This document shows positions 1 to 57,515 of a stretch of 57,515 bases of DNA, piece by piece (positions within the stretch are counted from its first letter, which is position 1; each line of letters begins with the position of its first letter). The stretch is from Oscillospiraceae bacterium. Lineage in GTDB: Bacteria > Bacillota > Clostridia > Oscillospirales > Oscillospiraceae. Below the pieces are notes generated by a model, which worked only from the letters and a program-made list of their open reading frames with translations, was not told where the DNA came from and did not search any database. Where the stretch lies: the NCBI GenBank assembly GCA_017632775.1, contig JAGBQR010000017.1, positions 1 to 57,515 of the forward strand, read 5' to 3'. Position numbers and translations under genes: made by a program.

Positions 1-534
1 CCAGGCCCGGTTATTTTTCGTCAGCGTCGTGTCGGGAAAAATGGAAAACCCTTTTATATTCTGAAATTCCGGACAATGTACCTGGACGCAGAAGACAGGA
101 AAGCCAGTCTGGTCACCGATAACCGAGTCCAGGACGGATATATGTTCAAACTGGATTTCGATCCTCGTGTCATCGGCAACCGGACGCTTCCGGACGGAAC
201 ACACAAAACCGGATTGGGCGAATTCCTTCGTAAAACAAGTCTGGATGAATTCCCTCAGTTTTTCAACATTCTGAAAGGCGAGATGAGTCTTGTCGGAACA
301 AGGCCTCCCACCATCGATGAGTGGGAGAAATACGAATATCATCACAGAGCACGGCTTGCTGTGAAACCGGGACTTACCGGCATGTGGCAGGTCAGCGGCC
401 GCAGCCAGATCACTGACTTTGAGACAGTCGTGAAACTGGACACCGAATATATCACACAGTTCCGTCTCTCGCTGGATATGAAGATCCTTCTGAAAACAAT
501 CATTGTGCTGATCCAGCGAAGAGGTGCTATGTAA
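1..534 (+). CDS. Sugar transferase (undecaprenyl-phosphate glycosyl-1-phosphate transferase), 3' part
   Basis: The gene is cut by the window start; the reading frame is open from base 1 and ends in TAA at 532-534, giving about 177 residues. It is the catalytic C-terminal part of a bacterial sugar transferase (WcaJ/RfbP/EpsL type), which moves a sugar-1-phosphate onto undecaprenyl phosphate at the inner membrane to start a repeat unit of exopolysaccharide or another surface glycan. Visible family motifs are PGPVIFRQ-RVG near the start, FRTM, the TSLDEFPQ block, MSLVGTRPP and KPGLTGMWQVSGR. The N-terminal membrane segment lies outside the window. A conserved ATG at 76 is internal, not the start. 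The next gene begins 25 bases downstream on the same strand, so it probably belongs to the same envelope-glycan operon. The donor sugar cannot be told. Confidence 0.93.
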   Translation, partial: PGPVIFRQRRVGKNGKPFYILKFRTMYLDAEDRKASLVTDNRVQDGYMFKLDFDPRVIGNRTLPDGTHKTGLGEFLRKTSLDEFPQFFNILKGEMSLVGTRPPTIDEWEKYEYHHRARLAVKPGLTGMWQVSGRSQITDFETVVKLDTEYITQFRLSLDMKILLKTIIVLIQRRGAM

Positions 535-559
535 CCCATCCGTAAGAAAGGAAGGCTGA

Positions 560-3235
560 ATGGCGGAGCACAAAAGAAAACTGAATAAACGCACAGTCAT
601 CCTGTTCTTTTCCGTTTTTCTCATCGCAGCCGGTCTGATCGGGTGGTTTTTGTTCCGGGAATCACGGATCACCAGTGAGGGATCTGTAGCTGTACTGCAT
701 CCCGATCCTACTGCTGACAACTCTGTACAGTTCATCCGGGGACAAAGCAGCCTTGTGATCAATGAAGTTATGCATCACAATTCGGCCGTTCTTTCAGATG
801 AAGGCGGAGATTTCCCGGACTGGATCGAACTGTATAACTCCTCCGTCTCTGACATTTCACTTGCCAACCATAGTCTTTCTGATAAGCAGGGCGGCAGATG
901 GATCTTCCCCGAGATCACACTGAAGGGCGGAGAATATCTCATTATATTTGCAGATGGAAAAGACACCGTTATCGGGAACGAACTGCATACGGATTTTTCT
1001 CTTTCCGATAATGAAGAGCTTTATCTTACATCTCCTGCCGGCCAGTTGCTTGATTCCTTCTCCTGTGTTCCGTGCGGGAACGATCACTCCGTTTTCTTTG
1101 ATCCGGAACTGGAGGCGTTCCAAATCTCTGCTTACCCTACGCCCGGATATGCCAACACCACAGCCGGATATCTCCATTATCAGATGTCTCTTCCCGCTCC
1201 GGAGGGTCTTTATATCAGCGAAGTCAAAGTAGACGGGAGCGATACCCTGCAGACGAGCGATTATATCGAACTCTGCAATGCATCCGCCTCTCCGGTGGAC
1301 CTTTCCACATATTATCTGTCGGATGATCTTAATAATCTGCATCTTTGGCAATTGCCTTCCCGGATACTTGAACCGGACGAGTATGTCTGTTTTCTTTGCG
1401 CAGCAGAGGATGGTGCCTCAGACTCCGTCCCTTTTTCCCTGAACAGCACTTCCGAGCATCTCTATCTCTCCGACCGCAGCGGGCTCACTGACTACCTTTC
1501 CGTAAAAGATGTTCCCGCCGGAGCGACCTTCGGGCGTACTCCCTCGATTCCGGGCATGTTTTATTATCCAACCGCCACACCCGGTCTTCCCAACGAAGGC
1601 GGATACAGACGTGTTTCTGCCACACCGATCGCAGTTGTTCCAGCCGGTGTATACGATAACGTCGATGAGATACTTGTCACTCTGTCTTCTTCAGGCACGA
1701 TCCACTATACACTGGACTGCTCTGAGCCGACTGCAGAGAGCCCGGTTTATTCCGGTCCCATTGCACTTTCTTCTACAAGCGTTCTGAAAGCAGTCTCCTT
1801 TGAATACGGAATGATGCCGAGCAGGACCGGTATTTTTTCCTATATCCTCAATGAGAATCACACACTTCCTGTGCTGAGTCTGGTCGGAAAAAATCCTGAA
1901 GCATTGGAGGACCTCCGCGACGACTATAAAAAGATGCCAGAGATTGAGGGTTCTCTTTCCCTCTTTGAGCCGGACGGCTCATTCACTGCCGACTGCGGCA
2001 TCACGCTCTCCGGCAATACCAGTCTGCGGCTTGCGTATAAAAGCTTCAAAGTCCATTTCCGAAGCTGCTACGGGGACAGTAAACTCGAATATGATCTGTT
2101 CAAAAACGGCATTACTGAGTTTGATTCGCTCACGCTTCGAAAAGGTCAGGATAACCACGCACTTGTTTTTACCAACGAGATGTGGGAGGATCTTGCACGC
2201 AGCATGTCCGACACACTGATCGTTCAGGGGAGCAAGTTCTGTATCCTGTATCTGAACGGCGAGTATTACGGGATCGTCTCCCTCCGGGAGGATTTTTCCA
2301 AGCAGTTTTACGCGTCCCGTTGCAACGCTCCGAAATCTACTGTGGAGCGGGCAGTTTATCCATTTGATCCCGCCGGTGATTTCTATAACCAGATTGTGGA
2401 TTTTGCAAAGCGCCACCGGACTCTGGATGATGAAGGATACGCTTATCTGTGCGAAAAACTCGATATGGATTCTTTCATCGACTGGATCATCATGGAAGGT
2501 CTGTGCGGGAATTTTGACCTCTGCCGCAATGTTATCTTTTTCCGCTCTTCCGCAGAAGACGGGAAATGGCACACAGCCTTTTATGATGTGGACAACGCAT
2601 TCAAAACCCCGTTCCAGGGTATTCTCGGTATGACAACTTTCCGCTCGGAAGAAACCGCTTATATCGTGAAATCTCTGCTGACAAACAGACAGTTTCTTGA
2701 ACGTTTCCTTACGCGCTATGCAGAGGTTTACGACACAGAACTGTCCACGAGCGCTATTCTCTCCACGATGGAACGGTACAAAACTCTCCTCACGCCGGAG
2801 ATCAAGCGGGACCGTAATGCCTGGGGCTTCAATGAACGCGACTGGGTTCTGCGAGTCAGCAAAGAGGAAAATAACGTCTCCTCATGGGATTGGGCCAACC
2901 GGGCGGTCAAAGCCTTTTTCACCTATACATTCACCCCCGCAGAGTATGTTCAGGAATACTTCCCTGCGCTTGGAAACTGGGATCCTTCCGCCGGAATAAG
3001 TCCAACAGAACCTGTGGATCCGGATGAAGACGGTATGCAGGATCCGAATGAAAGCGGTACAGCAGACCCGAACCAAGGCAGCACACCCGATCCGGATGGG
3101 GGCGGTACGCCCGAACCAAGCGAGAGCGGTACACCCGATCCGAATGAGGGCGGCGCACCCGATGTGGATGAAGGCGGAGCCTTGAACACGGATAATACGA
3201 GTATACAGTCCCAGGACGACATGAACGATGCATAA
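560..3235 (+). CDS. Membrane-anchored lamin-tail / CotH-kinase family protein (1)
   Basis: The protein has 891 residues. A basic N-terminus is followed by one membrane helix (about 12-32), so the bulk should be outside the cell. After it come two lamin-tail (LTD) domains, each opening with an (L)xINEV/ISEV-type strand and a D-x-IEL motif (about 64-200 and 216-345), a chitobiase C-terminal-like beta domain (about 370-425, HYTLD-SEPT), then a CotH kinase domain (about 435-800) with the metal-binding FYDVDNAF motif near 673. CotH proteins are secreted atypical kinases that phosphorylate surface proteins; the substrate here is unknown. The tail (808 on) is an acidic Pro/Gly repeat. The start has an AAGGAAGG ribosome site. 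It overlaps its paralogue by 8 bases. Domain calls are by eye; kinase activity is inferred from family. Confidence 0.85.
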   Translation: MAEHKRKLNKRTVILFFSVFLIAAGLIGWFLFRESRITSEGSVAVLHPDPTADNSVQFIRGQSSLVINEVMHHNSAVLSDEGGDFPDWIELYNSSVSDISLANHSLSDKQGGRWIFPEITLKGGEYLIIFADGKDTVIGNELHTDFSLSDNEELYLTSPAGQLLDSFSCVPCGNDHSVFFDPELEAFQISAYPTPGYANTTAGYLHYQMSLPAPEGLYISEVKVDGSDTLQTSDYIELCNASASPVDLSTYYLSDDLNNLHLWQLPSRILEPDEYVCFLCAAEDGASDSVPFSLNSTSEHLYLSDRSGLTDYLSVKDVPAGATFGRTPSIPGMFYYPTATPGLPNEGGYRRVSATPIAVVPAGVYDNVDEILVTLSSSGTIHYTLDCSEPTAESPVYSGPIALSSTSVLKAVSFEYGMMPSRTGIFSYILNENHTLPVLSLVGKNPEALEDLRDDYKKMPEIEGSLSLFEPDGSFTADCGITLSGNTSLRLAYKSFKVHFRSCYGDSKLEYDLFKNGITEFDSLTLRKGQDNHALVFTNEMWEDLARSMSDTLIVQGSKFCILYLNGEYYGIVSLREDFSKQFYASRCNAPKSTVERAVYPFDPAGDFYNQIVDFAKRHRTLDDEGYAYLCEKLDMDSFIDWIIMEGLCGNFDLCRNVIFFRSSAEDGKWHTAFYDVDNAFKTPFQGILGMTTFRSEETAYIVKSLLTNRQFLERFLTRYAEVYDTELSTSAILSTMERYKTLLTPEIKRDRNAWGFNERDWVLRVSKEENNVSSWDWANRAVKAFFTYTFTPAEYVQEYFPALGNWDPSAGISPTEPVDPDEDGMQDPNESGTADPNQGSTPDPDGGGTPEPSESGTPDPNEGGAPDVDEGGALNTDNTSIQSQDDMNDA
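3017..3184 (+). repeat. Seven tandem 24-base units coding an acidic 8-residue repeat
   Basis: Within the 3' end of the preceding gene lie seven consecutive 8-codon units of the form D-P-(N/D)-E-(G/S)-G-(T/A)-(P/A), for example DPNESGTA, DPNQGSTP and DPNEGGAP. The units are degenerate at the DNA level. They probably form an extended, flexible, acidic tail (spacer or calcium-binding surface segment). The neighbouring paralogue lacks this tail. Confidence 0.85.
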
Positions 3236-5720
3236 GAAAAAGAAGAAAAAACAACCTCGCTTTCTCCTTCCTCTGCTGATCGCACTGCTCATCATCGCAT
3301 GCGGCGCTGCAGTCCTTCTGATCATGAACAGGCCATCTCCGGTATCATTCCCTGCTGCTTCTGCTCCTGCAGAAACAGCAGCTTCTTCAGGGACGATCCT
3401 GCAGGTCGATAATGAGCCTGCCGTGACTGCGTATCCGGATCTTGATGCCGGTGCGCTGCTGATCAATGAGGTTATGGGGAAAAACAAAGCTACCCTTCGT
3501 TCCGCCGACGGAGCTTTCTATGACTGGGTAGAACTGAAAAACACTTCAGACCACACTGTCTCTCTGGAGGGCTGGCGCCTCTCGGACAAGGGCATGCGGG
3601 ACGGGTTCATTTTCCCTGACATATCTCTCCCGTCCGATGGATATCTGCTGGTTTTTGCCTCCGGAACAGAACAGACTGCCGGAGAAGAACTGCATGCGGG
3701 TTTTTCCCTTTCAGCCGGAGAAACGCTGACGCTCTCAACTGCGGCAGGAAACCTCTCTTCCCAGTTCGTCTGCCCGGACAGCAAGGCGGATATCTCCTAC
3801 GCACTGAGCAAAAACGGCAGTTTTTCGGAGTGCCGTTACCCAACGCCCGGTCTTGACAACACGATCAGCAGCTATCTTTCCCTTCAGGATATCTCTTCTG
3901 CTGCAGGTCCGCTTGTGATCAATGAGGTTTCCACATCCAACCGCACGCTTCTGTACAGCAGAGAGCGTGATGAGTATCCCGACTGGATCGAACTCAGGAA
4001 CATTTCCTCCGCCCCGGTAGAACTTTCGCACTATTTTCTTTCGGACCGTTTTGATGAACTGCAGCAGTTTCGGCTCCCGAGCGGAACACTGGCACCTGGT
4101 GCGATGATCCTCGTTCTGGGTTTCGAACAGGGTGCAACTTCATACAGCGGCAATGCAATCGTTTCCTCCTTCCGCCTTGACGGTGAAAATGACCGCCTGT
4201 TTATCAGCGACGGTACTGTCCTCAGTGACTACGCATCGATCAAGGACATCCCCAACGGAGGCTCTTTCGGACGGATGCAGGGGGAAAACGGTTTCTTCTA
4301 TTTCACAGAGCCCACCCCCGGATCTGAGAATGAAAACGGGTTACGTTATATCTGCTCGAGGCCGGAACCCGACGTCCCCGATGGTCTCTATGAAGGTGTC
4401 GACTCTCTCACGATCTCTCTTTCAGGAGAAGGCGACATCTACTACACGACTGATGGTTCTCTTCCAACACATGAGAGCACTCGATACAGCGGACCGCTCA
4501 CGATCGAATCCACCTGTGTGATCCGTGCCATCTGTTCAGACAGCATCGGGATCGACAGCCGCCCTCTGACAGCCAGTTACTTTCTGAATGAGGGTCACAC
4601 ACTTCCCGTCCTCAGCGTGGTCGCTGATGACGCAAAAGAACTGGAACGTATTTACCGACAGGGCATAAAAGGTCTTGAACTGTCCGGTGCTATCGAGTTC
4701 TTCGAAGAAAACGGGTCCTTCTCGATCGACTGCGGTGTGAAGATGGCCGGCCGGGCAAGTCTCGGGCGACCCAAGAAAAATCTCTCCTTCCGTTTCCGCG
4801 GCGCTTACGGGGAAAGCCGCCTGGACTATGATCTGTTTGACGGAGGCATTTCCTCCTTTTCCGCTCTTACTCTGCGATCCGGTCACGACAGCGACAAAGG
4901 CGTAATCCGGAACGAGATCTCCGAGGATCTTTGTCTTGCCAGCACCGATATCGTGGCAGCCCAGCGAAGCAAATGGGTGGTAATGTACATGAACGGACAG
5001 TACTGCGGTGTCTATGCGCTGAAGGATAAGATCAACCGTCAGTTTATTGCCGATCTCGAAGGGATCCCCAAGGAGACTGTTGAGATTGAAGAAGACCCCA
5101 CGATCCTGAGCACAGAGTTCTACAAAACCGTGATCTTCTACTGCGTCAGCAACGATATGACCGTTCCCGCCAATTACGAGCACCTTTGCTCGCTGCTTGA
5201 CATTGAGAGTTTTATCGACTGGATCATCGTGGAGCAGTATACGGGCAATTTTGATATCCTTTACGGAAACACATCGTTTTACCGTTCCCCCGAACTGGAC
5301 GGTAACCGCTGGAAGGCCATCTTTTTTGATCTCGATGCAGCTTTCCGCTATGATTATTATAATTTCCGGAATTTCTTCAACATCGACTTCGCATTGAATT
5401 ACTATGCCCAGATGCTCCAAAAACTTCTGGCAAATGATGAATTCCGCGACCGCTATGTTACCCGGGTGGCGGAGATGCTGGACGGTCCTCTGTCCAATGA
5501 AGCGGTTGTACGGCGAATGGAAGACATGTATGCTTTGATCGACGAAGAAATGAAACGGGACTGTGTTCGCTGGGAGATCAGTTATCCGAACTATCTGAAA
5601 TGCAGAGATGAACTGATAAATATGATCACTTCCAGTGATTATGAAAAACACAGCATGGAAACTGTCGCTCAGTGGACTTCACTGACTGACGAAGAAAGGA
5701 TAGCCTATTTCGGCAGATGA
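3228..5720 (+). CDS. Membrane-anchored lamin-tail / CotH-kinase family protein (2)
   Basis: The 830-residue protein is a paralogue of the gene before it, with the same order of parts. There is a lysine-rich N-terminus and membrane helix (about 10-32), two lamin-tail domains (starting near 77 and 228 with LLINEV and LVINEV), a chitobiase-like segment (about 392-445, IYYTTDGSLPT), and a CotH kinase domain from about 459 with FFDLDAAF near 698 and a preceding YMNGQYCGVY strand. It ends without the acidic repeat tail. The start ATG lies inside the previous gene's last codons, so translation is likely coupled. CotH-type kinases act on secreted or surface proteins, and LTD modules are thought to mediate envelope or polymer contacts; the true substrate is not visible. 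The tandem copies have diverged strongly, so this is an old duplication. Confidence 0.85.
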   Translation: MHKKKKKKQPRFLLPLLIALLIIACGAAVLLIMNRPSPVSFPAASAPAETAASSGTILQVDNEPAVTAYPDLDAGALLINEVMGKNKATLRSADGAFYDWVELKNTSDHTVSLEGWRLSDKGMRDGFIFPDISLPSDGYLLVFASGTEQTAGEELHAGFSLSAGETLTLSTAAGNLSSQFVCPDSKADISYALSKNGSFSECRYPTPGLDNTISSYLSLQDISSAAGPLVINEVSTSNRTLLYSRERDEYPDWIELRNISSAPVELSHYFLSDRFDELQQFRLPSGTLAPGAMILVLGFEQGATSYSGNAIVSSFRLDGENDRLFISDGTVLSDYASIKDIPNGGSFGRMQGENGFFYFTEPTPGSENENGLRYICSRPEPDVPDGLYEGVDSLTISLSGEGDIYYTTDGSLPTHESTRYSGPLTIESTCVIRAICSDSIGIDSRPLTASYFLNEGHTLPVLSVVADDAKELERIYRQGIKGLELSGAIEFFEENGSFSIDCGVKMAGRASLGRPKKNLSFRFRGAYGESRLDYDLFDGGISSFSALTLRSGHDSDKGVIRNEISEDLCLASTDIVAAQRSKWVVMYMNGQYCGVYALKDKINRQFIADLEGIPKETVEIEEDPTILSTEFYKTVIFYCVSNDMTVPANYEHLCSLLDIESFIDWIIVEQYTGNFDILYGNTSFYRSPELDGNRWKAIFFDLDAAFRYDYYNFRNFFNIDFALNYYAQMLQKLLANDEFRDRYVTRVAEMLDGPLSNEAVVRRMEDMYALIDEEMKRDCVRWEISYPNYLKCRDELINMITSSDYEKHSMETVAQWTSLTDEERIAYFGR

Positions 5721-5724
5721 CCGC

Positions 5725-6819
5725 ATGAAGAACAGGAACGGGCTTCGGCCCGTATGGCAGATCATACTCATCGACCTCTTTCTCGCCCTTTTGATTCTGG
5801 GCGGATGGTGGTTCAGCAAGAAAGCAGGTATCGAGATCGCTGCGCGGCGTTTTGAGAAAACACTTTCCTCCACTACTCCTTCAGTTATGGAGACAACTCC
5901 TCCCCTGCCGGTCACTTCGCAGGAACCGGCTGCACAGCTTCCGGTACAGTCCGTGGAAATTCCTCCGGTAACAGATGTCCTTGAACCGGAGATCCCTGAT
6001 CTGCGGACGGAACTGCAAAAGAAGTTCGAAGATCACTTCACCGACACAATCGTTCTCACCGAAAACTCTTACTCGAGTCCGAATATCAGTATCACACTCT
6101 CGAGCGGCACACTTGGGGAAGGGAATGATCAATCCGTCTATTACGTTGCAGATATCTATCTGGGAAGCATCGACTGCTTTCAGTCCTATTTCGCGCACGG
6201 GCTCGCTTACCCGAGCCGTACTGCGCTCATGCCTCAGATGATGGAAGAGACCGGTGCGCTTCTGGCGATCAACGGAGACTACTGCGGACTCAATTTTGGC
6301 GGGATCATCCTGCGAAATGGCGTGAGCATCAGCAGTGCGGCCAATGGAAGCGACATCTGTATTCTTTTCGCAGACGGATCTTTGCAGTGCATGAATTCCC
6401 GCGAATATCACGCTGAGGACTATGAAGAAGGATCTATCCGGCATATCTGGTGTTTCGGTCCCGCCATGATGGACGGAAGCGGAAACGTACTCCCTGAATC
6501 GGAAATGAACCTGCCAAGCTACATTGCCGGTTATAATCCCCGTACGGGAATCGGCTACTATGAGCCTGGTCATTATTGCTTCGTCGTTGCTGACGGACGG
6601 AACCCCGGCTATTCCAAAGGGATCTATATGAGCGAATTTGCAGGGATCTTCGCTTCGCTCGGATGTGTGCAGGCCTTCAATCTGGATGGAGGCGGTTCCA
6701 CCTCCATGATGTTCGGTCCGGATTTTGTAAACAGGCCTTCCACTTCCGGGCAGCGCGACATGCCCGACATCATACTCATAAAGGAAATTGACGCACTTCC
6801 TGCCGACTCCCATTCATAG
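5725..6819 (+). CDS. Phosphodiester glycosidase (NAGPA-domain) family protein, membrane-anchored
   Basis: The protein has 364 residues. One N-terminal membrane helix (about 12-29) is followed by a Pro/Thr/Glu-rich linker (about 50-85) and a C-terminal phosphodiester glycosidase domain (about 150-355). Family signatures are the Ala-Ile-Asn-Gly-Asp (AINGDYCG) block, a GIGYYEPG segment and the NLDGGGSTSMMF motif near 318. This family includes the human enzyme that uncovers mannose-6-phosphate and bacterial proteins linked to exopolysaccharide, so an extracellular role in trimming phosphodiester-linked glycans or teichoic-type polymers is inferred. It starts four bases after the preceding stop with no strong ribosome site, which suggests coupled translation. 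A second NAGPA-type gene lies at 46138. Confidence 0.85.
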   Translation: MKNRNGLRPVWQIILIDLFLALLILGGWWFSKKAGIEIAARRFEKTLSSTTPSVMETTPPLPVTSQEPAAQLPVQSVEIPPVTDVLEPEIPDLRTELQKKFEDHFTDTIVLTENSYSSPNISITLSSGTLGEGNDQSVYYVADIYLGSIDCFQSYFAHGLAYPSRTALMPQMMEETGALLAINGDYCGLNFGGIILRNGVSISSAANGSDICILFADGSLQCMNSREYHAEDYEEGSIRHIWCFGPAMMDGSGNVLPESEMNLPSYIAGYNPRTGIGYYEPGHYCFVVADGRNPGYSKGIYMSEFAGIFASLGCVQAFNLDGGGSTSMMFGPDFVNRPSTSGQRDMPDIILIKEIDALPADSHS

Positions 6820-6828
6820 GAGGCTCTC

Positions 6829-7068
6829 ATGAATCGATTTATGTTCAATGTTGTGCGCTACTGTCCGCATCTTACACTGGCGTTCGCTGCCGCCACCCTG
6901 GTGCTTGTGATTCTGAATTACTTCAATCCGCTTCTTGGATTCCTGAGTACTACTTATTCCAAAGTCATTCTCATTCTATTCTGCATCTGCGCTCTTTTCT
7001 CATCACTCGGTGCAATTGTGCTTTACCGGGACATCATGGGTCGCAGCAGAAAGAATAAAACCCGCTGA
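6829..7068 (+). CDS. Small two-helix membrane protein, function unknown
   Basis: This 79-residue protein is preceded by a clear GGAGG site seven bases from its ATG and sits between the NAGPA-like gene and the lipoprotein gene on the same strand. It has two predicted membrane helices (about 15-33 and 43-65) joined by a short Tyr/Ser loop, and ends with a basic tail (GRSRKNKTR), so both ends are probably cytoplasmic. I recognise no family. Its position suggests an accessory role in the same envelope locus. Confidence 0.75.
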   Translation: MNRFMFNVVRYCPHLTLAFAAATLVLVILNYFNPLLGFLSTTYSKVILILFCICALFSSLGAIVLYRDIMGRSRKNKTR

Positions 7069-7084
7069 CCTGGAGGTAATCCGT

Positions 7085-8578
7085 ATGCCGATGAAAAGAT
7101 TTCTTCCGGGCATCCTTCTCTGCCTGCTTCTCTTTCTGACCGCCTGCGGAAAAACCGCGGCACCCTCAGAGCAGACAAACACTCCCCTCCCCGTCATAGA
7201 GTCACCTGCACCAACACCGATGGTCGTCCCACCCACACCAGAGCCTGTAATCGTCACCCTGCATCGTTCTGACGGAACTGCACTGGAGCTGCCTGAGGAA
7301 GCGTCAGAGGTCTCTCTGGACGATACAGCCCTTTTTGACGGGCTGATTTCTGCCTCTGTCATACTGAAGGATATCCGTCAGATCACGCTGGCAGACGGGC
7401 TTGGTTTTACCTCTGAAGATGTCAACGCACTGCAGACTGCCTACCCTGAAGCGGATATTCTCTATCATGTCATCATAAATGGACGTGAGATCGACAGAAG
7501 CTTTACTGTGCTGGATCTGAGTGATCTCACATCTCCATATGCGGCAGATGCGGCCCGTGAACTGAAAAAGCTTCCCGTGCTTGAACGCGTTACCTTCACA
7601 TCACTCGGCTCTTTCACTCAGGATCCCGAAAGGATCGCCGAATCGAAGAGCGGCATGGTTTTTCCGAATGTTCTGACGCCGGACGATATATATCTTCTCA
7701 AGTCCGCGCGGCCTGACGTCGTATTCGACTGCCCGTTCCTGCTGTATGGGAAAAAGGTATCCACTGCTGATGAACGACTTGAATATGTGGAAACGAACAT
7801 TTCCGATGAGGGTGTTGATTCCGTCCTTCGTCTGATCCTTCCCGCCATGGGTGAACTGAAATATCTCAAACTGGATAAATGTGAGGTATCCAGTCCTGTC
7901 ATGGCCCGACTGCGCGAAGATTATCCCGACATCAAGATCGTCTGGCGTGTCTATTTCAGCAGTTACGGAGAAACCGCTGACGGCACCATGGCGGTTTACA
8001 ACTGCCTGACTGATACGGAAAAAATCTGGGCTACCGGCTGTGTAACAGATAATTTTGCCAAAGAGCTGCAGTACTGTACCGACGTAAAATATCTGGACCT
8101 CGGCCACAACTGCATCACCAACATCGAATTCTGCCGTTACATGCCTAAGCTGGAGGTCGCCGTGCTGTCTGTCAGCTGGGTAGAAAGTCTTGAACCGCTG
8201 GCCTTCTGTCCGAACCTGGAATATCTGGAGTGTTTCTCTTCTCATGTCACGGACATCTCTCCCCTGGCTGCCTGCACAAACCTGCGCTACTTGAATATCA
8301 GCAATCTTCCTTCCGTAAAGGATATCACACCGCTCTATGGTCTGGACCTGACCCGTTTTTACTGCACCATGAGCCACATCCCGGCTGATCAGCAGGCCGA
8401 ATATCAGGCCAGGCACCCGGAGTGCGACTGTGAGTTCGGCTGGGTGGATCCCTCCAAAGGCTACTGGCGTTTTCTGGACGGGAATTACATGAATACCGAC
8501 CCTTCCAACCGAAATGAGCGATATGCTCTGCTTTTCGAGCAATTTGGATACGATTCTACAGCAAACCAGTCGAAATAA
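7085..8578 (+). CDS. Leucine-rich-repeat lipoprotein (1)
   Basis: The start at 7085 is chosen because GGAGG precedes it and it gives a proper lipoprotein signal: MPMKRF, a hydrophobic stretch and the lipobox LTAC; an in-frame start upstream would bury the signal. The mature protein (about 475 residues after the Cys) has a Pro/Thr linker, an alpha/beta region with regularly spaced hydrophobic strands, and four or so irregular leucine-rich repeats near the C-terminus (YLDLGHN, LEVAVLSV, LEYLECFSS, LRYLNIS). It should be tethered to the outer face of the membrane and act in binding; no enzyme motif is seen. A clear paralogue, sharing blocks such as YNCLTDTEKIWATG, is encoded at 44546-46006, also beside a NAGPA-type gene. 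A strong terminator follows. Confidence 0.88.
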   Translation: MPMKRFLPGILLCLLLFLTACGKTAAPSEQTNTPLPVIESPAPTPMVVPPTPEPVIVTLHRSDGTALELPEEASEVSLDDTALFDGLISASVILKDIRQITLADGLGFTSEDVNALQTAYPEADILYHVIINGREIDRSFTVLDLSDLTSPYAADAARELKKLPVLERVTFTSLGSFTQDPERIAESKSGMVFPNVLTPDDIYLLKSARPDVVFDCPFLLYGKKVSTADERLEYVETNISDEGVDSVLRLILPAMGELKYLKLDKCEVSSPVMARLREDYPDIKIVWRVYFSSYGETADGTMAVYNCLTDTEKIWATGCVTDNFAKELQYCTDVKYLDLGHNCITNIEFCRYMPKLEVAVLSVSWVESLEPLAFCPNLEYLECFSSHVTDISPLAACTNLRYLNISNLPSVKDITPLYGLDLTRFYCTMSHIPADQQAEYQARHPECDCEFGWVDPSKGYWRFLDGNYMNTDPSNRNERYALLFEQFGYDSTANQSK

Positions 8579-8582
8579 CGAT

Positions 8583-8621
8583 AAGACAGCGCCGAATATT
8601 TCAATCGGCGCTGTCTTTTTT
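8583..8621 (+). terminator. Rho-independent terminator after the envelope locus
   Basis: A perfect 13-bp stem (AAGACAGCGCCGA paired with its complement) with a 9-base loop is followed by a T-run. It starts five bases after the lipoprotein stop and ends the plus-strand operon. Confidence 0.92.
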
Positions 8622-8630
8622 CCTCTGAGG

Positions 8631-8674
8631 GAAAAAAGAAAAATCCCCGCAGCCGGATACGGCTGCGGGGATTT
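8631..8674 (-). terminator. Rho-independent terminator of nifJ
   Basis: A 14-bp perfect stem (AAATCCCCGCAGCC and its complement, 8641-8654 and 8661-8674) with a 6-base loop. Read on the minus strand it is followed by TTTTTCTTTTTTC. It lies about 30 bases after the nifJ stop. Confidence 0.9.
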
Positions 8675-8704
8675 AAAACTGATGATTCGTTCAGAGATTG
8701 CCGC

Positions 8705-11700
8705 TTATTCGTACATGGCCTTGAGCTTCATAAGATGCTCATAGCGATCCTTGGCATTCTCCTCGTTGCGGGCAAAGAGGGTCTCCGCTCTCTCGGGGAA
8801 CTCACGGGTCAGACGGCTGTAACGGGCTTCATTCATAAGGAACTCGCGGTAACCGCCGGCAGGCTCCTTGCTGTCAAGCGAGAATGGCTTCTCTGCTGCA
8901 GGATTGAAGCGGAAGAGGTTCCAGTAACCGCACTTGACGGCTTTGTCCATTTCTTTCTGGCAATTCTCCATGCCACCCTTGATGCTGTGCATCTCGCAGG
9001 GAGCATACGCAATGATCAGGGACGGCCCCTTATAGGCTTCCGCCTCAGCGATTGCCTTGAGGGTCTGCACCTTGTTGGCGCCCATTGCGATCTGGGCAAC
9101 ATAGACATACCCATAGGTCATAGCCATCTCAGCGAGAGACTTGGACTTGATCTCTTTGCCGGCTGCAGCAAACTGTGCGACCTGACCGATGTTGGAGGCC
9201 TTGGATGCCTGTCCGCCGGTATTGGAATAGACTTCTGTGTTGAACACGAAGACATTGACATCTTCACCGGATGCGAGCACATGATCCACACCGCCGTAGC
9301 CGATATCGTAAGCCCATCCGTCACCGCCGAAGATCCAGCAGGACTTTTTATTCAGATAATCTTTCTTGGCAAGGATCTCTGCGCCGATCTGGCAAGCCGG
9401 GCACGGGCAGTACTTCTCACCATTTGCTTTCGCAGCCTTGATTCCTTCGAGTCTCTCCGGAAGACTGTCGCCAAAGATTTCCTTCGCACGGTCTGATTCG
9501 AAGAAGCTGAGCGTATCATCGATGCTGTTGACATTCTCTTCCAGTGCCTCGATGAGTGCCTTGGCGGCTGCCTGATTGGCGTTGCCGTCTTCATAGGTGT
9601 CAAGCCACGCCTGGGCGGCATCCTTGACATTCTGGCAGGAGTTCGCAGCAATGAGTTCCTCGACTTTGGCTTTCAGATCATCACGAATCTTCTTCTGGCC
9701 GAGATACATTCCGAGGCCGTGCTCCGCATTATCTTCAAAGAGGGAGTTGGCCCATGCAGGTCCTTTTCCTTCCTTGTTGACTGTGTACGGAGAAGTCGCA
9801 GCAGGACCGCCCCAGATTGAGGAGCATCCGGTCGCGTTGGAAATGAGCATATGATCGCCGAAGAGCTGGGTCACAAGACGAGCGTAGCTGGTCTCAGCGC
9901 AGCCTGCGCAGGATCCGGAGAACTCCAGATACGGCTGAGCGAACTGGCTGAACTTCACGTTATCGGAAACAACCATGTCCTTCTTCTCAGACACGGAGGA
10001 GACCATATAGTCGAAGACTTCCTGCTGCTCGGTCTGGCTCTCCAGCGGGGCCATTTCGATCGCACCGACGTTGCACTGGCCGATGCAGACACCGCAACCC
10101 ATGCAGTCGAGCGGGGAAACAGCCATTGTGAACTTATATTCACCCTTGCCCTTGCCGGCTTTGATATCGGCAAGCTTGGTCTGTGCGGGAGCAGCCGCAG
10201 CCTCTGCCTCGGTGAGCGCGAAGGGACGGATCGTTGCATGCGGGCAGACGAAGGCACACTGGTTGCACTGGATGCACTTCTCCGCATCCCATTTCGGAAC
10301 AGAAACAGCGATACCACGTTTCTCATAAGCAGCAGCGCCCAGTTCAAAGGTGCCGTCCGCATGATCGACGAACTTGGAAACAGGCAGAGAATCGCCGTCC
10401 ATCTTGTCGACCGGATCAAGGATCTCACTGACCATCTTGACGGTTTTTGCACGGCCGGTCTTCTTCACATCGGCAACTTTGTCAACCGCATCTTTCCAGG
10501 ACTCGGGAACTTCGACCTTGACATAAGCCGTGGCACCGGCGTCAATGGCCTTGTAGTTCATATCAACCACATCCTGGCCTTTCTTCAGGTAGGAGTGGAG
10601 CGCAGCATCCTTCATGTACTGGATCGCCTCTGCTTCGGGAAGGACCTTGGCAAGAGAGAAGAAAGCAGACTGGAGAATGGTGTTGGTGCGCTTGCCCATA
10701 CCGATCTCTTTGGCAAGATCGATGGCATTGATCATGTAGAGCTGGATATTGTTATTGGCAATGTAACGCTTGGAAGCGGCATCAAGATGATGCTCGAGTT
10801 CCTCAAGACTCCACTGGCAGTTGATGAGGAGGATACCACCGGGACGTACATCGCGAGCAATCGGGAATCCCTTGGTGATATAAGACGGAACATGGCAGGC
10901 AACGAAGTCAGCCTGGTTGATGTAATAGGGGCTCTTGATCGGTTTGTCACCAAAGCGCAGATGGCTGATGGTCACGCCGCCGGTCTTCTTGGAGTCATAC
11001 TGGAAGTAGGACTGAATGTATTTGTCGGTATGATCGCCAATGATCTTGGTGGAGTTTTTGTTGGCACCGACAGTTCCGTCGCCGCCGAGTCCCCAGAATT
11101 TGCACTCGATGGTACCCGCGGGAGCAGTGCTGGGGGCGGGAGCTTCCTCAAGAGACATATGGGTGACATCGTCCACGATACCTACGGTGAACTGACGCTT
11201 CATTTCATCCTTCTTCAGTTCGTTGTAGACAGCGAAGACAGAGGCAGGAGGCGTATCCTTGGAACCGAGACCGTAACGGCCGCCGATAACCTGAATATCA
11301 TTCTTTCCGGCATTGGCAAGCGCTGTGACAACGTCGAGATAGAGCGGTTCGCCCTGTGCGCCGGGTTCCTTGGTGCGGTCAAGAACAGCGATCTTTTTCG
11401 CTGTTGCAGGGATAGCTTCGATAAGCTTGTCCGCACGGAACGGACGGTAAAGGCGGACTTTTACGAGACCGACCTTCTCACCCTGTGCAGTGAGGTAGTC
11501 AATCACTTCTTCCGCGACATCGCATATAGAACCCATTGCGATGATCACGCGGTCGGCATCGGGAGCTCCATAGTAGTTGAAGAGCTTATAGTCGGTGCCG
11601 AGTTTTTCGTTGATCTTCCCCATGTACTCTTCCACGATTTCAGGAATCGCTTCATAATACTTGTTGGAAGCTTCACGGTTCTGGAAGAAGATATCACCGT

Positions 11701-12361
11701 TCTCGTGAGAACCGCGCATGACCGGATGTTCGGAACTGAGCGCACGGTCACGGAATGCCTGAACGGCATCCATATCGACCATATCTGCAAGATCTTTGTA
11801 ATCCCACTCTTCGACTTTCTGGATCTCGTGAGAGGTGCGGAAGCCATCAAAGAAGTTCAGGAACGGCACACGGCCCTTGATGGCTGCAAGGTGAGCAACC
11901 GGGGAGAGGTCCATGATCTCCTGCACGTTGGTTTCACACAGCATGGCAAAACCGGTCTGACGGCAGGCCATGACGTCGCTGTGATCACCGAAGATGCTCA
12001 GTGTATGGCTGGCAAGAGCACGGGCAGAAACATGGAAAACAGCGGGGAGAAGTTCGCCGGCCATCTTGTACATGTTCGGAATCATCAGGAGAAGGCCCTG
12101 AGAAGCGGTGTACGTGGTGGTAAGGGCACCTGCATTCAGGGAGCCGTGAACAGCACCGGCTGCACCGGATTCCGCCTGCATCTCCTGAACCTTGACCCTT
12201 GATCCGAAAATGTTTTTCCGTCCGTTCGCAGACCACTGGTCGACATAGTCGGCCATCGGGCTGGACGGAGTGATCGGATAGATTGCGGCTACTTCAGTAA
12301 ATGCGTAGGATACATGGGCGGCAGCAGTGTTGCCGTCCATCGACTTGAAGTGTCTCTGCAT
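8705..12361 (-). CDS. nifJ: Pyruvate:ferredoxin (flavodoxin) oxidoreductase
   Basis: This 1218-residue, single-chain enzyme oxidises pyruvate with CoA to acetyl-CoA and CO2, passing electrons to ferredoxin or flavodoxin; it is the usual pyruvate enzyme of fermentative anaerobes. The N-terminus (MDGNTAAAHVSYAFTEVAAIYPITPSSPMAD) is the typical pyruvate-binding domain. Two 2[4Fe-4S] ferredoxin motifs are visible at about 695-705 (CIQCNQCAFVCP) and 750-762 (CMGCGVCIGQC). The TPP domain has the CAGCAE cluster cysteines near 815, NATGCSSIWGG, and GGDGWAYDIGYGG. A further CPCPACQ motif lies between them and the end. Length fits the family. It stands alone, with its own promoter and terminator. Confidence in function is high. 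Confidence 0.98.
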   Translation of the reverse strand: MQRHFKSMDGNTAAAHVSYAFTEVAAIYPITPSSPMADYVDQWSANGRKNIFGSRVKVQEMQAESGAAGAVHGSLNAGALTTTYTASQGLLLMIPNMYKMAGELLPAVFHVSARALASHTLSIFGDHSDVMACRQTGFAMLCETNVQEIMDLSPVAHLAAIKGRVPFLNFFDGFRTSHEIQKVEEWDYKDLADMVDMDAVQAFRDRALSSEHPVMRGSHENGDIFFQNREASNKYYEAIPEIVEEYMGKINEKLGTDYKLFNYYGAPDADRVIIAMGSICDVAEEVIDYLTAQGEKVGLVKVRLYRPFRADKLIEAIPATAKKIAVLDRTKEPGAQGEPLYLDVVTALANAGKNDIQVIGGRYGLGSKDTPPASVFAVYNELKKDEMKRQFTVGIVDDVTHMSLEEAPAPSTAPAGTIECKFWGLGGDGTVGANKNSTKIIGDHTDKYIQSYFQYDSKKTGGVTISHLRFGDKPIKSPYYINQADFVACHVPSYITKGFPIARDVRPGGILLINCQWSLEELEHHLDAASKRYIANNNIQLYMINAIDLAKEIGMGKRTNTILQSAFFSLAKVLPEAEAIQYMKDAALHSYLKKGQDVVDMNYKAIDAGATAYVKVEVPESWKDAVDKVADVKKTGRAKTVKMVSEILDPVDKMDGDSLPVSKFVDHADGTFELGAAAYEKRGIAVSVPKWDAEKCIQCNQCAFVCPHATIRPFALTEAEAAAAPAQTKLADIKAGKGKGEYKFTMAVSPLDCMGCGVCIGQCNVGAIEMAPLESQTEQQEVFDYMVSSVSEKKDMVVSDNVKFSQFAQPYLEFSGSCAGCAETSYARLVTQLFGDHMLISNATGCSSIWGGPAATSPYTVNKEGKGPAWANSLFEDNAEHGLGMYLGQKKIRDDLKAKVEELIAANSCQNVKDAAQAWLDTYEDGNANQAAAKALIEALEENVNSIDDTLSFFESDRAKEIFGDSLPERLEGIKAAKANGEKYCPCPACQIGAEILAKKDYLNKKSCWIFGGDGWAYDIGYGGVDHVLASGEDVNVFVFNTEVYSNTGGQASKASNIGQVAQFAAAGKEIKSKSLAEMAMTYGYVYVAQIAMGANKVQTLKAIAEAEAYKGPSLIIAYAPCEMHSIKGGMENCQKEMDKAVKCGYWNLFRFNPAAEKPFSLDSKEPAGGYREFLMNEARYSRLTREFPERAETLFARNEENAKDRYEHLMKLKAMYE

Positions 12362-12423
12362 GTCTATAAATCATCTCCATTTTAAAATTTTAACAAGCGA
12401 ACTTGCCATAATCTGACTTAAAT

Positions 12424-12452
12424 AGTCTATCATCAAAAGGGTGAAAAGTAAA
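12424..12452 (-). promoter_or_regulatory. Candidate sigma-A promoter of nifJ
   Basis: On the minus strand, TTTACT (12447-12452), 17 bases, then TAGACT (12424-12429), about 60 bases ahead of the start codon. Both boxes match consensus at four of six bases. The 320-base intergenic stretch to the Gls24 gene otherwise holds only the divergent promoter region. Confidence 0.5.
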
Positions 12453-12528
12453 CCCAAAATAACCCTGCTTTTTCCGAAAAAAACTGTACAAAAACCTTGA
12501 ACTCCGCAGTCCGGTGATCGTGTTCATT

Positions 12529-12560
12529 TGTGATTATTCACATTTCTAATGTGTTATACT
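12529..12560 (+). promoter_or_regulatory. Candidate promoter with overlapping palindromes ahead of the Gls24 gene
   Basis: TATACT (12555-12560) is a good -10 box but no good -35 box stands 16-18 bases before it. Instead there are two overlapping palindromes: TGTGA-N4-TCACA (12529-12542) and CACATT-N3-AATGTG (12539-12553). This looks like an operator covering the promoter; the binding protein is unknown. Confidence 0.4.
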
Positions 12561-12682
12561 GTTTTTTCGGTTTTTTCCCTTGTGATTTTCAACGTCATGG
12601 TTTATAATTTCATGGCCGTTTATATCTGAAACCGTCGGACCGTAAGATGGTCCGTCCCTCTTTTCGGGAAGGAAAAAGAACT

Positions 12683-13036
12683 ATGTTGAATATCAACCGT
12701 AAATCCGGAAAAATCAGTATCGACAGTGAGGTTTTCACCTATTTTGCCGGGGAAGCTGCAACCAGCTGCTTCGGGGTTAAAGGAATGGTCGCCTGCAGCA
12801 AGGAAGGCGGTCCCTGGCAGATCCTCAAACGGGAGACCATGTCCAAAGGCGTTCTTGTGAACTATGATGATGAGAACGACTCTATTTCCCTTGAGCTTCA
12901 TATCGGTGTTGACCGTGGTGTGAATATGGCCGCTGTTTCCGACAGCATCATCAAAGAGGTAAAGTACAAACTGGAATCTGCCACCGGCGTTCCCGTAAAA
13001 TGTGTGGACGTATTCATCGACACCATCATAGGCTGA
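12683..13036 (+). CDS. Asp23/Gls24 family envelope stress protein
   Basis: The start at 12683 (MLNINRKSG) is used because an AAGGA-type site lies just upstream and it gives a 117-residue product typical of this family. Signatures are the ISIDSEVF-type opening, the alanine/glycine helix GEAATSCFGVKGM and the C-terminal VKCVDVFID strand. Asp23/Gls24 proteins are small cytoplasmic or membrane-associated proteins linked to envelope stress; the precise biochemical role is not settled. The gene directly precedes a DAK2/YloV gene, an arrangement also known in Bacillus (yloU-yloV) and many other Bacillota, so the two are probably one operon. Confidence 0.92.
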   Translation: MLNINRKSGKISIDSEVFTYFAGEAATSCFGVKGMVACSKEGGPWQILKRETMSKGVLVNYDDENDSISLELHIGVDRGVNMAAVSDSIIKEVKYKLESATGVPVKCVDVFIDTIIG

Positions 13037-13073
13037 TTCCCGCTCCTGATTCTTGCCTTTCGGAGGTACTGTT

Positions 13074-14741
13074 TTGACAAATTACATTGATGCAGATGCA
13101 TTTAAAAATATGATCCTGTGTGCCAATGCAGCACTACAGAGCAACATACAGCAGATCAATGAACTCAATGTTTTCCCTGTTCCGGATGGAGATACGGGCA
13201 CCAATATGGGTCTGACCCTTTCCAATGCTGTGACAGAGCTGAACAAACGGGACTTTTCTTCGCTGGATGCGACTGCTGACTGTGTTGCTTCCGCACTTCT
13301 GCGCGGTGCGCGCGGCAACTCGGGTGTTATTCTTTCCCTTCTGTTCCGCGGAATCTCAAAGCGGCTCAAGGGCATGGACTCCGCCGGAGCTGTTGAATTC
13401 GCAGGAGCTATGTGTGACGGGGTAGATGCTGCCTACAAAGCCGTAATGAAGCCGGCTGAAGGCACAATCCTGACAGTCTCCAGGCTGGCTTCCGCCGCTG
13501 CCAAGAAGGCGGCCGACGTCGGTGCTGACGTCGACAGTATGCTTGAATGCGCCGTTGTAGCTGCAGAAGAAGCTCTTGCCGATACGGTCAATCAGAATCC
13601 TGTTTTGAAAAAAGCCGGTGTGATCGATGCCGGCGGCAAGGGTTATCTTGTGATCCTGACCGCAATGCTGCAGTCTTTCCGCGGGCAGTTTGAGCTTTCC
13701 GATACCCCGGCAGTGCCTGTGCAGGAGGAGAGCGTATTCAGCGGACTCACGGAAGAGGAAATCACCTTTGCTTTTGACACAGTGTTTATCGTACGCAAAC
13801 AGGAAGGGACAAGCATCGCTCCATATCGTGCCTGGCTCGATACCATCGGCGACAGTATTGTTATCGGAGAGGACGACGAGGCTTTCAAAGTTCATGTCCA
13901 TACGAATATTCCCGGCGAGGCACTGACGGAAGCGCAGAAATACGGAACTCTGGAACTGGCCAAAATTGAAAACATGCGCACGCAGGCATCTGATCTCGCT
14001 GCCGGACGGAAAGCTCAGACTACCGATGATCTTGATGCAGTTGAGAAGGATCTGGAGGACTCTTCGCAACCGGAAGAACCGGAAAAAGAATTCGGAGTCG
14101 TCTCGGTTTGTGCCGGTGAGGGAATGGCGGATGTTTTCCGTCAGCTTGGATGCGACCGGATCGTCACAGGCGGCCAGACCATGAACCCCTCTACAGAGGA
14201 CATTCTCCGGGAAGTCAACCGCACCAATGCTTCTACGGTCTTTATCCTGCCCAACAACAAAAACATCATCATGGCTGCTGAACAGTGCATCCCGCTCAGC
14301 TCAAAAAAAGTCATTGTAATCCCTTCCAAAACCGTTCCTCAGGGTATTACCGCCATGCTGAATTTCATGCCAGATTCAACGGCTGAGGAGATCACAGCCG
14401 CCATGACAGACAGTCTTGCCTCTGTCCACACTGCCATGGTCACCTATGCGGCCCGTGATTCCGAGTTTGACGGGCATACGATTCATGCCGGCGAATACCT
14501 TTCCCTTCTTGATGGTGCCCTTGTTGGCAGTTATACAGGTCTTTCCAATCTTTTCAAGGAACTCTCCTGGGCTATCGATGATCTGAAGCCGGAATTCATC
14601 ACGATGTATTACGGCGAAGACGTTAATGAGCAAGACGCTTCTTCTATTTCCAGTATTCTAACGGGGAACTTCCCGGATGCTGAAATCACAGTCATCAACG
14701 GCGGTCAGCCTGTTTATTTCTATATGATCAGCATCGAATAA
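13074..14741 (+). CDS. fakA: DAK2-domain protein, YloV / fatty acid kinase FakA-like
   Basis: The start is the TTG at 13074, seven bases after GGAGG, giving 555 residues. The N-terminal DhaL (ATP-binding) domain shows the magnesium/nucleotide motifs NVFPVPDGDTGTNM and GARGNSGVILS (about 25-95). The middle contains a conserved FKVHVHTN block near 275, followed by a Glu-rich linker near 315-340 and a C-terminal domain with STEDIL, LPNNKNI and a VYFYMISIE end. FakA phosphorylates fatty acids held by a FakB (DegV) carrier so that host or recycled fatty acids can enter phospholipids. No fakB lies in the window. The fatty acid role is inferred from the family; the protein could equally be called YloV. 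Confidence 0.88.
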   Translation: MTNYIDADAFKNMILCANAALQSNIQQINELNVFPVPDGDTGTNMGLTLSNAVTELNKRDFSSLDATADCVASALLRGARGNSGVILSLLFRGISKRLKGMDSAGAVEFAGAMCDGVDAAYKAVMKPAEGTILTVSRLASAAAKKAADVGADVDSMLECAVVAAEEALADTVNQNPVLKKAGVIDAGGKGYLVILTAMLQSFRGQFELSDTPAVPVQEESVFSGLTEEEITFAFDTVFIVRKQEGTSIAPYRAWLDTIGDSIVIGEDDEAFKVHVHTNIPGEALTEAQKYGTLELAKIENMRTQASDLAAGRKAQTTDDLDAVEKDLEDSSQPEEPEKEFGVVSVCAGEGMADVFRQLGCDRIVTGGQTMNPSTEDILREVNRTNASTVFILPNNKNIIMAAEQCIPLSSKKVIVIPSKTVPQGITAMLNFMPDSTAEEITAAMTDSLASVHTAMVTYAARDSEFDGHTIHAGEYLSLLDGALVGSYTGLSNLFKELSWAIDDLKPEFITMYYGEDVNEQDASSISSILTGNFPDAEITVINGGQPVYFYMISIE

Positions 14742-14756
14742 AAAAACCTTTCTGAT

Positions 14757-14796
14757 AAAAAGCGTGTGCTGCGGTTTTCCGCAGCACACGCTTTTT
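14757..14796. terminator. Bidirectional terminator between fakA and the his operon end
   Basis: An 18-bp perfect stem (14757-14774 with 14779-14796) around a TTTT loop, flanked by A-rich and T-rich ends. It can stop the plus-strand gls24-fakA transcript and the minus-strand his transcript, whose last stop codon is four bases away. Confidence 0.93.
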
Positions 14797-14799
14797 CTT

Positions 14800-15972
14800 T
14801 CATATCAGTCGTGCGATCCGTGTTCGGAAGGCGCTTGAAGTTATATCTTTCAGGTCCAGGATATCAATCTTCAGCTCCATGGCTCTCCGTCTCGTGATGG
14901 CTGCCGTACTTCTGGTGGTTACCAACACTGCTTTAGCCATTTCTCCCCCGAAACGGTCACGAAGGATGCTCAGTTCGTTGAGTGCCTCTGTCTTTACTTC
15001 GCTTGTTTTGCAGCTGATGAAAACGGGAATGACTCCTCGCGTAGCAACCACATCGATCTCATTTGTTACTCCGACCCGACCTTCTTCCCCTTCCCAGTCC
15101 ACGACCGCACTGGTCATTACATCATCAAAAACTCCTGTTTCCAGGCAAGTCTTATATACATACAGTTCCAATACACTTCCGACATCCCGCATCCACATTC
15201 GGATCTGCGGATCGGCAAATGTGAATCCGACTTTTTCTCCATCTTTTATTATCAGGTCCTTGAGAAACCCGATCTTTTCAAAATCCTCCAGAAGACTGAC
15301 CGGTGCCTGAATCCGGCTTCCCCGTTCGCCTTTCTGGTCAAAACTTCCTTCCACTCGCAGGGGGATCACATTCTCTGCAGGCGGGCGTGAAATCTGCTGG
15401 AGATAGTCCACCCCCTTCACCCACTCTCGCCTGTGTTTCAGGTAAATACGGAAAAACGGTTCAATACAGTCCATATAGTCCGCTAAAATCGAATTGTCCA
15501 CCCGTCCCTGATGAAGCGCACCACCCGCCATCAGGATGAAATCTTCCACATCATACTGAACCGTACATGCAAGACCTTCGGCAAACGATGCATTATGAAT
15601 ACTGTAAAATCGGTTTTTTCTGCGGCTGTATGTAAACACCGGTACCGTCCGGTTTTCCGCACACAGCTCCCCGGCAGCAAATAACGCATCGTCCGTCCCT
15701 CCTGTGATGTCAAGAACACAGTCCGGATACTCTTCCGTAATGCTCCGGAGCGTCTGAAGAATCTCAGCGGCATTATAGAGCCCAACTCTTCGAAAAATCA
15801 ATTCCGTAGCGATTCCCCGATGATCAAGGTAAGCCCGCATTTTTCGTTTCAACGTCCGGTTTTCCGCCGCTTCGCGTGAACAGACAAAAATCGTCCTCTC
15901 AGGACGAAACATCTCTGTTGCAAGCATGTTTTCCAATGGACGCTCATCAAACAGTTCAATCAGTGTTCTCAT
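14800..15972 (-). CDS. CARF-domain protein, Card1/DUF1887-like nuclease family
   Basis: The start at 15972 has AGGAG seven bases upstream and gives 390 residues. Residues 26-130 form a Rossmann-like CARF sensor domain with the ligand-loop motif LDITGGTDDA (88-97). A middle part follows, and about 265-370 is a PD-(D/E)XK-type nuclease fold: E269, NEID (304-307), then strand VFISCK (317-322) and a long helix with LRDRFGG. CARF proteins bind cyclic oligoadenylates made by type III CRISPR systems, and Card1 then cuts DNA and RNA. Here the residue two before Lys322 is Ser, not Glu or Asp, so catalysis is uncertain. The gene lies 13 bases behind hisJ as the last gene of the histidine operon. No CRISPR array or cas gene is in the window. 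Confidence 0.82.
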   Translation of the reverse strand: MRTLIELFDERPLENMLATEMFRPERTIFVCSREAAENRTLKRKMRAYLDHRGIATELIFRRVGLYNAAEILQTLRSITEEYPDCVLDITGGTDDALFAAGELCAENRTVPVFTYSRRKNRFYSIHNASFAEGLACTVQYDVEDFILMAGGALHQGRVDNSILADYMDCIEPFFRIYLKHRREWVKGVDYLQQISRPPAENVIPLRVEGSFDQKGERGSRIQAPVSLLEDFEKIGFLKDLIIKDGEKVGFTFADPQIRMWMRDVGSVLELYVYKTCLETGVFDDVMTSAVVDWEGEEGRVGVTNEIDVVATRGVIPVFISCKTSEVKTEALNELSILRDRFGGEMAKAVLVTTRSTAAITRRRAMELKIDILDLKDITSSAFRTRIARLI

Positions 15973-15985
15973 TTCCCGCTCCTGC

Positions 15986-16765
15986 CTATGTTTTCTCCCC
16001 GATCCACGTTTTCTCTGTAGCGAATTCCTCAAATCGGTCAAACTCGAATCCGATCGTATCCTTGCTGTGGCTGTCGCTGGAAAGAAGAATCTTCCCGCCG
16101 TTTTCCAGAATATACTCCAGAATCGGATTGCCGGGATATGGAGATGTCCGATATCCGCGGGAGATCGCTCCGGTATTCAGTTCAAACGGCCTCCCCGCAG
16201 CAATGAGCCTGTCCGCGGCTTGTTTCCATGCAGAAATGTATCTTGGATCCGCGATGTCCGGTATCGCATCTGTCTCCAGAAATTTCGTAATCAGATCAAA
16301 ATGGCCGATGATATCCGCACCGGTCTTTTCCAGCACACAGGAGACCGTCCGGTAGTATTCCTCCGCCAGTGCACACAAATCACCATCGAAGTAATCAACC
16401 GCCGCCTTTTTCAGGATCTCCGCCGATTCATCCACCGGGATAAATTCCCCGCCGGCTTTCAGATAATGCACAGAACCGATCACATAATCGAAGCCTCCCG
16501 TATCCTGCGGGGAATAGAAATCCTGTTCTATTCCGCATAGAATCACGATACGGTTTCTGTATTTTTCCTTCAGCGCTCTGATTTCTTTTCTGTATTCCTC
16601 CGTACCGCTTTCGGACATACACCAGCTTTCATCAAACGGGGTATGACTGTGGCCGGAGAAACCGATGCATTCCATCCCGCGGTCTATGGCCGCAAGCACC
16701 ATTTCCTCCGGCGTATTCTTTCCATCGCAGAAGCAGGTATGCATATGCAGGTCTGTTCGGATCAT
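15986..16765 (-). CDS. hisJ: Histidinol-phosphatase, PHP (HisJ/HisK) type
   Basis: This 259-residue enzyme hydrolyses histidinol phosphate to histidinol, the step before HisD. The metal-binding PHP signature [13 protein letters not shown] opens the protein, followed by [11 protein letters not shown], a GIEQDF strand, the GSVHYL block, and GHFDLITKF and SSDSH near the C-terminus, all histidine/aspartate ligand motifs of the polymerase-and-histidinol-phosphatase superfamily. It therefore replaces the HAD-type phosphatase found as the N-terminal half of HisB in enterobacteria, which fits the short HisB here. The ATG overlaps the hisIE stop by four bases, so the gene is translationally coupled within the operon. 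Confidence 0.95.
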
Positions 16766-17412
16766 CCGGTCATTTTCTCCTGTTTCACTTTATGGTCAAT
16801 CACATGCCGTGATGCAAGCTCCCTGCGGATATCATCGATCGAGATGCCCGCTTCAGTCATCAGCACCAGAAGATGATAGGTCAGATCAGCAATCTCATAA
16901 ACTGTTTCCGCCTTGTCCTGTGCCTTTGCCGCAATGATCACTTCCGTTGTTTCTTCTCCGACCTTCTTCAGGATCTTGTCCAGTCCTTTTTCAAACAGAT
17001 ACGATGTGTAGGATCCCTCTTTTCTCTCTGTCTTCCTGCCTTCAATCAGATCCATCAATCCTTCCAGTGAAAAAGGTTCCTGTGCGTCTCTTTCCCACAA
17101 CGGATAGGAGAAGCACGACTCAGTTCCGAGATGACATGCCGGGCCGTCCGGTTCGACAAGAAGCAGCAGTGTATCCCGGTCACAATCCGCCGTTATGGAG
17201 ACAACATGCTGATAGTTCCCGCTCGTCTCGCCCTTGAGCCACAGTTCCCGTCTGGACCGGCTCCAAAAACAGGCAAGACCTTTTTCCATGGTGATCCGCA
17301 GGCTTTCTTCATTCATATACGCAAGCATGAGGACTTTATTTGTCGCTGCATCCGCCACAATTGCAGGAATCAACCCTTTTTCATCAAATATCAAATCTGC
17401 TATCTCAATCAT
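16762..17412 (-). CDS. hisI: Phosphoribosyl-AMP cyclohydrolase / phosphoribosyl-ATP pyrophosphatase
   Basis: The start at 17412 follows a GAGGG site, giving a 216-residue bifunctional HisIE. The N-terminal cyclohydrolase (about 1-110) has the zinc and substrate motifs DCDRDTLL and [12 protein letters not shown]. The C-terminal pyrophosphatase (about 115-205) is an all-helical MazG-type domain with [14 protein letters not shown] and a [10 protein letters not shown] helix. Together they carry out steps two and three of histidine synthesis. The gene starts eight bases before the hisF stop ends and overlaps hisJ by four bases. Confidence 0.96.
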
Positions 17413-17419
17413 TGTACCC

Positions 17420-18178
17420 TCACAGTCTGGCGGGGATCCCATTGGCCGCCATCTTTTTCTTCAGTTCTTCTATCCGGATCTCAGCAAAATGGAAGACCGA
17501 CGCCGCCAGTCCCGCATCCACCTTCGGCAAAGTCTTGAACAGTGTGATGAAGTCCTCTTCTCTCCCCGCACCTCCCGACGCAATCACCGGCACCTGCACG
17601 GCCTGACAGACTGCAGCAAGCATTTCAAGATCAAACCCAGTCCGGACTCCGTCGGTATCGATGGAGTTTACGACCACTTCTCCCGCTCCGTCATCTACAC
17701 AGCGACGGATCCAGGTAATCGCTTCCATACCCGTGTCTTCTCTCCCGCCTTTGGCAAAAACCCGGAATTCACCGTCCACCCGTTTGATATCTACCGAGAG
17801 CACAACACACTGGTCACCATAGCGTTTTGCCGCCTCACCAACCAAAGAGGGATCGCGTATGGCGCCGGAATTCACACTCACCTTATCCGCTCCGCATTTC
17901 AGTACCCTGTCAAAATCCTCAAGGCTGCCGATCCCTCCACCGACTGTGAGCGGAATAAAGACATTCTCTGCCGTTTCCCGCAGGATCTCTGTAAACAGGG
18001 CACGCCCTTCGGCAGATGCGGTAATATCATAAAAAACCAGCTCGTCCGCACCGCAGTCACTGTAATACTCTGCCAGTCTAACGGGAGATGCCACGTCATT
18101 CAAAGCTTTGAAGTTGATTCCTTTGACAACCCTTCCGTCTTTCACATCCAGGCACGGTATGATCCGTTTGGTAATCAT
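17420..18178 (-). CDS. hisF: Imidazole glycerol phosphate synthase, cyclase subunit
   Basis: The 252-residue (beta/alpha)8 barrel forms IGP and AICAR from PRFAR using ammonia channelled from HisH. The catalytic aspartates sit in the usual places: [13 protein letters not shown] at the N-terminus and [13 protein letters not shown] in the second half; phosphate-binding loops [10 protein letters not shown] and SGGAG are present. It overlaps hisA by four bases, and its partner hisH is two genes upstream in the same operon. The AICAR by-product feeds the purine pathway encoded at 28-41 kb. Confidence 0.97.
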
Positions 18179-18888
18179 CCTGCCGCCTCCAGTGCTTCCG
18201 GGAGATTAAGCGCTCCCTCATAGATTGCTTTTCCTATGATAGCCCCGTACAGTCCCATTCCGGCAAGTGCTTTCACATCCTGCAGGGAAGATACCCCTCC
18301 GGAAGCAATGATTTTCATGCTGGAAAACCTGGAGAGTTCACTGTAAAGCTGCAGGTTCGACCCCTGAAGAGCTCCGTCCTTCGAGATGTCCGTGCAAAGA
18401 ATGAAGGCGATACCGTCTTTTTCCAATTCCTTCACAAATGAGAAAGCATCCAGCCCGGAATCCTCCGCCCAGCCGCTGACCGCGACCTGTCCGTTCCTTA
18501 TATCGACGCCGACAGCAACCCTGTCTCCGAAGCGGGAAACCGCTTCCTTCCGGAACGTCCGGTCTCTGACCGCTGCTGTTCCAAGGATTGCGCGGTCCAG
18601 CCCGCTGGAAAACAATCGCTCCAGTGCTTCCATATTTCGAATTCCTCCACCCATCTCACAGAACAGTCCGCTTTTTTCTTTGATCCTGCAGACAGTATCA
18701 AAGTTCGGTGATTCACCGGTTCGAGCTCCTTCCAGGTCCACAATGTGCAGATGTGTCGCTCCTGCTTCTGCGAAGCTCATTGCCACAGAGACCGGATCCT
18801 CGCTGTATACTGTCATCCGCTGATAATCGCCTTTCAGCAGCCGGACAGCCTTTTTTTCATACAGATCGATCGCAGGAAACAGAATCAT
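18175..18888 (-). CDS. hisA: ProFAR isomerase
   Basis: The start at 18888 (MILFPAIDLYEKKAVRL) has GGGGAGG upstream and overlaps the hisH stop by four bases; longer in-frame starts have no support. The 237-residue barrel isomerises ProFAR to PRFAR. Visible motifs are FPAIDL with the catalytic Asp, LKGDY, HIVDLEGA, the phosphate loop GGGIRN, and TDISKDGALQG with the second catalytic Asp, then ASGGVSS. It is closely related in fold to HisF, its downstream neighbour. Confidence 0.96.
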   Translation of the reverse strand: MILFPAIDLYEKKAVRLLKGDYQRMTVYSEDPVSVAMSFAEAGATHLHIVDLEGARTGESPNFDTVCRIKEKSGLFCEMGGGIRNMEALERLFSSGLDRAILGTAAVRDRTFRKEAVSRFGDRVAVGVDIRNGQVAVSGWAEDSGLDAFSFVKELEKDGIAFILCTDISKDGALQGSNLQLYSELSRFSSMKIIASGGVSSLQDVKALAGMGLYGAIIGKAIYEGALNLPEALEAAG

Positions 18889-19502
18889 GTTCCAACCTCC
18901 CCGCAGAACGCTTTCAGGATCTTCAGTCCGACTTCCCCGCTCTTTTCCGGATGAAACTGACATCCGTACACGTTTCCGCTTTCCACTGCTGCCGTCAGAT
19001 CCGCTCCGTACTCCGTCGTAGCGCTTATATACTTATCTTCCGTGACCGCATGGTAAGAGTGGACAAAATAGACAAATTCCCCTTCCCTGCACCTTTTGAA
19101 CAGCAGAGATGGTTTTCTCAGGTTCAATGCATTCCACCCCATATGCGGAATCTTGAGCTCTGCCGGAATAATCTCCGATATAGCACAAACCTCTCCCGGG
19201 ATCAGACCCAGTCCTTTATACTCTCCGTATTCATAACTCTTTTCGAAAAGGAGCTGCATACCGAGACAAATTCCGAGCAAAGGTTTTCCCGCTTCCGCTT
19301 CCTCTGCAATCACCCGCCCCAGTCCGCTTTTCTCCAGCTTATCTGCAGCATCTCCAAAAGCACCGACTCCCGGCAGCACGATTTTTTCCGCAGATCGAAG
19401 AACGGTTTCGTCTGAAGTGACTGTCACCTCTTCCCCGATTTTCCCGAAAGAACTTCTCAGAGAGAACAGATTACCGACGCCATAGTCTACGATCGCGACC
19501 AT
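18885..19502 (-). CDS. hisH: Imidazole glycerol phosphate synthase, glutaminase subunit
   Basis: This 205-residue class I glutamine amidotransferase supplies ammonia to HisF. The catalytic triad is visible: the nucleophile Cys in LLGICLGMQLLF (about residue 80) and His-x-Glu in CQFHPEKSGEVG near the C-terminus. The N-terminal GVGNLFSL and LPGVGAFGDA blocks are typical. The start codon directly abuts the hisB stop. Confidence 0.97.
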   Translation of the reverse strand: MVAIVDYGVGNLFSLRSSFGKIGEEVTVTSDETVLRSAEKIVLPGVGAFGDAADKLEKSGLGRVIAEEAEAGKPLLGICLGMQLLFEKSYEYGEYKGLGLIPGEVCAISEIIPAELKIPHMGWNALNLRKPSLLFKRCREGEFVYFVHSYHAVTEDKYISATTEYGADLTAAVESGNVYGCQFHPEKSGEVGLKILKAFCGEVGT

Positions 19503-20090
19503 TCAGAGCACTCCCTTTGTTGAAGGTATCTCCCCGGCAAACAACGGGTCAGACATGACTGCCGTCCGAAGGCTTCTTGCCGCCGACTTGAAAGCTCCCT
19601 CAATAATGTGATGCGAGTTTTCTCCCGCCAATGACCGGATATGGAGCGAGCACTCCGCATTGCGAACGAATCCCAGCCAGAATTCCTTGACCAGTTCTGT
19701 GTCGAAATCGCCGACCTTCTCGGTCGGAATGATCAACTCATAACCGAGATAAGCCCGCCCTGAAAGGTCGACCGCTGTCAGAATCAATGCTTCATCCATC
19801 GGCAGAATACAGCTTCCATAGCGGGTGATCCCGCGCTTTTCTCCAAGCGCTTCTGCGAAAGCCGTTCCCAGCGCAATCCCGATATCCTCCACAGTATGAT
19901 GGTCATCTACCTCCGTGTCGCCCATACAGGAAAGGACCAAATTGAATCCTGCGTGTTTTGCGAAAAGTGCAAGCATGTGGTCAAGAAATCCGCACCCGCT
20001 GTGAATCGTGCAGACGCCTTTTCCGTCCAGCTCCAACTGCAGAGAGATGTCCGTTTCATTCGTTTTTCTGATAATCTCTGCTGTTCTCAT
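19503..20090 (-). CDS. hisB: Imidazoleglycerol-phosphate dehydratase
   Basis: This 195-residue, monofunctional dehydratase converts IGP to imidazole acetol phosphate. Manganese-binding histidine motifs are present in the two repeats: GCGFLDHML with FAKHAGF, and DDHHTVEDIG; the second repeat has NSHHIIEGAFK. There is no N-terminal phosphatase domain, in keeping with the separate hisJ downstream. It overlaps hisC by four bases. Confidence 0.97.
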   Translation of the reverse strand: MRTAEIIRKTNETDISLQLELDGKGVCTIHSGCGFLDHMLALFAKHAGFNLVLSCMGDTEVDDHHTVEDIGIALGTAFAEALGEKRGITRYGSCILPMDEALILTAVDLSGRAYLGYELIIPTEKVGDFDTELVKEFWLGFVRNAECSLHIRSLAGENSHHIIEGAFKSAARSLRTAVMSDPLFAGEIPSTKGVL

Positions 20091-21151
20091 ACGTTCTCCT
20101 CCAGTATCTCCCTTATCGCTTTAGTCAGTATTTCCATGTCTTCTTTTCGGCCGATTGTGATCCGATTGTACTCGCGAATCTCCTCTTTTGAAAAATGCCG
20201 GATCAGAATCCCCTTCTCTTTCAGACGAAGATAGAGTTTCTCTCCGCTGATATGCGGATGACGCACAAACAAAAAATTCGACAGCGAATCTGTCATGATA
20301 AATCCCAGTTTTTTCAGCTCATCGGCTGTATAACTGCGGATCTCCCGGATTGCAGCACAGTTTCGCGCAGTGTATTCCTCATCCTTCAGTACGCCTATCC
20401 CGGCTGCCATAGTGAAACGGTTGATATTATATGGATTTGTCGAATATTTTATCGTCCGGAGATCTTCGATCAGGGACGGATTCCCTGCTGCGAACCCCAA
20501 TCTGGCTCCAGCCATCGACCGTGATTTGGAAAAGGTCTGAACCACGAGAAGATTCTCATATCCATGGATCAGGGGGATACAGCTTTCCGCCCCGAAATCA
20601 ACATATGCTTCATCGATAACGATAACACTGTCACGGTTCTGCTTCAGGATCTCTTCGATTTCTCCGCGTTTGAGTGCGATCCCTGTAGGTGCATTCGGAT
20701 TAGCAAGAAAAACCGTTTTCCCTGTTCGAAAATAATCTTCGATCCGGATCGTAAAATCCTCCCGGAGCGGGATCTCAACATAGGGGACAGAATTGATCTC
20801 GGCAAATACCGGATAAAAACCATAGGTTATATTCGGGAAGACGGCCGGTTTCGCGTCACTGCAATAGGCCATAAAAGCAAAGTTCAATGCCTCGTCCGAT
20901 CCATTCGTAAACAGCATCTCGTTTTCGTTAAGGCCATAGACCGCTGCCGCCGTCCTCACCAGTTCTCCGCACTCAGGATCCGGATACAGCTGCATTCTCC
21001 CTGATGCCTCTTCAGCTTCTTTTGCAGCAAACGAAGAAAGCGGGAAAGGCGATTCGTTCGTATTGAGTTTGATATATCGCCTGTCCTGCGGCTGTTCACC
21101 GGGCGTATACGGCTCAAGGAACGCATATTTCTCGCTGAAAAACCGGCTCAT
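20087..21151 (-). CDS. hisC: Histidinol-phosphate aminotransferase
   Basis: The 354-residue PLP enzyme of fold type I transfers an amino group from glutamate to imidazole acetol phosphate. Motifs seen: LNTNESPFPLS near the start, the FTNGSDEALNF cofactor loop, NPNAPTGIA, VIDEAYVDFG (PLP-ring Asp and Tyr), and the Schiff-base lysine in QTFSKSRSMAGARLG. Length and motifs fit the HisC family rather than broad-range aminotransferases, and its place between hisD and hisB settles the call. Confidence 0.96.
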   Translation of the reverse strand: MSRFFSEKYAFLEPYTPGEQPQDRRYIKLNTNESPFPLSSFAAKEAEEASGRMQLYPDPECGELVRTAAAVYGLNENEMLFTNGSDEALNFAFMAYCSDAKPAVFPNITYGFYPVFAEINSVPYVEIPLREDFTIRIEDYFRTGKTVFLANPNAPTGIALKRGEIEEILKQNRDSVIVIDEAYVDFGAESCIPLIHGYENLLVVQTFSKSRSMAGARLGFAAGNPSLIEDLRTIKYSTNPYNINRFTMAAGIGVLKDEEYTARNCAAIREIRSYTADELKKLGFIMTDSLSNFLFVRHPHISGEKLYLRLKEKGILIRHFSKEEIREYNRITIGRKEDMEILTKAIREILEENV

Positions 21152-22428
21152 CTTTTCTCCTCCGATCGTGAAAGCACGCTTCTGGCATGTCCGGTCAAGC
21201 CTTCAGCCTCTGCAAAAAGGGCAATCTCATCGGCGACAGCATTAAGCGCCTCTCTCGTATAAAACGTATACTGCGACTTTTTGATGAAATCATCCACCGA
21301 AAGCGGGCTCCCGAAACGCGCTGTTCCCCCGGTGGGAAGAGTGTGGTTCGGACCGGCATAATAGTCGCCCAGCGGTTCCGGTGCATTCCGCCCAAGAAAG
21401 ATCGATCCGGCATTCTTCACCTGATCCAGGAGCACGAACGGATCCTCTACGCACAGGCCAAGATGCTCCGGTGCCAGAATGTTCGCGATATCGACCGCTT
21501 CAGTGATGCTTTGGGTCACGATGATTTTTCCGTTTTTTTCCACAGATGCCCTTGCGATTTTTTCTCGCTTCAGAAGCGGCAGCTGCTGTTCAATCTCTGC
21601 CTGTACATTCCGAGCCAGTTCTTCTGAATCCGTCAACAGGATTGCACTGGACATGACGTCATGCTCGGCCTGCGCGAGGAGATCTGCCGCGATCTCAGCC
21701 GGTTCAGAATTCCTGTCCGCAATGATCAGCACCTCACTGGGGCCGGCTTCCGCATCTATGGAAACTGTTCCGTAGACCTGTTTCTTCGCTGCAGCTACAT
21801 AGGCATTGCCCGGTCCAACAATCTTATCCACTTTCGGAACCGTCTCCGTCCCGTAAGCCAGAGCCGCGATTGCCTGCGCACCTCCGACTTTGTATATCCT
21901 GTCAACCCCGGCGATCTGTGCCGCGGCAAGAATCGATGAAGCAACTCTCCCGTTTTTCTGCGGAGGCGTCACCATGACGAGTTCCGTGCATCCTGCGATT
22001 TTTGCAGGTATCGCATCCATCAGTACCGTTGACGGATAAGGTGCTGTACCGCCAGGTACATAGAGACCCACTTTTTCGATAGGGGTGATTCTGACGCCCA
22101 GAATAACTCCATCCGGTCTCTCGATCCGGTACCCCTCCCGTTTCTGCGGCAGATGGAACGCGCGAATATTGTCCGCAGCTCTCTGTAAAACCGCAAGAAA
22201 GTCCGGGGTGACCTCCTCCAGGGCCATCTGGATTTCTTCCGATCCGACCTCCAGAGATTCCGGAGAAGATCCGTCGAATCTCAAGGTGTATTCCCGGAGC
22301 GCCAGATCCCCGTTTTCCTTCACATTCCGAAGAATCTCCGTCACTGCCTCAGCGACATCCTCCACCGGTTTCGGCCGAGCCAGGATTTCTTTTTCCGGAT
22401 CCCGTCCGCTTTGTAATATCCGCATCAT
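21148..22428 (-). CDS. hisD: Histidinol dehydrogenase
   Basis: The 426-residue zinc enzyme oxidises histidinol to histidine in two NAD-dependent steps. Recognisable blocks are GLYVPGGTAPYPSTVLM, the AYGTETVPKVDKIVGPGN signature, GPSEVLIIAD, AQAEHDVMS with zinc/catalytic residues, the general-base region APEHL, and DYYAGPNHTLPTGGTARF near the C-terminus. It overlaps the flanking his genes by four bases on each side. Confidence 0.97.
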   Translation of the reverse strand: MMRILQSGRDPEKEILARPKPVEDVAEAVTEILRNVKENGDLALREYTLRFDGSSPESLEVGSEEIQMALEEVTPDFLAVLQRAADNIRAFHLPQKREGYRIERPDGVILGVRITPIEKVGLYVPGGTAPYPSTVLMDAIPAKIAGCTELVMVTPPQKNGRVASSILAAAQIAGVDRIYKVGGAQAIAALAYGTETVPKVDKIVGPGNAYVAAAKKQVYGTVSIDAEAGPSEVLIIADRNSEPAEIAADLLAQAEHDVMSSAILLTDSEELARNVQAEIEQQLPLLKREKIARASVEKNGKIIVTQSITEAVDIANILAPEHLGLCVEDPFVLLDQVKNAGSIFLGRNAPEPLGDYYAGPNHTLPTGGTARFGSPLSVDDFIKKSQYTFYTREALNAVADEIALFAEAEGLTGHARSVLSRSEEKR

Positions 22429-23063
22429 CTCGTCTCTCCAGTCTGCGTGGAAATACTCTCCATAATCTCCCGGATGGTTTCCTGTCGGAAACGGAAGGCC
22501 GCTTTGTTGGCGATGAGACGTGCGCTGAGCGGTGCAACTTCGTCAATGATTCTGAGCCGGTTCTCACGCAGAGTTGCTCCTGTCTCCGTAATGTCAACAA
22601 TCACATCCGAAAGACCAACGATCGGAGCCAGCTCAATGGATCCATTGAGTGGTATCAGCTCAATCTCTCTTCCGATCGAGGCATAATAGCCGCGGGCAAT
22701 CTCTGTAAATTTCGTCGCGACGCGCAGTGTTTTCTGCAGGTCATCCGAAAAATCCTCCGCAGCTGCAACGATCATTGAACACTTTCCGATTCCCAGATCC
22801 AGCAGTTCATATACATCCGGCTCGTACTCCATCAGGATGTCCTTCCCGGCCACCCCGATATCCGCCGCTCCGCGTGCAACATAAATCGCTACGTCCGAGG
22901 GTTTGACCCAGAAATACCTGACAGCTGCTTCCGGGTTTTCAAAAACCAGCTTCCGGTTTGTTTCCCGGATCTCCGGGCAGGGATAACCCGCTTTCTCGAA
23001 CAGAGTGTATACCTTCTCTCCCAGCCTTCCTTTTGGAAGGGCAATATTCAGTATGTCGTTCAA
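22425..23063 (-). CDS. hisG: ATP phosphoribosyltransferase, short form catalytic subunit
   Basis: At 212 residues this is the short HisG, lacking the C-terminal regulatory domain, and so it needs HisZ, encoded directly upstream. It joins ATP and PRPP, the committed step. The opening LNIALPKGRLGEKVY, the central GAADIGVAGKDILMEY and the PRPP-binding region DVIVDITETGATLRENRL are typical. Feedback inhibition by histidine would act through HisZ. Confidence 0.97.
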   Translation of the reverse strand: MNDILNIALPKGRLGEKVYTLFEKAGYPCPEIRETNRKLVFENPEAAVRYFWVKPSDVAIYVARGAADIGVAGKDILMEYEPDVYELLDLGIGKCSMIVAAAEDFSDDLQKTLRVATKFTEIARGYYASIGREIELIPLNGSIELAPIVGLSDVIVDITETGATLRENRLRIIDEVAPLSARLIANKAAFRFRQETIREIMESISTQTGETR

Positions 23064-24016
23064 TCGGACACCTCGATGCTCTTTTCCGGAAGAGCGATCC
23101 GTTCCAGTGCATCCAGATAGACTGCAAAACCGATCGCTTTCGCTTTCTTTCCCATTTTTTCCATCAGCCTGTCATACCGGCCTCCGGAGAGCACACGTTC
23201 AGGGACCCCTTCCAGATATCCTTTGAAAACGATCCCGTTGTAATAGTTCCCATCACTCACCAGAGAAAAATCGATCTCCGTCCGGACAGTGCCTCTTCTC
23301 TCTTTCAATCTGCTTATCAGGGTTTTCATCTGATTCAGAGTTTCCCCCGCGGCTGTACCCGCACAAAGCTTTTCCAGCTCCGGAAGGACCTTCTCACTCT
23401 CTCCGTACAGGGAAAGAAGTTTCTTCAGCCGCTCTGTTTTTTCCGCGGGAACATTCCACGTATCACAAATCGATTTGATCTCATGAAGATTTTTCTCTCC
23501 CACACATCGCAGGAGTTTCTGTTTCTCTTCCGGAAGCAGGCCAATCTCATCCAAAAAGCAATGCAGGATGTCCAGATCCGACAGCACCAGTACAGCATTT
23601 TTCCCCAGCAGAGCAAGAGTTTCTCCCGCCAGACACAGTACTTCTGCCAGTTCTTTCTCTTCAATGCGGCCGAAACACTCAACTCCCGCCTGCATAATCT
23701 CGTGAAAGGTCCCTCCGCGCTCTGATACACGATAAACACTTTCGTTATAGCATAGTTTCCGTACAGAATCGGGGTTATCCCTGCTGTTCTTGATGATGGA
23801 AAGGGTGACATCCGGTTTCAAGGCCATCAGCTTACCATTGGTATCTGTGAATACGATCACCTGATCCGAAACGAGAAAGTCTTTGTTTCTGCTGTATAAC
23901 TCATACTCCTCGAAGCGACGCATCCTGTATCGTTCGTAACCGCAGCTCTGATATAAGGCACGAAGTGTAAATATGATCCTTTCCGTGTTGCTCAGAACGG
24001 AATCATCCAATCTCAT
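23060..24016 (-). CDS. hisZ: ATP phosphoribosyltransferase regulatory subunit
   Basis: HisZ resembles histidyl-tRNA synthetase but lacks aminoacylation; it forms an octamer with short HisG and carries histidine feedback control. The start at 24016 (MRLDDSVL) is preferred because GGGAGGAG lies four bases ahead; a longer frame begins at 24034 without its own site. The 318-residue product shows class II-like blocks MRRFEEYELY, ALKPDVTLSI (motif 2 region), GGTFHEIMQAGVECFG and the LSGGRYDRLMEKMG motif. It overlaps the end of the regulator gene before it by 14 bases. Confidence 0.94.
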   Translation of the reverse strand: MRLDDSVLSNTERIIFTLRALYQSCGYERYRMRRFEEYELYSRNKDFLVSDQVIVFTDTNGKLMALKPDVTLSIIKNSRDNPDSVRKLCYNESVYRVSERGGTFHEIMQAGVECFGRIEEKELAEVLCLAGETLALLGKNAVLVLSDLDILHCFLDEIGLLPEEKQKLLRCVGEKNLHEIKSICDTWNVPAEKTERLKKLLSLYGESEKVLPELEKLCAGTAAGETLNQMKTLISRLKERRGTVRTEIDFSLVSDGNYYNGIVFKGYLEGVPERVLSGGRYDRLMEKMGKKAKAIGFAVYLDALERIALPEKSIEVSD

Positions 24017-24311
24017 CTGACTCCTCCCGTCCAAAAAGGCGTGCGATCACCGTCTCGTACCCGCCGGCTCCGTACCGGAGGCATTTGCTGACACGGCTGA
24101 TCGTCGTACTGCTGATGCCTACCTCCCGGGAGATCTCCTGATAATTCTTCCCTTCTGACAAAAGGCAGGCGGTCTTCAGACGCTGAGCCATATCCTGCAG
24201 TTCGGTAATGGTGCAGAGATCCTCAAAAAAGGCAGCACACTCCTCTTCCGTCTGCAGAAGAAGAATGCCATGAAACAGCGTTTCCATCTCATCCGTATGA
24301 TAATTCCGCAT
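24003..24311 (-). CDS. yerC: YerC/TrpR-family regulator, probable histidine operon repressor
   Basis: The 102-residue helical protein belongs to the YerC/YecD branch of the TrpR superfamily. Its helix-turn-helix is visible as NYQEISREVGISSTTISRVSK (about 57-77), flanked by a helical N-terminus with the FFEDLCTITELQDMAQRL block. Relatives with this position in Bacillota are predicted his-operon repressors (HisR) that use histidine as co-repressor. Here it is the first gene of the operon with only about 30 bases of leader, so an attenuator or T-box is unlikely and autogenous repression at the promoter is the natural reading. The AAGGAG site is strong. Confidence 0.88.
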   Translation of the reverse strand: MRNYHTDEMETLFHGILLLQTEEECAAFFEDLCTITELQDMAQRLKTACLLSEGKNYQEISREVGISSTTISRVSKCLRYGAGGYETVIARLFGREESDEIG

Positions 24312-24336
24312 AGTTCTCTCCTTACTCAGCTGTTGC

Positions 24337-24371
24337 TTTAGCAGTTTAGCACTTTATTTTGATAAAGTCAA
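24337..24371 (-). promoter_or_regulatory. his operon promoter with candidate repressor site
   Basis: On the minus strand TTGACT (24366-24371), a 17-base spacer and TAAACT (24343-24348). Two copies of TTTAGCA (plus strand 24337-24343 and 24345-24351), eight bases apart, straddle the -10 box and fit a site for the TrpR-like regulator encoded next. The transcript leader would be only about 25 bases long. Confidence 0.65.
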
Positions 24372-24420
24372 CATCTTTGATCTGTTTTTTTACACTCATA
24401 CGGAAGTATCCTATCGGGTC

Positions 24421-24449
24421 TGTACATAAAGAAGCCAATCGGCTATAAT
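24421..24449 (+). promoter_or_regulatory. Promoter of the DUF1294 gene
   Basis: TGTACA (24421-24426), 17 bases, then a perfect TATAAT (24444-24449), about 55 bases before the start codon and divergent from the his promoter. Confidence 0.65.
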
Positions 24450-24502
24450 ACAAAAAAACTGTATCTTTACCGAGCAGACCGGTCCGAATGAAGAGGCTCT
24501 CC

Positions 24503-24772
24503 ATGAAGTATATATTTCTATATTCCGCATTTCTGCTGCTCATGTCTCTGATCACCCTTCTCACTTACGGAATCGATAAACGAAAAGCCCGCACCGGTTC
24601 CTGGCGTATCCCGGAATCGCGTCTTCTCCTCCTTGGGTTTTTCGGAGGAGCGGCCGGCGCACTGCTCGCCATGAAAATCTTTCACCACAAGACAAAGCAT
24701 GCCTATTTCTGGATTCTGAACATATTTGCACTTGCGTTTCAGGTCTTTCTTCTTGTCATTCTCCGTCACTAA
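24503..24772 (+). CDS. DUF1294 family small membrane protein
   Basis: The 89-residue protein starts at 24503, six bases after GAGG; an alternative ATG at 24488 would add five residues. Membrane helices lie at about 3-20, 38-56 and 65-85. The DUF1294 signature is clear: DKRKA after the first helix, then the W-RIPE-LLLL-FFGG-GA block and the HKT-H--F central motif. No function is established for the family. It is a single-gene unit between the his promoter and a convergent small gene. Confidence 0.88.
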   Translation: MKYIFLYSAFLLLMSLITLLTYGIDKRKARTGSWRIPESRLLLLGFFGGAAGALLAMKIFHHKTKHAYFWILNIFALAFQVFLLVILRH

Positions 24773-24953
24773 AACAGAAGCAGGATGAAGGATCCGGGTC
24801 TTTTTTTGAATCCTTCATCCTGTTTCTGTTGTATGCTTTCGGATTATCCGGTCTTCTTGTCACCGGGGAAATCGTCCACACGATCATCTTTGCGGCATTT
24901 CGTTTTTTCTTCTCTGTTTTTGACAGTTTTTCATAAGGAATATATTTCTTCAT
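24756..24953 (-). CDS. Small basic protein, function unknown
   Basis: A 65-residue reading frame. The first 45 residues are strongly basic and look like a conserved small-protein family of Clostridia, with YIPYEKLSKTEKKKRNAAK, then W, then PVTRRPDNPKAYNR. The remainder runs through the terminator-like hairpin and looks non-conserved (SSCFCFSDGE). Support for a real gene comes from a near-perfect promoter on the same strand about 40 bases upstream and a GGAGG 13 bases before the ATG; the spacing is long, which is a weakness. The family match is from memory of the sequence pattern, not from a search. Confidence 0.55.
   Translation of the reverse strand: MKKYIPYEKLSKTEKKKRNAAKMIVWTISPVTRRPDNPKAYNRNRMKDSKKDPDPSSCFCFSDGE
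24773..24830. terminator. Long hairpin between convergent genes, probable bidirectional terminator
   Basis: Arms of 23 bases (24773-24795 and 24808-24830) pair with two mismatches around a 12-base loop. It begins at the DUF1294 stop codon. The T-run after it is poor on both strands, so termination efficiency is uncertain. It also overlaps the 3' codons of the minus-strand small gene. Confidence 0.6.
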
Positions 24954-24990
24954 CTTTTTCGCATTTCCTCCGCAGTCATTATTCTTCTGA

Positions 24991-25019
24991 ACTATACCTT
25001 TTCACACTTTTTCTGTCAA
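24991..25019 (-). promoter_or_regulatory. Promoter of the small basic protein gene
   Basis: On the minus strand a perfect TTGACA (25014-25019), 17 bases, and TATAGT (24991-24996). It is among the best promoter matches in the window and supports the small gene downstream. Confidence 0.75.
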
Positions 25020-25043
25020 TCTGCGCTTAGCCTCTGTTTTGTT

Positions 25044-25072
25044 TTGTAAACCCGCCGGTTTTATGATAAAAT
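25044..25072 (+). promoter_or_regulatory. Promoter of the URO-D-like operon
   Basis: TTGTAA (25044-25049), 17 bases, TAAAAT (25067-25072), about 50 bases before the start codon; it drives the three-gene plus-strand set that follows. Confidence 0.6.
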
Positions 25073-25125
25073 CCGTTCATACAGAATCTGCTTTTGCTTT
25101 ATTGGTATCTGAAGGGAGGTTTCCT

Positions 25126-26202
25126 ATGGCTTTTTCCATGAAAGAAATCGACAATGCAGTGGTCACACTGCCTACTCCGGAGAACCCCCGCGGGTTTTCC
25201 ATCCGCTATGAATCACCAGTCACTCCGCGGGAGAATTTTCGACTGAACCTGCAGCATCAGGGGCTTTGGATGCCATCCGTCCGGGATCGGATCTGGTTCT
25301 GCCCCCGGGAGATCCCTGACAATATCGCCAGAGCTTTTATCATCGACGGAGAACGCTATACCGGGCCTGTCGGGGGAACGGACATGTTCGGCATAGACTG
25401 GGAATATGTACCCAGTGCGCGCGGATCCATCGTTCGTCCCGGAAATCCTGTTCTCACTGACATCACCTGCTGGCGTGAAGTCATCGTTTTTCCGGATATC
25501 GACAGCTGGAATCTGGAAAGCGGCCTCGCCCGCAGTACCCCGTTTCTGAAAAACAGCACCGCTTATGTGAATCTCTGCGTTTTCACCGGTTGGTTTGAGC
25601 GGCTGATATCCTTTATGGACTTCGGCCCGGCAGCAGTTGCAATAATGAACCGGAAAACTCGTGATGAAGTACGCGCTTTGTTCGAACGTCTGAGTGACCT
25701 CTGGATTGAGCTTGTTGACAAGGTTCATGATGTATACGGCAATCTTGTCGACGGTTTCTGTTTTCATGATGACTGGGGTGCACAGGACGGGCCCTTTTTC
25801 AATGCCCGGATCGTCAGCGATCTGCTTGTTCCTCCTATGAAACGAGTCACGGATCACTGTCATGCTCTCGGATACAGCTGTGATCTTCACAGCTGCGGAA
25901 AAATCGACCGCCTGATCGGCTGTATCGTTGACGCGGGCTGGGACAGCTGGGATGGAATGCTGATCAACGATTTCCCGTCTGATTACGCACAATACGGTGA
26001 CCGGCTCATGATCAGTCTTGCACCCGCAAATATTCCGGACGGTTCTGATCCCGAAGCAAGCCGGTCGTCCGCAGAGGAATTTGTCAGAACGTTTTACAGG
26101 AAAGATGCTCCTTCCATCTTTTCCGCGAATTATGCCGGGACGACAGATCTGTCCTTTCTTCACGAGATCTATCGCCAGTCCCGCATGATCTGCGAGGGGT
26201 GA
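25126..26202 (+). CDS. Uroporphyrinogen decarboxylase (URO-D) family protein, methyltransferase-like
   Basis: The start at 25126 follows GGGAGG and gives 358 residues. The fold belongs to the URO-D superfamily, as judged from GFCFHDDWGAQDGPFFN, the DLHSCGKID motif near 253-260 and the C-terminal helix pattern. The His-x-Cys pair followed by Gly is the zinc-binding feature of corrinoid/methylcobamide methyltransferases (MtaA/MtbA type), while true HemE lacks it, so a role in methyl transfer from a corrinoid protein or a related reaction is more likely than haem synthesis. No corrinoid protein or MtaB/MttB partner lies nearby, so the substrate is unknown. The next gene begins four bases on. Confidence 0.7.
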   Translation: MAFSMKEIDNAVVTLPTPENPRGFSIRYESPVTPRENFRLNLQHQGLWMPSVRDRIWFCPREIPDNIARAFIIDGERYTGPVGGTDMFGIDWEYVPSARGSIVRPGNPVLTDITCWREVIVFPDIDSWNLESGLARSTPFLKNSTAYVNLCVFTGWFERLISFMDFGPAAVAIMNRKTRDEVRALFERLSDLWIELVDKVHDVYGNLVDGFCFHDDWGAQDGPFFNARIVSDLLVPPMKRVTDHCHALGYSCDLHSCGKIDRLIGCIVDAGWDSWDGMLINDFPSDYAQYGDRLMISLAPANIPDGSDPEASRSSAEEFVRTFYRKDAPSIFSANYAGTTDLSFLHEIYRQSRMICEG

Positions 26203-26206
26203 TCGG

Positions 26207-27280
26207 ATGGCCGGAATACGCGAATACATCGACTGGCGCGGAGATATCCGATGGGATGTCTCCCCTTTCAATGAAGTCGACTATTACGTCATCTCCAAAA
26301 TCGGAAGCCCTGATCTTTCCAAAGCAGTGCCGGAAGATGCGACGTCTGTTTCCGTCAAAGAATGTGTTCACACATATTTTGAGAAGCTGCGCGGCAGCAC
26401 AAACCTCGGTGTCCTCGCGTCCAAAGACATTATGAAGGTTTTTCGCATTCTTCCGCTGAAAGAACGATACAGCGATCTCGGTCTCTCCGGGTTCCAAAGC
26501 GTTTTCAGCGAATCTGCAGTAGAGCAGTTTTCTGCGTTAACCGTTCTTCTGCCTGATGGAACCTGCTTTATCTCCTTCCGCGGAACAGATGATACACTGG
26601 TAGCCTGGAAGGAGGATCTGAAAATGGGCGTTCATGACGTCGTCCCGGCACAGGAAGATGCAAGGGCCTATCTTGAATGGGCTGCCTCCGTCTACGATGG
26701 GCCTCTTCTTGTCGGCGGTCACTCGAAAGGCGGGAATCTGGCCGTATACGCCGCAGCCACCGTTTCCCCGGAAATTCAGGGAAGGATCCGTTCCGTATAC
26801 AGTTTTGACGGTCCCGGATTCCGATCGGACTTTTTTGCTACGGAAGGATATCTTCGCATAGAGGGAAGAATACACGAGATCGTTCCGGAAACAGCGATCG
26901 TAGGTACTCTTCTGCTGAAAGGGAAACCATACGAGGTCGTTAAGTGCCGCTATTCGGGAATCCCTTCCCATGACGGCTATAAGTGGGAAACAACTCCGCT
27001 TGGATTTCTCCATGTCCCTTCGCTGACTGATACAAGCATCGCATTGGATGAAGCAATGGATAAACTCTTTTTTGAGATGAGTCCGGACGAAATCAGTTCT
27101 TTCATTGAAGAACTATTCTCCGTGCTTTCCGACAGCGGAGCTAAAACCATAACAGATCTTGCAGACAGAACACTGCTCGGCAACCTTCTCCTAACCAGAA
27201 AGCTGATCAAGGGCAGACAAATCCGTGAACTGGGCAGCCGGATCATCGAAAACACTGTCCGCTGCCTTATCCGCAAATAA
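26207..27280 (+). CDS. Mbeg1-like (DUF2974) alpha/beta hydrolase
   Basis: The 357-residue protein contains a lipase-type alpha/beta hydrolase core: SFRGTDDTLVAWKED (oxyanion region), then the nucleophile elbow GGHSKGGNLAVYAA with Ser near 173, and FDGPGF. A late His motif (IPSHDGYKW) could complete the triad. These match the Mbeg1-like/DUF2974 family of Bacillota, whose substrate is not known. There is no signal peptide. It is preceded by AGGGG and lies four bases after the URO-D-like gene; the product may act on an ester in the cytoplasm. Confidence 0.8.
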   Translation: MAGIREYIDWRGDIRWDVSPFNEVDYYVISKIGSPDLSKAVPEDATSVSVKECVHTYFEKLRGSTNLGVLASKDIMKVFRILPLKERYSDLGLSGFQSVFSESAVEQFSALTVLLPDGTCFISFRGTDDTLVAWKEDLKMGVHDVVPAQEDARAYLEWAASVYDGPLLVGGHSKGGNLAVYAAATVSPEIQGRIRSVYSFDGPGFRSDFFATEGYLRIEGRIHEIVPETAIVGTLLLKGKPYEVVKCRYSGIPSHDGYKWETTPLGFLHVPSLTDTSIALDEAMDKLFFEMSPDEISSFIEELFSVLSDSGAKTITDLADRTLLGNLLLTRKLIKGRQIRELGSRIIENTVRCLIRK

Positions 27281-27286
27281 CACGCT

Positions 27287-27940
27287 ATGAAAAACCTGTT
27301 CCAACAATTATCCGGCATGCCTTTTCCCAAAAAGGTTCTTCACCTGTGGATGTATTACAAACCGGCGATTTTTGCTGCGCTGGCTCTTTTCCTTCTGCTC
27401 GTTTTCGGCCTGATCCGTCTTGTCCGTCCTCCGAAGCAGACCGTACTGGAGATCACCGCTGTCAATGCGAATCCGGTTGCTGTAGACCTTTCCGCCTTTG
27501 ATAGTTTTCTGACCGATGCAGGATATGATCCTGCCCGGGAAGTTATCAAGGTAGATACTTCCTTCCGAATCAGCCGGTCCGAAGTATCCGAGATCAATGA
27601 CAGTTCTTATCAGATACTGATTGCCCGTCTGCTGGCCCGGGATGTGTACCTGTGTCTTCTGGATCGTCAGATGTTCAGCGCTCTTGACGGGCAAAACGCC
27701 TTTCAGGATCTTTCTGAACCGATCGCCCGCTCATTGGATCCGACTGAAGCCCCGTTGTTTATCCATTCGACAGACAGTTCAGGCCGTGACATTATTTCGG
27801 GAATCATTCTGAAGGATTCCCTTCTCCACAGAATGGGTCTTTATACAGGAGATGTGATTGCGACGATCCCTGCATTCAGTCCGGATGATGAACTGGCCTG
27901 GCAGATGATCGTTTTTCTCCTGCAGTCTCAGATTGAATGA
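27287..27940 (+). CDS. Membrane-anchored protein of unknown function
   Basis: A 217-residue protein with one membrane helix near the N-terminus (about 27-47), followed by RPPKQ and a mostly extracytoplasmic domain of alternating strands and helices. I recognise no family. It starts seven bases after the hydrolase stop without a strong ribosome site, so it is probably translated as part of the same operon. A pattern of conserved aspartates (VDLSAFDSFL, DDELAW) is visible, but no catalytic motif. The only Cys, in YLCLLD, is internal, so it is not a lipoprotein. Confidence 0.7.
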   Translation: MKNLFQQLSGMPFPKKVLHLWMYYKPAIFAALALFLLLVFGLIRLVRPPKQTVLEITAVNANPVAVDLSAFDSFLTDAGYDPAREVIKVDTSFRISRSEVSEINDSSYQILIARLLARDVYLCLLDRQMFSALDGQNAFQDLSEPIARSLDPTEAPLFIHSTDSSGRDIISGIILKDSLLHRMGLYTGDVIATIPAFSPDDELAWQMIVFLLQSQIE

Positions 27941-27970
27941 TTCTCTTCCATATCTTCAGATCCAGAAACA

Positions 27971-28003
27971 AAAACCCCCTCCGATGATACGGAGGGGATT
28001 TTT
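27971..28003. terminator. Bidirectional terminator between the orphan gene and fhs
   Basis: AAAACCCCCTCCG and its near-complement (27971-27983 and 27990-28002) close a 6-base loop, with A-runs on the left and T-runs on the right. It serves both the plus-strand operon and the purine/fhs operon ending at 28022. Confidence 0.92.
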
Positions 28004-28021
28004 ATGCACGATCATTCCGAA

Positions 28022-29698
28022 TCAGAAAAGTCCGCTGATACGGCCATTTTCATCGACATCGATCTTTTCTGCCGCCGGAACCTTTGGAAGCCCCGGCATC
28101 GTCATGATATCACCTGTCAGGACAACAACGAATCCGGCACCTGCAGAAATCCTTACGTTCTTTACACTGACTGTAAAGTTTTCAGGAGCACCGAGTTTGA
28201 GCGGATCATCCGAAAAGCTGTACTGCGTTTTGGCAATACATACCGGGCAGCTTCCGAAGCCCAGCTCCTCCAGCTTTGCGATCTGCTTCTCTGCCGCAGG
28301 CGCGATCGAAACAGCGCTGCCGCCGTAGATCTTTGTCACAACCGCTTCGATCTTCTCCCGGATACTCAGATCATCCTCATAGGAGAAGCGGAAATCTCCC
28401 TTCTCCTCTTCACAGAGGCGTACCACTTCCCGCGCTAGTGCTTCTCCGCCTTTTCCTCCTTCTGCCCAAACTGTAGAGAGTACAGTATTCACGCCAAGTG
28501 CACGGCACTTTTCGATGATGAACTCGATCTCGCGGTCGGTATCCGTCGGGAAGCGATTCACAGCCACTACACAGGGAAGCCCGTATACGTTCCGGATATT
28601 GGCCACATGGCGCAGCAGGTTCGGGATCCCCTTTTCAAGCGCACCCAGGTTTTCCGCGGACAATTCTTTCTTGTTCATGCCCCCGTGCATCTTCAGTGCA
28701 CGGACTGTGGCAACGATGACCACTGCATCAGGTACGAGTCCCGCCATACGGCATTTGATGTCAAGGAACTTCTCTGCCCCAAGATCCGCACCGAAACCGG
28801 CTTCTGTCACAGTATAATCACCCAGCTTCAGCGCCATTTTTGTTGCTGTGACAGAATTGCAGCCATGCGCGATATTGGCAAAGGGACCACCATGTACAAA
28901 AGCGGGCGTGCCTTCCAGTGTCTGTACGAGATTGGGCTTCAGCGCATCTTTCAGAAGAGCCGTCATGGCTCCCTGCGCTTTCAGGTCTCCGGCGGTGACC
29001 GGTCTGTCGTCGAATGTGTACCCAACGATGATCCTGGCAAGGCGCTCTTTCAAATCCGTAATAGAGGTCGCCAGACAGAGAATCGCCATTATCTCGCTTG
29101 CCACTGTGATGTCGTATCCGTCCTCCCGGGGCACACCGTTCACTCTTCCCCCAAGACCATCCACAATGTTTCTCAGCTGCCGGTCATTCATGTCCACGCA
29201 TCGTTTCCAGGTAATCTTCCGCGTGTCGATACCGAGGCTGTTTCCCTGATGGATATGATTATCCAGCATGGCGGCCAGAAGGTTGTTCGCTGCACCGATA
29301 GCATGGAAATCTCCGGTGAAATGCAGATTGATATCCTCCATCGGGACCACCTGCGCATATCCGCCGCCTGCAGCACCGCCCTTGATGCCGAAAACAGGTC
29401 CGAGAGAGGGCTCGCGCAGCGCTACGATCACATTTTTCCCGATGCGTTTCAGTCCGTCTGCCAGTCCGATCGTTGTGGTGGTCTTTCCTTCGCCGGCGGG
29501 TGTCGGAGTGATCGCTGTGACCAGCACCAGTTTCCCGTTTTTCCGATCGGTTTCCTTCAGAAGGGAAAGATCAATCTTTGCTTTTGTTCTTCCGTATTGC
29601 TCAACGTATTTCTCATCGATCCCCGCGATCCCGGCAATTTCGGAAATGGGGCGAAGCTCCGTCTGCTGTGCGATTTCGATATCCGATAAAAACGCCAT
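28022..29698 (-). CDS. fhs: Formate--tetrahydrofolate ligase
   Basis: The 558-residue ATP-dependent ligase makes 10-formyl-THF from formate and THF. The P-loop [16 protein letters not shown] is near residue 60, followed by [24 protein letters not shown], the [11 protein letters not shown] block and the potassium/THF-site regions typical of the family. It starts 14 bases after the purL stop and shares the purine operon's single terminator, so it is the last gene of that operon. 10-Formyl-THF is the donor for PurN and AICAR transformylase encoded upstream, and for translation initiation. Formate could come through the channel encoded in the same operon. Confidence 0.97.
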
Positions 29699-29712
29699 TT
29701 CTCTTCTCCTTT

Positions 29713-32700
29713 TTATCCTCTGAAATAACTCACTGCCGATTCAAACATCCGGATGTCATAGTTTCCCGGAACATTCCTATAGAGATCAGGGCCAATCCGT
29801 TCACTGTGCCCCATTTTCCCGAACACCCTGCCATCCGGAGAGGTGATCCCTTCGACGGACCAGAGTGAATCATTGGGATTGAAGTGTATGTCCGTTGCGG
29901 CATGCCCGTCCAGATCCACATACTGTGTCGCGATCTGTCCGTTCCGAACCAGATCCTGCAGAACCTTCTCTTCCGCCATGAAGCGCCCTTCTCCATGAGA
30001 AATCGGCACATTTACGACATCTCCGACATTCATAAGCTTCAGCCAGGGAGACATGTTGGAAGCGATTCGGGTCCGCACAATACGGGACTGATGCCGTCCG
30101 ATGGTATTATAGGTAAGCGTCGGAGCATGTTCATCCGGGTCCAGAATACGTCCGTAGGGTACCAGTCCAAGCTTTATCAGTGCCTGAAATCCGTTGCAGA
30201 TCCCGCAGATCAATCCATCTCTGCGCTCAAGCAGCTCTTCCACCCCTTCCCGAATTTCTGCATTGCGGAAAAAGGCCGTAATAAACTTCCCGCTTCCATC
30301 CGGTTCATCGCCTCCGGAAAAACCGCCCGGAATGAAAATCATCTGAGACTGCTTCAGTTTGCCGGAAAACACATCGATACTGCGGCTGATCCCTTCGGGA
30401 GTAAGATTGTTGATCACCACGATCTCCGGTTCTGCTCCTGCGTCCCGGACTGCTTTCGCGCTGTCATATTCGCAGTTTGTTCCCGGGAAAACCGGAATCA
30501 GGACTTTCGGCCGCGTACAGGGTACAGAAGCTGTCCTTTTTGTATCGACTCTGCTGGAAACTGTTTCTGTTACAGTTTCTCTGTTCTCGATGTTGCAGGG
30601 ATAGACCGGTTCAAGTTTTGCCTCATAAGCCTTCAGAAGCTCGTGCAGATCGATTTCCTCGCCTCTAAAGACGATCGTCTTTTTTTCTGTCACCGTACCG
30701 ACGATGAGCCCCTCCTGACAGTCCTCCGGAACCTCCATCAGAAACGCAGCGGGACAGCGGTCAAAGATCTTCTTCAGCGGGAGTGCGGGATCGAACCTGA
30801 ATCCGAAGCCGTTTCCGAAACACATCTTCATCACCGCTTCCGCGATCCCTCCCATTCCGGGCGTATAGCAGGAGACCGCTTTACCGCTCCGAAGGAGTTC
30901 TGCTGTCTTATCAAACACAGAAAGAAGAGATCGTGTTACAGGCAGTCCGTTTTCATCCATTTCCGCCTGAAGAAGCACAACACGACTGCCGGCTTTTTTA
31001 AATTCCGGTGAGCAGATATTTTCAGTCTTTCCAGTCGTCACTGCAAAGGAGACCAGTGTCGGCGGGACACTCAAATCCTCAAAACTCCCGCTCATCGAGT
31101 CTTTTCCGCCGATAGCAGCAATGCCCAGTTCCATCTGAGCCTTGAATGCTCCCAGCAGAGCCGCAAGCGGTTTCCCCCATTTCCGGCTGTCCTTTCCAAG
31201 ATGCTCAAAATACTCCTGAAAACTGAGGTAGACCTCCCGGAAGTCAGCTCCGGAGGCAATCAGTTTGCATACTGATTCCACAACGGCAAGATAAGCCCCG
31301 TGATACGGGCTTTTCTCTGCCACAAACGGGTCGTATCCGAAAGCCATGAGAGAACAGTCGTCCGTGTGTCCGTTTTCCACGGCTATCTTCTGCACCATCG
31401 CCTGGGCTGGCGTCAGCTGGTATTTTCCTCCGAAAGGCATGAGAACAGTCCCCGCGCCGATCGTCGAATCAAAGCGCTCGGCAAGTCCGCGTTTGGAGCA
31501 TGTATTGAGATTCGAAGCAACTTCCTCCATCCCAAGGGCAAAACTTTCCGGACATTTCTTTTCCAGCTTCTGCGGTGCGGATGTCTCCACGCGGATGTGT
31601 TTTGGTGCCCCGTTGGAATTGAGGAAATCCCGCTGAAGGTCCACAATTCGCTTTCCTCTCCAGTTCATAATCAACCGGGGCTCTTCTTTCACCACCGCCA
31701 CCGGGCAGGCCTGCAGATTTTCCTCTTCCGCCAGTTTCAGGAAGCGTTCCGTATCCGGGGCTGCAACAACAACCGCCATTCTTTCCTGGCTCTCACTGAT
31801 GGCCAGTTCCGTGCCGTCCAGTCCTTCATACTTTTTCGGCACCGCATCGAGATCGATCTCCAGACCGTCTGCCAGTTCCCCGATCGCGACGGAAACACCG
31901 CCGGCGCCGAAATCGTTGCAGCGTTTGATCATTCTGCAGGCCTCTCCGTTACGGAAAAGCCGCTGCAGTTTTCTTTCCTCCGGAGCATTGCCCTTCTGGA
32001 CTTCCGCACCGCAAACATCGATGGATTCCACTGTGTGAGCTTTGGAGGAGCCTGTTGCTCCGCCGCACCCATCACGGCCTGTCGAACCGCCGAGGAGGAT
32101 CACCACGTCTCCATCGGAAGGCTGCTCGCGCCGGACATTCTTCGCTGGCGCCGCTGCAATAACGGCTCCTATCTCCATTCTTTTCGCCGCATATCCGGGA
32201 TGGTAAATCTCATCCACGATGCCGGTAGCCAGTCCGATCTGGTTTCCATAGGACGAATATCCGGCCGCAGCCGTCGTGACGATCTTTCGCTGCGGGAGTT
32301 TCCCTTTCATCGTCTCGGAAATCGGCTGGAGCGGATCTGCTGCGCCTGTAACGCGCATCGCTCCATAAACATACGCTCTTCCTGAAAGAGGGTCCCGGAT
32401 CGCGCCGCCGATGCAGGTAGCCGCTCCACCGAACGGTTCGATTTCTGTGGGATGGTTATGCGTCTCATTTTTGAAGAGCAGAAGCCAAGGTTCCCGAATC
32501 CCATCGACCGTTACATCGATCTTCACTGTACAGGCATTGATTTCTTCGCTCTCGTCCAACCTGTCCAGCCTTCCCTGTTTTTTCAGTGCTTTTACAGCCA
32601 CAGTGGCAAGATCCATCAGACAAACCGGTTTTCGGTCATTCAGTTCGTCTCTTGTTCTGCAGTATTCCTCATAGGTCTTTTGCAGGAGTTCATCTTCAAA

Positions 32701-33405
32701 GCAGACATCATCGATACAGGTAAGAAACGTAGTATGTCTGCAATGGTCCGACCAGTAGGTATCGATCATCCGGATCTCGGTGATAGTAGGGTCTCTCTTT
32801 TCCTTACGGAAATAATCCCGGCAGAACTGAAGATCATCTGCATCCATGGCCAGACCATACTCGCGGATAAATGCCTCCAGTCCCTCTCGGTCGAGCGCTG
32901 TAAATCCACTCAGCGTCCTGACTTCCGCAGGGATCGCATAGCGGACATGCAGCGTTTCCGGAAGGTCCGGTGACGCTTCCCGGGAGTCAACGGGATTGAT
33001 CACGTATTTTTTAATCTTTTCAACGTCTGCTTCCGAAATATCTCCTGTCAGCAGATAGACCCGAGCAGTCCGGATCACAGGGCGTTTTCCCTTGGAAATC
33101 AGCTGTATGCACTGAGCGGCGCTGTCTGCCCGCTGGTCATACTGCCCCGGCAGGTATTCCGCCAGGAACATCCTCGCACCTGCAGGATCCAGTGTGTCCG
33201 TAACAATATCCAGCTGCGGTTCCGAAAAAACGGTATTCCTGGCATATGTGAACAGGTCTTCAGAGATATCCTCCGCATCATAGCGGTTTATAATCCGAAC
33301 ATCCTCCAGAGCACTCACTCCGAGAAGTGTTTTTGCCTCGTTCAGAAGCACCTGCGCCTCATTGGCAAGGGGTTTCTTTTTTTCTACATATACTCTGCGG
33401 ACCAA
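29713..33405 (-). CDS. purL: Phosphoribosylformylglycinamidine synthase, fused PurS-PurL-PurQ form
   Basis: The 1230-residue enzyme converts FGAR, glutamine and ATP to FGAM. It is the large one-piece type: an N-terminal PurS-like domain (about 1-130), two PurM-like ATP domains, the first with [19 protein letters not shown] and the second around [10 protein letters not shown], and a C-terminal class I glutaminase (about 960-1225) with the nucleophile in [13 protein letters not shown] and a catalytic His-x-Glu (HGEGRF). The start is TTG at 33405, eight bases after GGAGGAGG. The stop of purD is two bases upstream. This form is common in Bacteroidota and many Clostridia. Confidence 0.97.
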
Positions 33406-33407
33406 TC

Positions 33408-34676
33408 TTATGCCTCCTCCGCCTGCAGCGCTCTTGCGCCGATATCTTTTCTGTAATACGCATTGGCAAATCCGATGCGTTCCGCTTTCGTATACGCCGA
33501 CCGGACAGCAGAATGGAGATCATTTTCAACTGCCGTGACTCCAAGGACCCGTCCTCCCGAGGTGACCAGTTTCCCGTCCTTCAGTACCGCGCCGGCAACA
33601 TAAACATCCTTTTTCAGATCTTCAGGAAGCGATATTTCAAATCCCTTCTCATATTTCTCCGGATATCCCTTGGATGCCATAATCACGCAGCAGGCGCATG
33701 CATTCCGAAAACGCACCTGTGTTCCGGAAAGCTTCCCTTCCGTGACCGCTTTCATCACGGTAAACAGATCGCTTTCCAGCAAGGGAAGGACTACCTGCGT
33801 CTCCGGATCACCAAAGCGGCAGTTGTATTCGATAACCTTCGGTCCCTGCTCCGTAAGCATGAGTCCGAAATAAAGACAGCCTTTGAACGGCCTTCCCTCC
33901 CGTTTCATTGCACGGATCGTCGGAAGAAAAATCTCCTTTATACAGCGCTCTGCTATCTCCTCCGTATAATAGGGATTCGGTGCAACCGTGCCCATCCCTC
34001 CGGTGTTCAGCCCGCTGTCACCGTCTCCAGCACGTTTATGATCCATGGAGGAAACCATCGGAACGATTGTGTTCCCATCTGTGAAGGAAAGAACCGACAC
34101 TTCCGGACCAGTCAGATATTCCTCGATTACAATCTGTTCACCGCTCCTGCCGAACTTATGGTTCCTCATTATTTCGATAACCGCATTCCTTGCTTCTTCC
34201 CGGGTCTGCGCGATCACTACTCCCTTTCCGAGTGCCAGTCCGTCCGCTTTGATGACCGTCGGCAGGGGAGCTGTCTCCACATAGGCCAATGCTTTTTCCG
34301 TGTCATCAAAAGTCTCATATGCCGCCGTCGGTATGCCGTACTTTTTCATCAGGTTTTTGGAAAAGACCTTGCTGCCTTCAATAATCGCTGCGTTCTTCGC
34401 GGGTCCGAAACAGGGGATCCCTTTTTCTTCAAGGATGTCCACCAGGCCCAGCACCAGCGGATCATCCGGGGCAACTACTGCATAATCGATCCGTTCCTTT
34501 TCCGCGAAAGCTGTGATGGCATCCAGATCAGTCGCCCGTATATCCACGCAGACAGCATCCTGTGCGATGCCACCGTTACCCGGCAAGGCATAAATCGTAT
34601 CGATCTGCGGGTTTTCCTTCAGTTTTCGAATAATGGCATGCTCTCTTCCGCCGCCGCCGATCACCATCAGTTTCAC
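33408..34676 (-). CDS. purD: Phosphoribosylamine--glycine ligase
   Basis: The 422-residue ATP-grasp enzyme joins phosphoribosylamine and glycine. The opening KLMVIGGGGREHAI is the family signature; the ATP-grasp domain shows KADGLALGKGV and VEEYLTGPEVSV-type blocks, and TGGMGTVAPNP and NCRFGDPETQVVLPLL complete it. The start codon is GTG at 34676 with an AGAGG site. Confidence 0.97.
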   Translation of the reverse strand: MKLMVIGGGGREHAIIRKLKENPQIDTIYALPGNGGIAQDAVCVDIRATDLDAITAFAEKERIDYAVVAPDDPLVLGLVDILEEKGIPCFGPAKNAAIIEGSKVFSKNLMKKYGIPTAAYETFDDTEKALAYVETAPLPTVIKADGLALGKGVVIAQTREEARNAVIEIMRNHKFGRSGEQIVIEEYLTGPEVSVLSFTDGNTIVPMVSSMDHKRAGDGDSGLNTGGMGTVAPNPYYTEEIAERCIKEIFLPTIRAMKREGRPFKGCLYFGLMLTEQGPKVIEYNCRFGDPETQVVLPLLESDLFTVMKAVTEGKLSGTQVRFRNACACCVIMASKGYPEKYEKGFEISLPEDLKKDVYVAGAVLKDGKLVTSGGRVLGVTAVENDLHSAVRSAYTKAERIGFANAYYRKDIGARALQAEEA

Positions 34677-34692
34677 TATGCTGTCCTCTTAC

Positions 34693-35877
34693 TCAGTGAT
34701 GGAACAATCTCATACCCGTAAAGGCCATGATCATGCCATAGCGGTCACAGCATTCGATGACCAGGTCGTCCCGGATGGATCCACCCGGTTCCGCGACGTA
34801 GCAGACACCGCTCTTTCTCGCACGTTCAATATTGTCACTGAAGGGGAAGAATGCATCTGATCCCAGGGAAACGCCTGTCTTTGTATCCAGCCAGGCACGC
34901 TGCTCTTCCGCTGTGAACGGTTCCGGACGGCTTGTGAAGTATTTCTGCCAGTTTCCTTCTGCACAGACATCCTCTTCATTTTTGTTGATGTATCCATCGA
35001 TCACATTATCTCTGTCCGGGCGTCCCAGTTCAGGACGGAACGGAAGATTCAGGACCTTTTCATGCTGCCGCAGGAACCAGGTATCCGCCTTTGTCCCGGC
35101 GAGGCGGGTGCAGTGTATACGCGACTGCTGGCCGGCTCCCACGCCGATCGCCTGACCATCGTAAGCATAGCAAACCGAGTTGGACTGCGTGTATTTGAGG
35201 GTAATGAGGGAGATAATCAAATCCCGGAATGCTTCCTCTGGAAGATTCTTTTCCTCTGTGACCACATTAGCAAGCAATTCCCTATCAATACGGAAATCGT
35301 TCCTGCCCTGTTCAAAGGTCACACCAAATACCTGTTTGTGCTCTGCTGCAGCAGGAACATATTCCGGGTCGATCCGTACTATGTTATAGCCGCCTTTCCG
35401 TTTGCTTTTCAGGATCTCGAGTGCTTCCGGCTCATAGCCGGGTGCGATGATACCGTCCGAAACTTCCCGCTTGATGATCCTGGCCGTAGTTACGTCGCAC
35501 ACATCCGAGAGTGCGATCCAGTCTCCGAAAGAGCTCATGCGGTCGGTCCCTCTTGCCCGTGCATACGCGCAGGCCAACGGTGAATCGTCCAGACCTTCTA
35601 TATCATCCACGAAGCATGCTTTTTTCAGTACATCCGAAAGGCGGGTACCTACTGCGGCCGAGGTCGGACTGACGTGCTTGAAGGATGCCGCTGCGGGCAT
35701 GCCCAGTGCTTCCTTCAGTTCCTTTACAAGCTGCCAGGAGTTGAGCGCATCCAGAAAATTGATATATCCCGGGCGGCCGTTGAGAATCTCCAGCGGCAGA
35801 TCGCTCCCGTCACTCATAAAAATCTTTGCCGGTTTCTGGTTGGGATTGCATCCGTATTTTAATTCAAACTCTTTCAT
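34693..35877 (-). CDS. AICAR transformylase (stand-alone, PurH C-domain type)
   Basis: This 394-residue protein is the phosphoribosylaminoimidazolecarboxamide formyltransferase half of PurH on its own: LKYGCNPNQKPAK, the SFKHVSPTSAAVG catalytic Lys-His block, TDRMSSFGDWIALSD and QSNSVCYAYDGQAIGVGAGQQSR. It formylates AICAR to FAICAR with 10-formyl-THF. The usual IMP cyclohydrolase domain is missing and is replaced by the PurO-type gene just upstream. It lies four bases after that gene, with AAGGAG before its ATG. AICAR is also the by-product of HisF. Confidence 0.95.
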   Translation of the reverse strand: MKEFELKYGCNPNQKPAKIFMSDGSDLPLEILNGRPGYINFLDALNSWQLVKELKEALGMPAAASFKHVSPTSAAVGTRLSDVLKKACFVDDIEGLDDSPLACAYARARGTDRMSSFGDWIALSDVCDVTTARIIKREVSDGIIAPGYEPEALEILKSKRKGGYNIVRIDPEYVPAAAEHKQVFGVTFEQGRNDFRIDRELLANVVTEEKNLPEEAFRDLIISLITLKYTQSNSVCYAYDGQAIGVGAGQQSRIHCTRLAGTKADTWFLRQHEKVLNLPFRPELGRPDRDNVIDGYINKNEEDVCAEGNWQKYFTSRPEPFTAEEQRAWLDTKTGVSLGSDAFFPFSDNIERARKSGVCYVAEPGGSIRDDLVIECCDRYGMIMAFTGMRLFHH

Positions 35878-35881
35878 TTAT

Positions 35882-36607
35882 TTACTCCTTCCGGTTTTTG
35901 TTCAGGATACGGTCTTCATCCGTTCCCTCCGCCAGGTCGGTATATCTTACAAAGAGAGAGATCTTGTTATCCGCGTCCAGCGACTCCCACAGACTGTTCG
36001 TAAACTCATCGATGTCATCCGGAATGCTGATGCGTTCCGGTTCACCCTGAAATGTCGGAATCGGATCGCCGTCACATACATAGGTATGAATAAAGTGTCC
36101 CAGTCCCGGCAGTGCCGCATATGAGAAGGTATAGCGATTGGTCGCGGTTCCCTTTTCATCTGCGCTCTTCAGTATACTCATCTCATAGGAAAAGTCCCCG
36201 TTGCTGAAATTCAGAATTGCACTGATGCGCGGAGTATAGTTCGGAGCGTCCGGTTCAAAGTCCCGGCTTTCCAGCGCCTCCTTGAAAGAAACGCCCTTCT
36301 TCATTCCCTCCCAGATGGTATCTGTCTGGTTTCCGTTTGTGACAATCAGACTGCTTTCGCAGCGCCGCAGCGCCGCATAGATGATCAGACTCGGATCTTT
36401 GACTTTTTCCGCGTCAAAAGGTTCTGTATACAGTACTCCGTCTTTCATGGAGAAGATGCGGTTCCGGCTGTTCTGGCTGCGTCCCATGATAAAATATGCA
36501 GTGACCGCTTTTTTCCCATCTGCCGTTTTCCCGGCGACGATCCCTCTCCCCACGTAGGAATTGCCTGTGATACGCTCCGCTATGGTCTTCGTTTCATATA
36601 CATTCAT
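35882..36607 (-). CDS. purO: IMP cyclohydrolase, PurO type
   Basis: The 241-residue protein matches the PurO-like IMP cyclohydrolases first known from archaea: NSYVGRGIVAGKTADG near the start, then AYFIMGRSQNSRNR and the GIVA strand typical of the N-terminal-nucleophile-like fold. It closes FAICAR to IMP, the last step of the pathway. It sits next to the stand-alone AICAR transformylase, which it complements, and its start overlaps the purN stop by four bases. The assignment rests on motif recognition plus this context. Confidence 0.9.
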   Translation of the reverse strand: MNVYETKTIAERITGNSYVGRGIVAGKTADGKKAVTAYFIMGRSQNSRNRIFSMKDGVLYTEPFDAEKVKDPSLIIYAALRRCESSLIVTNGNQTDTIWEGMKKGVSFKEALESRDFEPDAPNYTPRISAILNFSNGDFSYEMSILKSADEKGTATNRYTFSYAALPGLGHFIHTYVCDGDPIPTFQGEPERISIPDDIDEFTNSLWESLDADNKISLFVRYTDLAEGTDEDRILNKNRKE

Positions 36608-37224
36608 GCTTCAAATCCCTCCGCAAGCATTTTTCTCGCTGTTTTTTCCACCGCAGCCGGAAGGATCTTCCATTCCGCCTGCCTCATCACACGTTTCTGC
36701 AGGGTCTCCGGCGTATCGTCCTCCAGGACATTCACCGCCTTCTGCATTATAATCTCTCCGCCGTCCGGAATCTCATTTACGAAATGGACTGTTGCTCCCG
36801 TCACTTTTACCCCCTTCTCCAACGCCGCTTCATGGACTTTGAGTCCGTAAAAGCCCTTTCCGCAGAAAGACGGGATCAGAGAAGGATGAACATTAAGGAT
36901 CCGGTGGTCATATTTTCGGACAAAGCGCTCGCTGAGGATACTCATGAATCCGGCCAGAACGATCAGTTCGATCCCATTCTCATCCAGCGCCGCTGATATC
37001 ACATCTTCCATCTGTTCCTGTCCGCCGGTGCCCTTCTTTGTGACCGTCAGCGCTTTGATGCCATTCTCTTCTGCTCTCCTCAGTGCATAGGCAGTCGAAT
37101 TGTTGGAAACCACCAGGGCGATCTCCGCACTCGGCAAATCTCCTTTTTTCTCAGCATCGATCAGTGCCTGAAGGTTCGTCCCGCCCCCTGACACGAGAAC
37201 CGCAACCTTTATCTTTTTCTTCAC
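36604..37224 (-). CDS. purN: Phosphoribosylglycinamide formyltransferase, folate-dependent
   Basis: The 206-residue enzyme transfers the formyl group of 10-formyl-THF to GAR. The PRPP-site motif VLVSGGGTNLQAL opens it; catalytic Asn, His and Asp blocks are NVHPSLIPSFCGKGFYG and GATVHFVNEIPDGG. No formate-dependent PurT is seen, so both formylations of this operon need formyl-THF made by Fhs. It overlaps both neighbours by four bases. Confidence 0.97.
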   Translation of the reverse strand: MKKKIKVAVLVSGGGTNLQALIDAEKKGDLPSAEIALVVSNNSTAYALRRAEENGIKALTVTKKGTGGQEQMEDVISAALDENGIELIVLAGFMSILSERFVRKYDHRILNVHPSLIPSFCGKGFYGLKVHEAALEKGVKVTGATVHFVNEIPDGGEIIMQKAVNVLEDDTPETLQKRVMRQAEWKILPAAVEKTARKMLAEGFEA

Positions 37225-37847
37225 GACTCTCCTTCCTTTCTTCTTTCCATACCCGATCCAGCCAGGACCAGCAAAGGAAGGATCACTGCACCGAGTGAGT
37301 TCCCGATCACTGCGGTGAGGACGAAGAGAAGCACTCTTCCGCTGATGGATCCGGATGCTCCGAAATAGAACATATCCGCTATGGAATGCTCAAAACCGCT
37401 CAGAATGAACACCGGAATCCCGAACAGGATGGCAACGGGCGTCTTCTTGTCCCGAAAAATACTGACGGCCAGGTACATCAGCACTCCGCAGAATACAGCA
37501 CGCAGAAGTGTCTGCAGAAAAGACTGCTCCAGTTTTACCGGGCACAGAACCTCCGCCGCTTTCCCGATCCCCGGAACTGCATACCGAACGACAAGTCCGA
37601 GCAGGCAGGCAGTGATCAGGTTCCCCAGCAGTCCGATCAGCAACGCTGCCATATCCGCCGGCCCGTGCGCCTCCACCAGATACCCCACTTTCCCGGTATA
37701 CAGGTAATAGCCCTTATAGCAGATGCAAAGAAGAGCCACGGAAAAGAGGACCGCACCAACGATCCGGTTTTCACAAGCCAGGAAGACACTTCCACCGATG
37801 GCGATGAGGATCCCGGCACAGATACTTTCAGCAAATGATTTCAGCAT
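37221..37847 (-). CDS. Formate/nitrite transporter (FNT/FocA) family channel
   Basis: A 208-residue polytopic protein with about six membrane helices. The FNT signature is seen in LLGNLITACLLG (the pore-loop Asn region after the second helix), and in GFEHSIADMFYF near 152-163, which matches the conserved EHSxANMF motif of FocA/NirC. It is shorter than classical FocA (about 280) mainly at the termini. FNT proteins conduct formate, nitrite, hydrosulphide or lactate. Because it lies between purM and purN, in an operon that ends with formate-THF ligase, formate is the likely substrate. It overlaps purM by seven bases and purN by four. Confidence 0.85.
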   Translation of the reverse strand: MLKSFAESICAGILIAIGGSVFLACENRIVGAVLFSVALLCICYKGYYLYTGKVGYLVEAHGPADMAALLIGLLGNLITACLLGLVVRYAVPGIGKAAEVLCPVKLEQSFLQTLLRAVFCGVLMYLAVSIFRDKKTPVAILFGIPVFILSGFEHSIADMFYFGASGSISGRVLLFVLTAVIGNSLGAVILPLLVLAGSGMERRKEGES

Positions 37848-38887
37848 ATCAATATTCTCTCATCCATCCGGGCGATCCGCCCGATCACATAGGCATCCTC
37901 TCCAGCCTCCCGAAGTATCTCCAATGCCTTCGCACTGTCCTTCTCCGAGACGACGATGCTCATCCCGACACCCATATTGAATGTGTTGAACATATCCCGT
38001 TCCGAGATAGCTCCCTTTTCCCGGATCAGCTCAAAAATCGGAAGGATCCGGATTTTATCCTTTTCTATTACAGCTCCGAGGCCTTCCGGGATACTGCGCG
38101 GGATATTCTCATAGAATCCGCCTCCCGTGATATGAGATATCCCTTTCACCTGCACTTTTTCCAGCAGCGCAAGCACCGGGCGAACATAGATCCGCGTTGG
38201 TGTGAGCAGAGCTTCACCGAGACTCTGTCCTCCCAATTCCGGAACCGGCTGTGAAAGATCGGCATTTTCCACATCAAATATCTTCCTCACGAGTGAAAAC
38301 CCGTTGGAATGCACTCCGGATGAAGGCAGTGCAAGGACCACATCGCCTTCTTCCATTCCGGAATTATCAATGATTTTTTCCTTGTCCACGATGCCGGTGC
38401 AATATCCCGCCAGATCATATTCCTCTTCCGGATAAAAGCCCGGCATTTCGGCGGTCTCACCGCCGATCAGTGCGGCGCCTGCTTCGACGCAGCCCTTGCA
38501 AACACCGCTCACGATATCCGCGATCTTCTCGGGGACATTCTTTCCGCAGGCGATATAGTCCAGAAAGAAGAGCGGTTTTGCACCGCAACATACAATATCG
38601 TTGGCGCACATCGCCACGCAGTCAATTCCGACAGTATCATGACGATCCATGCGGAACGCGATCTTCAGCTTTGTTCCGACACCGTCCGTGCCGCTCACAA
38701 GGATCGGTCTGCTGATTCCCGTCAGATCCGGCTCGAACAGTCCTCCGAATCCACCCACATCCGAGCAGACCCCGGGAGTCTGTGTGGACGCAATATGCTT
38801 TTTCATCAGTTCCACAGATCGGTAACCGGCTGTGATATCCACGCCCGCCTGTGCATATGCTTCCGATCTGGATGATTCATTCATCAC
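37841..38887 (-). CDS. purM: Phosphoribosylformylglycinamidine cyclo-ligase (AIR synthase)
   Basis: The 348-residue enzyme closes FGAM to AIR using ATP. Visible blocks: YAQAGVDITAGYRSVELMK, the GTDGVGTKLKIA loop, GIDCVAMCANDIVCCGAKPLFFLDYIA, GGETAEMPGFY and GGGFYENIPR. It is homologous to the ATP domains of PurL. It follows purF by six bases. Confidence 0.97.
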   Translation of the reverse strand: MMNESSRSEAYAQAGVDITAGYRSVELMKKHIASTQTPGVCSDVGGFGGLFEPDLTGISRPILVSGTDGVGTKLKIAFRMDRHDTVGIDCVAMCANDIVCCGAKPLFFLDYIACGKNVPEKIADIVSGVCKGCVEAGAALIGGETAEMPGFYPEEEYDLAGYCTGIVDKEKIIDNSGMEEGDVVLALPSSGVHSNGFSLVRKIFDVENADLSQPVPELGGQSLGEALLTPTRIYVRPVLALLEKVQVKGISHITGGGFYENIPRSIPEGLGAVIEKDKIRILPIFELIREKGAISERDMFNTFNMGVGMSIVVSEKDSAKALEILREAGEDAYVIGRIARMDERILIC

Positions 38888-38893
38888 GATCCC

Positions 38894-40318
38894 TCACTCC
38901 TTTCCATTCCAGCAGTATGTGCAAAGCTTGCACTGCTCGATCCCGATCGCTTCCTGAAGGCCTTCCAATGTCTGAAACTCCAATGAAGCAAGATGCAGCC
39001 GCTCACACATTTTTGCCCTAAGCCGCTTCCCGCGCTCTGTATGAGAATCGCTGTATTCCTCCAGATAGTCGAAACCTTTCTCTCCCTCGAGTTCCAGGAT
39101 CGTGTTCCGGGTGATCAGCTCCATATCTCCGGTCGAGCGGGAGAAATTCAGGAACTTACAGCCATACATGATCGGCGGACAGGCTGAACGCATATGAACC
39201 TTTCCTGCTCCGCTCTCATAAAGGAACTCGACGGTTTCCCGGATCTGGGTTCCCCGGACGATGGAATCATCCACGAACAGGAGCTCCTTATCCCGAATCA
39301 ATTCGTTGACCGGTATCTGCTTCATTTTCGCGATCTGGTTCCGTTCGACCTGGGTCGGCGAAGTGAAGCTCCGCGGCCAGGTCGGCGTGTATTTGATGAA
39401 GGGTCTTGAAAAATGAAGGTGACTCTCATTGGCATAGCCGATAGCATGCGGTGTTCCTGAATCCGGGACTCCAGCCACATAATCCGCCTCAGGCAGTATT
39501 CCGTTTTCCCTGTCATGTTCAGCAAGGATCTCCCCGTTCCTGTAGCGCATACGTTCCACATTGATGCCCTCATAACTGGCAGTCGGATATCCGTAATAAG
39601 ACCAAAGGAAAGAGCAGATATGCATCTCATCCGTTCCGGGGAGCAGGATCTCCATCCGATCCGGAAACAGTTCCACCACTTCGCCTGCTTTCAGCTCATA
39701 AACAGTCTCATAATCGAGTTTTTCCTGTGCGAAATCCTCAAAAGACACGCTGGTCGCGCCTTCCTTTTTCCCGATATGGACAGGCAGTCTGCCGGCTTTG
39801 TCCCGCGCGGCGATAATCGAATTGTTTTCCGTAAGGATCAGGACGAGGACTGTTCCCTTCACTCTTTCCTGCAGGAAGCGGATCCCCTCGGCGAACGAAT
39901 CCTTGAGATTGATATATGATGCAACCAGTTCCGCGGTATTCTGATCGCCTCCGCTCATAGTCCCCAGCTGGCCGTGCGTCATGCGGATGTACTCTTCGAT
40001 CAGTTCTTCCTTGTTGTTGATCACTCCCACAAAACTGATCGCATACCGGCCAAGAGCCGAGCGCACAAGCAGCGGCTGCGGATCCGTATCATTGATCGTT
40101 CCGATGGCCGCTGTTCCCCGGATCTCGTCAAAGACCCCGCTGAACTTTGTCCGGAAGGGTGCGTTGCCTATATTATGGATATCCCGCTGAAGGCCCATCT
40201 CCCGGTCAAAAGCCGCAATCCCCGCACTTTTCGTACCCAGGTGGGAATGATAGTCTGTTCCGAAGAAAACATCCGCAAGGACATTCTTTTCAGAAACTGC
40301 GCCGAAAAAACCACCCAC
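38894..40318 (-). CDS. purF: Amidophosphoribosyltransferase-like protein without N-terminal cysteine
   Basis: The 474-residue protein has the PurF layout: an N-terminal class II glutaminase-like domain (about 1-235) and a C-terminal PRPP transferase with the PRPP loop LFVDDSIVRGTQ near 350, and four cysteines near the end (C-KLCTYC) that could bind an iron-sulphur cluster. The key oddity is the start: GTG-Gly-Gly-Phe-Phe-Gly, where active enzymes have a nucleophile Cys after Met removal. An in-frame TAA lies immediately before the GTG, so no Cys can be recovered upstream. Glutamine hydrolysis is therefore doubtful, and ammonia may be the donor. It is the third gene of the operon, with an AGGA site. 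Confidence 0.85.
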   Translation of the reverse strand: MGGFFGAVSEKNVLADVFFGTDYHSHLGTKSAGIAAFDREMGLQRDIHNIGNAPFRTKFSGVFDEIRGTAAIGTINDTDPQPLLVRSALGRYAISFVGVINNKEELIEEYIRMTHGQLGTMSGGDQNTAELVASYINLKDSFAEGIRFLQERVKGTVLVLILTENNSIIAARDKAGRLPVHIGKKEGATSVSFEDFAQEKLDYETVYELKAGEVVELFPDRMEILLPGTDEMHICSFLWSYYGYPTASYEGINVERMRYRNGEILAEHDRENGILPEADYVAGVPDSGTPHAIGYANESHLHFSRPFIKYTPTWPRSFTSPTQVERNQIAKMKQIPVNELIRDKELLFVDDSIVRGTQIRETVEFLYESGAGKVHMRSACPPIMYGCKFLNFSRSTGDMELITRNTILELEGEKGFDYLEEYSDSHTERGKRLRAKMCERLHLASLEFQTLEGLQEAIGIEQCKLCTYCWNGKE

Positions 40319-40352
40319 TTAGCTGTTCCTGCCTTTCCTGTTCTGCCTCATC

Positions 40353-41033
40353 TCAATTGAAAAAGAGTTCCGAAAGTGTCATCGGATCGATATAATTCCC
40401 GTCCTTATAAACCCGCATGTTCCCCGAGGCTATCTCGTCGATCAGCATTACGTCCCCGTTGGCATCGTATCCGAATTCAAATTTGATATCATACAGCACG
40501 AGTCCTTTTTCCAGCAGGTCGTCTGCCACGATCTTCGTGATCCGCTGCGTCATTGCCTTGATGGCGTCGTACTGCTCCTCAGTCATCACGCCGAGGATGA
40601 CCAGGCCGTCTTTCGTAACCAGCGGGTCCCCCTTCTCGTCGTTTTTAAAGGTCATCTCCACATAAGCGGGAAGATCGGCACCTTCTTCGATATAATCGCT
40701 GTAGCGGCGGAAAAAGCTTCCGACCGCCTTATGCCGGCAGATGACCTCCAGTCCTTTCCCGAACACTTTGGCCGGAAGGACTTCCATGGTCGTATCGTTC
40801 AGGTCGGCACTGACGAAGTGTGTTTTGATCCCGGCAGCGTTGATCTTCTCAAAATAGTAGATCGACATGCGAAGATTCACATCGCCGACCCCCTCGATCG
40901 TCAGTCCGATGGAATTCTCACCCGGATCAAACACGCCGTCTTTCCCGGTGCAGTCATCCTTGAACTTCAGAAGATAATTCCCATTCTCAAGCGCATAGAC
41001 ATTCTTGGTTTTCCCGGTATACACAAGCTTCAT
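40353..41033 (-). CDS. purC: SAICAR synthetase
   Basis: The 226-residue ATP-dependent ligase joins CAIR and aspartate. Family signatures: [10 protein letters not shown] at the start, [13 protein letters not shown], VKVxPAK-like [20 protein letters not shown] and [17 protein letters not shown] near the end. AAGGAG precedes its ATG, 16 bases after the purE stop. Confidence 0.97.
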
Positions 41034-41048
41034 TTTTCTATCTCCTTT

Positions 41049-41540
41049 TCAATTAAGCTTCGATTGGATCGACGCATCTTTTTCCAGCGCCGTCTTCCGG
41101 TCCTGTTTTCTTCTTTCTTCAAGTCTGAAGGCGATCTGCTCATCGTCGACAGCCAGAATCTGAGCGGAAAGCAAAGCGGCATTGACGCCTCCGTTGATCG
41201 CGACCGTCGCCACCGGGATCCCGGAGGGCATCTGAACAGTCGACAGAAGGGCATCAATGCCGTCTAAAGTGTTTGATTTACAGGGTATTCCTATCACAGG
41301 AAGAATCGTATTCGCCGCCAGCGCTCCGGCCAGATGCGCTGCCATCCCGGCTGCAGCGATCAGGACGCCGAATCCGTTTTCCGCAGCGTGCTTCGCAAAC
41401 TCTGCCGCTTCCACCGGGGTCCTGTGTGCAGAATAAACATGGACCTCAAACGGGATCTCCAAGGCCCGCAGTGTGTCCACTGTTTTCTGAACAACCGGCA
41501 GATCGCTGTCGCTTCCCATCACGATACCGACTTTCTTCAT
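41049..41540 (-). CDS. purE: N5-carboxyaminoimidazole ribonucleotide mutase
   Basis: The 163-residue class I PurE shows GSDSDLPVVQKTVDTL, SAHRTP with the active-site His, and AAAGMAAHLAGALAA. It converts N5-CAIR to CAIR and normally needs PurK; purK is not in this operon, so it is elsewhere, or the chemistry uses bicarbonate directly. It is the first gene of the operon, with an ideal GGGAGG site, directly behind the riboswitch terminator. Confidence 0.97.
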   Translation of the reverse strand: MKKVGIVMGSDSDLPVVQKTVDTLRALEIPFEVHVYSAHRTPVEAAEFAKHAAENGFGVLIAAAGMAAHLAGALAANTILPVIGIPCKSNTLDGIDALLSTVQMPSGIPVATVAINGGVNAALLSAQILAVDDEQIAFRLEERRKQDRKTALEKDASIQSKLN

Positions 41541-41553
41541 TAGATACCTCCCT

Positions 41554-41599
41554 AAAAAAACATAAAGGCGCAGTTAAAGCGTATCGTTTTAACTGCGCC
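41554..41599 (-). terminator. Riboswitch expression platform: intrinsic terminator before purE
   Basis: A 12-bp perfect stem (GGCGCAGTTAAA, pairing 41588-41599 with 41567-41578), a 9-base loop, then TTTATGTTTTTTT on the minus strand. Its first bases overlap the CTGGGC end of the ZTP aptamer, so ligand binding would compete with it. Confidence 0.93.
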
Positions 41600-41690
41600 C
41601 AGACGGTCGGCAAGAAGGATCTCCTTCTTCGGAATTGCCTGCTCCCTTACAGTGCTCTGTAAATCCGTCAGTCACAGGTATCCCTTGAAA
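41596..41690 (-). promoter_or_regulatory. ZTP (pfl) riboswitch aptamer controlling the purine operon
   Basis: Read on the minus strand, the leader holds the 5' domain with GUGACUGACGG, a small hairpin and GGGAGCAGGC, an intervening AAGAAGGA-GA-UCCUUCUU linker hairpin, and the hallmark 3' element GCCGACCGUCUGGGC, as in pfl-class RNAs. The next hairpin is a terminator. ZTP/ZMP (AICAR derivative) accumulates when 10-formyl-THF is short; binding should turn the operon on. Recognised by motif, not by a covariance search. Confidence 0.88.
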
Positions 41691-41700
41691 TTACAGGATT

Positions 41701-41730
41701 ATTATGACATACGGCCCGATCGCTTGTCAA
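41701..41730 (-). promoter_or_regulatory. Promoter of the purine operon
   Basis: On the minus strand a perfect TTGACA (41725-41730), an 18-base spacer and CATAAT (41701-41706), just before the ZTP aptamer. It is the only promoter I see for the 13.5-kb operon down to fhs. Confidence 0.8.
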
Positions 41731-41829
41731 GAAAACATCGTGCCGAAAAAGCAGATTTGTCAATAGTGCAAGAACCCTTTCCCGGAATCCCTTTTATCAA
41801 CCGTTCAATTTGTGCATAACCCACATCCG

Positions 41830-42435
41830 TTATCCGGTGCGGTCCGGAAAATCAAAAATATACGTCCCCGAAGCATTGATGATCTGTGTATCCCCGCAAC
41901 GGAAGCACCGCTCAAAATTACTGGTATAACTCTTGTGGACATGTCCGTGGACCAGAACGGCAGGCTTATATTCCTCGATCAGTTTCAGAAACGCTTCATA
42001 TCCCCTGTGGGATATGTAATCCTCGTCTCCGTAGCCTCGTACCGGCGCATGAGTCAGCACGATATCTATCCCGCCGGCTTTGCGGATCTTTCCGCGCAGT
42101 CTGCGGATCCTCCGTTCCATCTGTCTCTCGCTGTAGGAACAGAATCCTTCGTTATAGATCATCGTTCCGCCAAGTCCAAGGATGCGCAGCCCTTTTACCG
42201 TCACCAGCCTGTCTTCCACGCAATCGCAGCCTTCCGGCGGATTCTTCAGATAGCCCCGATCATGGTTTCCGTAGATATAGAGAAGCGGACGGTTCGCCAT
42301 CGTGACAAGGAAACTCAGATACTCCGGTCTGAGATCCCCTGCCGAGAGAATCAGGTCGATCCCCGCCAGTTTTCCAGGCTGATAATAGTCCCACAGCCCT
42401 TTGCTCTCTTCGTCCGAGACCGCAAGAATCCTCAC
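41830..42435 (-). CDS. Metallophosphoesterase with an altered first motif
   Basis: The 201-residue calcineurin-like phosphoesterase has the standard GDLRPEYL, GNHDRGY, LTHAPVRGYGD and GHVHKSY motifs. The first motif, usually D-x-H, reads VSDEES, so the histidine metal ligand is replaced by Glu. I believe this variant is a recurrent Clostridial subfamily, and it may still bind two metals. It overlaps the next gene upstream (BMP fusion) by four bases, so the two are co-translated. The purine operon promoter lies just behind its stop. The substrate is unknown; no signal peptide or membrane helix is present. Confidence 0.85.
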   Translation of the reverse strand: MRILAVSDEESKGLWDYYQPGKLAGIDLILSAGDLRPEYLSFLVTMANRPLLYIYGNHDRGYLKNPPEGCDCVEDRLVTVKGLRILGLGGTMIYNEGFCSYSERQMERRIRRLRGKIRKAGGIDIVLTHAPVRGYGDEDYISHRGYEAFLKLIEEYKPAVLVHGHVHKSYTSNFERCFRCGDTQIINASGTYIFDFPDRTG

Positions 42436-44375
42436 AGTGTCTCCCCCTCTTTCAAAGGCGGGATCTGGTAACGGTACACTCCGAGGATCCGTACAACGTT
42501 CTTGTCCGCTTCCCGCAACTCATCAAATCCCGGGATCCTTCCGTCTACATTCTCACACAGCCAGTCCATAAACATGATCTCTTCCGGATCCATGCTCCTC
42601 TGCGCCGGGTTTCTTTTGTTTCCGCTCTGATCGATTATCTCTGTCCGGAAAGGTTCCGTGTTCCCGTCAATGACCCCTTCGCGAAGACGCTCTGCAAGGA
42701 AGCGGACACCGGCAGGGATCGAATCACTGAACTGGATGTCGATCACTCCGCTCTTAATTCCCCACCAATAGCTGACCGCTTTTTCCGACGGAGTATGAAT
42801 CCACGTCCCTTCCGACACGCTTTTCAGAACACTCTCATAGAACCTTCCAAAGTTCCAGCAAGGTACCGCAAGCGGCAGCATACTGCCGTCTTCATTCAGT
42901 TTATACGTCCCCCATTCCAGATCCCAGTGTGAATTCTGGAGATTGGATGCATCTCTGTTTGAAATCACGCGGATTCCGGACGCCTCAAGTTTCCTGGCGG
43001 GATTACCCGGCAGGCACGACCATTCCAGAATGACACGTGCCCGCGGATTTGTCATCCGGGCGCCGAGAGCAAACGCGTTGATCTCGGCAATCGTGCCATA
43101 GATCGGGAAATTCGCAATATATCCGATGCGGTCATCCTCTGTCATGGCGCCCGCAATTGCACCGGTGATGAATTTGCATTCATACAGACGGCCGGAATAT
43201 GTCCGCACCCCGGTATAAGGGAGCGACATCGCACAGTTGAGAACAGTAACCCCGCTGTACATCGCAGCGATTTTCCTGCTTGCGTCAATCATGGTCGGAG
43301 CAGTTGCAAAGATGACCTTTGCTCCGTCGGAAACAGCTTCCTCCATACAGGTGAACGGGTCTTTGCCCACTGCCCGATAAACCCTGGTCTCGATGATGTT
43401 TCCGAGTTTTTCCTGAACATACTGCCTCCCATGTTCGTGGGATCGGGTCCATGTTCCCTCGTCCCCGTAAATGAACGCAGCGCTCACGTGCTTATCCCGG
43501 ATAGGCGCGAGAAGCTTCGAGACAATGCTTTTCTGCTTGGTCTCCTCGGTCACGACCTCAAGGCCTCCCCTCCGGACGTAATCCCTTATGTCCGGGAGAA
43601 GTGCCGTCAGACTCTCATCCAGTTTTGCGGTGCTCATGCTGCGTATATCTGTCAGCGTGAATACACTCAGCCAGACGAGGAGTGCTTCAGCCGGTGTAGC
43701 CTCTTCTTTTTCGCGGTTTTTCCATACACGCGCATAGGAACTTTTGAAGAATGAGAAAGCAGAAAGAAAGCGTTTTTTCTCATCTTCCGTCCAGACGTGA
43801 TCACTCTCCAGACCAAGCTCCGCCTGCAGTCTTTTATATTCCCCCGGAAAACGGAAAACCAGACCATATATCCCCGAAAGAGCATAAAAATCCACGAACT
43901 CGTAATAGCGCTGAACGACTTCATCATCGGAATAAGCCGGAAGCAGTCTTGTCACATATCCGGGGATGGTCGGTGCCCCATAGCTGAGCAACACACTTGT
44001 ACGCTTGTTTCCTTCCTGAACATAGAAACGGCCCAGGTATTCATAGCACTGTATCGGATCCCTGATCCCTTCATCACTGAGGTGGGCTTCACAAAGATCG
44101 ATCCACTTGACCGCAAATTCCGTCTCCACCCCGAGAAGAGGCATAAAATTCCCTGCCAATGCGGAAATCCTGCCTTCGGTTTTTGTCCCGGCGATCAGTT
44201 CGGACGGGATGTTGACCAGTCCGATATCCACCTGATCCAGTACATCTCCCGGGTGAACGATATAGTCGAGTGCAGGCGGATAGGGGTATTCTCCGCGTGA
44301 AACGGCAAGTTTATAATAGTTTTTCCCTTCACCCAGCGCGGTACTGTACTGGGCGATCGCTTCTTTTCGACTCAT
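42432..44375 (-). CDS. Cytoplasmic BMP-domain protein fused to a ParB-like N-terminal domain
   Basis: The start at 44375 is six bases after GGGAGGG; the 647-residue product has no signal peptide, lipobox or membrane helix. Residues about 35-145 resemble a ParB/sulfiredoxin-like fold, with the pattern YVQEGNKRTSVL, and about 145-290 are helical. Residues about 297-545 match the basic membrane protein/PnrA family of purine-nucleoside binding proteins (YGDEGTWTRSHEHGRQYV, CNFGRFYES-like turns, GRIGYIANF-type strand), which are normally lipoproteins of ABC transporters. A soluble version suggests an intracellular sensor. It lies one gene from the purine operon and is co-translated with a phosphoesterase. 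The function is inferred. Confidence 0.72.
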   Translation of the reverse strand: MSRKEAIAQYSTALGEGKNYYKLAVSRGEYPYPPALDYIVHPGDVLDQVDIGLVNIPSELIAGTKTEGRISALAGNFMPLLGVETEFAVKWIDLCEAHLSDEGIRDPIQCYEYLGRFYVQEGNKRTSVLLSYGAPTIPGYVTRLLPAYSDDEVVQRYYEFVDFYALSGIYGLVFRFPGEYKRLQAELGLESDHVWTEDEKKRFLSAFSFFKSSYARVWKNREKEEATPAEALLVWLSVFTLTDIRSMSTAKLDESLTALLPDIRDYVRRGGLEVVTEETKQKSIVSKLLAPIRDKHVSAAFIYGDEGTWTRSHEHGRQYVQEKLGNIIETRVYRAVGKDPFTCMEEAVSDGAKVIFATAPTMIDASRKIAAMYSGVTVLNCAMSLPYTGVRTYSGRLYECKFITGAIAGAMTEDDRIGYIANFPIYGTIAEINAFALGARMTNPRARVILEWSCLPGNPARKLEASGIRVISNRDASNLQNSHWDLEWGTYKLNEDGSMLPLAVPCWNFGRFYESVLKSVSEGTWIHTPSEKAVSYWWGIKSGVIDIQFSDSIPAGVRFLAERLREGVIDGNTEPFRTEIIDQSGNKRNPAQRSMDPEEIMFMDWLCENVDGRIPGFDELREADKNVVRILGVYRYQIPPLKEGETL

Positions 44376-44453
44376 ATAGGACCCTCCCGCAGGCAGCATA
44401 CAGACCCGGTCAGTCAGTTGTCCGGGCGACTGTCTGCTTTTTCTTTATGGTTC

Positions 44454-44483
44454 ATTATAGTATGGCTGCGATCCTCTTTTCAA
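44454..44483 (-). promoter_or_regulatory. Promoter of the BMP-fusion gene
   Basis: On the minus strand TTGAAA (44478-44483), 18 bases, perfect TATAAT (44454-44459). A leader of about 75 bases follows, containing a two-part hairpin at 44401-44436. Confidence 0.75.
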
Positions 44484-44545
44484 GATGGAACCCTCTCAAT
44501 AAGAGGGCTCCGGCAGAAGCGTTACGCAGCTTCCGCTTCCACCGG

Positions 44546-46006
44546 TCATTTTGACATATCGAATGTATCATACCCGAACTGCTCCCGCAGCAGTTTATAC
44601 CGTTCCACATAGTCCCCGTCCCGGAGGCGCCAGTGATTGAGCCCGATAAAGACCCAGCTGAAATCGCACTCGCACTCCGGATGAAGACGCATGAATTCCT
44701 CTTTCTGGTCCGCGGCAGATTCGGCGACCGTACAGTACAGGCGCTCCAGTCTGTCCAGTCCGTACAGAGGCGTGATATCCGCTGCCCCGATCCTTGCCTC
44801 ATCATAAAAATACAAATGTTTCAGGTTTTTGCAGTTTTCAAGAGGAGAAAGATCCGTTACCAGCGTCCGGAACAGTTCCAGATATTCAAGATCCGGACAA
44901 TTTGCCAGCGGGCTGATGTCGTCAATATACGTGATGGAAAAGACCGCAACCTCAAGTTTCGGCATATAATTCACAAAACCGATATCTGTTATGCTGTTGT
45001 GCCCGATATCGATATAGCGCACGTCCGTGCAGTATTTCAGATCTTCTGTGCTGCGGTCCCGCAGTGTCCCGGTAGCCCAGATTTTTTCCGTATCGGTCAG
45101 GCAGTTATAGGTGGCATAGGTGCCGTCTCCGCACAGACCGTAATTCCCGAACCATACTCGCCATACCACCTTGATCTCCGGAAAATCGTCCCGCAAGGAC
45201 GCCATGCAGGCGCTGGTCGTACCGCAGTCATCCAGTTTCAGATAGTTCAGTTCCTTCATAAACGGAAGGATCGCGCGAAAATGATTCAGACCCTCATCTC
45301 CGATATGGCGCTCACGAACATATTCAATCCGTTCGTCCGCTGTGGAGAGCACCTTTCCGAACAGCACAAAGCGGTAATCGATCCGTGTATCCGGCAAGCG
45401 CTCTTCGAGGATACCCACATCCTCCAGACTCAGCTCCGAAAGAAAAACCGGTCCCGAAAATGACTGTTTGATCAGCGCCGGGTCTTCAGGATCCGCATCC
45501 GCCTTCATAAGCGTAACCGCATGAAGCCTCTCCAGCTTCCCGAGTTCGACCGCAGCCTGTACCGTCTCTTCCTTCGTCAGTTCAGACAGGTCCAGTTCTT
45601 CTGTATCGTGCGGGACCTCCTTCCCGAACAGGAAGACCTTATACTCGATCACAACAGACGGGAAGGCCTCGCGCAGGATCTCCACATCCCGTACTGAAAA
45701 ATCCGAGCCGTCGCTAAAACGGATCGTTTTCAGAAGCGGGAGTTTCTCCCGGTTCTCCGCCAGTCCCCGGACAAACCGGTTTCCATCCAGCTCCAGCACC
45801 TCTGTCTCCGGAGCCAATTCCACCCGTTCCCCTTCCGCAGAAAGAAGTACGATCGGCTCCGGTTCTGTCTCCTGCACGGCAGCAGGCATTTCGATCTCCG
45901 TTTTCGGCGGTTCCTCCTCTTTTTTGCTCTTCCCGCAGGCGGCACTTCCCGCGCAGAGCAAAAGAAGCAGAATGAAGGCGGCTGTTTTCAAACGCTTTTC
46001 CATCAT
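44546..46006 (-). CDS. Leucine-rich-repeat lipoprotein (2)
   Basis: The 486-residue protein opens with MMEKRLK, a hydrophobic stretch and an SAAC lipobox (Cys near 24), then a Lys/Glu linker and an ordered domain of strands and helices, ending with irregular leucine-rich repeats (YIDIGHN, LEVAVFSI, LEYLELFRT, LKHLYFYD). It is a paralogue of the lipoprotein at 7085-8578, sharing STADERIEYV, YLKLD, YNCLTDTEKIWATG and the DITPLYGLD block. It is divergent from a NAGPA-type gene. An exported binding role is inferred. A weak hairpin (44490-44510 region) follows the stop and may terminate it. Confidence 0.88.
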   Translation of the reverse strand: MMEKRLKTAAFILLLLLCAGSAACGKSKKEEEPPKTEIEMPAAVQETEPEPIVLLSAEGERVELAPETEVLELDGNRFVRGLAENREKLPLLKTIRFSDGSDFSVRDVEILREAFPSVVIEYKVFLFGKEVPHDTEELDLSELTKEETVQAAVELGKLERLHAVTLMKADADPEDPALIKQSFSGPVFLSELSLEDVGILEERLPDTRIDYRFVLFGKVLSTADERIEYVRERHIGDEGLNHFRAILPFMKELNYLKLDDCGTTSACMASLRDDFPEIKVVWRVWFGNYGLCGDGTYATYNCLTDTEKIWATGTLRDRSTEDLKYCTDVRYIDIGHNSITDIGFVNYMPKLEVAVFSITYIDDISPLANCPDLEYLELFRTLVTDLSPLENCKNLKHLYFYDEARIGAADITPLYGLDRLERLYCTVAESAADQKEEFMRLHPECECDFSWVFIGLNHWRLRDGDYVERYKLLREQFGYDTFDMSK

Positions 46007-46046
46007 TTTCCTGTCCCGATCCTATACGACCAACATATTTTTCTGT

Positions 46047-46075
46047 ATTATACCGGTTTCCATGAAACTTATCAA
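46047..46075 (-). promoter_or_regulatory. Promoter of LRR lipoprotein gene 2
   Basis: On the minus strand TTGATA (46070-46075), 17 bases, perfect TATAAT (46047-46052), 40 bases before the ATG. Confidence 0.8.
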
Positions 46076-46088
46076 TGTCAGGCTTTTC

Positions 46089-46117
46089 TTGTAAAACCCT
46101 CTGCTATCCTGTAAACT
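46089..46117 (+). promoter_or_regulatory. Promoter of the second NAGPA-like gene
   Basis: TTGTAA (46089-46094), 17 bases, TAAACT (46112-46117), divergent from and 14 bases away from the lipoprotein promoter's -35 box, so the two could be co-regulated. Confidence 0.6.
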
Positions 46118-46137
46118 GAATGGCATGAGGTGATGAC

Positions 46138-47478
46138 ATGGCATGTTCAAGCATCCGGACGGTCCGCTATCCGAACGGAGAGATCCAGCGTATTCAGGCC
46201 GTGACCTTCGACAGCTGGAAAGATGCAGAGTTTTTTACTCCCGCCTACTCGGAACGTTCCTTTCCTCTGCTCTGCGATCTCTATAAAAACTATATCATCC
46301 CCCGCTGTCCCTGGATCTTCGGACAGCTCGTGCTGTTTCGCCTGCCTGAGGATCTGCCAGTTCCATTTCCCATGGATACCGTCCGTTTCGGAACAGTTGC
46401 AGACCCTCTGAGCGCCGCCGCGATCGCTTTCCGCCGTGCTGTCACGATCATCGGAGGAAAACCGTTTTTCACCGACCGCCGGGTGCAGGGATTCTGGTCA
46501 GAGCTGGAGGCGCGGGACTGCCTCCGGATCCTTTCCGGTTATCTGCCCAATACCACGATCCTGCCCGTTCGCAACACCTGCGGATTCCTGTCCGAGGCTG
46601 CTGCCGCCCCGGCACTTGTGAACTCCTCTTTTTTCACTATGGACCGCTTTGACTGTCCCAGTGTATATGACGCCATCGGGATCCCTCTTGGTCTTCAGGT
46701 GCAGAACGGACTTGTCCTCTCTCCTCCGCAGTACGACCGGGAGGCACTGCTTGTAAAAAAAGACGGCTCTGTTTCCGTAACCGTGCCAAAACTTACCGAT
46801 CTGGCCGTTACGATCGGGGATCTGTTTCTTGAACCCGGTAAAAACACCGCAGTCTATTCCAGACCGGCTTTTCGGAAAAGCCCCGTTCACAACGGTATCG
46901 ACCTCGTCATTATCGGAAGCCGCGTCGCTGCAGTCCACCCGGGCGGCAACTCCTATGTTCCGGCTGCCGGCTTCGTGCTCGCTCTTCCCGGCGGATGTGA
47001 TGTGCCTCCGGGCGAGACCGTGATGTACCACGGTCTTGAAGACGTACTGTTCGGGATCCAGGCGGGCAACAGTGTCGTCATCAAAGGCAAAAAGACCGAT
47101 TCTTTCCGTTCCCCCTTCTACAATATTCGCCGTCTATGGAGCACTTCCTATCCTCCGAGCCTTTACCCCCTTGATTATCAGCACGACCGGGCCCCGCGGA
47201 TCGCACTCGGGGAAGACGGATCCGGACATCCTATGCTCGTCTGGGCGGAAGGGGCCGGGAAACTGCACTACACTCCGGGAGAGGACAGCTGCGGAGCTTC
47301 CTTATCGGAAATGGCAGACCTCTGTTCTTCTCTTGGAATGGTTAACGGGGTGAACCTTGACGGAGGCGGTTCTGCCCAGATCCTTCTGAACGGCAGGCGC
47401 TCCCTTCTGATCTCCGACAGAGGACCGGACAACAGAGAGGCAGAACGGGCCGTCCCTGCGGCCATCCTGTTCCGGTAA
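46138..47478 (+). CDS. Phosphodiester glycosidase (NAGPA-domain) family protein, no signal peptide
   Basis: The 446-residue protein carries a C-terminal phosphodiester-glycosidase-type domain, seen in VNSSFFTMD, PRIALGEDGSGHPMLVWAEG, and the NGVNLDGGGSAQILLNG motif near 402, followed by a DRGPDNREAERAV end. The N-terminal 150 residues (cysteine- and aromatic-rich) are not recognised. In contrast to the gene at 5725 there is no membrane anchor or signal, so the protein may be cytoplasmic, or exported by another route. It is divergent from an LRR lipoprotein paralogous to the one near the other NAGPA gene. The GAGGTGATG site fits the start. Confidence 0.82.
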   Translation: MACSSIRTVRYPNGEIQRIQAVTFDSWKDAEFFTPAYSERSFPLLCDLYKNYIIPRCPWIFGQLVLFRLPEDLPVPFPMDTVRFGTVADPLSAAAIAFRRAVTIIGGKPFFTDRRVQGFWSELEARDCLRILSGYLPNTTILPVRNTCGFLSEAAAAPALVNSSFFTMDRFDCPSVYDAIGIPLGLQVQNGLVLSPPQYDREALLVKKDGSVSVTVPKLTDLAVTIGDLFLEPGKNTAVYSRPAFRKSPVHNGIDLVIIGSRVAAVHPGGNSYVPAAGFVLALPGGCDVPPGETVMYHGLEDVLFGIQAGNSVVIKGKKTDSFRSPFYNIRRLWSTSYPPSLYPLDYQHDRAPRIALGEDGSGHPMLVWAEGAGKLHYTPGEDSCGASLSEMADLCSSLGMVNGVNLDGGGSAQILLNGRRSLLISDRGPDNREAERAVPAAILFR

Positions 47479-47601
47479 GCCCCCGGCTCTTCTCCCGTGC
47501 TTTTCAAACATCTTCCCCGGGCAGAATACGGAACCTGCTGAAGCGATCTTTCATCCTGCCCGCCCGTTCTTTTAACACTTAAATAATCAGTTCAAAAAAG
47601 A

Positions 47602-47630
47602 TTGATTTTGCCTTTTGTATCCTATATAAT
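47602..47630 (+). promoter_or_regulatory. Promoter of the VOC protein gene
   Basis: TTGATT (47602-47607), 17 bases, perfect TATAAT (47625-47630), 50 bases before the start codon. The gap 47479-47601 holds no other feature I can support. Confidence 0.75.
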
Positions 47631-47680
47631 GGAACCAGCTGATCAATCAGTATATAACTTTGAAAATCAGGAGGATCATT

Positions 47681-48178
47681 ATGGATTTCGATAAACCGAA
47701 ACTGAACAAGATTTTTCAGATAGGCATTCTTGTCAAAGACCTTGACAAAGCCAAAAAGATTTATGAAGAAGTATTCGGGATCGGCCCCTGGAGCGAGCCC
47801 GGCATCATGAGCGGCAAAAAGATGGAACTCTATGTCAACGGTGAGCGCCTGAATGATGATTTCTTCAAAGTCTCCATGCTCCATCGCTACGGCTTTGAGA
47901 TCGAAATGATCGAGCCGATCGGCGATACTCCTCTCAAAGAGTGGGTCGATAAGCACGGCAGCGGTCTGCATCATATCGATTTCCGTCTTGATGACGGTGA
48001 CTATGAAGGCTTCCTTGAGAAAGCCAAGGAAATCACCGGCAAGGATACCTGGCTGCGCGGTACCGGTTTTGGCGGCCGTATGGACTTCTCCTACATCGAC
48101 ATGACGGAAGAACTCGGCATGTATGTTGAAGTCAAACCGCCCCGTCCCGGCGAAGACAGGCCCGGCTTTGATTACTGA
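47681..48178 (+). CDS. VOC-family protein, methylmalonyl-CoA epimerase/glyoxalase-like
   Basis: The start at 47681 (MDFDKPKLNK) follows CAGGAGG and gives 165 residues with two beta-alpha-beta-beta-beta modules of the vicinal-oxygen-chelate fold. QIGILVKDLDKAKKIYEEVFGIGPW opens the first, and HHIDFRL and YVEVKP supply typical metal-side strands. Relatives are lactoylglutathione lyases and methylmalonyl-CoA epimerases; no methylmalonyl-CoA mutase is nearby, so the substrate stays open. It has its own promoter and terminator. Confidence 0.85.
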   Translation: MDFDKPKLNKIFQIGILVKDLDKAKKIYEEVFGIGPWSEPGIMSGKKMELYVNGERLNDDFFKVSMLHRYGFEIEMIEPIGDTPLKEWVDKHGSGLHHIDFRLDDGDYEGFLEKAKEITGKDTWLRGTGFGGRMDFSYIDMTEELGMYVEVKPPRPGEDRPGFDY

Positions 48179-48204
48179 GCACTCTTTATTATCCCTTTGC
48201 CCTT

Positions 48205-48240
48205 ATCCGGCGGTTCATTCCGCCGGATTTCTTTTTGACT
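48205..48240 (+). terminator. Rho-independent terminator after the VOC gene
   Basis: ATCCGGCGG and CCGCCGGAT pair across a 6-base loop (48205-48228), followed by TTTCTTTTTGACTTTTT. Confidence 0.9.
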
Positions 48241-48269
48241 TTTTTACTAAAAAATCGAGCATACTTTTG

Positions 48270-48298
48270 TTGAAAAAGTCAAGTTCCTGTTGTAGAAT
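48270..48298 (+). promoter_or_regulatory. Promoter of the MATE exporter gene
   Basis: TTGAAA (48270-48275), 17 bases, TAGAAT (48293-48298), followed by a 37-base leader. Confidence 0.7.
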
Positions 48299-48335
48299 AC
48301 TATCAGAAACTCAACAAACAGAACGGACGAACCAA

Positions 48336-49790
48336 ATGGACTTCAAAAAACTGTTTTCCGCAAGAGATGTCACGGTCGGGAGACCGTGGAAGCGGATCGT
48401 GGAACTTGCTCTTCCGCTGCTGATCGGAAATATCGCTCAGCAGCTGTACAATACCGTAGACACCATCGTTGTCGGCAAATATGTGGGAGACGATGCCCTT
48501 TCTGCGGTGGGTGCTGCCGGACCGGTCATCAATATGATCTTTATCCTGTTCATCGGTGTCGCCACCGGTGCCGGGATCCTCGTATCCCAGCGTTTCGGAG
48601 CCAAAGACCGGGAAGGGCTCTCCAAAGTCATCGGAAACTGCATCACGCTGACTTTGATCGCCTGTCTCCTGACCACGGCCATCGGCCTCCTGCTCGTGCT
48701 TTGTCCCCTTTTCGGAGGAAAAGACATCCTCCAGCTCATGCGTACCCCGGAAGGTCATATCTACGAATGGTGCCGTCAGTATCTGATCGTGATCTTCATC
48801 GGCGTGACGGGCAATATTTTTTACAATATCCTTGCCGGGATCATGCGCGGTCTGGGTGACAGCGTATCCTCCCTTCTTTTCCTTCTGCTTGCCTGCGGAC
48901 TCAACATCGTGCTGGATATCTGGTTCGTCGCCGGCCTGAAGCTCGGCGTTTTCGGCGTTGCCCTTGCAACTATCATTGCCCAGTCCGTCTCTGCCTGCGC
49001 CTGCGCCTTCAAGCTTTTCCGTATGAAAGATCTTTTCAGCGTCACGAAGAAGGAGCTGATGCTGAACCGGCAGCTGGCCTCCAGTATTCTGTCGCTTGGA
49101 CTTCCCAGCGGCATCACACAGGGCATCTTCTCCATGTCCGCCCTTCTCGTTCAGTCTCTGACGAACAGCATGGGCCCGACCGTCATCGCGGCAAACGTCG
49201 TTGTGATGCGGATCGACGGCTTTGCCATGCTTCCCTGCTTTTCTCTCGGCAATTCCATGACCACCTATGCAGGGCAGAATTTCGGAGCCAAAAAACTGGA
49301 ACGGCTGGAAACCGGTTCCCGCCAGGGCATCCTGGTCGCTTTTCTCACGTCCTTCACGCTCACCAGCATCACCCTTCTTCTCAGCCGTCCGCTTGCCAAC
49401 ATCTTCACGGATACGCAAAGGCTCATCGACATGTCTGTGAAGATGCTGCGTATCCTCGCGCTTGGCTATCTCGTCATGGGCATGAGTCAGACGATCCAGG
49501 GTTTTCTCCGCGGTGTCGGCGACACGAAGACCCCCATGTGGATCGGCATCACGACTCAGGTGATCCTGCGCATCCCGTTCGCCTATCTTCTTGCCAGACT
49601 GACCGCCACGGAAGAGTATCCGAACGGCCAGTGTGAAGCGCTTTTTCTCTCTCTGGTGATCACCTGGGTCATCGGGTTCTTCCTCAACCTGATTGCCTAT
49701 TCCCGCTGCCGGAAGAAACTCCGCGCCAACGCCGGTGATGACTGGCAGCTTGTCTATGAAACGGCGGAAGCTGCATCCCGCTCTGACTGA
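48336..49790 (+). CDS. MATE family efflux transporter
   Basis: The start at 48336 (MDFKKLFSARDVTVG) is chosen because the upstream extension of the frame has no membrane character and would run across the preceding terminator and promoter. The 484-residue protein has twelve membrane helices in two related halves. Typical MATE blocks are WKRIVELALPLLIGNIAQQLYNTVDTI (first helix), VSQRFGAKD and TTYAGQNFGAKKLER (the two paired loops), and the C-terminal RGVGDTKTPM. It exports organic cations or drugs in exchange for sodium or protons; the substrate is unknown. The ribosome site is weak. Confidence 0.93.
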   Translation: MDFKKLFSARDVTVGRPWKRIVELALPLLIGNIAQQLYNTVDTIVVGKYVGDDALSAVGAAGPVINMIFILFIGVATGAGILVSQRFGAKDREGLSKVIGNCITLTLIACLLTTAIGLLLVLCPLFGGKDILQLMRTPEGHIYEWCRQYLIVIFIGVTGNIFYNILAGIMRGLGDSVSSLLFLLLACGLNIVLDIWFVAGLKLGVFGVALATIIAQSVSACACAFKLFRMKDLFSVTKKELMLNRQLASSILSLGLPSGITQGIFSMSALLVQSLTNSMGPTVIAANVVVMRIDGFAMLPCFSLGNSMTTYAGQNFGAKKLERLETGSRQGILVAFLTSFTLTSITLLLSRPLANIFTDTQRLIDMSVKMLRILALGYLVMGMSQTIQGFLRGVGDTKTPMWIGITTQVILRIPFAYLLARLTATEEYPNGQCEALFLSLVITWVIGFFLNLIAYSRCRKKLRANAGDDWQLVYETAEAASRSD

Positions 49791-49796
49791 TCCCGC

Positions 49797-49832
49797 TCAG
49801 CCGCAGCTGATCTTGCTGCGGTTGACCGTTTT
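49797..49832 (+). terminator. Likely terminator after the MATE gene
   Basis: TCAGCCGCAG (49797-49806) pairs with CTGCGGTTGA (49816-49825), one G-U pair, then CCGTTTTACTG. The T-run is short, so efficiency is uncertain. No good promoter is seen in 49832-49907. Confidence 0.55.
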
Positions 49833-49907
49833 ACTGACACTCCCTCATGGACTGCGACAGGATCATGGCCCCTGAGGATCCCATTTATCTGGAAACGGAG
49901 GAACGAT

Positions 49908-52004
49908 ATGAATTCAGCCGCAGAAATATTCGGAAGCATGGTATTCAATGAATCGGTCATGCAGGCACGCCTGCCTCAGGAAGTCTTTGAGCGCGTCTGT
50001 CATGTTATGAACGAGGGAAAGCGCCTGAGCCGTGAGCATGCCGCGATCGTAGCAGAGGCCATGAAAAACTGGGCTGTGGAAAAGGGAGCGACCCATTTCA
50101 CGCACTGGTTCCAGCCGATGACCGGCATGACCGCCGAAAAGCACGACAGCTTTCTCTCTCCTGCCGAGGGAGGAAAAGCCATTGCGGAATTCTCCGGCAA
50201 AGAATTGATCCAGGGAGAGCCGGACGCCTCCAGTTTCCCTTCCGGCGGTCTGCGCGCCACCTTTGAAGCGCGCGGCTATACAGCCTGGGATCCCACTTCC
50301 TATGCCTTCATCAAAGACGGGGTGCTCTACATTCCCACCGCTTTCTGTTCCTACGGCGGGCACGCCCTGGATAAAAAGACCCCGCTGCTCCGTTCCATGG
50401 AAGCGCTCAACCGGCAGTGTATGAGGATCCTGAAGCTTTTCGGCAATGATTCCGCAGCTTCCGTCAAAGCAACTGCCGGAGCCGAGCAGGAATACTTTCT
50501 GATCGACCGCGAGGTTTATTCCCGCCGCAGGGATCTGATCTATACCGGCCGTACCCTTACCGGCTGCAACCCGCCCAAAGGGCAGGAACTTTCCGATCAC
50601 TATTTCGGGACTATCAAACCGCGGGTGGCTGCCTTTATGCGGGAGGTCGATGAAGAACTGTGGAAACTCGGCGTTCCTGCAAAAACCGAACATAATGAGA
50701 CCGCTCCTGCACAGCATGAGCTTGCCGCCGTCTACTCCACCGTGAATATCGCGGCGGATCACAACCAGCTCATCATGGAGCTGCTGCAGAAAATCGCCAA
50801 GAAACATGATATGGTCTGCCTTCTTCATGAAAAGCCCTTTGAAGGCATCAACGGAAGCGGCAAACACAACAACTGGTCCCTGATGACCGACACGGGTGTG
50901 AACCTGCTGGAGCCCGGTGAAACTCCATATGAAAACGCCCAGTTCCTCCTGTTTCTCTGTGCTGTGATCCAAGCCGTCGATGATTTTCAGGATATGCTCC
51001 GGCTTTCCGTAGCTTCTGCCTCAAACGACCACCGTCTCGGGGGACTGGAAGCGCCTCCGGCCATTATTTCTATCTTTGTCGGGGATGAACTGGAAAAGCT
51101 GCTGACCGCGATCGAGAAGGACGAACTGTACAGCAGCCGCGAAACGGAGCAGATGCGGATCGGTGTCCATGTTCTTCCCAAATTCCCCAAGGATATGACT
51201 GACCGCAACCGCACTTCACCGTTTGCTTTCACCGGGAACAAGTTTGAATTCCGCATGCCCGGGTCCGCTCTGTCGATTTCCGGGCCGAATGTCGTGCTGA
51301 ACACGGCAGTCGCAGAGTCCCTGCGGCAGTATGCGGATGAACTGGAACAGACCGGGGAGGATTTTGAAGCCGCACTTCACCGGCTCATCCGTCGGGTGAT
51401 CCGGGAACACAAGCGGATCCTTTTCAACGGAAACGGGTATACGGAAGAATGGGTGCAGGAGGCCGCCGCACGCGGTCTTCTGAATCTGCCCACCACTCCG
51501 GACGCCGTTCCCGCTTACCTGGCTGAAAAGAACGTGTCTCTTTTCACACGGCATCAGGTTTTTACCCGGGAAGAGCTCTCCGCCCGACACGACATGAAAC
51601 TCGATCTATACAACAAGGTGATCCATATCGAAGCAGCTACGATGATCAGCATGCTCCGCAAGGATATCCTTCCCGCTGTCAGCCGCTTCTCCGGTACGCT
51701 TGCTGAAAACGGCAGCCGTAAGGCTTCTTTCTGTCCCGGCGCGGACACTTCCTACGAGTCCTCCACTGTTATGAGGCTCAGTTCGCTTCTGACTGACGCT
51801 GCAAATGCGACGCAGATCCTGGAGAACGATCTGGCTGTGTCCGACCGGCTCTCTGAAGTAACGGAACTGGCCGTATTCTGCCGTGACAGGATCCTTCCCG
51901 ACATGAACACGCTCCGTGCCCTTGCCGATACGATGGAAACCATCACCGACAAGGAGGCATGGCCATATCCTTCCTACGGAGATCTGCTCTTCAGCGTGAA
52001 CTGA
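49908..52004 (+). CDS. glnN: Glutamine synthetase, type III
   Basis: The 698-residue GSIII converts glutamate, ammonia and ATP to glutamine and is much longer than GSI or GSII. The N-terminal GSIII-specific region and the catalytic domain are clear: [54 protein letters not shown], and [18 protein letters not shown] with [22 protein letters not shown]-terminal helical extension (about 560-698) completes it. A GGAGG site precedes the ATG. Type III enzymes are typical of Bacteroidota and Clostridia. Its neighbours do not suggest a nitrogen regulon. Confidence 0.97.
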
Positions 52005-52017
52005 AAGGAGAACCCGA

Positions 52018-52599
52018 TTGGATCTTTCTTTTTTCATCAACAGTCTGTTCCTTGGCATCGGTCTGGCCATGGATGCCTTTTCCGTCTCAGTGGCCAATGC
52101 GATCAGCGATCCGTCCATGAAACGGACCCGTATGTTCGGGATCGCCGGCTGTTTTGCCATGTTTCAGACAGCCATGCCCCTGCTCGGCTGGATCTGCGTC
52201 CGATCCATCAGTGAGCTCTTCCGTTCCTTCAGCCGTCTTATTCCCTGGATCGCGCTTGTACTTCTTCTCTTCCTCGGCGGGAAAATGCTGCTGGAGGGAC
52301 TTCAAAAAAAGAAGGATGAATCCTACGAACCGATCATTCTCTCCTCCGGTGCCCTTTTCCTGCAGGGAATCGCCACCTCCATCGATGCCGCCTCAACCGG
52401 TTTTGTGATCTCCGACTATCCGTTCCCTCATGCACTGACGGCCTCTCTGATCATCGGAGCCGTTACACTGCTCATCTGCCTGGGGGGACTTTTCCTCGGC
52501 AGACGTTTCAGCAGCCGGCTTTCCAGGCATGCATCGATCCTTGGCGGCATCATTCTTATCGTTATCGGCATTGAGATATTTCTTAAGGGAATCCTCTGA
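52018..52599 (+). CDS. mntP: Manganese efflux pump MntP
   Basis: The 193-residue protein has six membrane helices in two inverted halves. Two MntP signatures stand out: LGIGLAMDAFSVSVANAI in the first helix and QGIATSIDAASTGF in the fourth. Their acidic residues bind manganese. The start is TTG at 52018, seven bases after AAGGAG. It is 13 bases after glnN and so may be transcribed with it. No yybP-ykoY manganese riboswitch was seen. Confidence 0.93.
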   Translation: MDLSFFINSLFLGIGLAMDAFSVSVANAISDPSMKRTRMFGIAGCFAMFQTAMPLLGWICVRSISELFRSFSRLIPWIALVLLLFLGGKMLLEGLQKKKDESYEPIILSSGALFLQGIATSIDAASTGFVISDYPFPHALTASLIIGAVTLLICLGGLFLGRRFSSRLSRHASILGGIILIVIGIEIFLKGIL

Positions 52600-52656
52600 A
52601 GCGGACAGTTCCTGTTCGATAAGAAAACCTTTTCTCTTGAAAACTCTTTAAAAGAT

Positions 52657-52685
52657 TTGAAGTTTCCATGCTCCGGTGCTATAAT
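52657..52685 (+). promoter_or_regulatory. Promoter of the ACP-oxoamine synthase operon
   Basis: TTGAAG (52657-52662), 17 bases, perfect TATAAT (52680-52685), about 30 bases before the start codon. Confidence 0.75.
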
Positions 52686-52718
52686 ACCGCCATACTGAAA
52701 ATGAAAGGAACATGACCT

Positions 52719-54245
52719 ATGGCTGCAAACGGCAATCCACAGGCCTCTCTCTCCGAAATACTTGAGAAGGTCCATGCGATCTTTGCAGAGGAACTACAGC
52801 TTGACCCCTCTGCATTCAGCAACGATGACGATCTTTCCACCGGGCTTGGACTGGACAGTCTTGCCATCTACAGTGCCATCACCGAAATCGAAGACGCTTA
52901 CCAGATCGTTCTGAATGACTCGGATATCTCCGGGATCTCGACGATCAGCGGACTCGCTCAGCTTGTTTTTGACCGCATAAACGGATTCGTTTCCTCTCTT
53001 TCTTCCGAAGCGGACACCCAGGAACGGGAATATCACCGCCTGACTGATTTTGCCGAAAGTCCGGAGTATCTCGGCCTCAGGCAGAGAATGGCCGAGACGT
53101 TCCCGGAGGGCTTCAATCCCTACTTTGTTCCTCATGACAGTCTGATCCGGGACACCAGCGTGGTAAACGGAAAAGAAGTCATCAACCTCGGTTCCTACAA
53201 CTATCTGGGCATGTCCGGTCATCCGGAAACGATGCAGGCCGCGATCGATGCTATCCGTAAATACGGCACTTCAGCCAGCGGCAGCCGGACGCTCGCCGGT
53301 GAGAAAACACTTTACCAGCAGCTGGAAAAAGCGATCGCCGACTGGAAACACACGGAAGACGCCATCGTATGCACCGGCGGCTGGGCAACAAACCTTACCT
53401 TCCTCAGCAGCTTCATGCATGACGGAGACTTCATTGTCTATGATGCCCTGTCCCACAATTCCATTGCGGAAGGCGTGGCTCTGTCCAGGGCTGAAAGCAA
53501 GGCTTTCCCGCATAACGATCTTCAGACGCTGGAAAACATTCTGCATAAAGTACAGGATAAATACAACAAAGTGCTGATCGTGGTGGAAGGCGTTTACAGT
53601 ATGGACGGCGATATTGCACCGATCCCCGAATTTGTCCGCCTGAAAAAAGCCTACAAGTGCTTCCTCATGGTCGATGAGGCACACTCGGGCGGCGTGATCG
53701 GTGATCATGCCGGCGGCTGCGACGATTATTTCCATCTTGATCCGCATGACATCGACATCAAATACGGGACCCTCTCCAAAGCGCTCGGAACCTGCGGCGG
53801 GTACATTGCCGCCGATAAGGAGATCGTGGAATACCTCCGGTATTTTATGAGCGGCTTTGTTTTCTCCGCAGGAATCTCTCCTCCGCTTGCCGCCGCCTGC
53901 ATGAAGGCCATTGAGATCATCCGCCGTGACAACAGCGCCGCGACAAAGCTTCATGAGAACATCCGTTATTTTGTGCGCCGCTGCAAGGAAGAAGGCATGA
54001 ACACCTGTCTGGCCGGAGAAAGCGCCGTTGTCCCCGTCCTGATCGGCTCGGATCAGGACGCCGCGCGTCTTTCCGCGGAACTGCTCGATGAAGGCGTCTT
54101 CGTCCCGCCGGCCATGTATCCGGCCGTACCCATCGGAGAAAGCCGTCTCCGCTTCACGATCTCCGCCACCCACAGCATCGAACAGCTGGAAAAGGCCGTC
54201 TCTTCCCTGGCCAAACTCATGCATGAGGAAGGATTCCTGAAATGA
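52719..54245 (+). CDS. Acyl carrier protein fused to an alpha-oxoamine synthase (serine palmitoyltransferase/AONS-like)
   Basis: The 508-residue protein combines two activities. Residues about 10-85 are an acyl carrier protein with the phosphopantetheine Ser47 in GLGLDSLA. Residues about 105-505 are a fold type I PLP enzyme of the alpha-oxoamine synthase family: LNSYNYLG-type LGSYNYLGM, SGSRTLAGE, DALSHNS, DEAHSGG (Asp319, His322) and the Schiff-base Lys354 in YGTLSKALGTCGG. Such enzymes join an acyl thioester with an amino acid and release CO2, as in serine palmitoyltransferase, AONS and 5-aminolevulinate synthase. The fused carrier should deliver the acyl chain. The SDR gene overlapping by four bases could reduce the 3-keto product. 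The amino acid used is unknown. Confidence 0.88.
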   Translation: MAANGNPQASLSEILEKVHAIFAEELQLDPSAFSNDDDLSTGLGLDSLAIYSAITEIEDAYQIVLNDSDISGISTISGLAQLVFDRINGFVSSLSSEADTQEREYHRLTDFAESPEYLGLRQRMAETFPEGFNPYFVPHDSLIRDTSVVNGKEVINLGSYNYLGMSGHPETMQAAIDAIRKYGTSASGSRTLAGEKTLYQQLEKAIADWKHTEDAIVCTGGWATNLTFLSSFMHDGDFIVYDALSHNSIAEGVALSRAESKAFPHNDLQTLENILHKVQDKYNKVLIVVEGVYSMDGDIAPIPEFVRLKKAYKCFLMVDEAHSGGVIGDHAGGCDDYFHLDPHDIDIKYGTLSKALGTCGGYIAADKEIVEYLRYFMSGFVFSAGISPPLAAACMKAIEIIRRDNSAATKLHENIRYFVRRCKEEGMNTCLAGESAVVPVLIGSDQDAARLSAELLDEGVFVPPAMYPAVPIGESRLRFTISATHSIEQLEKAVSSLAKLMHEEGFLK

Positions 54246-55027
54246 AAGCAGTTGCCATTGTGACCGGTGCCAGTTCCGGGATCGGCCTTGCCGTTTCAAA
54301 GCAGCTCCTCTCACGGGGATACACGGTGTACGGTCTCTCCCGACGGGGAACTTCCGCCGAGGGTGTCATCCCGCTGGCTGCGGAGATCACCGATGAGGAT
54401 GCCGTAAAGGCTGCCATCGATTCGGTTTTCGAGAAGGAAGGGCGTATCGATCTTCTGATCAACAATGCCGGCATGGGAATCTCCGGACCTGTGGAGTTTA
54501 CAGAAACGGAAGACATGAAGCGGATCATGGACGTCAACTTCTACGGCCAGGTCTACTGTGCAAAAGCCGTTCTCCCGCATATGCGGGCTCAGGGCAGCGG
54601 GCGGATCGTCTGTACAAGTTCCGTCGCGGCTCCGATCGCCATCCCATACCAGGCTTTTTATTCCACCAGCAAGGCGTCTGTAAGTGCCATGGCGCTTGCC
54701 CTTCGGAATGAAGTAAAGCCTTTCGGCATTGATGTGTGCGCCGTCATGCCCGGCGACGCCAGCACCGGCTTCACGGATGCCCGGAAAAAGCAGTCCGCCG
54801 GTGATGCGATCTATACGCATAATCAGTCTGCAGTAGCCGCCATGGAGAAAGATGAACGCGGCGGGATGACCCCGGATGATGTCGCCGCGGTGATCGTAAA
54901 AGCCGCCACCGTGAAAAATCCCAAGCCTCTTTTCACTGCCGGTGCCAAATACAAGGTTTTCGTCGTTCTCTTCAAGATCCTGCCTTATCGTCTTGCTTAC
55001 TGGATCGTTGGGAAAATGTACAGCTGA
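54242..55027 (+). CDS. Short-chain dehydrogenase/reductase, 3-ketosphinganine reductase-like
   Basis: The 261-residue classical SDR shows the cofactor loop TGASSGIG (8-15), LSRRG after the second strand, which favours NADPH, NNAGMG, and the active-site YxxxK at Tyr140-Lys144 (FYSTSKAS) with Ser127 region SSVAAP. A C-terminal hydrophobic stretch (KVFVVLFKILPYRLAYWIVGK) may hold it to the membrane. It starts within the stop codon of the oxoamine synthase gene, so the two are co-translated. That context makes reduction of a 3-keto amine to an amino alcohol the most likely role. Confidence 0.88.
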   Translation: MKAVAIVTGASSGIGLAVSKQLLSRGYTVYGLSRRGTSAEGVIPLAAEITDEDAVKAAIDSVFEKEGRIDLLINNAGMGISGPVEFTETEDMKRIMDVNFYGQVYCAKAVLPHMRAQGSGRIVCTSSVAAPIAIPYQAFYSTSKASVSAMALALRNEVKPFGIDVCAVMPGDASTGFTDARKKQSAGDAIYTHNQSAVAAMEKDERGGMTPDDVAAVIVKAATVKNPKPLFTAGAKYKVFVVLFKILPYRLAYWIVGKMYS

Positions 55028-55031
55028 ACAG

Positions 55032-55059
55032 AAAAAACCGCCCAAACGGGCGGTTTTTT
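55032..55059. terminator. Bidirectional terminator between SDR and aldo/keto reductase genes
   Basis: A 12-bp perfect stem (AAAAAACCGCCC with its complement) with an AAAC loop works for both the SDR transcript and the minus-strand aldo/keto reductase, whose stop is 16 bases away. Confidence 0.93.
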
Positions 55060-55074
55060 GTTTGTAAAAACGAT

Positions 55075-56088
55075 TCAGAACGGTCTCTCGTCGGAGGTGA
55101 GTTCGATCCAGTCGCACTCTGCCTTGCTGAGTTTGATCTCCAGTGTGGAAAGCGTCGACATCAGTTCTTCATGGTTCCTCGCTCCGATGATCGGCATCAC
55201 ATCGAGGTCTCCGGACATCGTATACGCCATGCAGATCTGCGGTACCGTGAGCCCTTTGGCTTTTGCCAGCTCCGCTGCGCGCTCCATGCGCGTGAAGTTA
55301 TCGGGGTAGCAGTAACCGACTTTCAGGCCGCCGGGAATGCTGTCCGGATCCTTTTCAAACTGCTCGCGTGTGAAGCGGCCGGTGCAGAAGCCGCCCGAAA
55401 GTGCGGAATAGGACGCACAGGAGATGCCCTCTCCCGCCAGATACCTGATCGCTTCCTTATACTTCGGTCCGGAGAGCGAACCGCTGCCCATCATAAAGGG
55501 ATCGCCCACCATCTCCGCGAGAGAATAATGCTCCTCCACAATGCCGAAGCCCTGCAGACCATGCGCTGCCGCATAGTCATTGGCTTCCTTGATGCGGTCC
55601 GCCTGCCAGTTCGCCGCGCCGAACACCTTTACCAGACCCTGTTTTTTGAACTTGTTCAGGGTCTCGATGATCTCGGCGACCGTAGTGCCCGGATCGTCGC
55701 GGTGCAGATAAAACACATCGATATAATCCGTATGCCATCTGGTCAGAGAGTCATGCAGCTCCGACTCCATATCGTAGGAGTGGACCGTGGTCCTGAACAG
55801 GAAGGGTTTCATGTCGAAATAGCGGGGATGGGCACACTTGGTGGTCAGGATAAAATCCTCCCGCTTGATGCCCCTGTCTCTCCACCATTTGCCGAGGGCG
55901 ATCTCCGTGGAACCCAAGCGCGGGTAACCGTAGCTGTGGGCTGCATCAAGTGCGTTTACTCCCTGTTCCCACATGTCGTCCAGGATCTTGAAATTTTCTT
56001 CCGGACCGTTCGGATCCGTGATGAATGCGGTTCCCATGATGAAGCGGCTGCATTTTTTTTCAAGGCCTTTGATTTTGGTATACTCCAT
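55075..56088 (-). CDS. Aldo/keto reductase (1)
   Basis: The 337-residue TIM-barrel NADPH-dependent reductase has the catalytic elements DAAHSYGYPRLGSTEIALGKWW (Asp, Tyr), ILTTKCAHPR (His region with the family's Lys in TTKC), YIDVFYLHRDD, GAANWQADRI, and the cofactor-binding PIIGARNHEEL near the end. It acts on carbonyl compounds; the substrate is unknown. Its sequence is very close to the tandem copy at 56220. An ATAAGGAG site precedes the ATG. Confidence 0.93.
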   Translation of the reverse strand: MEYTKIKGLEKKCSRFIMGTAFITDPNGPEENFKILDDMWEQGVNALDAAHSYGYPRLGSTEIALGKWWRDRGIKREDFILTTKCAHPRYFDMKPFLFRTTVHSYDMESELHDSLTRWHTDYIDVFYLHRDDPGTTVAEIIETLNKFKKQGLVKVFGAANWQADRIKEANDYAAAHGLQGFGIVEEHYSLAEMVGDPFMMGSGSLSGPKYKEAIRYLAGEGISCASYSALSGGFCTGRFTREQFEKDPDSIPGGLKVGYCYPDNFTRMERAAELAKAKGLTVPQICMAYTMSGDLDVMPIIGARNHEELMSTLSTLEIKLSKAECDWIELTSDERPF

Positions 56089-56151
56089 TGTTTCTCCTTA
56101 TCTGTTGTGATACTTCCTGTTTTCAATACTTTTTTATCCCGTATGGCTATT

Positions 56152-56179
56152 ATTGTATACATCCATCGAAAAAAAGCAA
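56152..56179 (-). promoter_or_regulatory. Promoter of aldo/keto reductase 1
   Basis: On the minus strand TTGCTT (56174-56179), 16 bases, TACAAT (56152-56157). It overlaps the terminator of the upstream copy. Confidence 0.5.
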
Positions 56180-56206
56180 GCCTCTGCCAAAAGAAACAGA
56201 GGCTTG
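56169..56206 (-). terminator. Terminator of aldo/keto reductase 2
   Basis: CAAGCCTCTG pairs with CAGAGGCTTG (56177-56186 and 56197-56206), followed on the minus strand by GCTTTTTTTC. Confidence 0.85.
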
Positions 56207-56219
56207 TTTTTCTGCTGTC

Positions 56220-57233
56220 TCAGAAGGGTTTTTCGTCAGAGGTGAGATCGATCCAGTCGCACTCCGCCTTGCTGAGTCTGATCTCCATCGTGGAGAGCGT
56301 GGACATCAGCTCCTCATGGTTCCGTGCGCCGATGATCGGCATCACATCCAGTTCACCGGACATCGTGTACGCCATGCAGACCTGCGGTACCGTGAGTCCC
56401 TTGGCCGCGGCCAGCTCCGTGGCGCGCTCGAGGCGCGTGAAGTTGTCGGGATAGCAGTAGCCGATCTTCAGGTTTCCGGGAACACTGTCCGGATCCTTCT
56501 CGAACTGCTCGCGGGTGACGCGGCCGGTGCAGAAGCCGCCGGAAAGAGCCGAATAGGAGGCGCAGGAAATGCCCTGCCCGACCAGATAGTTGATTGCTTC
56601 CTTATACTTCGGGCCGGAGAGAGAGCCGCTGCCCTGCATAAAGGGATCTCCCACCATCTCTGCCAGAGAGTAGTGCTCTTCCACGATGCCGAAGCCCTGC
56701 AGACCATGCGCCTCCGCATAGTCGTTGGCTTCCTTGATGCGGTCGACCTGCCAGTTGGCAGCGCCGAACACCTTTACCAGACCCTGTTTTTTGAACTTGT
56801 TCAGGGTCTCGATGATCTCGGCGACCGTTGTATTCGGATCGTCCCGGTGCAGATACAGCACGTCGACATAGTCCGTATGCCACTTGGTCAGCGAGTCATG
56901 CAGTTCCGACTCCATATCGTAGGAGTGGACCGCCGTTCTCTGCAGGAAGGGCTTCATATCGAAATAACGGGGATGGGCGCACTTCGTGGTGATGACCATG
57001 TCCTCGCGGTTGATGCCTCTGTCTCTCCACCATTTGCCGAGAGCGATCTCGGTGGAGCCGATGCGCGGGAAACCGTAGCTGTGTGCCGCGTCGATGACGT
57101 TGACACCCTGCTCCCAGGCATCGTCGAGCTTTTTGTACTCTTCTTCGGGGCCGTTGGGGTCGCTGATGGTCATCGTGCCGATGATAAAGCGGCTGCATTT
57201 CTTGTCCAGGCCTTTGATTTTGGTGTATTCCAT
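56220..57233 (-). CDS. Aldo/keto reductase (2)
   Basis: This 337-residue protein has the same length and motifs as the copy downstream: DAAHSYGFPRIGSTEIALGKWW, VITTKCAHPR, YVDVLYLHRDD, GAANWQVDRI and PIIGARNHEEL. By eye the two differ at roughly one residue in ten, and the DNA is similar too, so this is a recent tandem duplication. The intergenic region contains a terminator and a separate promoter, so each copy is its own unit. AAGGGAG precedes its ATG. Confidence 0.93.
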   Translation of the reverse strand: MEYTKIKGLDKKCSRFIIGTMTISDPNGPEEEYKKLDDAWEQGVNVIDAAHSYGFPRIGSTEIALGKWWRDRGINREDMVITTKCAHPRYFDMKPFLQRTAVHSYDMESELHDSLTKWHTDYVDVLYLHRDDPNTTVAEIIETLNKFKKQGLVKVFGAANWQVDRIKEANDYAEAHGLQGFGIVEEHYSLAEMVGDPFMQGSGSLSGPKYKEAINYLVGQGISCASYSALSGGFCTGRVTREQFEKDPDSVPGNLKIGYCYPDNFTRLERATELAAAKGLTVPQVCMAYTMSGELDVMPIIGARNHEELMSTLSTMEIRLSKAECDWIDLTSDEKPF

Positions 57234-57276
57234 ATTTCTTCTCCCTTATGTAAATTCAAGGATTTCAGCAAAAATT

Positions 57277-57304
57277 ATTGTATCACAAAAAGCAATTCTG
57301 TAAA
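57277..57304 (-). promoter_or_regulatory. Promoter of aldo/keto reductase 2
   Basis: On the minus strand TTTACA (57299-57304), 16 bases, TACAAT (57277-57282), about 40 bases before the start codon. Confidence 0.5.
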
Positions 57305-57352
57305 TAGGGAAATCGTTTTTCCTCCTGCAGATCCCAGCCTTCTGCAAATCCG

Positions 57353-57515
57353 TTACATGGAAACGGATCGCATTTTGTTCCGTTTTTTTGAAAAGAAAAA
57401 CAGGCTCAGCAGGAAGGAGACCGCAACGCAGCCCGCACAGCCAAGGAAAATGCCCGCAAACCCGATCCGATCCGCTATCGCTCCCCAGATAAGGCCACCG
57501 AAACCGATGCCGATA
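57353..57515 (-). CDS. MFS transporter, C-terminal end
   Basis: A minus-strand frame open to the window edge ends in TAA at 57355-57353. The last 53 residues are two membrane helices with the MFS-like turn IWGAIADRIGFAGIF between them, then LLSLFFFSKKRNK and a basic tail. This looks like the C-terminus of a major facilitator superfamily exporter. The rest lies outside the window, so no substrate can be named. Confidence 0.72.
   Translation of the reverse strand, partial: IGIGFGGLIWGAIADRIGFAGIFLGCAGCVAVSFLLSLFFFSKKRNKMRSVSM

Follow-up and report, generated by a model that had tools for sequence, protein, structure and literature searches.

An acyl carrier-oxoamine synthase fusion with an overlapping SDR in an Oscillospiraceae contig: a candidate sphingoid base pathway in Clostridia

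What is made by an acyl carrier protein (ACP) that is fused to an alpha-oxoamine synthase (AOS) and coupled to an SDR in a member of the Clostridia? The gene pair lies on contig JAGBQR010000017.1 of an Oscillospiraceae bacterium, which was analysed over its 57,515 nucleotides (the window). The original prediction saw in it a two-gene unit, possibly for a sphingoid-like or other amino-alcohol lipid. The features of the locus are collected in Table 1.

Table 1. Features of the ACP-AOS/SDR locus (window coordinates)
Feature	Position	Strand	Remarks
Promoter-like TTGAAG-17-TATAAT, TG before -10	52657..52685	+	10/12 matches
Ribosome-binding-site-like GAAAGGA	52703..52709	+	9 nt 5' of ATG, read from sequence
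ACP-AOS fusion protein	52719..54245	+	508 aa ORF
Acyl carrier domain, residues 16-83	52764..52967	+	Pfam PF00550 PP-binding, E 1e-11
Phosphopantetheine Ser47 codon	52857-52859	+	within acyl carrier domain
AOS domain, residues 153-497	53175..54209	+	Pfam PF00155 Aminotran_1_2, E 3.8e-59; PLP lysine 354
SDR, 261 aa	54242..55027	+	Pfam adh_short, E 1.9e-45
Intrinsic terminator hairpin	about 55030..55060	+	-20.5 kcal/mol, z -4.72

The predicted anatomy was borne out. An acyl carrier domain precedes a complete AOS, as judged by Pfam and by an 11-row alignment, window included, in which Ser47, Asp319, His322 and Lys354 are invariant. The fold type I PLP domain with its His-Asp-His-Lys-Arg active site places the protein in the AOS superfamily, and the phosphopantetheine domain immediately N-terminal to it is the arrangement of the carrier-AOS fusions termed CP-PLP2 (PMC3870968). 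The SDR reading frame overlaps that of the fusion by four bases (ATGA at 54242-54245), and the SDR has the expected YxxxK (YSTSK at 140-144) as well as TGASSGIG from residue 8 and NNAG at 74. Purifying selection seems to act on both genes: against L009-L011, dN/dS is 0.06-0.07 in the ACP-AOS gene and 0.05-0.11 in the SDR gene, at dS values of 1.3-2.8, which are saturated. A single transcription unit, likewise predicted, agrees with the flanking signals. The promoter-like site is supported only by its position, because the count of such sites in the scanned region (two) equals the chance expectation of 2.0 (sd 1.6). The downstream hairpin is strong, its fold being matched by 0/200 shuffles; a consensus terminator scanner did not pick it up. 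An Rfam scan of 44000-57515 gave no family at gathering score.

The relationships of the AOS were addressed with a tree of 37 domains, obtained from a first tree of 35 rows by removing Streptomyces clavuligerus, Streptomyces NBC_00209 and Burkholderia glumae (long rows) and adding five; L019, a partial AOS, was left out of every tree. The window AOS falls within a 15-row family of ACP-AOS and ligase-ACP-AOS proteins (100/98). This family is sister to eight PKS-linked AOSs, rather than nested among them, and the joint 23-row clade (100/98) excludes all rows of BioF, Kbl, ALAS and SPT. The window AOS is thus not grouped with the classical SPTs; the outgroup rows sit on long branches, the order of which is weakly supported. 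With PfSgaB itself outside the tree, the SgaB type is represented by its PKS-linked relatives, one of which comes from a Pseudomonas plasmid cluster (PKS, AOS, SDR and LTA-synthase-family genes) similar in gene content to the PfSgaB cluster. The clade also has residues of its own. Tyr at SmSPT Asn52 together with Gly at Ser275 occurs in 23/23 of its rows and in 0/14 others, and an N-terminal stretch like ...EY...NPYF..HD is common, by eye, to most of the 23.

A role as an alternative BioF in biotin synthesis, or as Kbl in threonine breakdown, draws on the NCBIfam scores, where bioF (TIGR00858) is the top model by bits and the Kbl models come next. All of these scores are under their cut-offs (361 bits for a cut-off of 426, and 333/460 and 282/493 bits, respectively). 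The position in the tree, a bioB match above cut-off in only 1/17 genomes searched, which is not the 65% complete genome of the window (G000), and the FadD-like ligase fused in relatives also speak against it. Biotin genes are absent from the Pfam-annotated neighbours in the window. The grouping with BioF next to bioABD that would have told against the original prediction was therefore not found, and a BioF or Kbl role, which we consider extremely improbable, was rejected. The SPT models do not claim the window AOS either (324/640, 303/500 and 242/670 bits, all below cut-off), whereas the SPT of E. coli BL21, used as a control, passes (599/500 bits).

Which amino acid is condensed is less readily told from the active site. 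In SmSPT numbering, for which we take the PLP lysine to be Lys244, the window agrees with SmSPT at His138, Asp210, His213, Lys244, Arg367 and Ser81, and has Tyr for Asn52, Val for Met271 and Gly for Ser275. Among related enzymes, BioF uses alanine, and Kbl and ALAS use glycine. The same condensation, if it used alanine, glycine or a different amino acid, would yield an amino ketone or amino alcohol of the 1-deoxy or some other type. We estimate this to be rather unlikely, yet it would fit the three differences from SmSPT and the replacement of Ser81 by Ala in 3/15 family rows. The window, however, has retained Ser81, a position occupied by Val in the Kbl row and by Thr in the ALAS row. The related SulA uses cysteate (excerpts of PMC9304779), but its hallmark Lys281 is missing from the window, which has Ala at this position (SmSPT Ala274; register by the PLP lysines Lys251/Lys244). 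Moreover, the sister group consists of PKS-linked AOSs, and an enzyme of that kind, PfSgaB, is specific for serine: according to the excerpts of PMC12134224, it forms 3-ketodihydrosphinganine from acyl-CoA and serine, accepts Ala and Gly hardly at all, and has a KDSR-like SDR adjacent. Serine is not assured as the substrate of the window enzyme, because identity to the PKS-linked AOSs is only 38-46%.

Among 223 NCBIfam families, the best model for the window SDR is KdsR, 3-ketodihydrosphingosine reductase (NF049977), at 232.8 bits against a cut-off of 400 and with a lead over general SDR models of only 7-24 bits. This ranking suggests a ketosphingoid reductase type. KdsR was also the top model, below cut-off, for 8/8 AOS-adjacent SDRs tested (those of the window and of seven loci; the truncated SDR in L014 was excluded), for 0/2 unlinked SDRs from the same loci, and for neither of two PKS-cluster SDRs. 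An SDR follows the fusion gene in 8/11 relatives' loci. By tblastn, no SDR of the KdsR-like kind was detected in L015, L017 and L018, or in the available stretches of G065, G144, G575 and G869.

The relatives also suggest where the acyl chain may come from. Nine of the 12 full-length relatives carry an additional N-terminal acyl ligase, so that ligase, ACP and AOS form a single chain. In the window and in three close kin, all of which keep the gene pair, ACP-AOS stands without the ligase. The motif TSGTTG is present in 9/9 fused ligases, and GFGMTE and the C-terminal lysine motifs in 8/9 (pattern match). The ligase of L012 is not of the AasR (FAAL) type. Its top ligase model is PRK06187 (120/476 bits) and its best PDB match FadD13, whereas BL21 AasR scores 870/600 bits with a fatty acyl-AMP ligase model. 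Across the nine three-domain rows, the ACPs are 27-72% and the AOS domains 68-98% identical. An ACP domain swap was considered and dropped, because ACPs diverge quickly throughout the family.

The missing ligase raises the possibility that decay of a three-domain enzyme left the window with a copy that has no function. In addition to the missing domain, a search with the L012 ligase as query at E <= 1e-10 found nothing in the kin genomes G150 and G151, nor in G004 and G109; the same query found one partial match in G000 and four in G152. Nevertheless, decay is very unlikely in view of the ACP-AOS dN/dS of about 0.06, the catalytic residues, and the pair retained in the window and three kin. 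The ligase may also have been gained rather than lost: G575 and G869 are two-domain as well, and an AU test did not reject a single clade of three-domain rows (p 0.221). For a ligase that might act in trans on the window protein, the search singled out no specific partner; Pfam AMP-binding matches occur in 15/17 genomes (none in G575 and G869).

Membrane-type lipids are not the only conceivable product. A small specialised metabolite precursor, for an NRPS- or PKS-like product, a pigment or a signal, is unlikely in our view, but has precedent in the CP-CP-AOS protein PigH, which works in pigment biosynthesis (excerpts of PMC3870968). In G928, moreover, an NRPS gene (2211 aa) precedes the ligase-ACP-AOS and SDR genes by about 8 kb on the same strand, and the intervening DNA includes ABC transporter genes and a match to a phosphopantetheinyl transferase. 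The other eight three-domain carriers, in contrast, have no AMP-binding ORF longer than the fusion on its contig, although these contigs are short, and the Pfam-annotated neighbours in the window look like housekeeping genes. Against the sphingoid reading itself, no N-acyltransferase was recognised among these neighbours, and a phosphopantetheinyl transferase was not found in the 65% complete genome. No PKS was seen by eye in the ORFs flanking the window gene. In the same assembly, nothing was found at E <= 0.001 with a FabF model, one that responds to PKS ketosynthases as well (G052). The comparison of carriers with their families for FabF gave a Fisher p of 0.0016, with genomes treated as independent, which they are not.

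The family is a Firmicute one, and its distribution is patchy. An empty-site search in the same genus found glutamine synthetase III genes in other neighbourhoods in G109 and no match at E <= 1e-100 in G004. Phage origin was considered and rejected: one scan of viral contigs recovered 25 loci, whose AOSs are all 29-32% identical and none of which belongs to the family.

Taken together, condensation of an acyl chain with an amino acid, followed by ketone reduction, is the best-supported chemistry for the pair. We regard it as somewhat probable that acyl-ACP and, probably, serine are converted to a 3-keto sphingoid base and then to a sphinganine-like amino alcohol. A phosphopantetheinyl transferase would attach the arm to Ser47 of the self-carrying AOS, and a fatty acyl chain would be loaded onto it, presumably by the fused ligase in nine relatives and by a trans-acting factor in the window. 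The PLP domain would then join the chain to the amino acid, most likely L-serine, with loss of CO2, and the overlapping SDR would reduce the resulting 3-keto sphingoid base to a sphinganine-like 2-amino-1,3-diol. Of the original prediction, the anatomy has thus held and the chemistry is favoured; the 3-hydroxy-2-amino lipid itself, including acyl chain, serine and reduction, is what we infer for the window pair.

A wider scenario is more tentative, and we think it has a limited chance of being correct. Several distantly related gut Clostridia, seemingly without type II FAS, may scavenge fatty acids and turn them into sphingoid bases on one ligase-ACP-SPT chain, and the window lineage may use a stripped, trans-loaded ACP-SPT, making for a sphingolipid source in the ruminant gut independent of Bacteroidota. 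The excerpts of PMC10865984 name Bacteroides species as major producers of sphingolipids among the bacteria of the gut. Should the pair act as proposed, a further source would lie in some Clostridia. The one-chain acyl ligase-carrier-synthase of the relatives is compact and should be easy to express and test.

The layouts as such are already known. Genome mining has tabulated A-CP-AOS and CP-AOS proteins from Microscilla, Blastopirellula, Anabaena and others (PMC3870968), which share the ligase-carrier-AOS and carrier-AOS order with the present family. In the excerpts of that paper, however, the seven AOS rows of the table are from other phyla, with Firmicutes named for the whole set only, PigH is the sole listed fusion with experiment behind it, and no paired KdsR-like SDR is described. 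Among the matches listed in open-licence PMC full text, we recognised no description of the Firmicute ACP-AOS family. SulA, a cysteate acyl-ACP transferase, resembles the window AOS as an AOS that prefers acyl-ACP over acyl-CoA, but is cysteate-specific and has a separate ACP (excerpts of PMC9304779). A cyanobacterial SPT-like AOS was not found to give sphingolipids, according to the excerpts of PMC8895605, which counts against the sphingoid reading.

Proteobacterial SPTs use a dedicated ACP and ligase, and the AasR-AcpR-SPT systems of Caulobacter, E. coli BL21 and Sphingomonas (PMC9386255) are similar to what is proposed for the window family in devoting ligase, ACP and AOS to 3-oxo-sphinganine. 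They differ in that the three are separate genes instead of one chain. The kin ligase is FadD-like, its best match to BL21 AasR being a 53-residue stretch, and BL21 SPT is 34% identical to the window AOS and belongs to another clade. Closer in the tree is the kind of PKS-linked AOS found in the SgaABC sphinganine cluster of Pseudomonas fluorescens MYb115, where, in the excerpts of PMC12134224, an SDR is likewise proposed for ketone reduction and the acyl chain is made on a carrier-bearing PKS. There the chain comes from an iterative PKS, whereas the window AOS is fused to its own ACP, with no PKS seen in cis or adjacent; most of its kin bear a ligase. If the proposed reading is true, it would point to a sphinganine synthase of the PKS type that is able to work with no PKS.

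In a tree of 37 alpha-oxoamine synthase (AOS) domains, the 15 full-length members of the family of the window's AOS form one clade (100/98), and its sister group consists of eight AOSs in or beside polyketide synthases (PKSs; joint clade 100/98). These eight stem from Planktothrix, a clostridial PKS locus, Sinorhizobium, Shinella, Pseudomonas, Paraburkholderia, Caballeronia and Streptomyces; their PKS contexts rest on Pfam or the annotation of the records, except in the clostridial and Sinorhizobium loci, where open reading frames (ORFs) were inspected by eye. The original prediction had proposed placing the synthase domain by such a tree; run against BioF, Kbl, ALAS and serine palmitoyltransferase (SPT), it sets the window AOS apart from BioF, and the 23-member clade is separate from all four types, the deep outgroup branches being long and weakly placed. 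All 23 members, and none of the 14 other domains, have Tyr at the position of Asn52 and Gly at that of Ser275 of Sphingobacterium SPT. The window AOS stays under every NCBIfam cut-off (361 of 426 for bioF, 242-324 of 500-670 for the SPT models). Together, the tree, the two residues and the sub-cut-off scores argue that the window AOS is, judged by its sequence, a relative of the PKS-linked AOSs without a PKS.

As described in the consulted part of PMC12134224, the PKS-cluster AOS PfSgaB of Pseudomonas fluorescens MYb115 converts acyl-CoA and L-serine to 3-ketodihydrosphinganines, virtually ignores alanine and glycine, and shares its cluster with a KDSR-like short-chain reductase (SDR). We infer that PfSgaB belongs to the eight-member PKS-linked group, because a Pseudomonas plasmid cluster represented in the tree resembles the PfSgaB cluster in gene content. 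The model for KdsR, 3-ketodihydrosphingosine reductase, is the top NCBIfam match of each of the eight tested SDRs next to an AOS (window, L009, L010, L011, L012, L013, L016 and L019; 215-237 of 400 bits; the L014 SDR, cut by a contig end, was left out); it is top for none of four others, two unlinked SDRs in the same loci and two PKS-cluster SDRs. Since KdsR leads the next model by only 7-24 bits, this is support, not proof, for KdsR-type reductases. On balance, we lean towards reading the window pair as a carrier-fused, serine-using AOS and a 3-keto reductase that would make a sphinganine-like base, both product and amino acid being predicted. A cyanobacterial SPT-like AOS, judged no source of sphingolipids in the consulted part of PMC8895605, counsels caution for the window AOS.

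The pair is built as originally predicted, with an acyl carrier domain (ACP) in front of the AOS, a four-base overlap with the SDR gene, a promoter-like site before both genes and a terminator after them (see table). The predicted Ser47, Asp319, His322 and Lys354 are present and invariant in 11 of 11 aligned sequences. Pfam identifies the second protein as a classical SDR. Compared with three close relatives, the fusion has a dN/dS of 0.06-0.07 and the SDR one of 0.05-0.11; dS is saturated.

Features of the ACP-AOS and SDR gene pair
Feature	Position	Basis or remark
Promoter-like site	52657-52685	about 2 such sites expected by chance in the scanned region
ACP-AOS fusion ORF, 508 aa	52719-54245	ORF call
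Phosphopantetheine domain	residues 16-83 of the 508-aa protein	Pfam
AOS-type aminotransferase domain	residues 153-497 of the 508-aa protein	Pfam
SDR ORF, 261 aa	54242-55027	ORF call
Strong terminator hairpin	3' of the SDR

An SDR gene follows the AOS in 8 of 11 loci from a pattern scan; tblastn found none in L015, L017, L018 or the available stretches of genomes G065, G144, G575 and G869. Glutamine synthetase III and aldo-keto reductase genes flank the pair in the window, L010 and L011, and L009 partially matches the glutamine synthetase III gene; an MntP-like gene precedes the pair in the window only. The window carries tandem aldo-keto reductase genes (55075-56088 and 56220-57233; 295 of 337 residues identical). 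A CDP-alcohol phosphatidyltransferase gene, possibly for a head-group step, lies directly upstream of ACP-AOS in G575 and G869 (L041 8491-9060, L042 8459-9046), and by eye a similar-looking gene lies a few kb downstream in L013 (8141-8653). On contig 34 of G928 (L092 3313-13594; L016 6378-10321), thioesterase-like, adenylation and 2211-aa NRPS genes are followed on the same strand by ligase-ACP-AOS and SDR genes. ABC transporter genes and a match to a phosphopantetheinyl transferase lie between the two groups; all may form a single biosynthetic cluster.

In the window's taxonomic family, 3 of 150 genomes matched at E <= 1e-80, namely the window's own, G065 and G144, but not the same-genus G004 and G109. 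In the class, 6 of 391 matched at E <= 1e-90, with just 39-44% identity besides the window's own, and in the phylum 3 of 398 at E <= 1e-95, the window's own together with G575 and G869 at 57%. The scan of genome contigs, sensitive to close relatives only, gave the 11 loci (64-84% identity), four with goat, sheep or yak gut sites in their record titles; RUG and RUI labels denote rumen genome bins. Taxon labels span Ruminococcaceae/Oscillospiraceae, Lachnospiraceae, Christensenellaceae and Eubacterium; one short contig is labelled Eggerthellaceae. The distribution is thus patchy and may reflect horizontal transfer, although bin labels are fallible. The Eggerthellaceae contig (7.9 kb; L019), which carries the end of a family AOS and an SDR at 2-1329, could represent transfer or mis-binning.

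Proteobacterial SPTs use a dedicated ACP charged by a dedicated ligase (consulted part of PMC9386255). Nine relatives of the window protein (L012-L018, G065, G144; 1041-1077 aa) have an AMP-binding acyl ligase fused ahead of ACP and AOS (Pfam check on L012). The window, L009, L010 and L011 have ACP-AOS alone. G575 and G869, which belong to a different family within the phylum, share this layout (Pfam check on G575). Among the window protein and 12 full-length close relatives, AOS domains are 68-98% and ACP domains 25-90% identical; the nine ligases share 40-93%. The L012 ligase is FadD-like (best PDB match FadD13), not of the AasR/FAAL type of E. coli BL21. TSGTTG occurs in all nine ligases and, by pattern, GFGMTE and the C-terminal lysine motif in eight. 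Of 17 genomes searched, 15 encode AMP-binding proteins, the exceptions being G575 and G869; if the ACP-AOS proteins of these two work, a ligase is therefore not the sole route for charging such a carrier. Pfam detects a phosphopantetheinyl transferase in 10 of the 17 genomes. The 10 do not include the four genomes with the two-domain form in the window's group (G000, the window's own, 65% complete; G150, G151, G152), although a protein query locates such a transferase in G151 and G152. On contig 22 of G152 (L093 5211-9891), a 644-aa ligase-ACP gene precedes two PlsC-like acyltransferase genes (by eye), with another ligase gene after them; these might form an acyl-ACP pathway to lipids.

Of 15 carriers of the AOS family, one (G869, 6% contaminated) has FabF over the cut-off, and neither of two same-genus non-carriers does; six more genomes give weak matches below it. 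In the window's taxonomic family, by comparison, 59 of 120 genomes exceed the cut-off (84 with any match, E <= 0.001). This rarity suggests that ordinary (type II) fatty acid synthesis may be missing from carriers, as far as FabF alone can tell in related, partly incomplete genomes.

The domain layout is not new, since both ligase-carrier-AOS and carrier-AOS proteins were listed by genome mining in 2013 (consulted part of PMC3870968). The window system is a variant of these tabulated layouts, and merits an assay.
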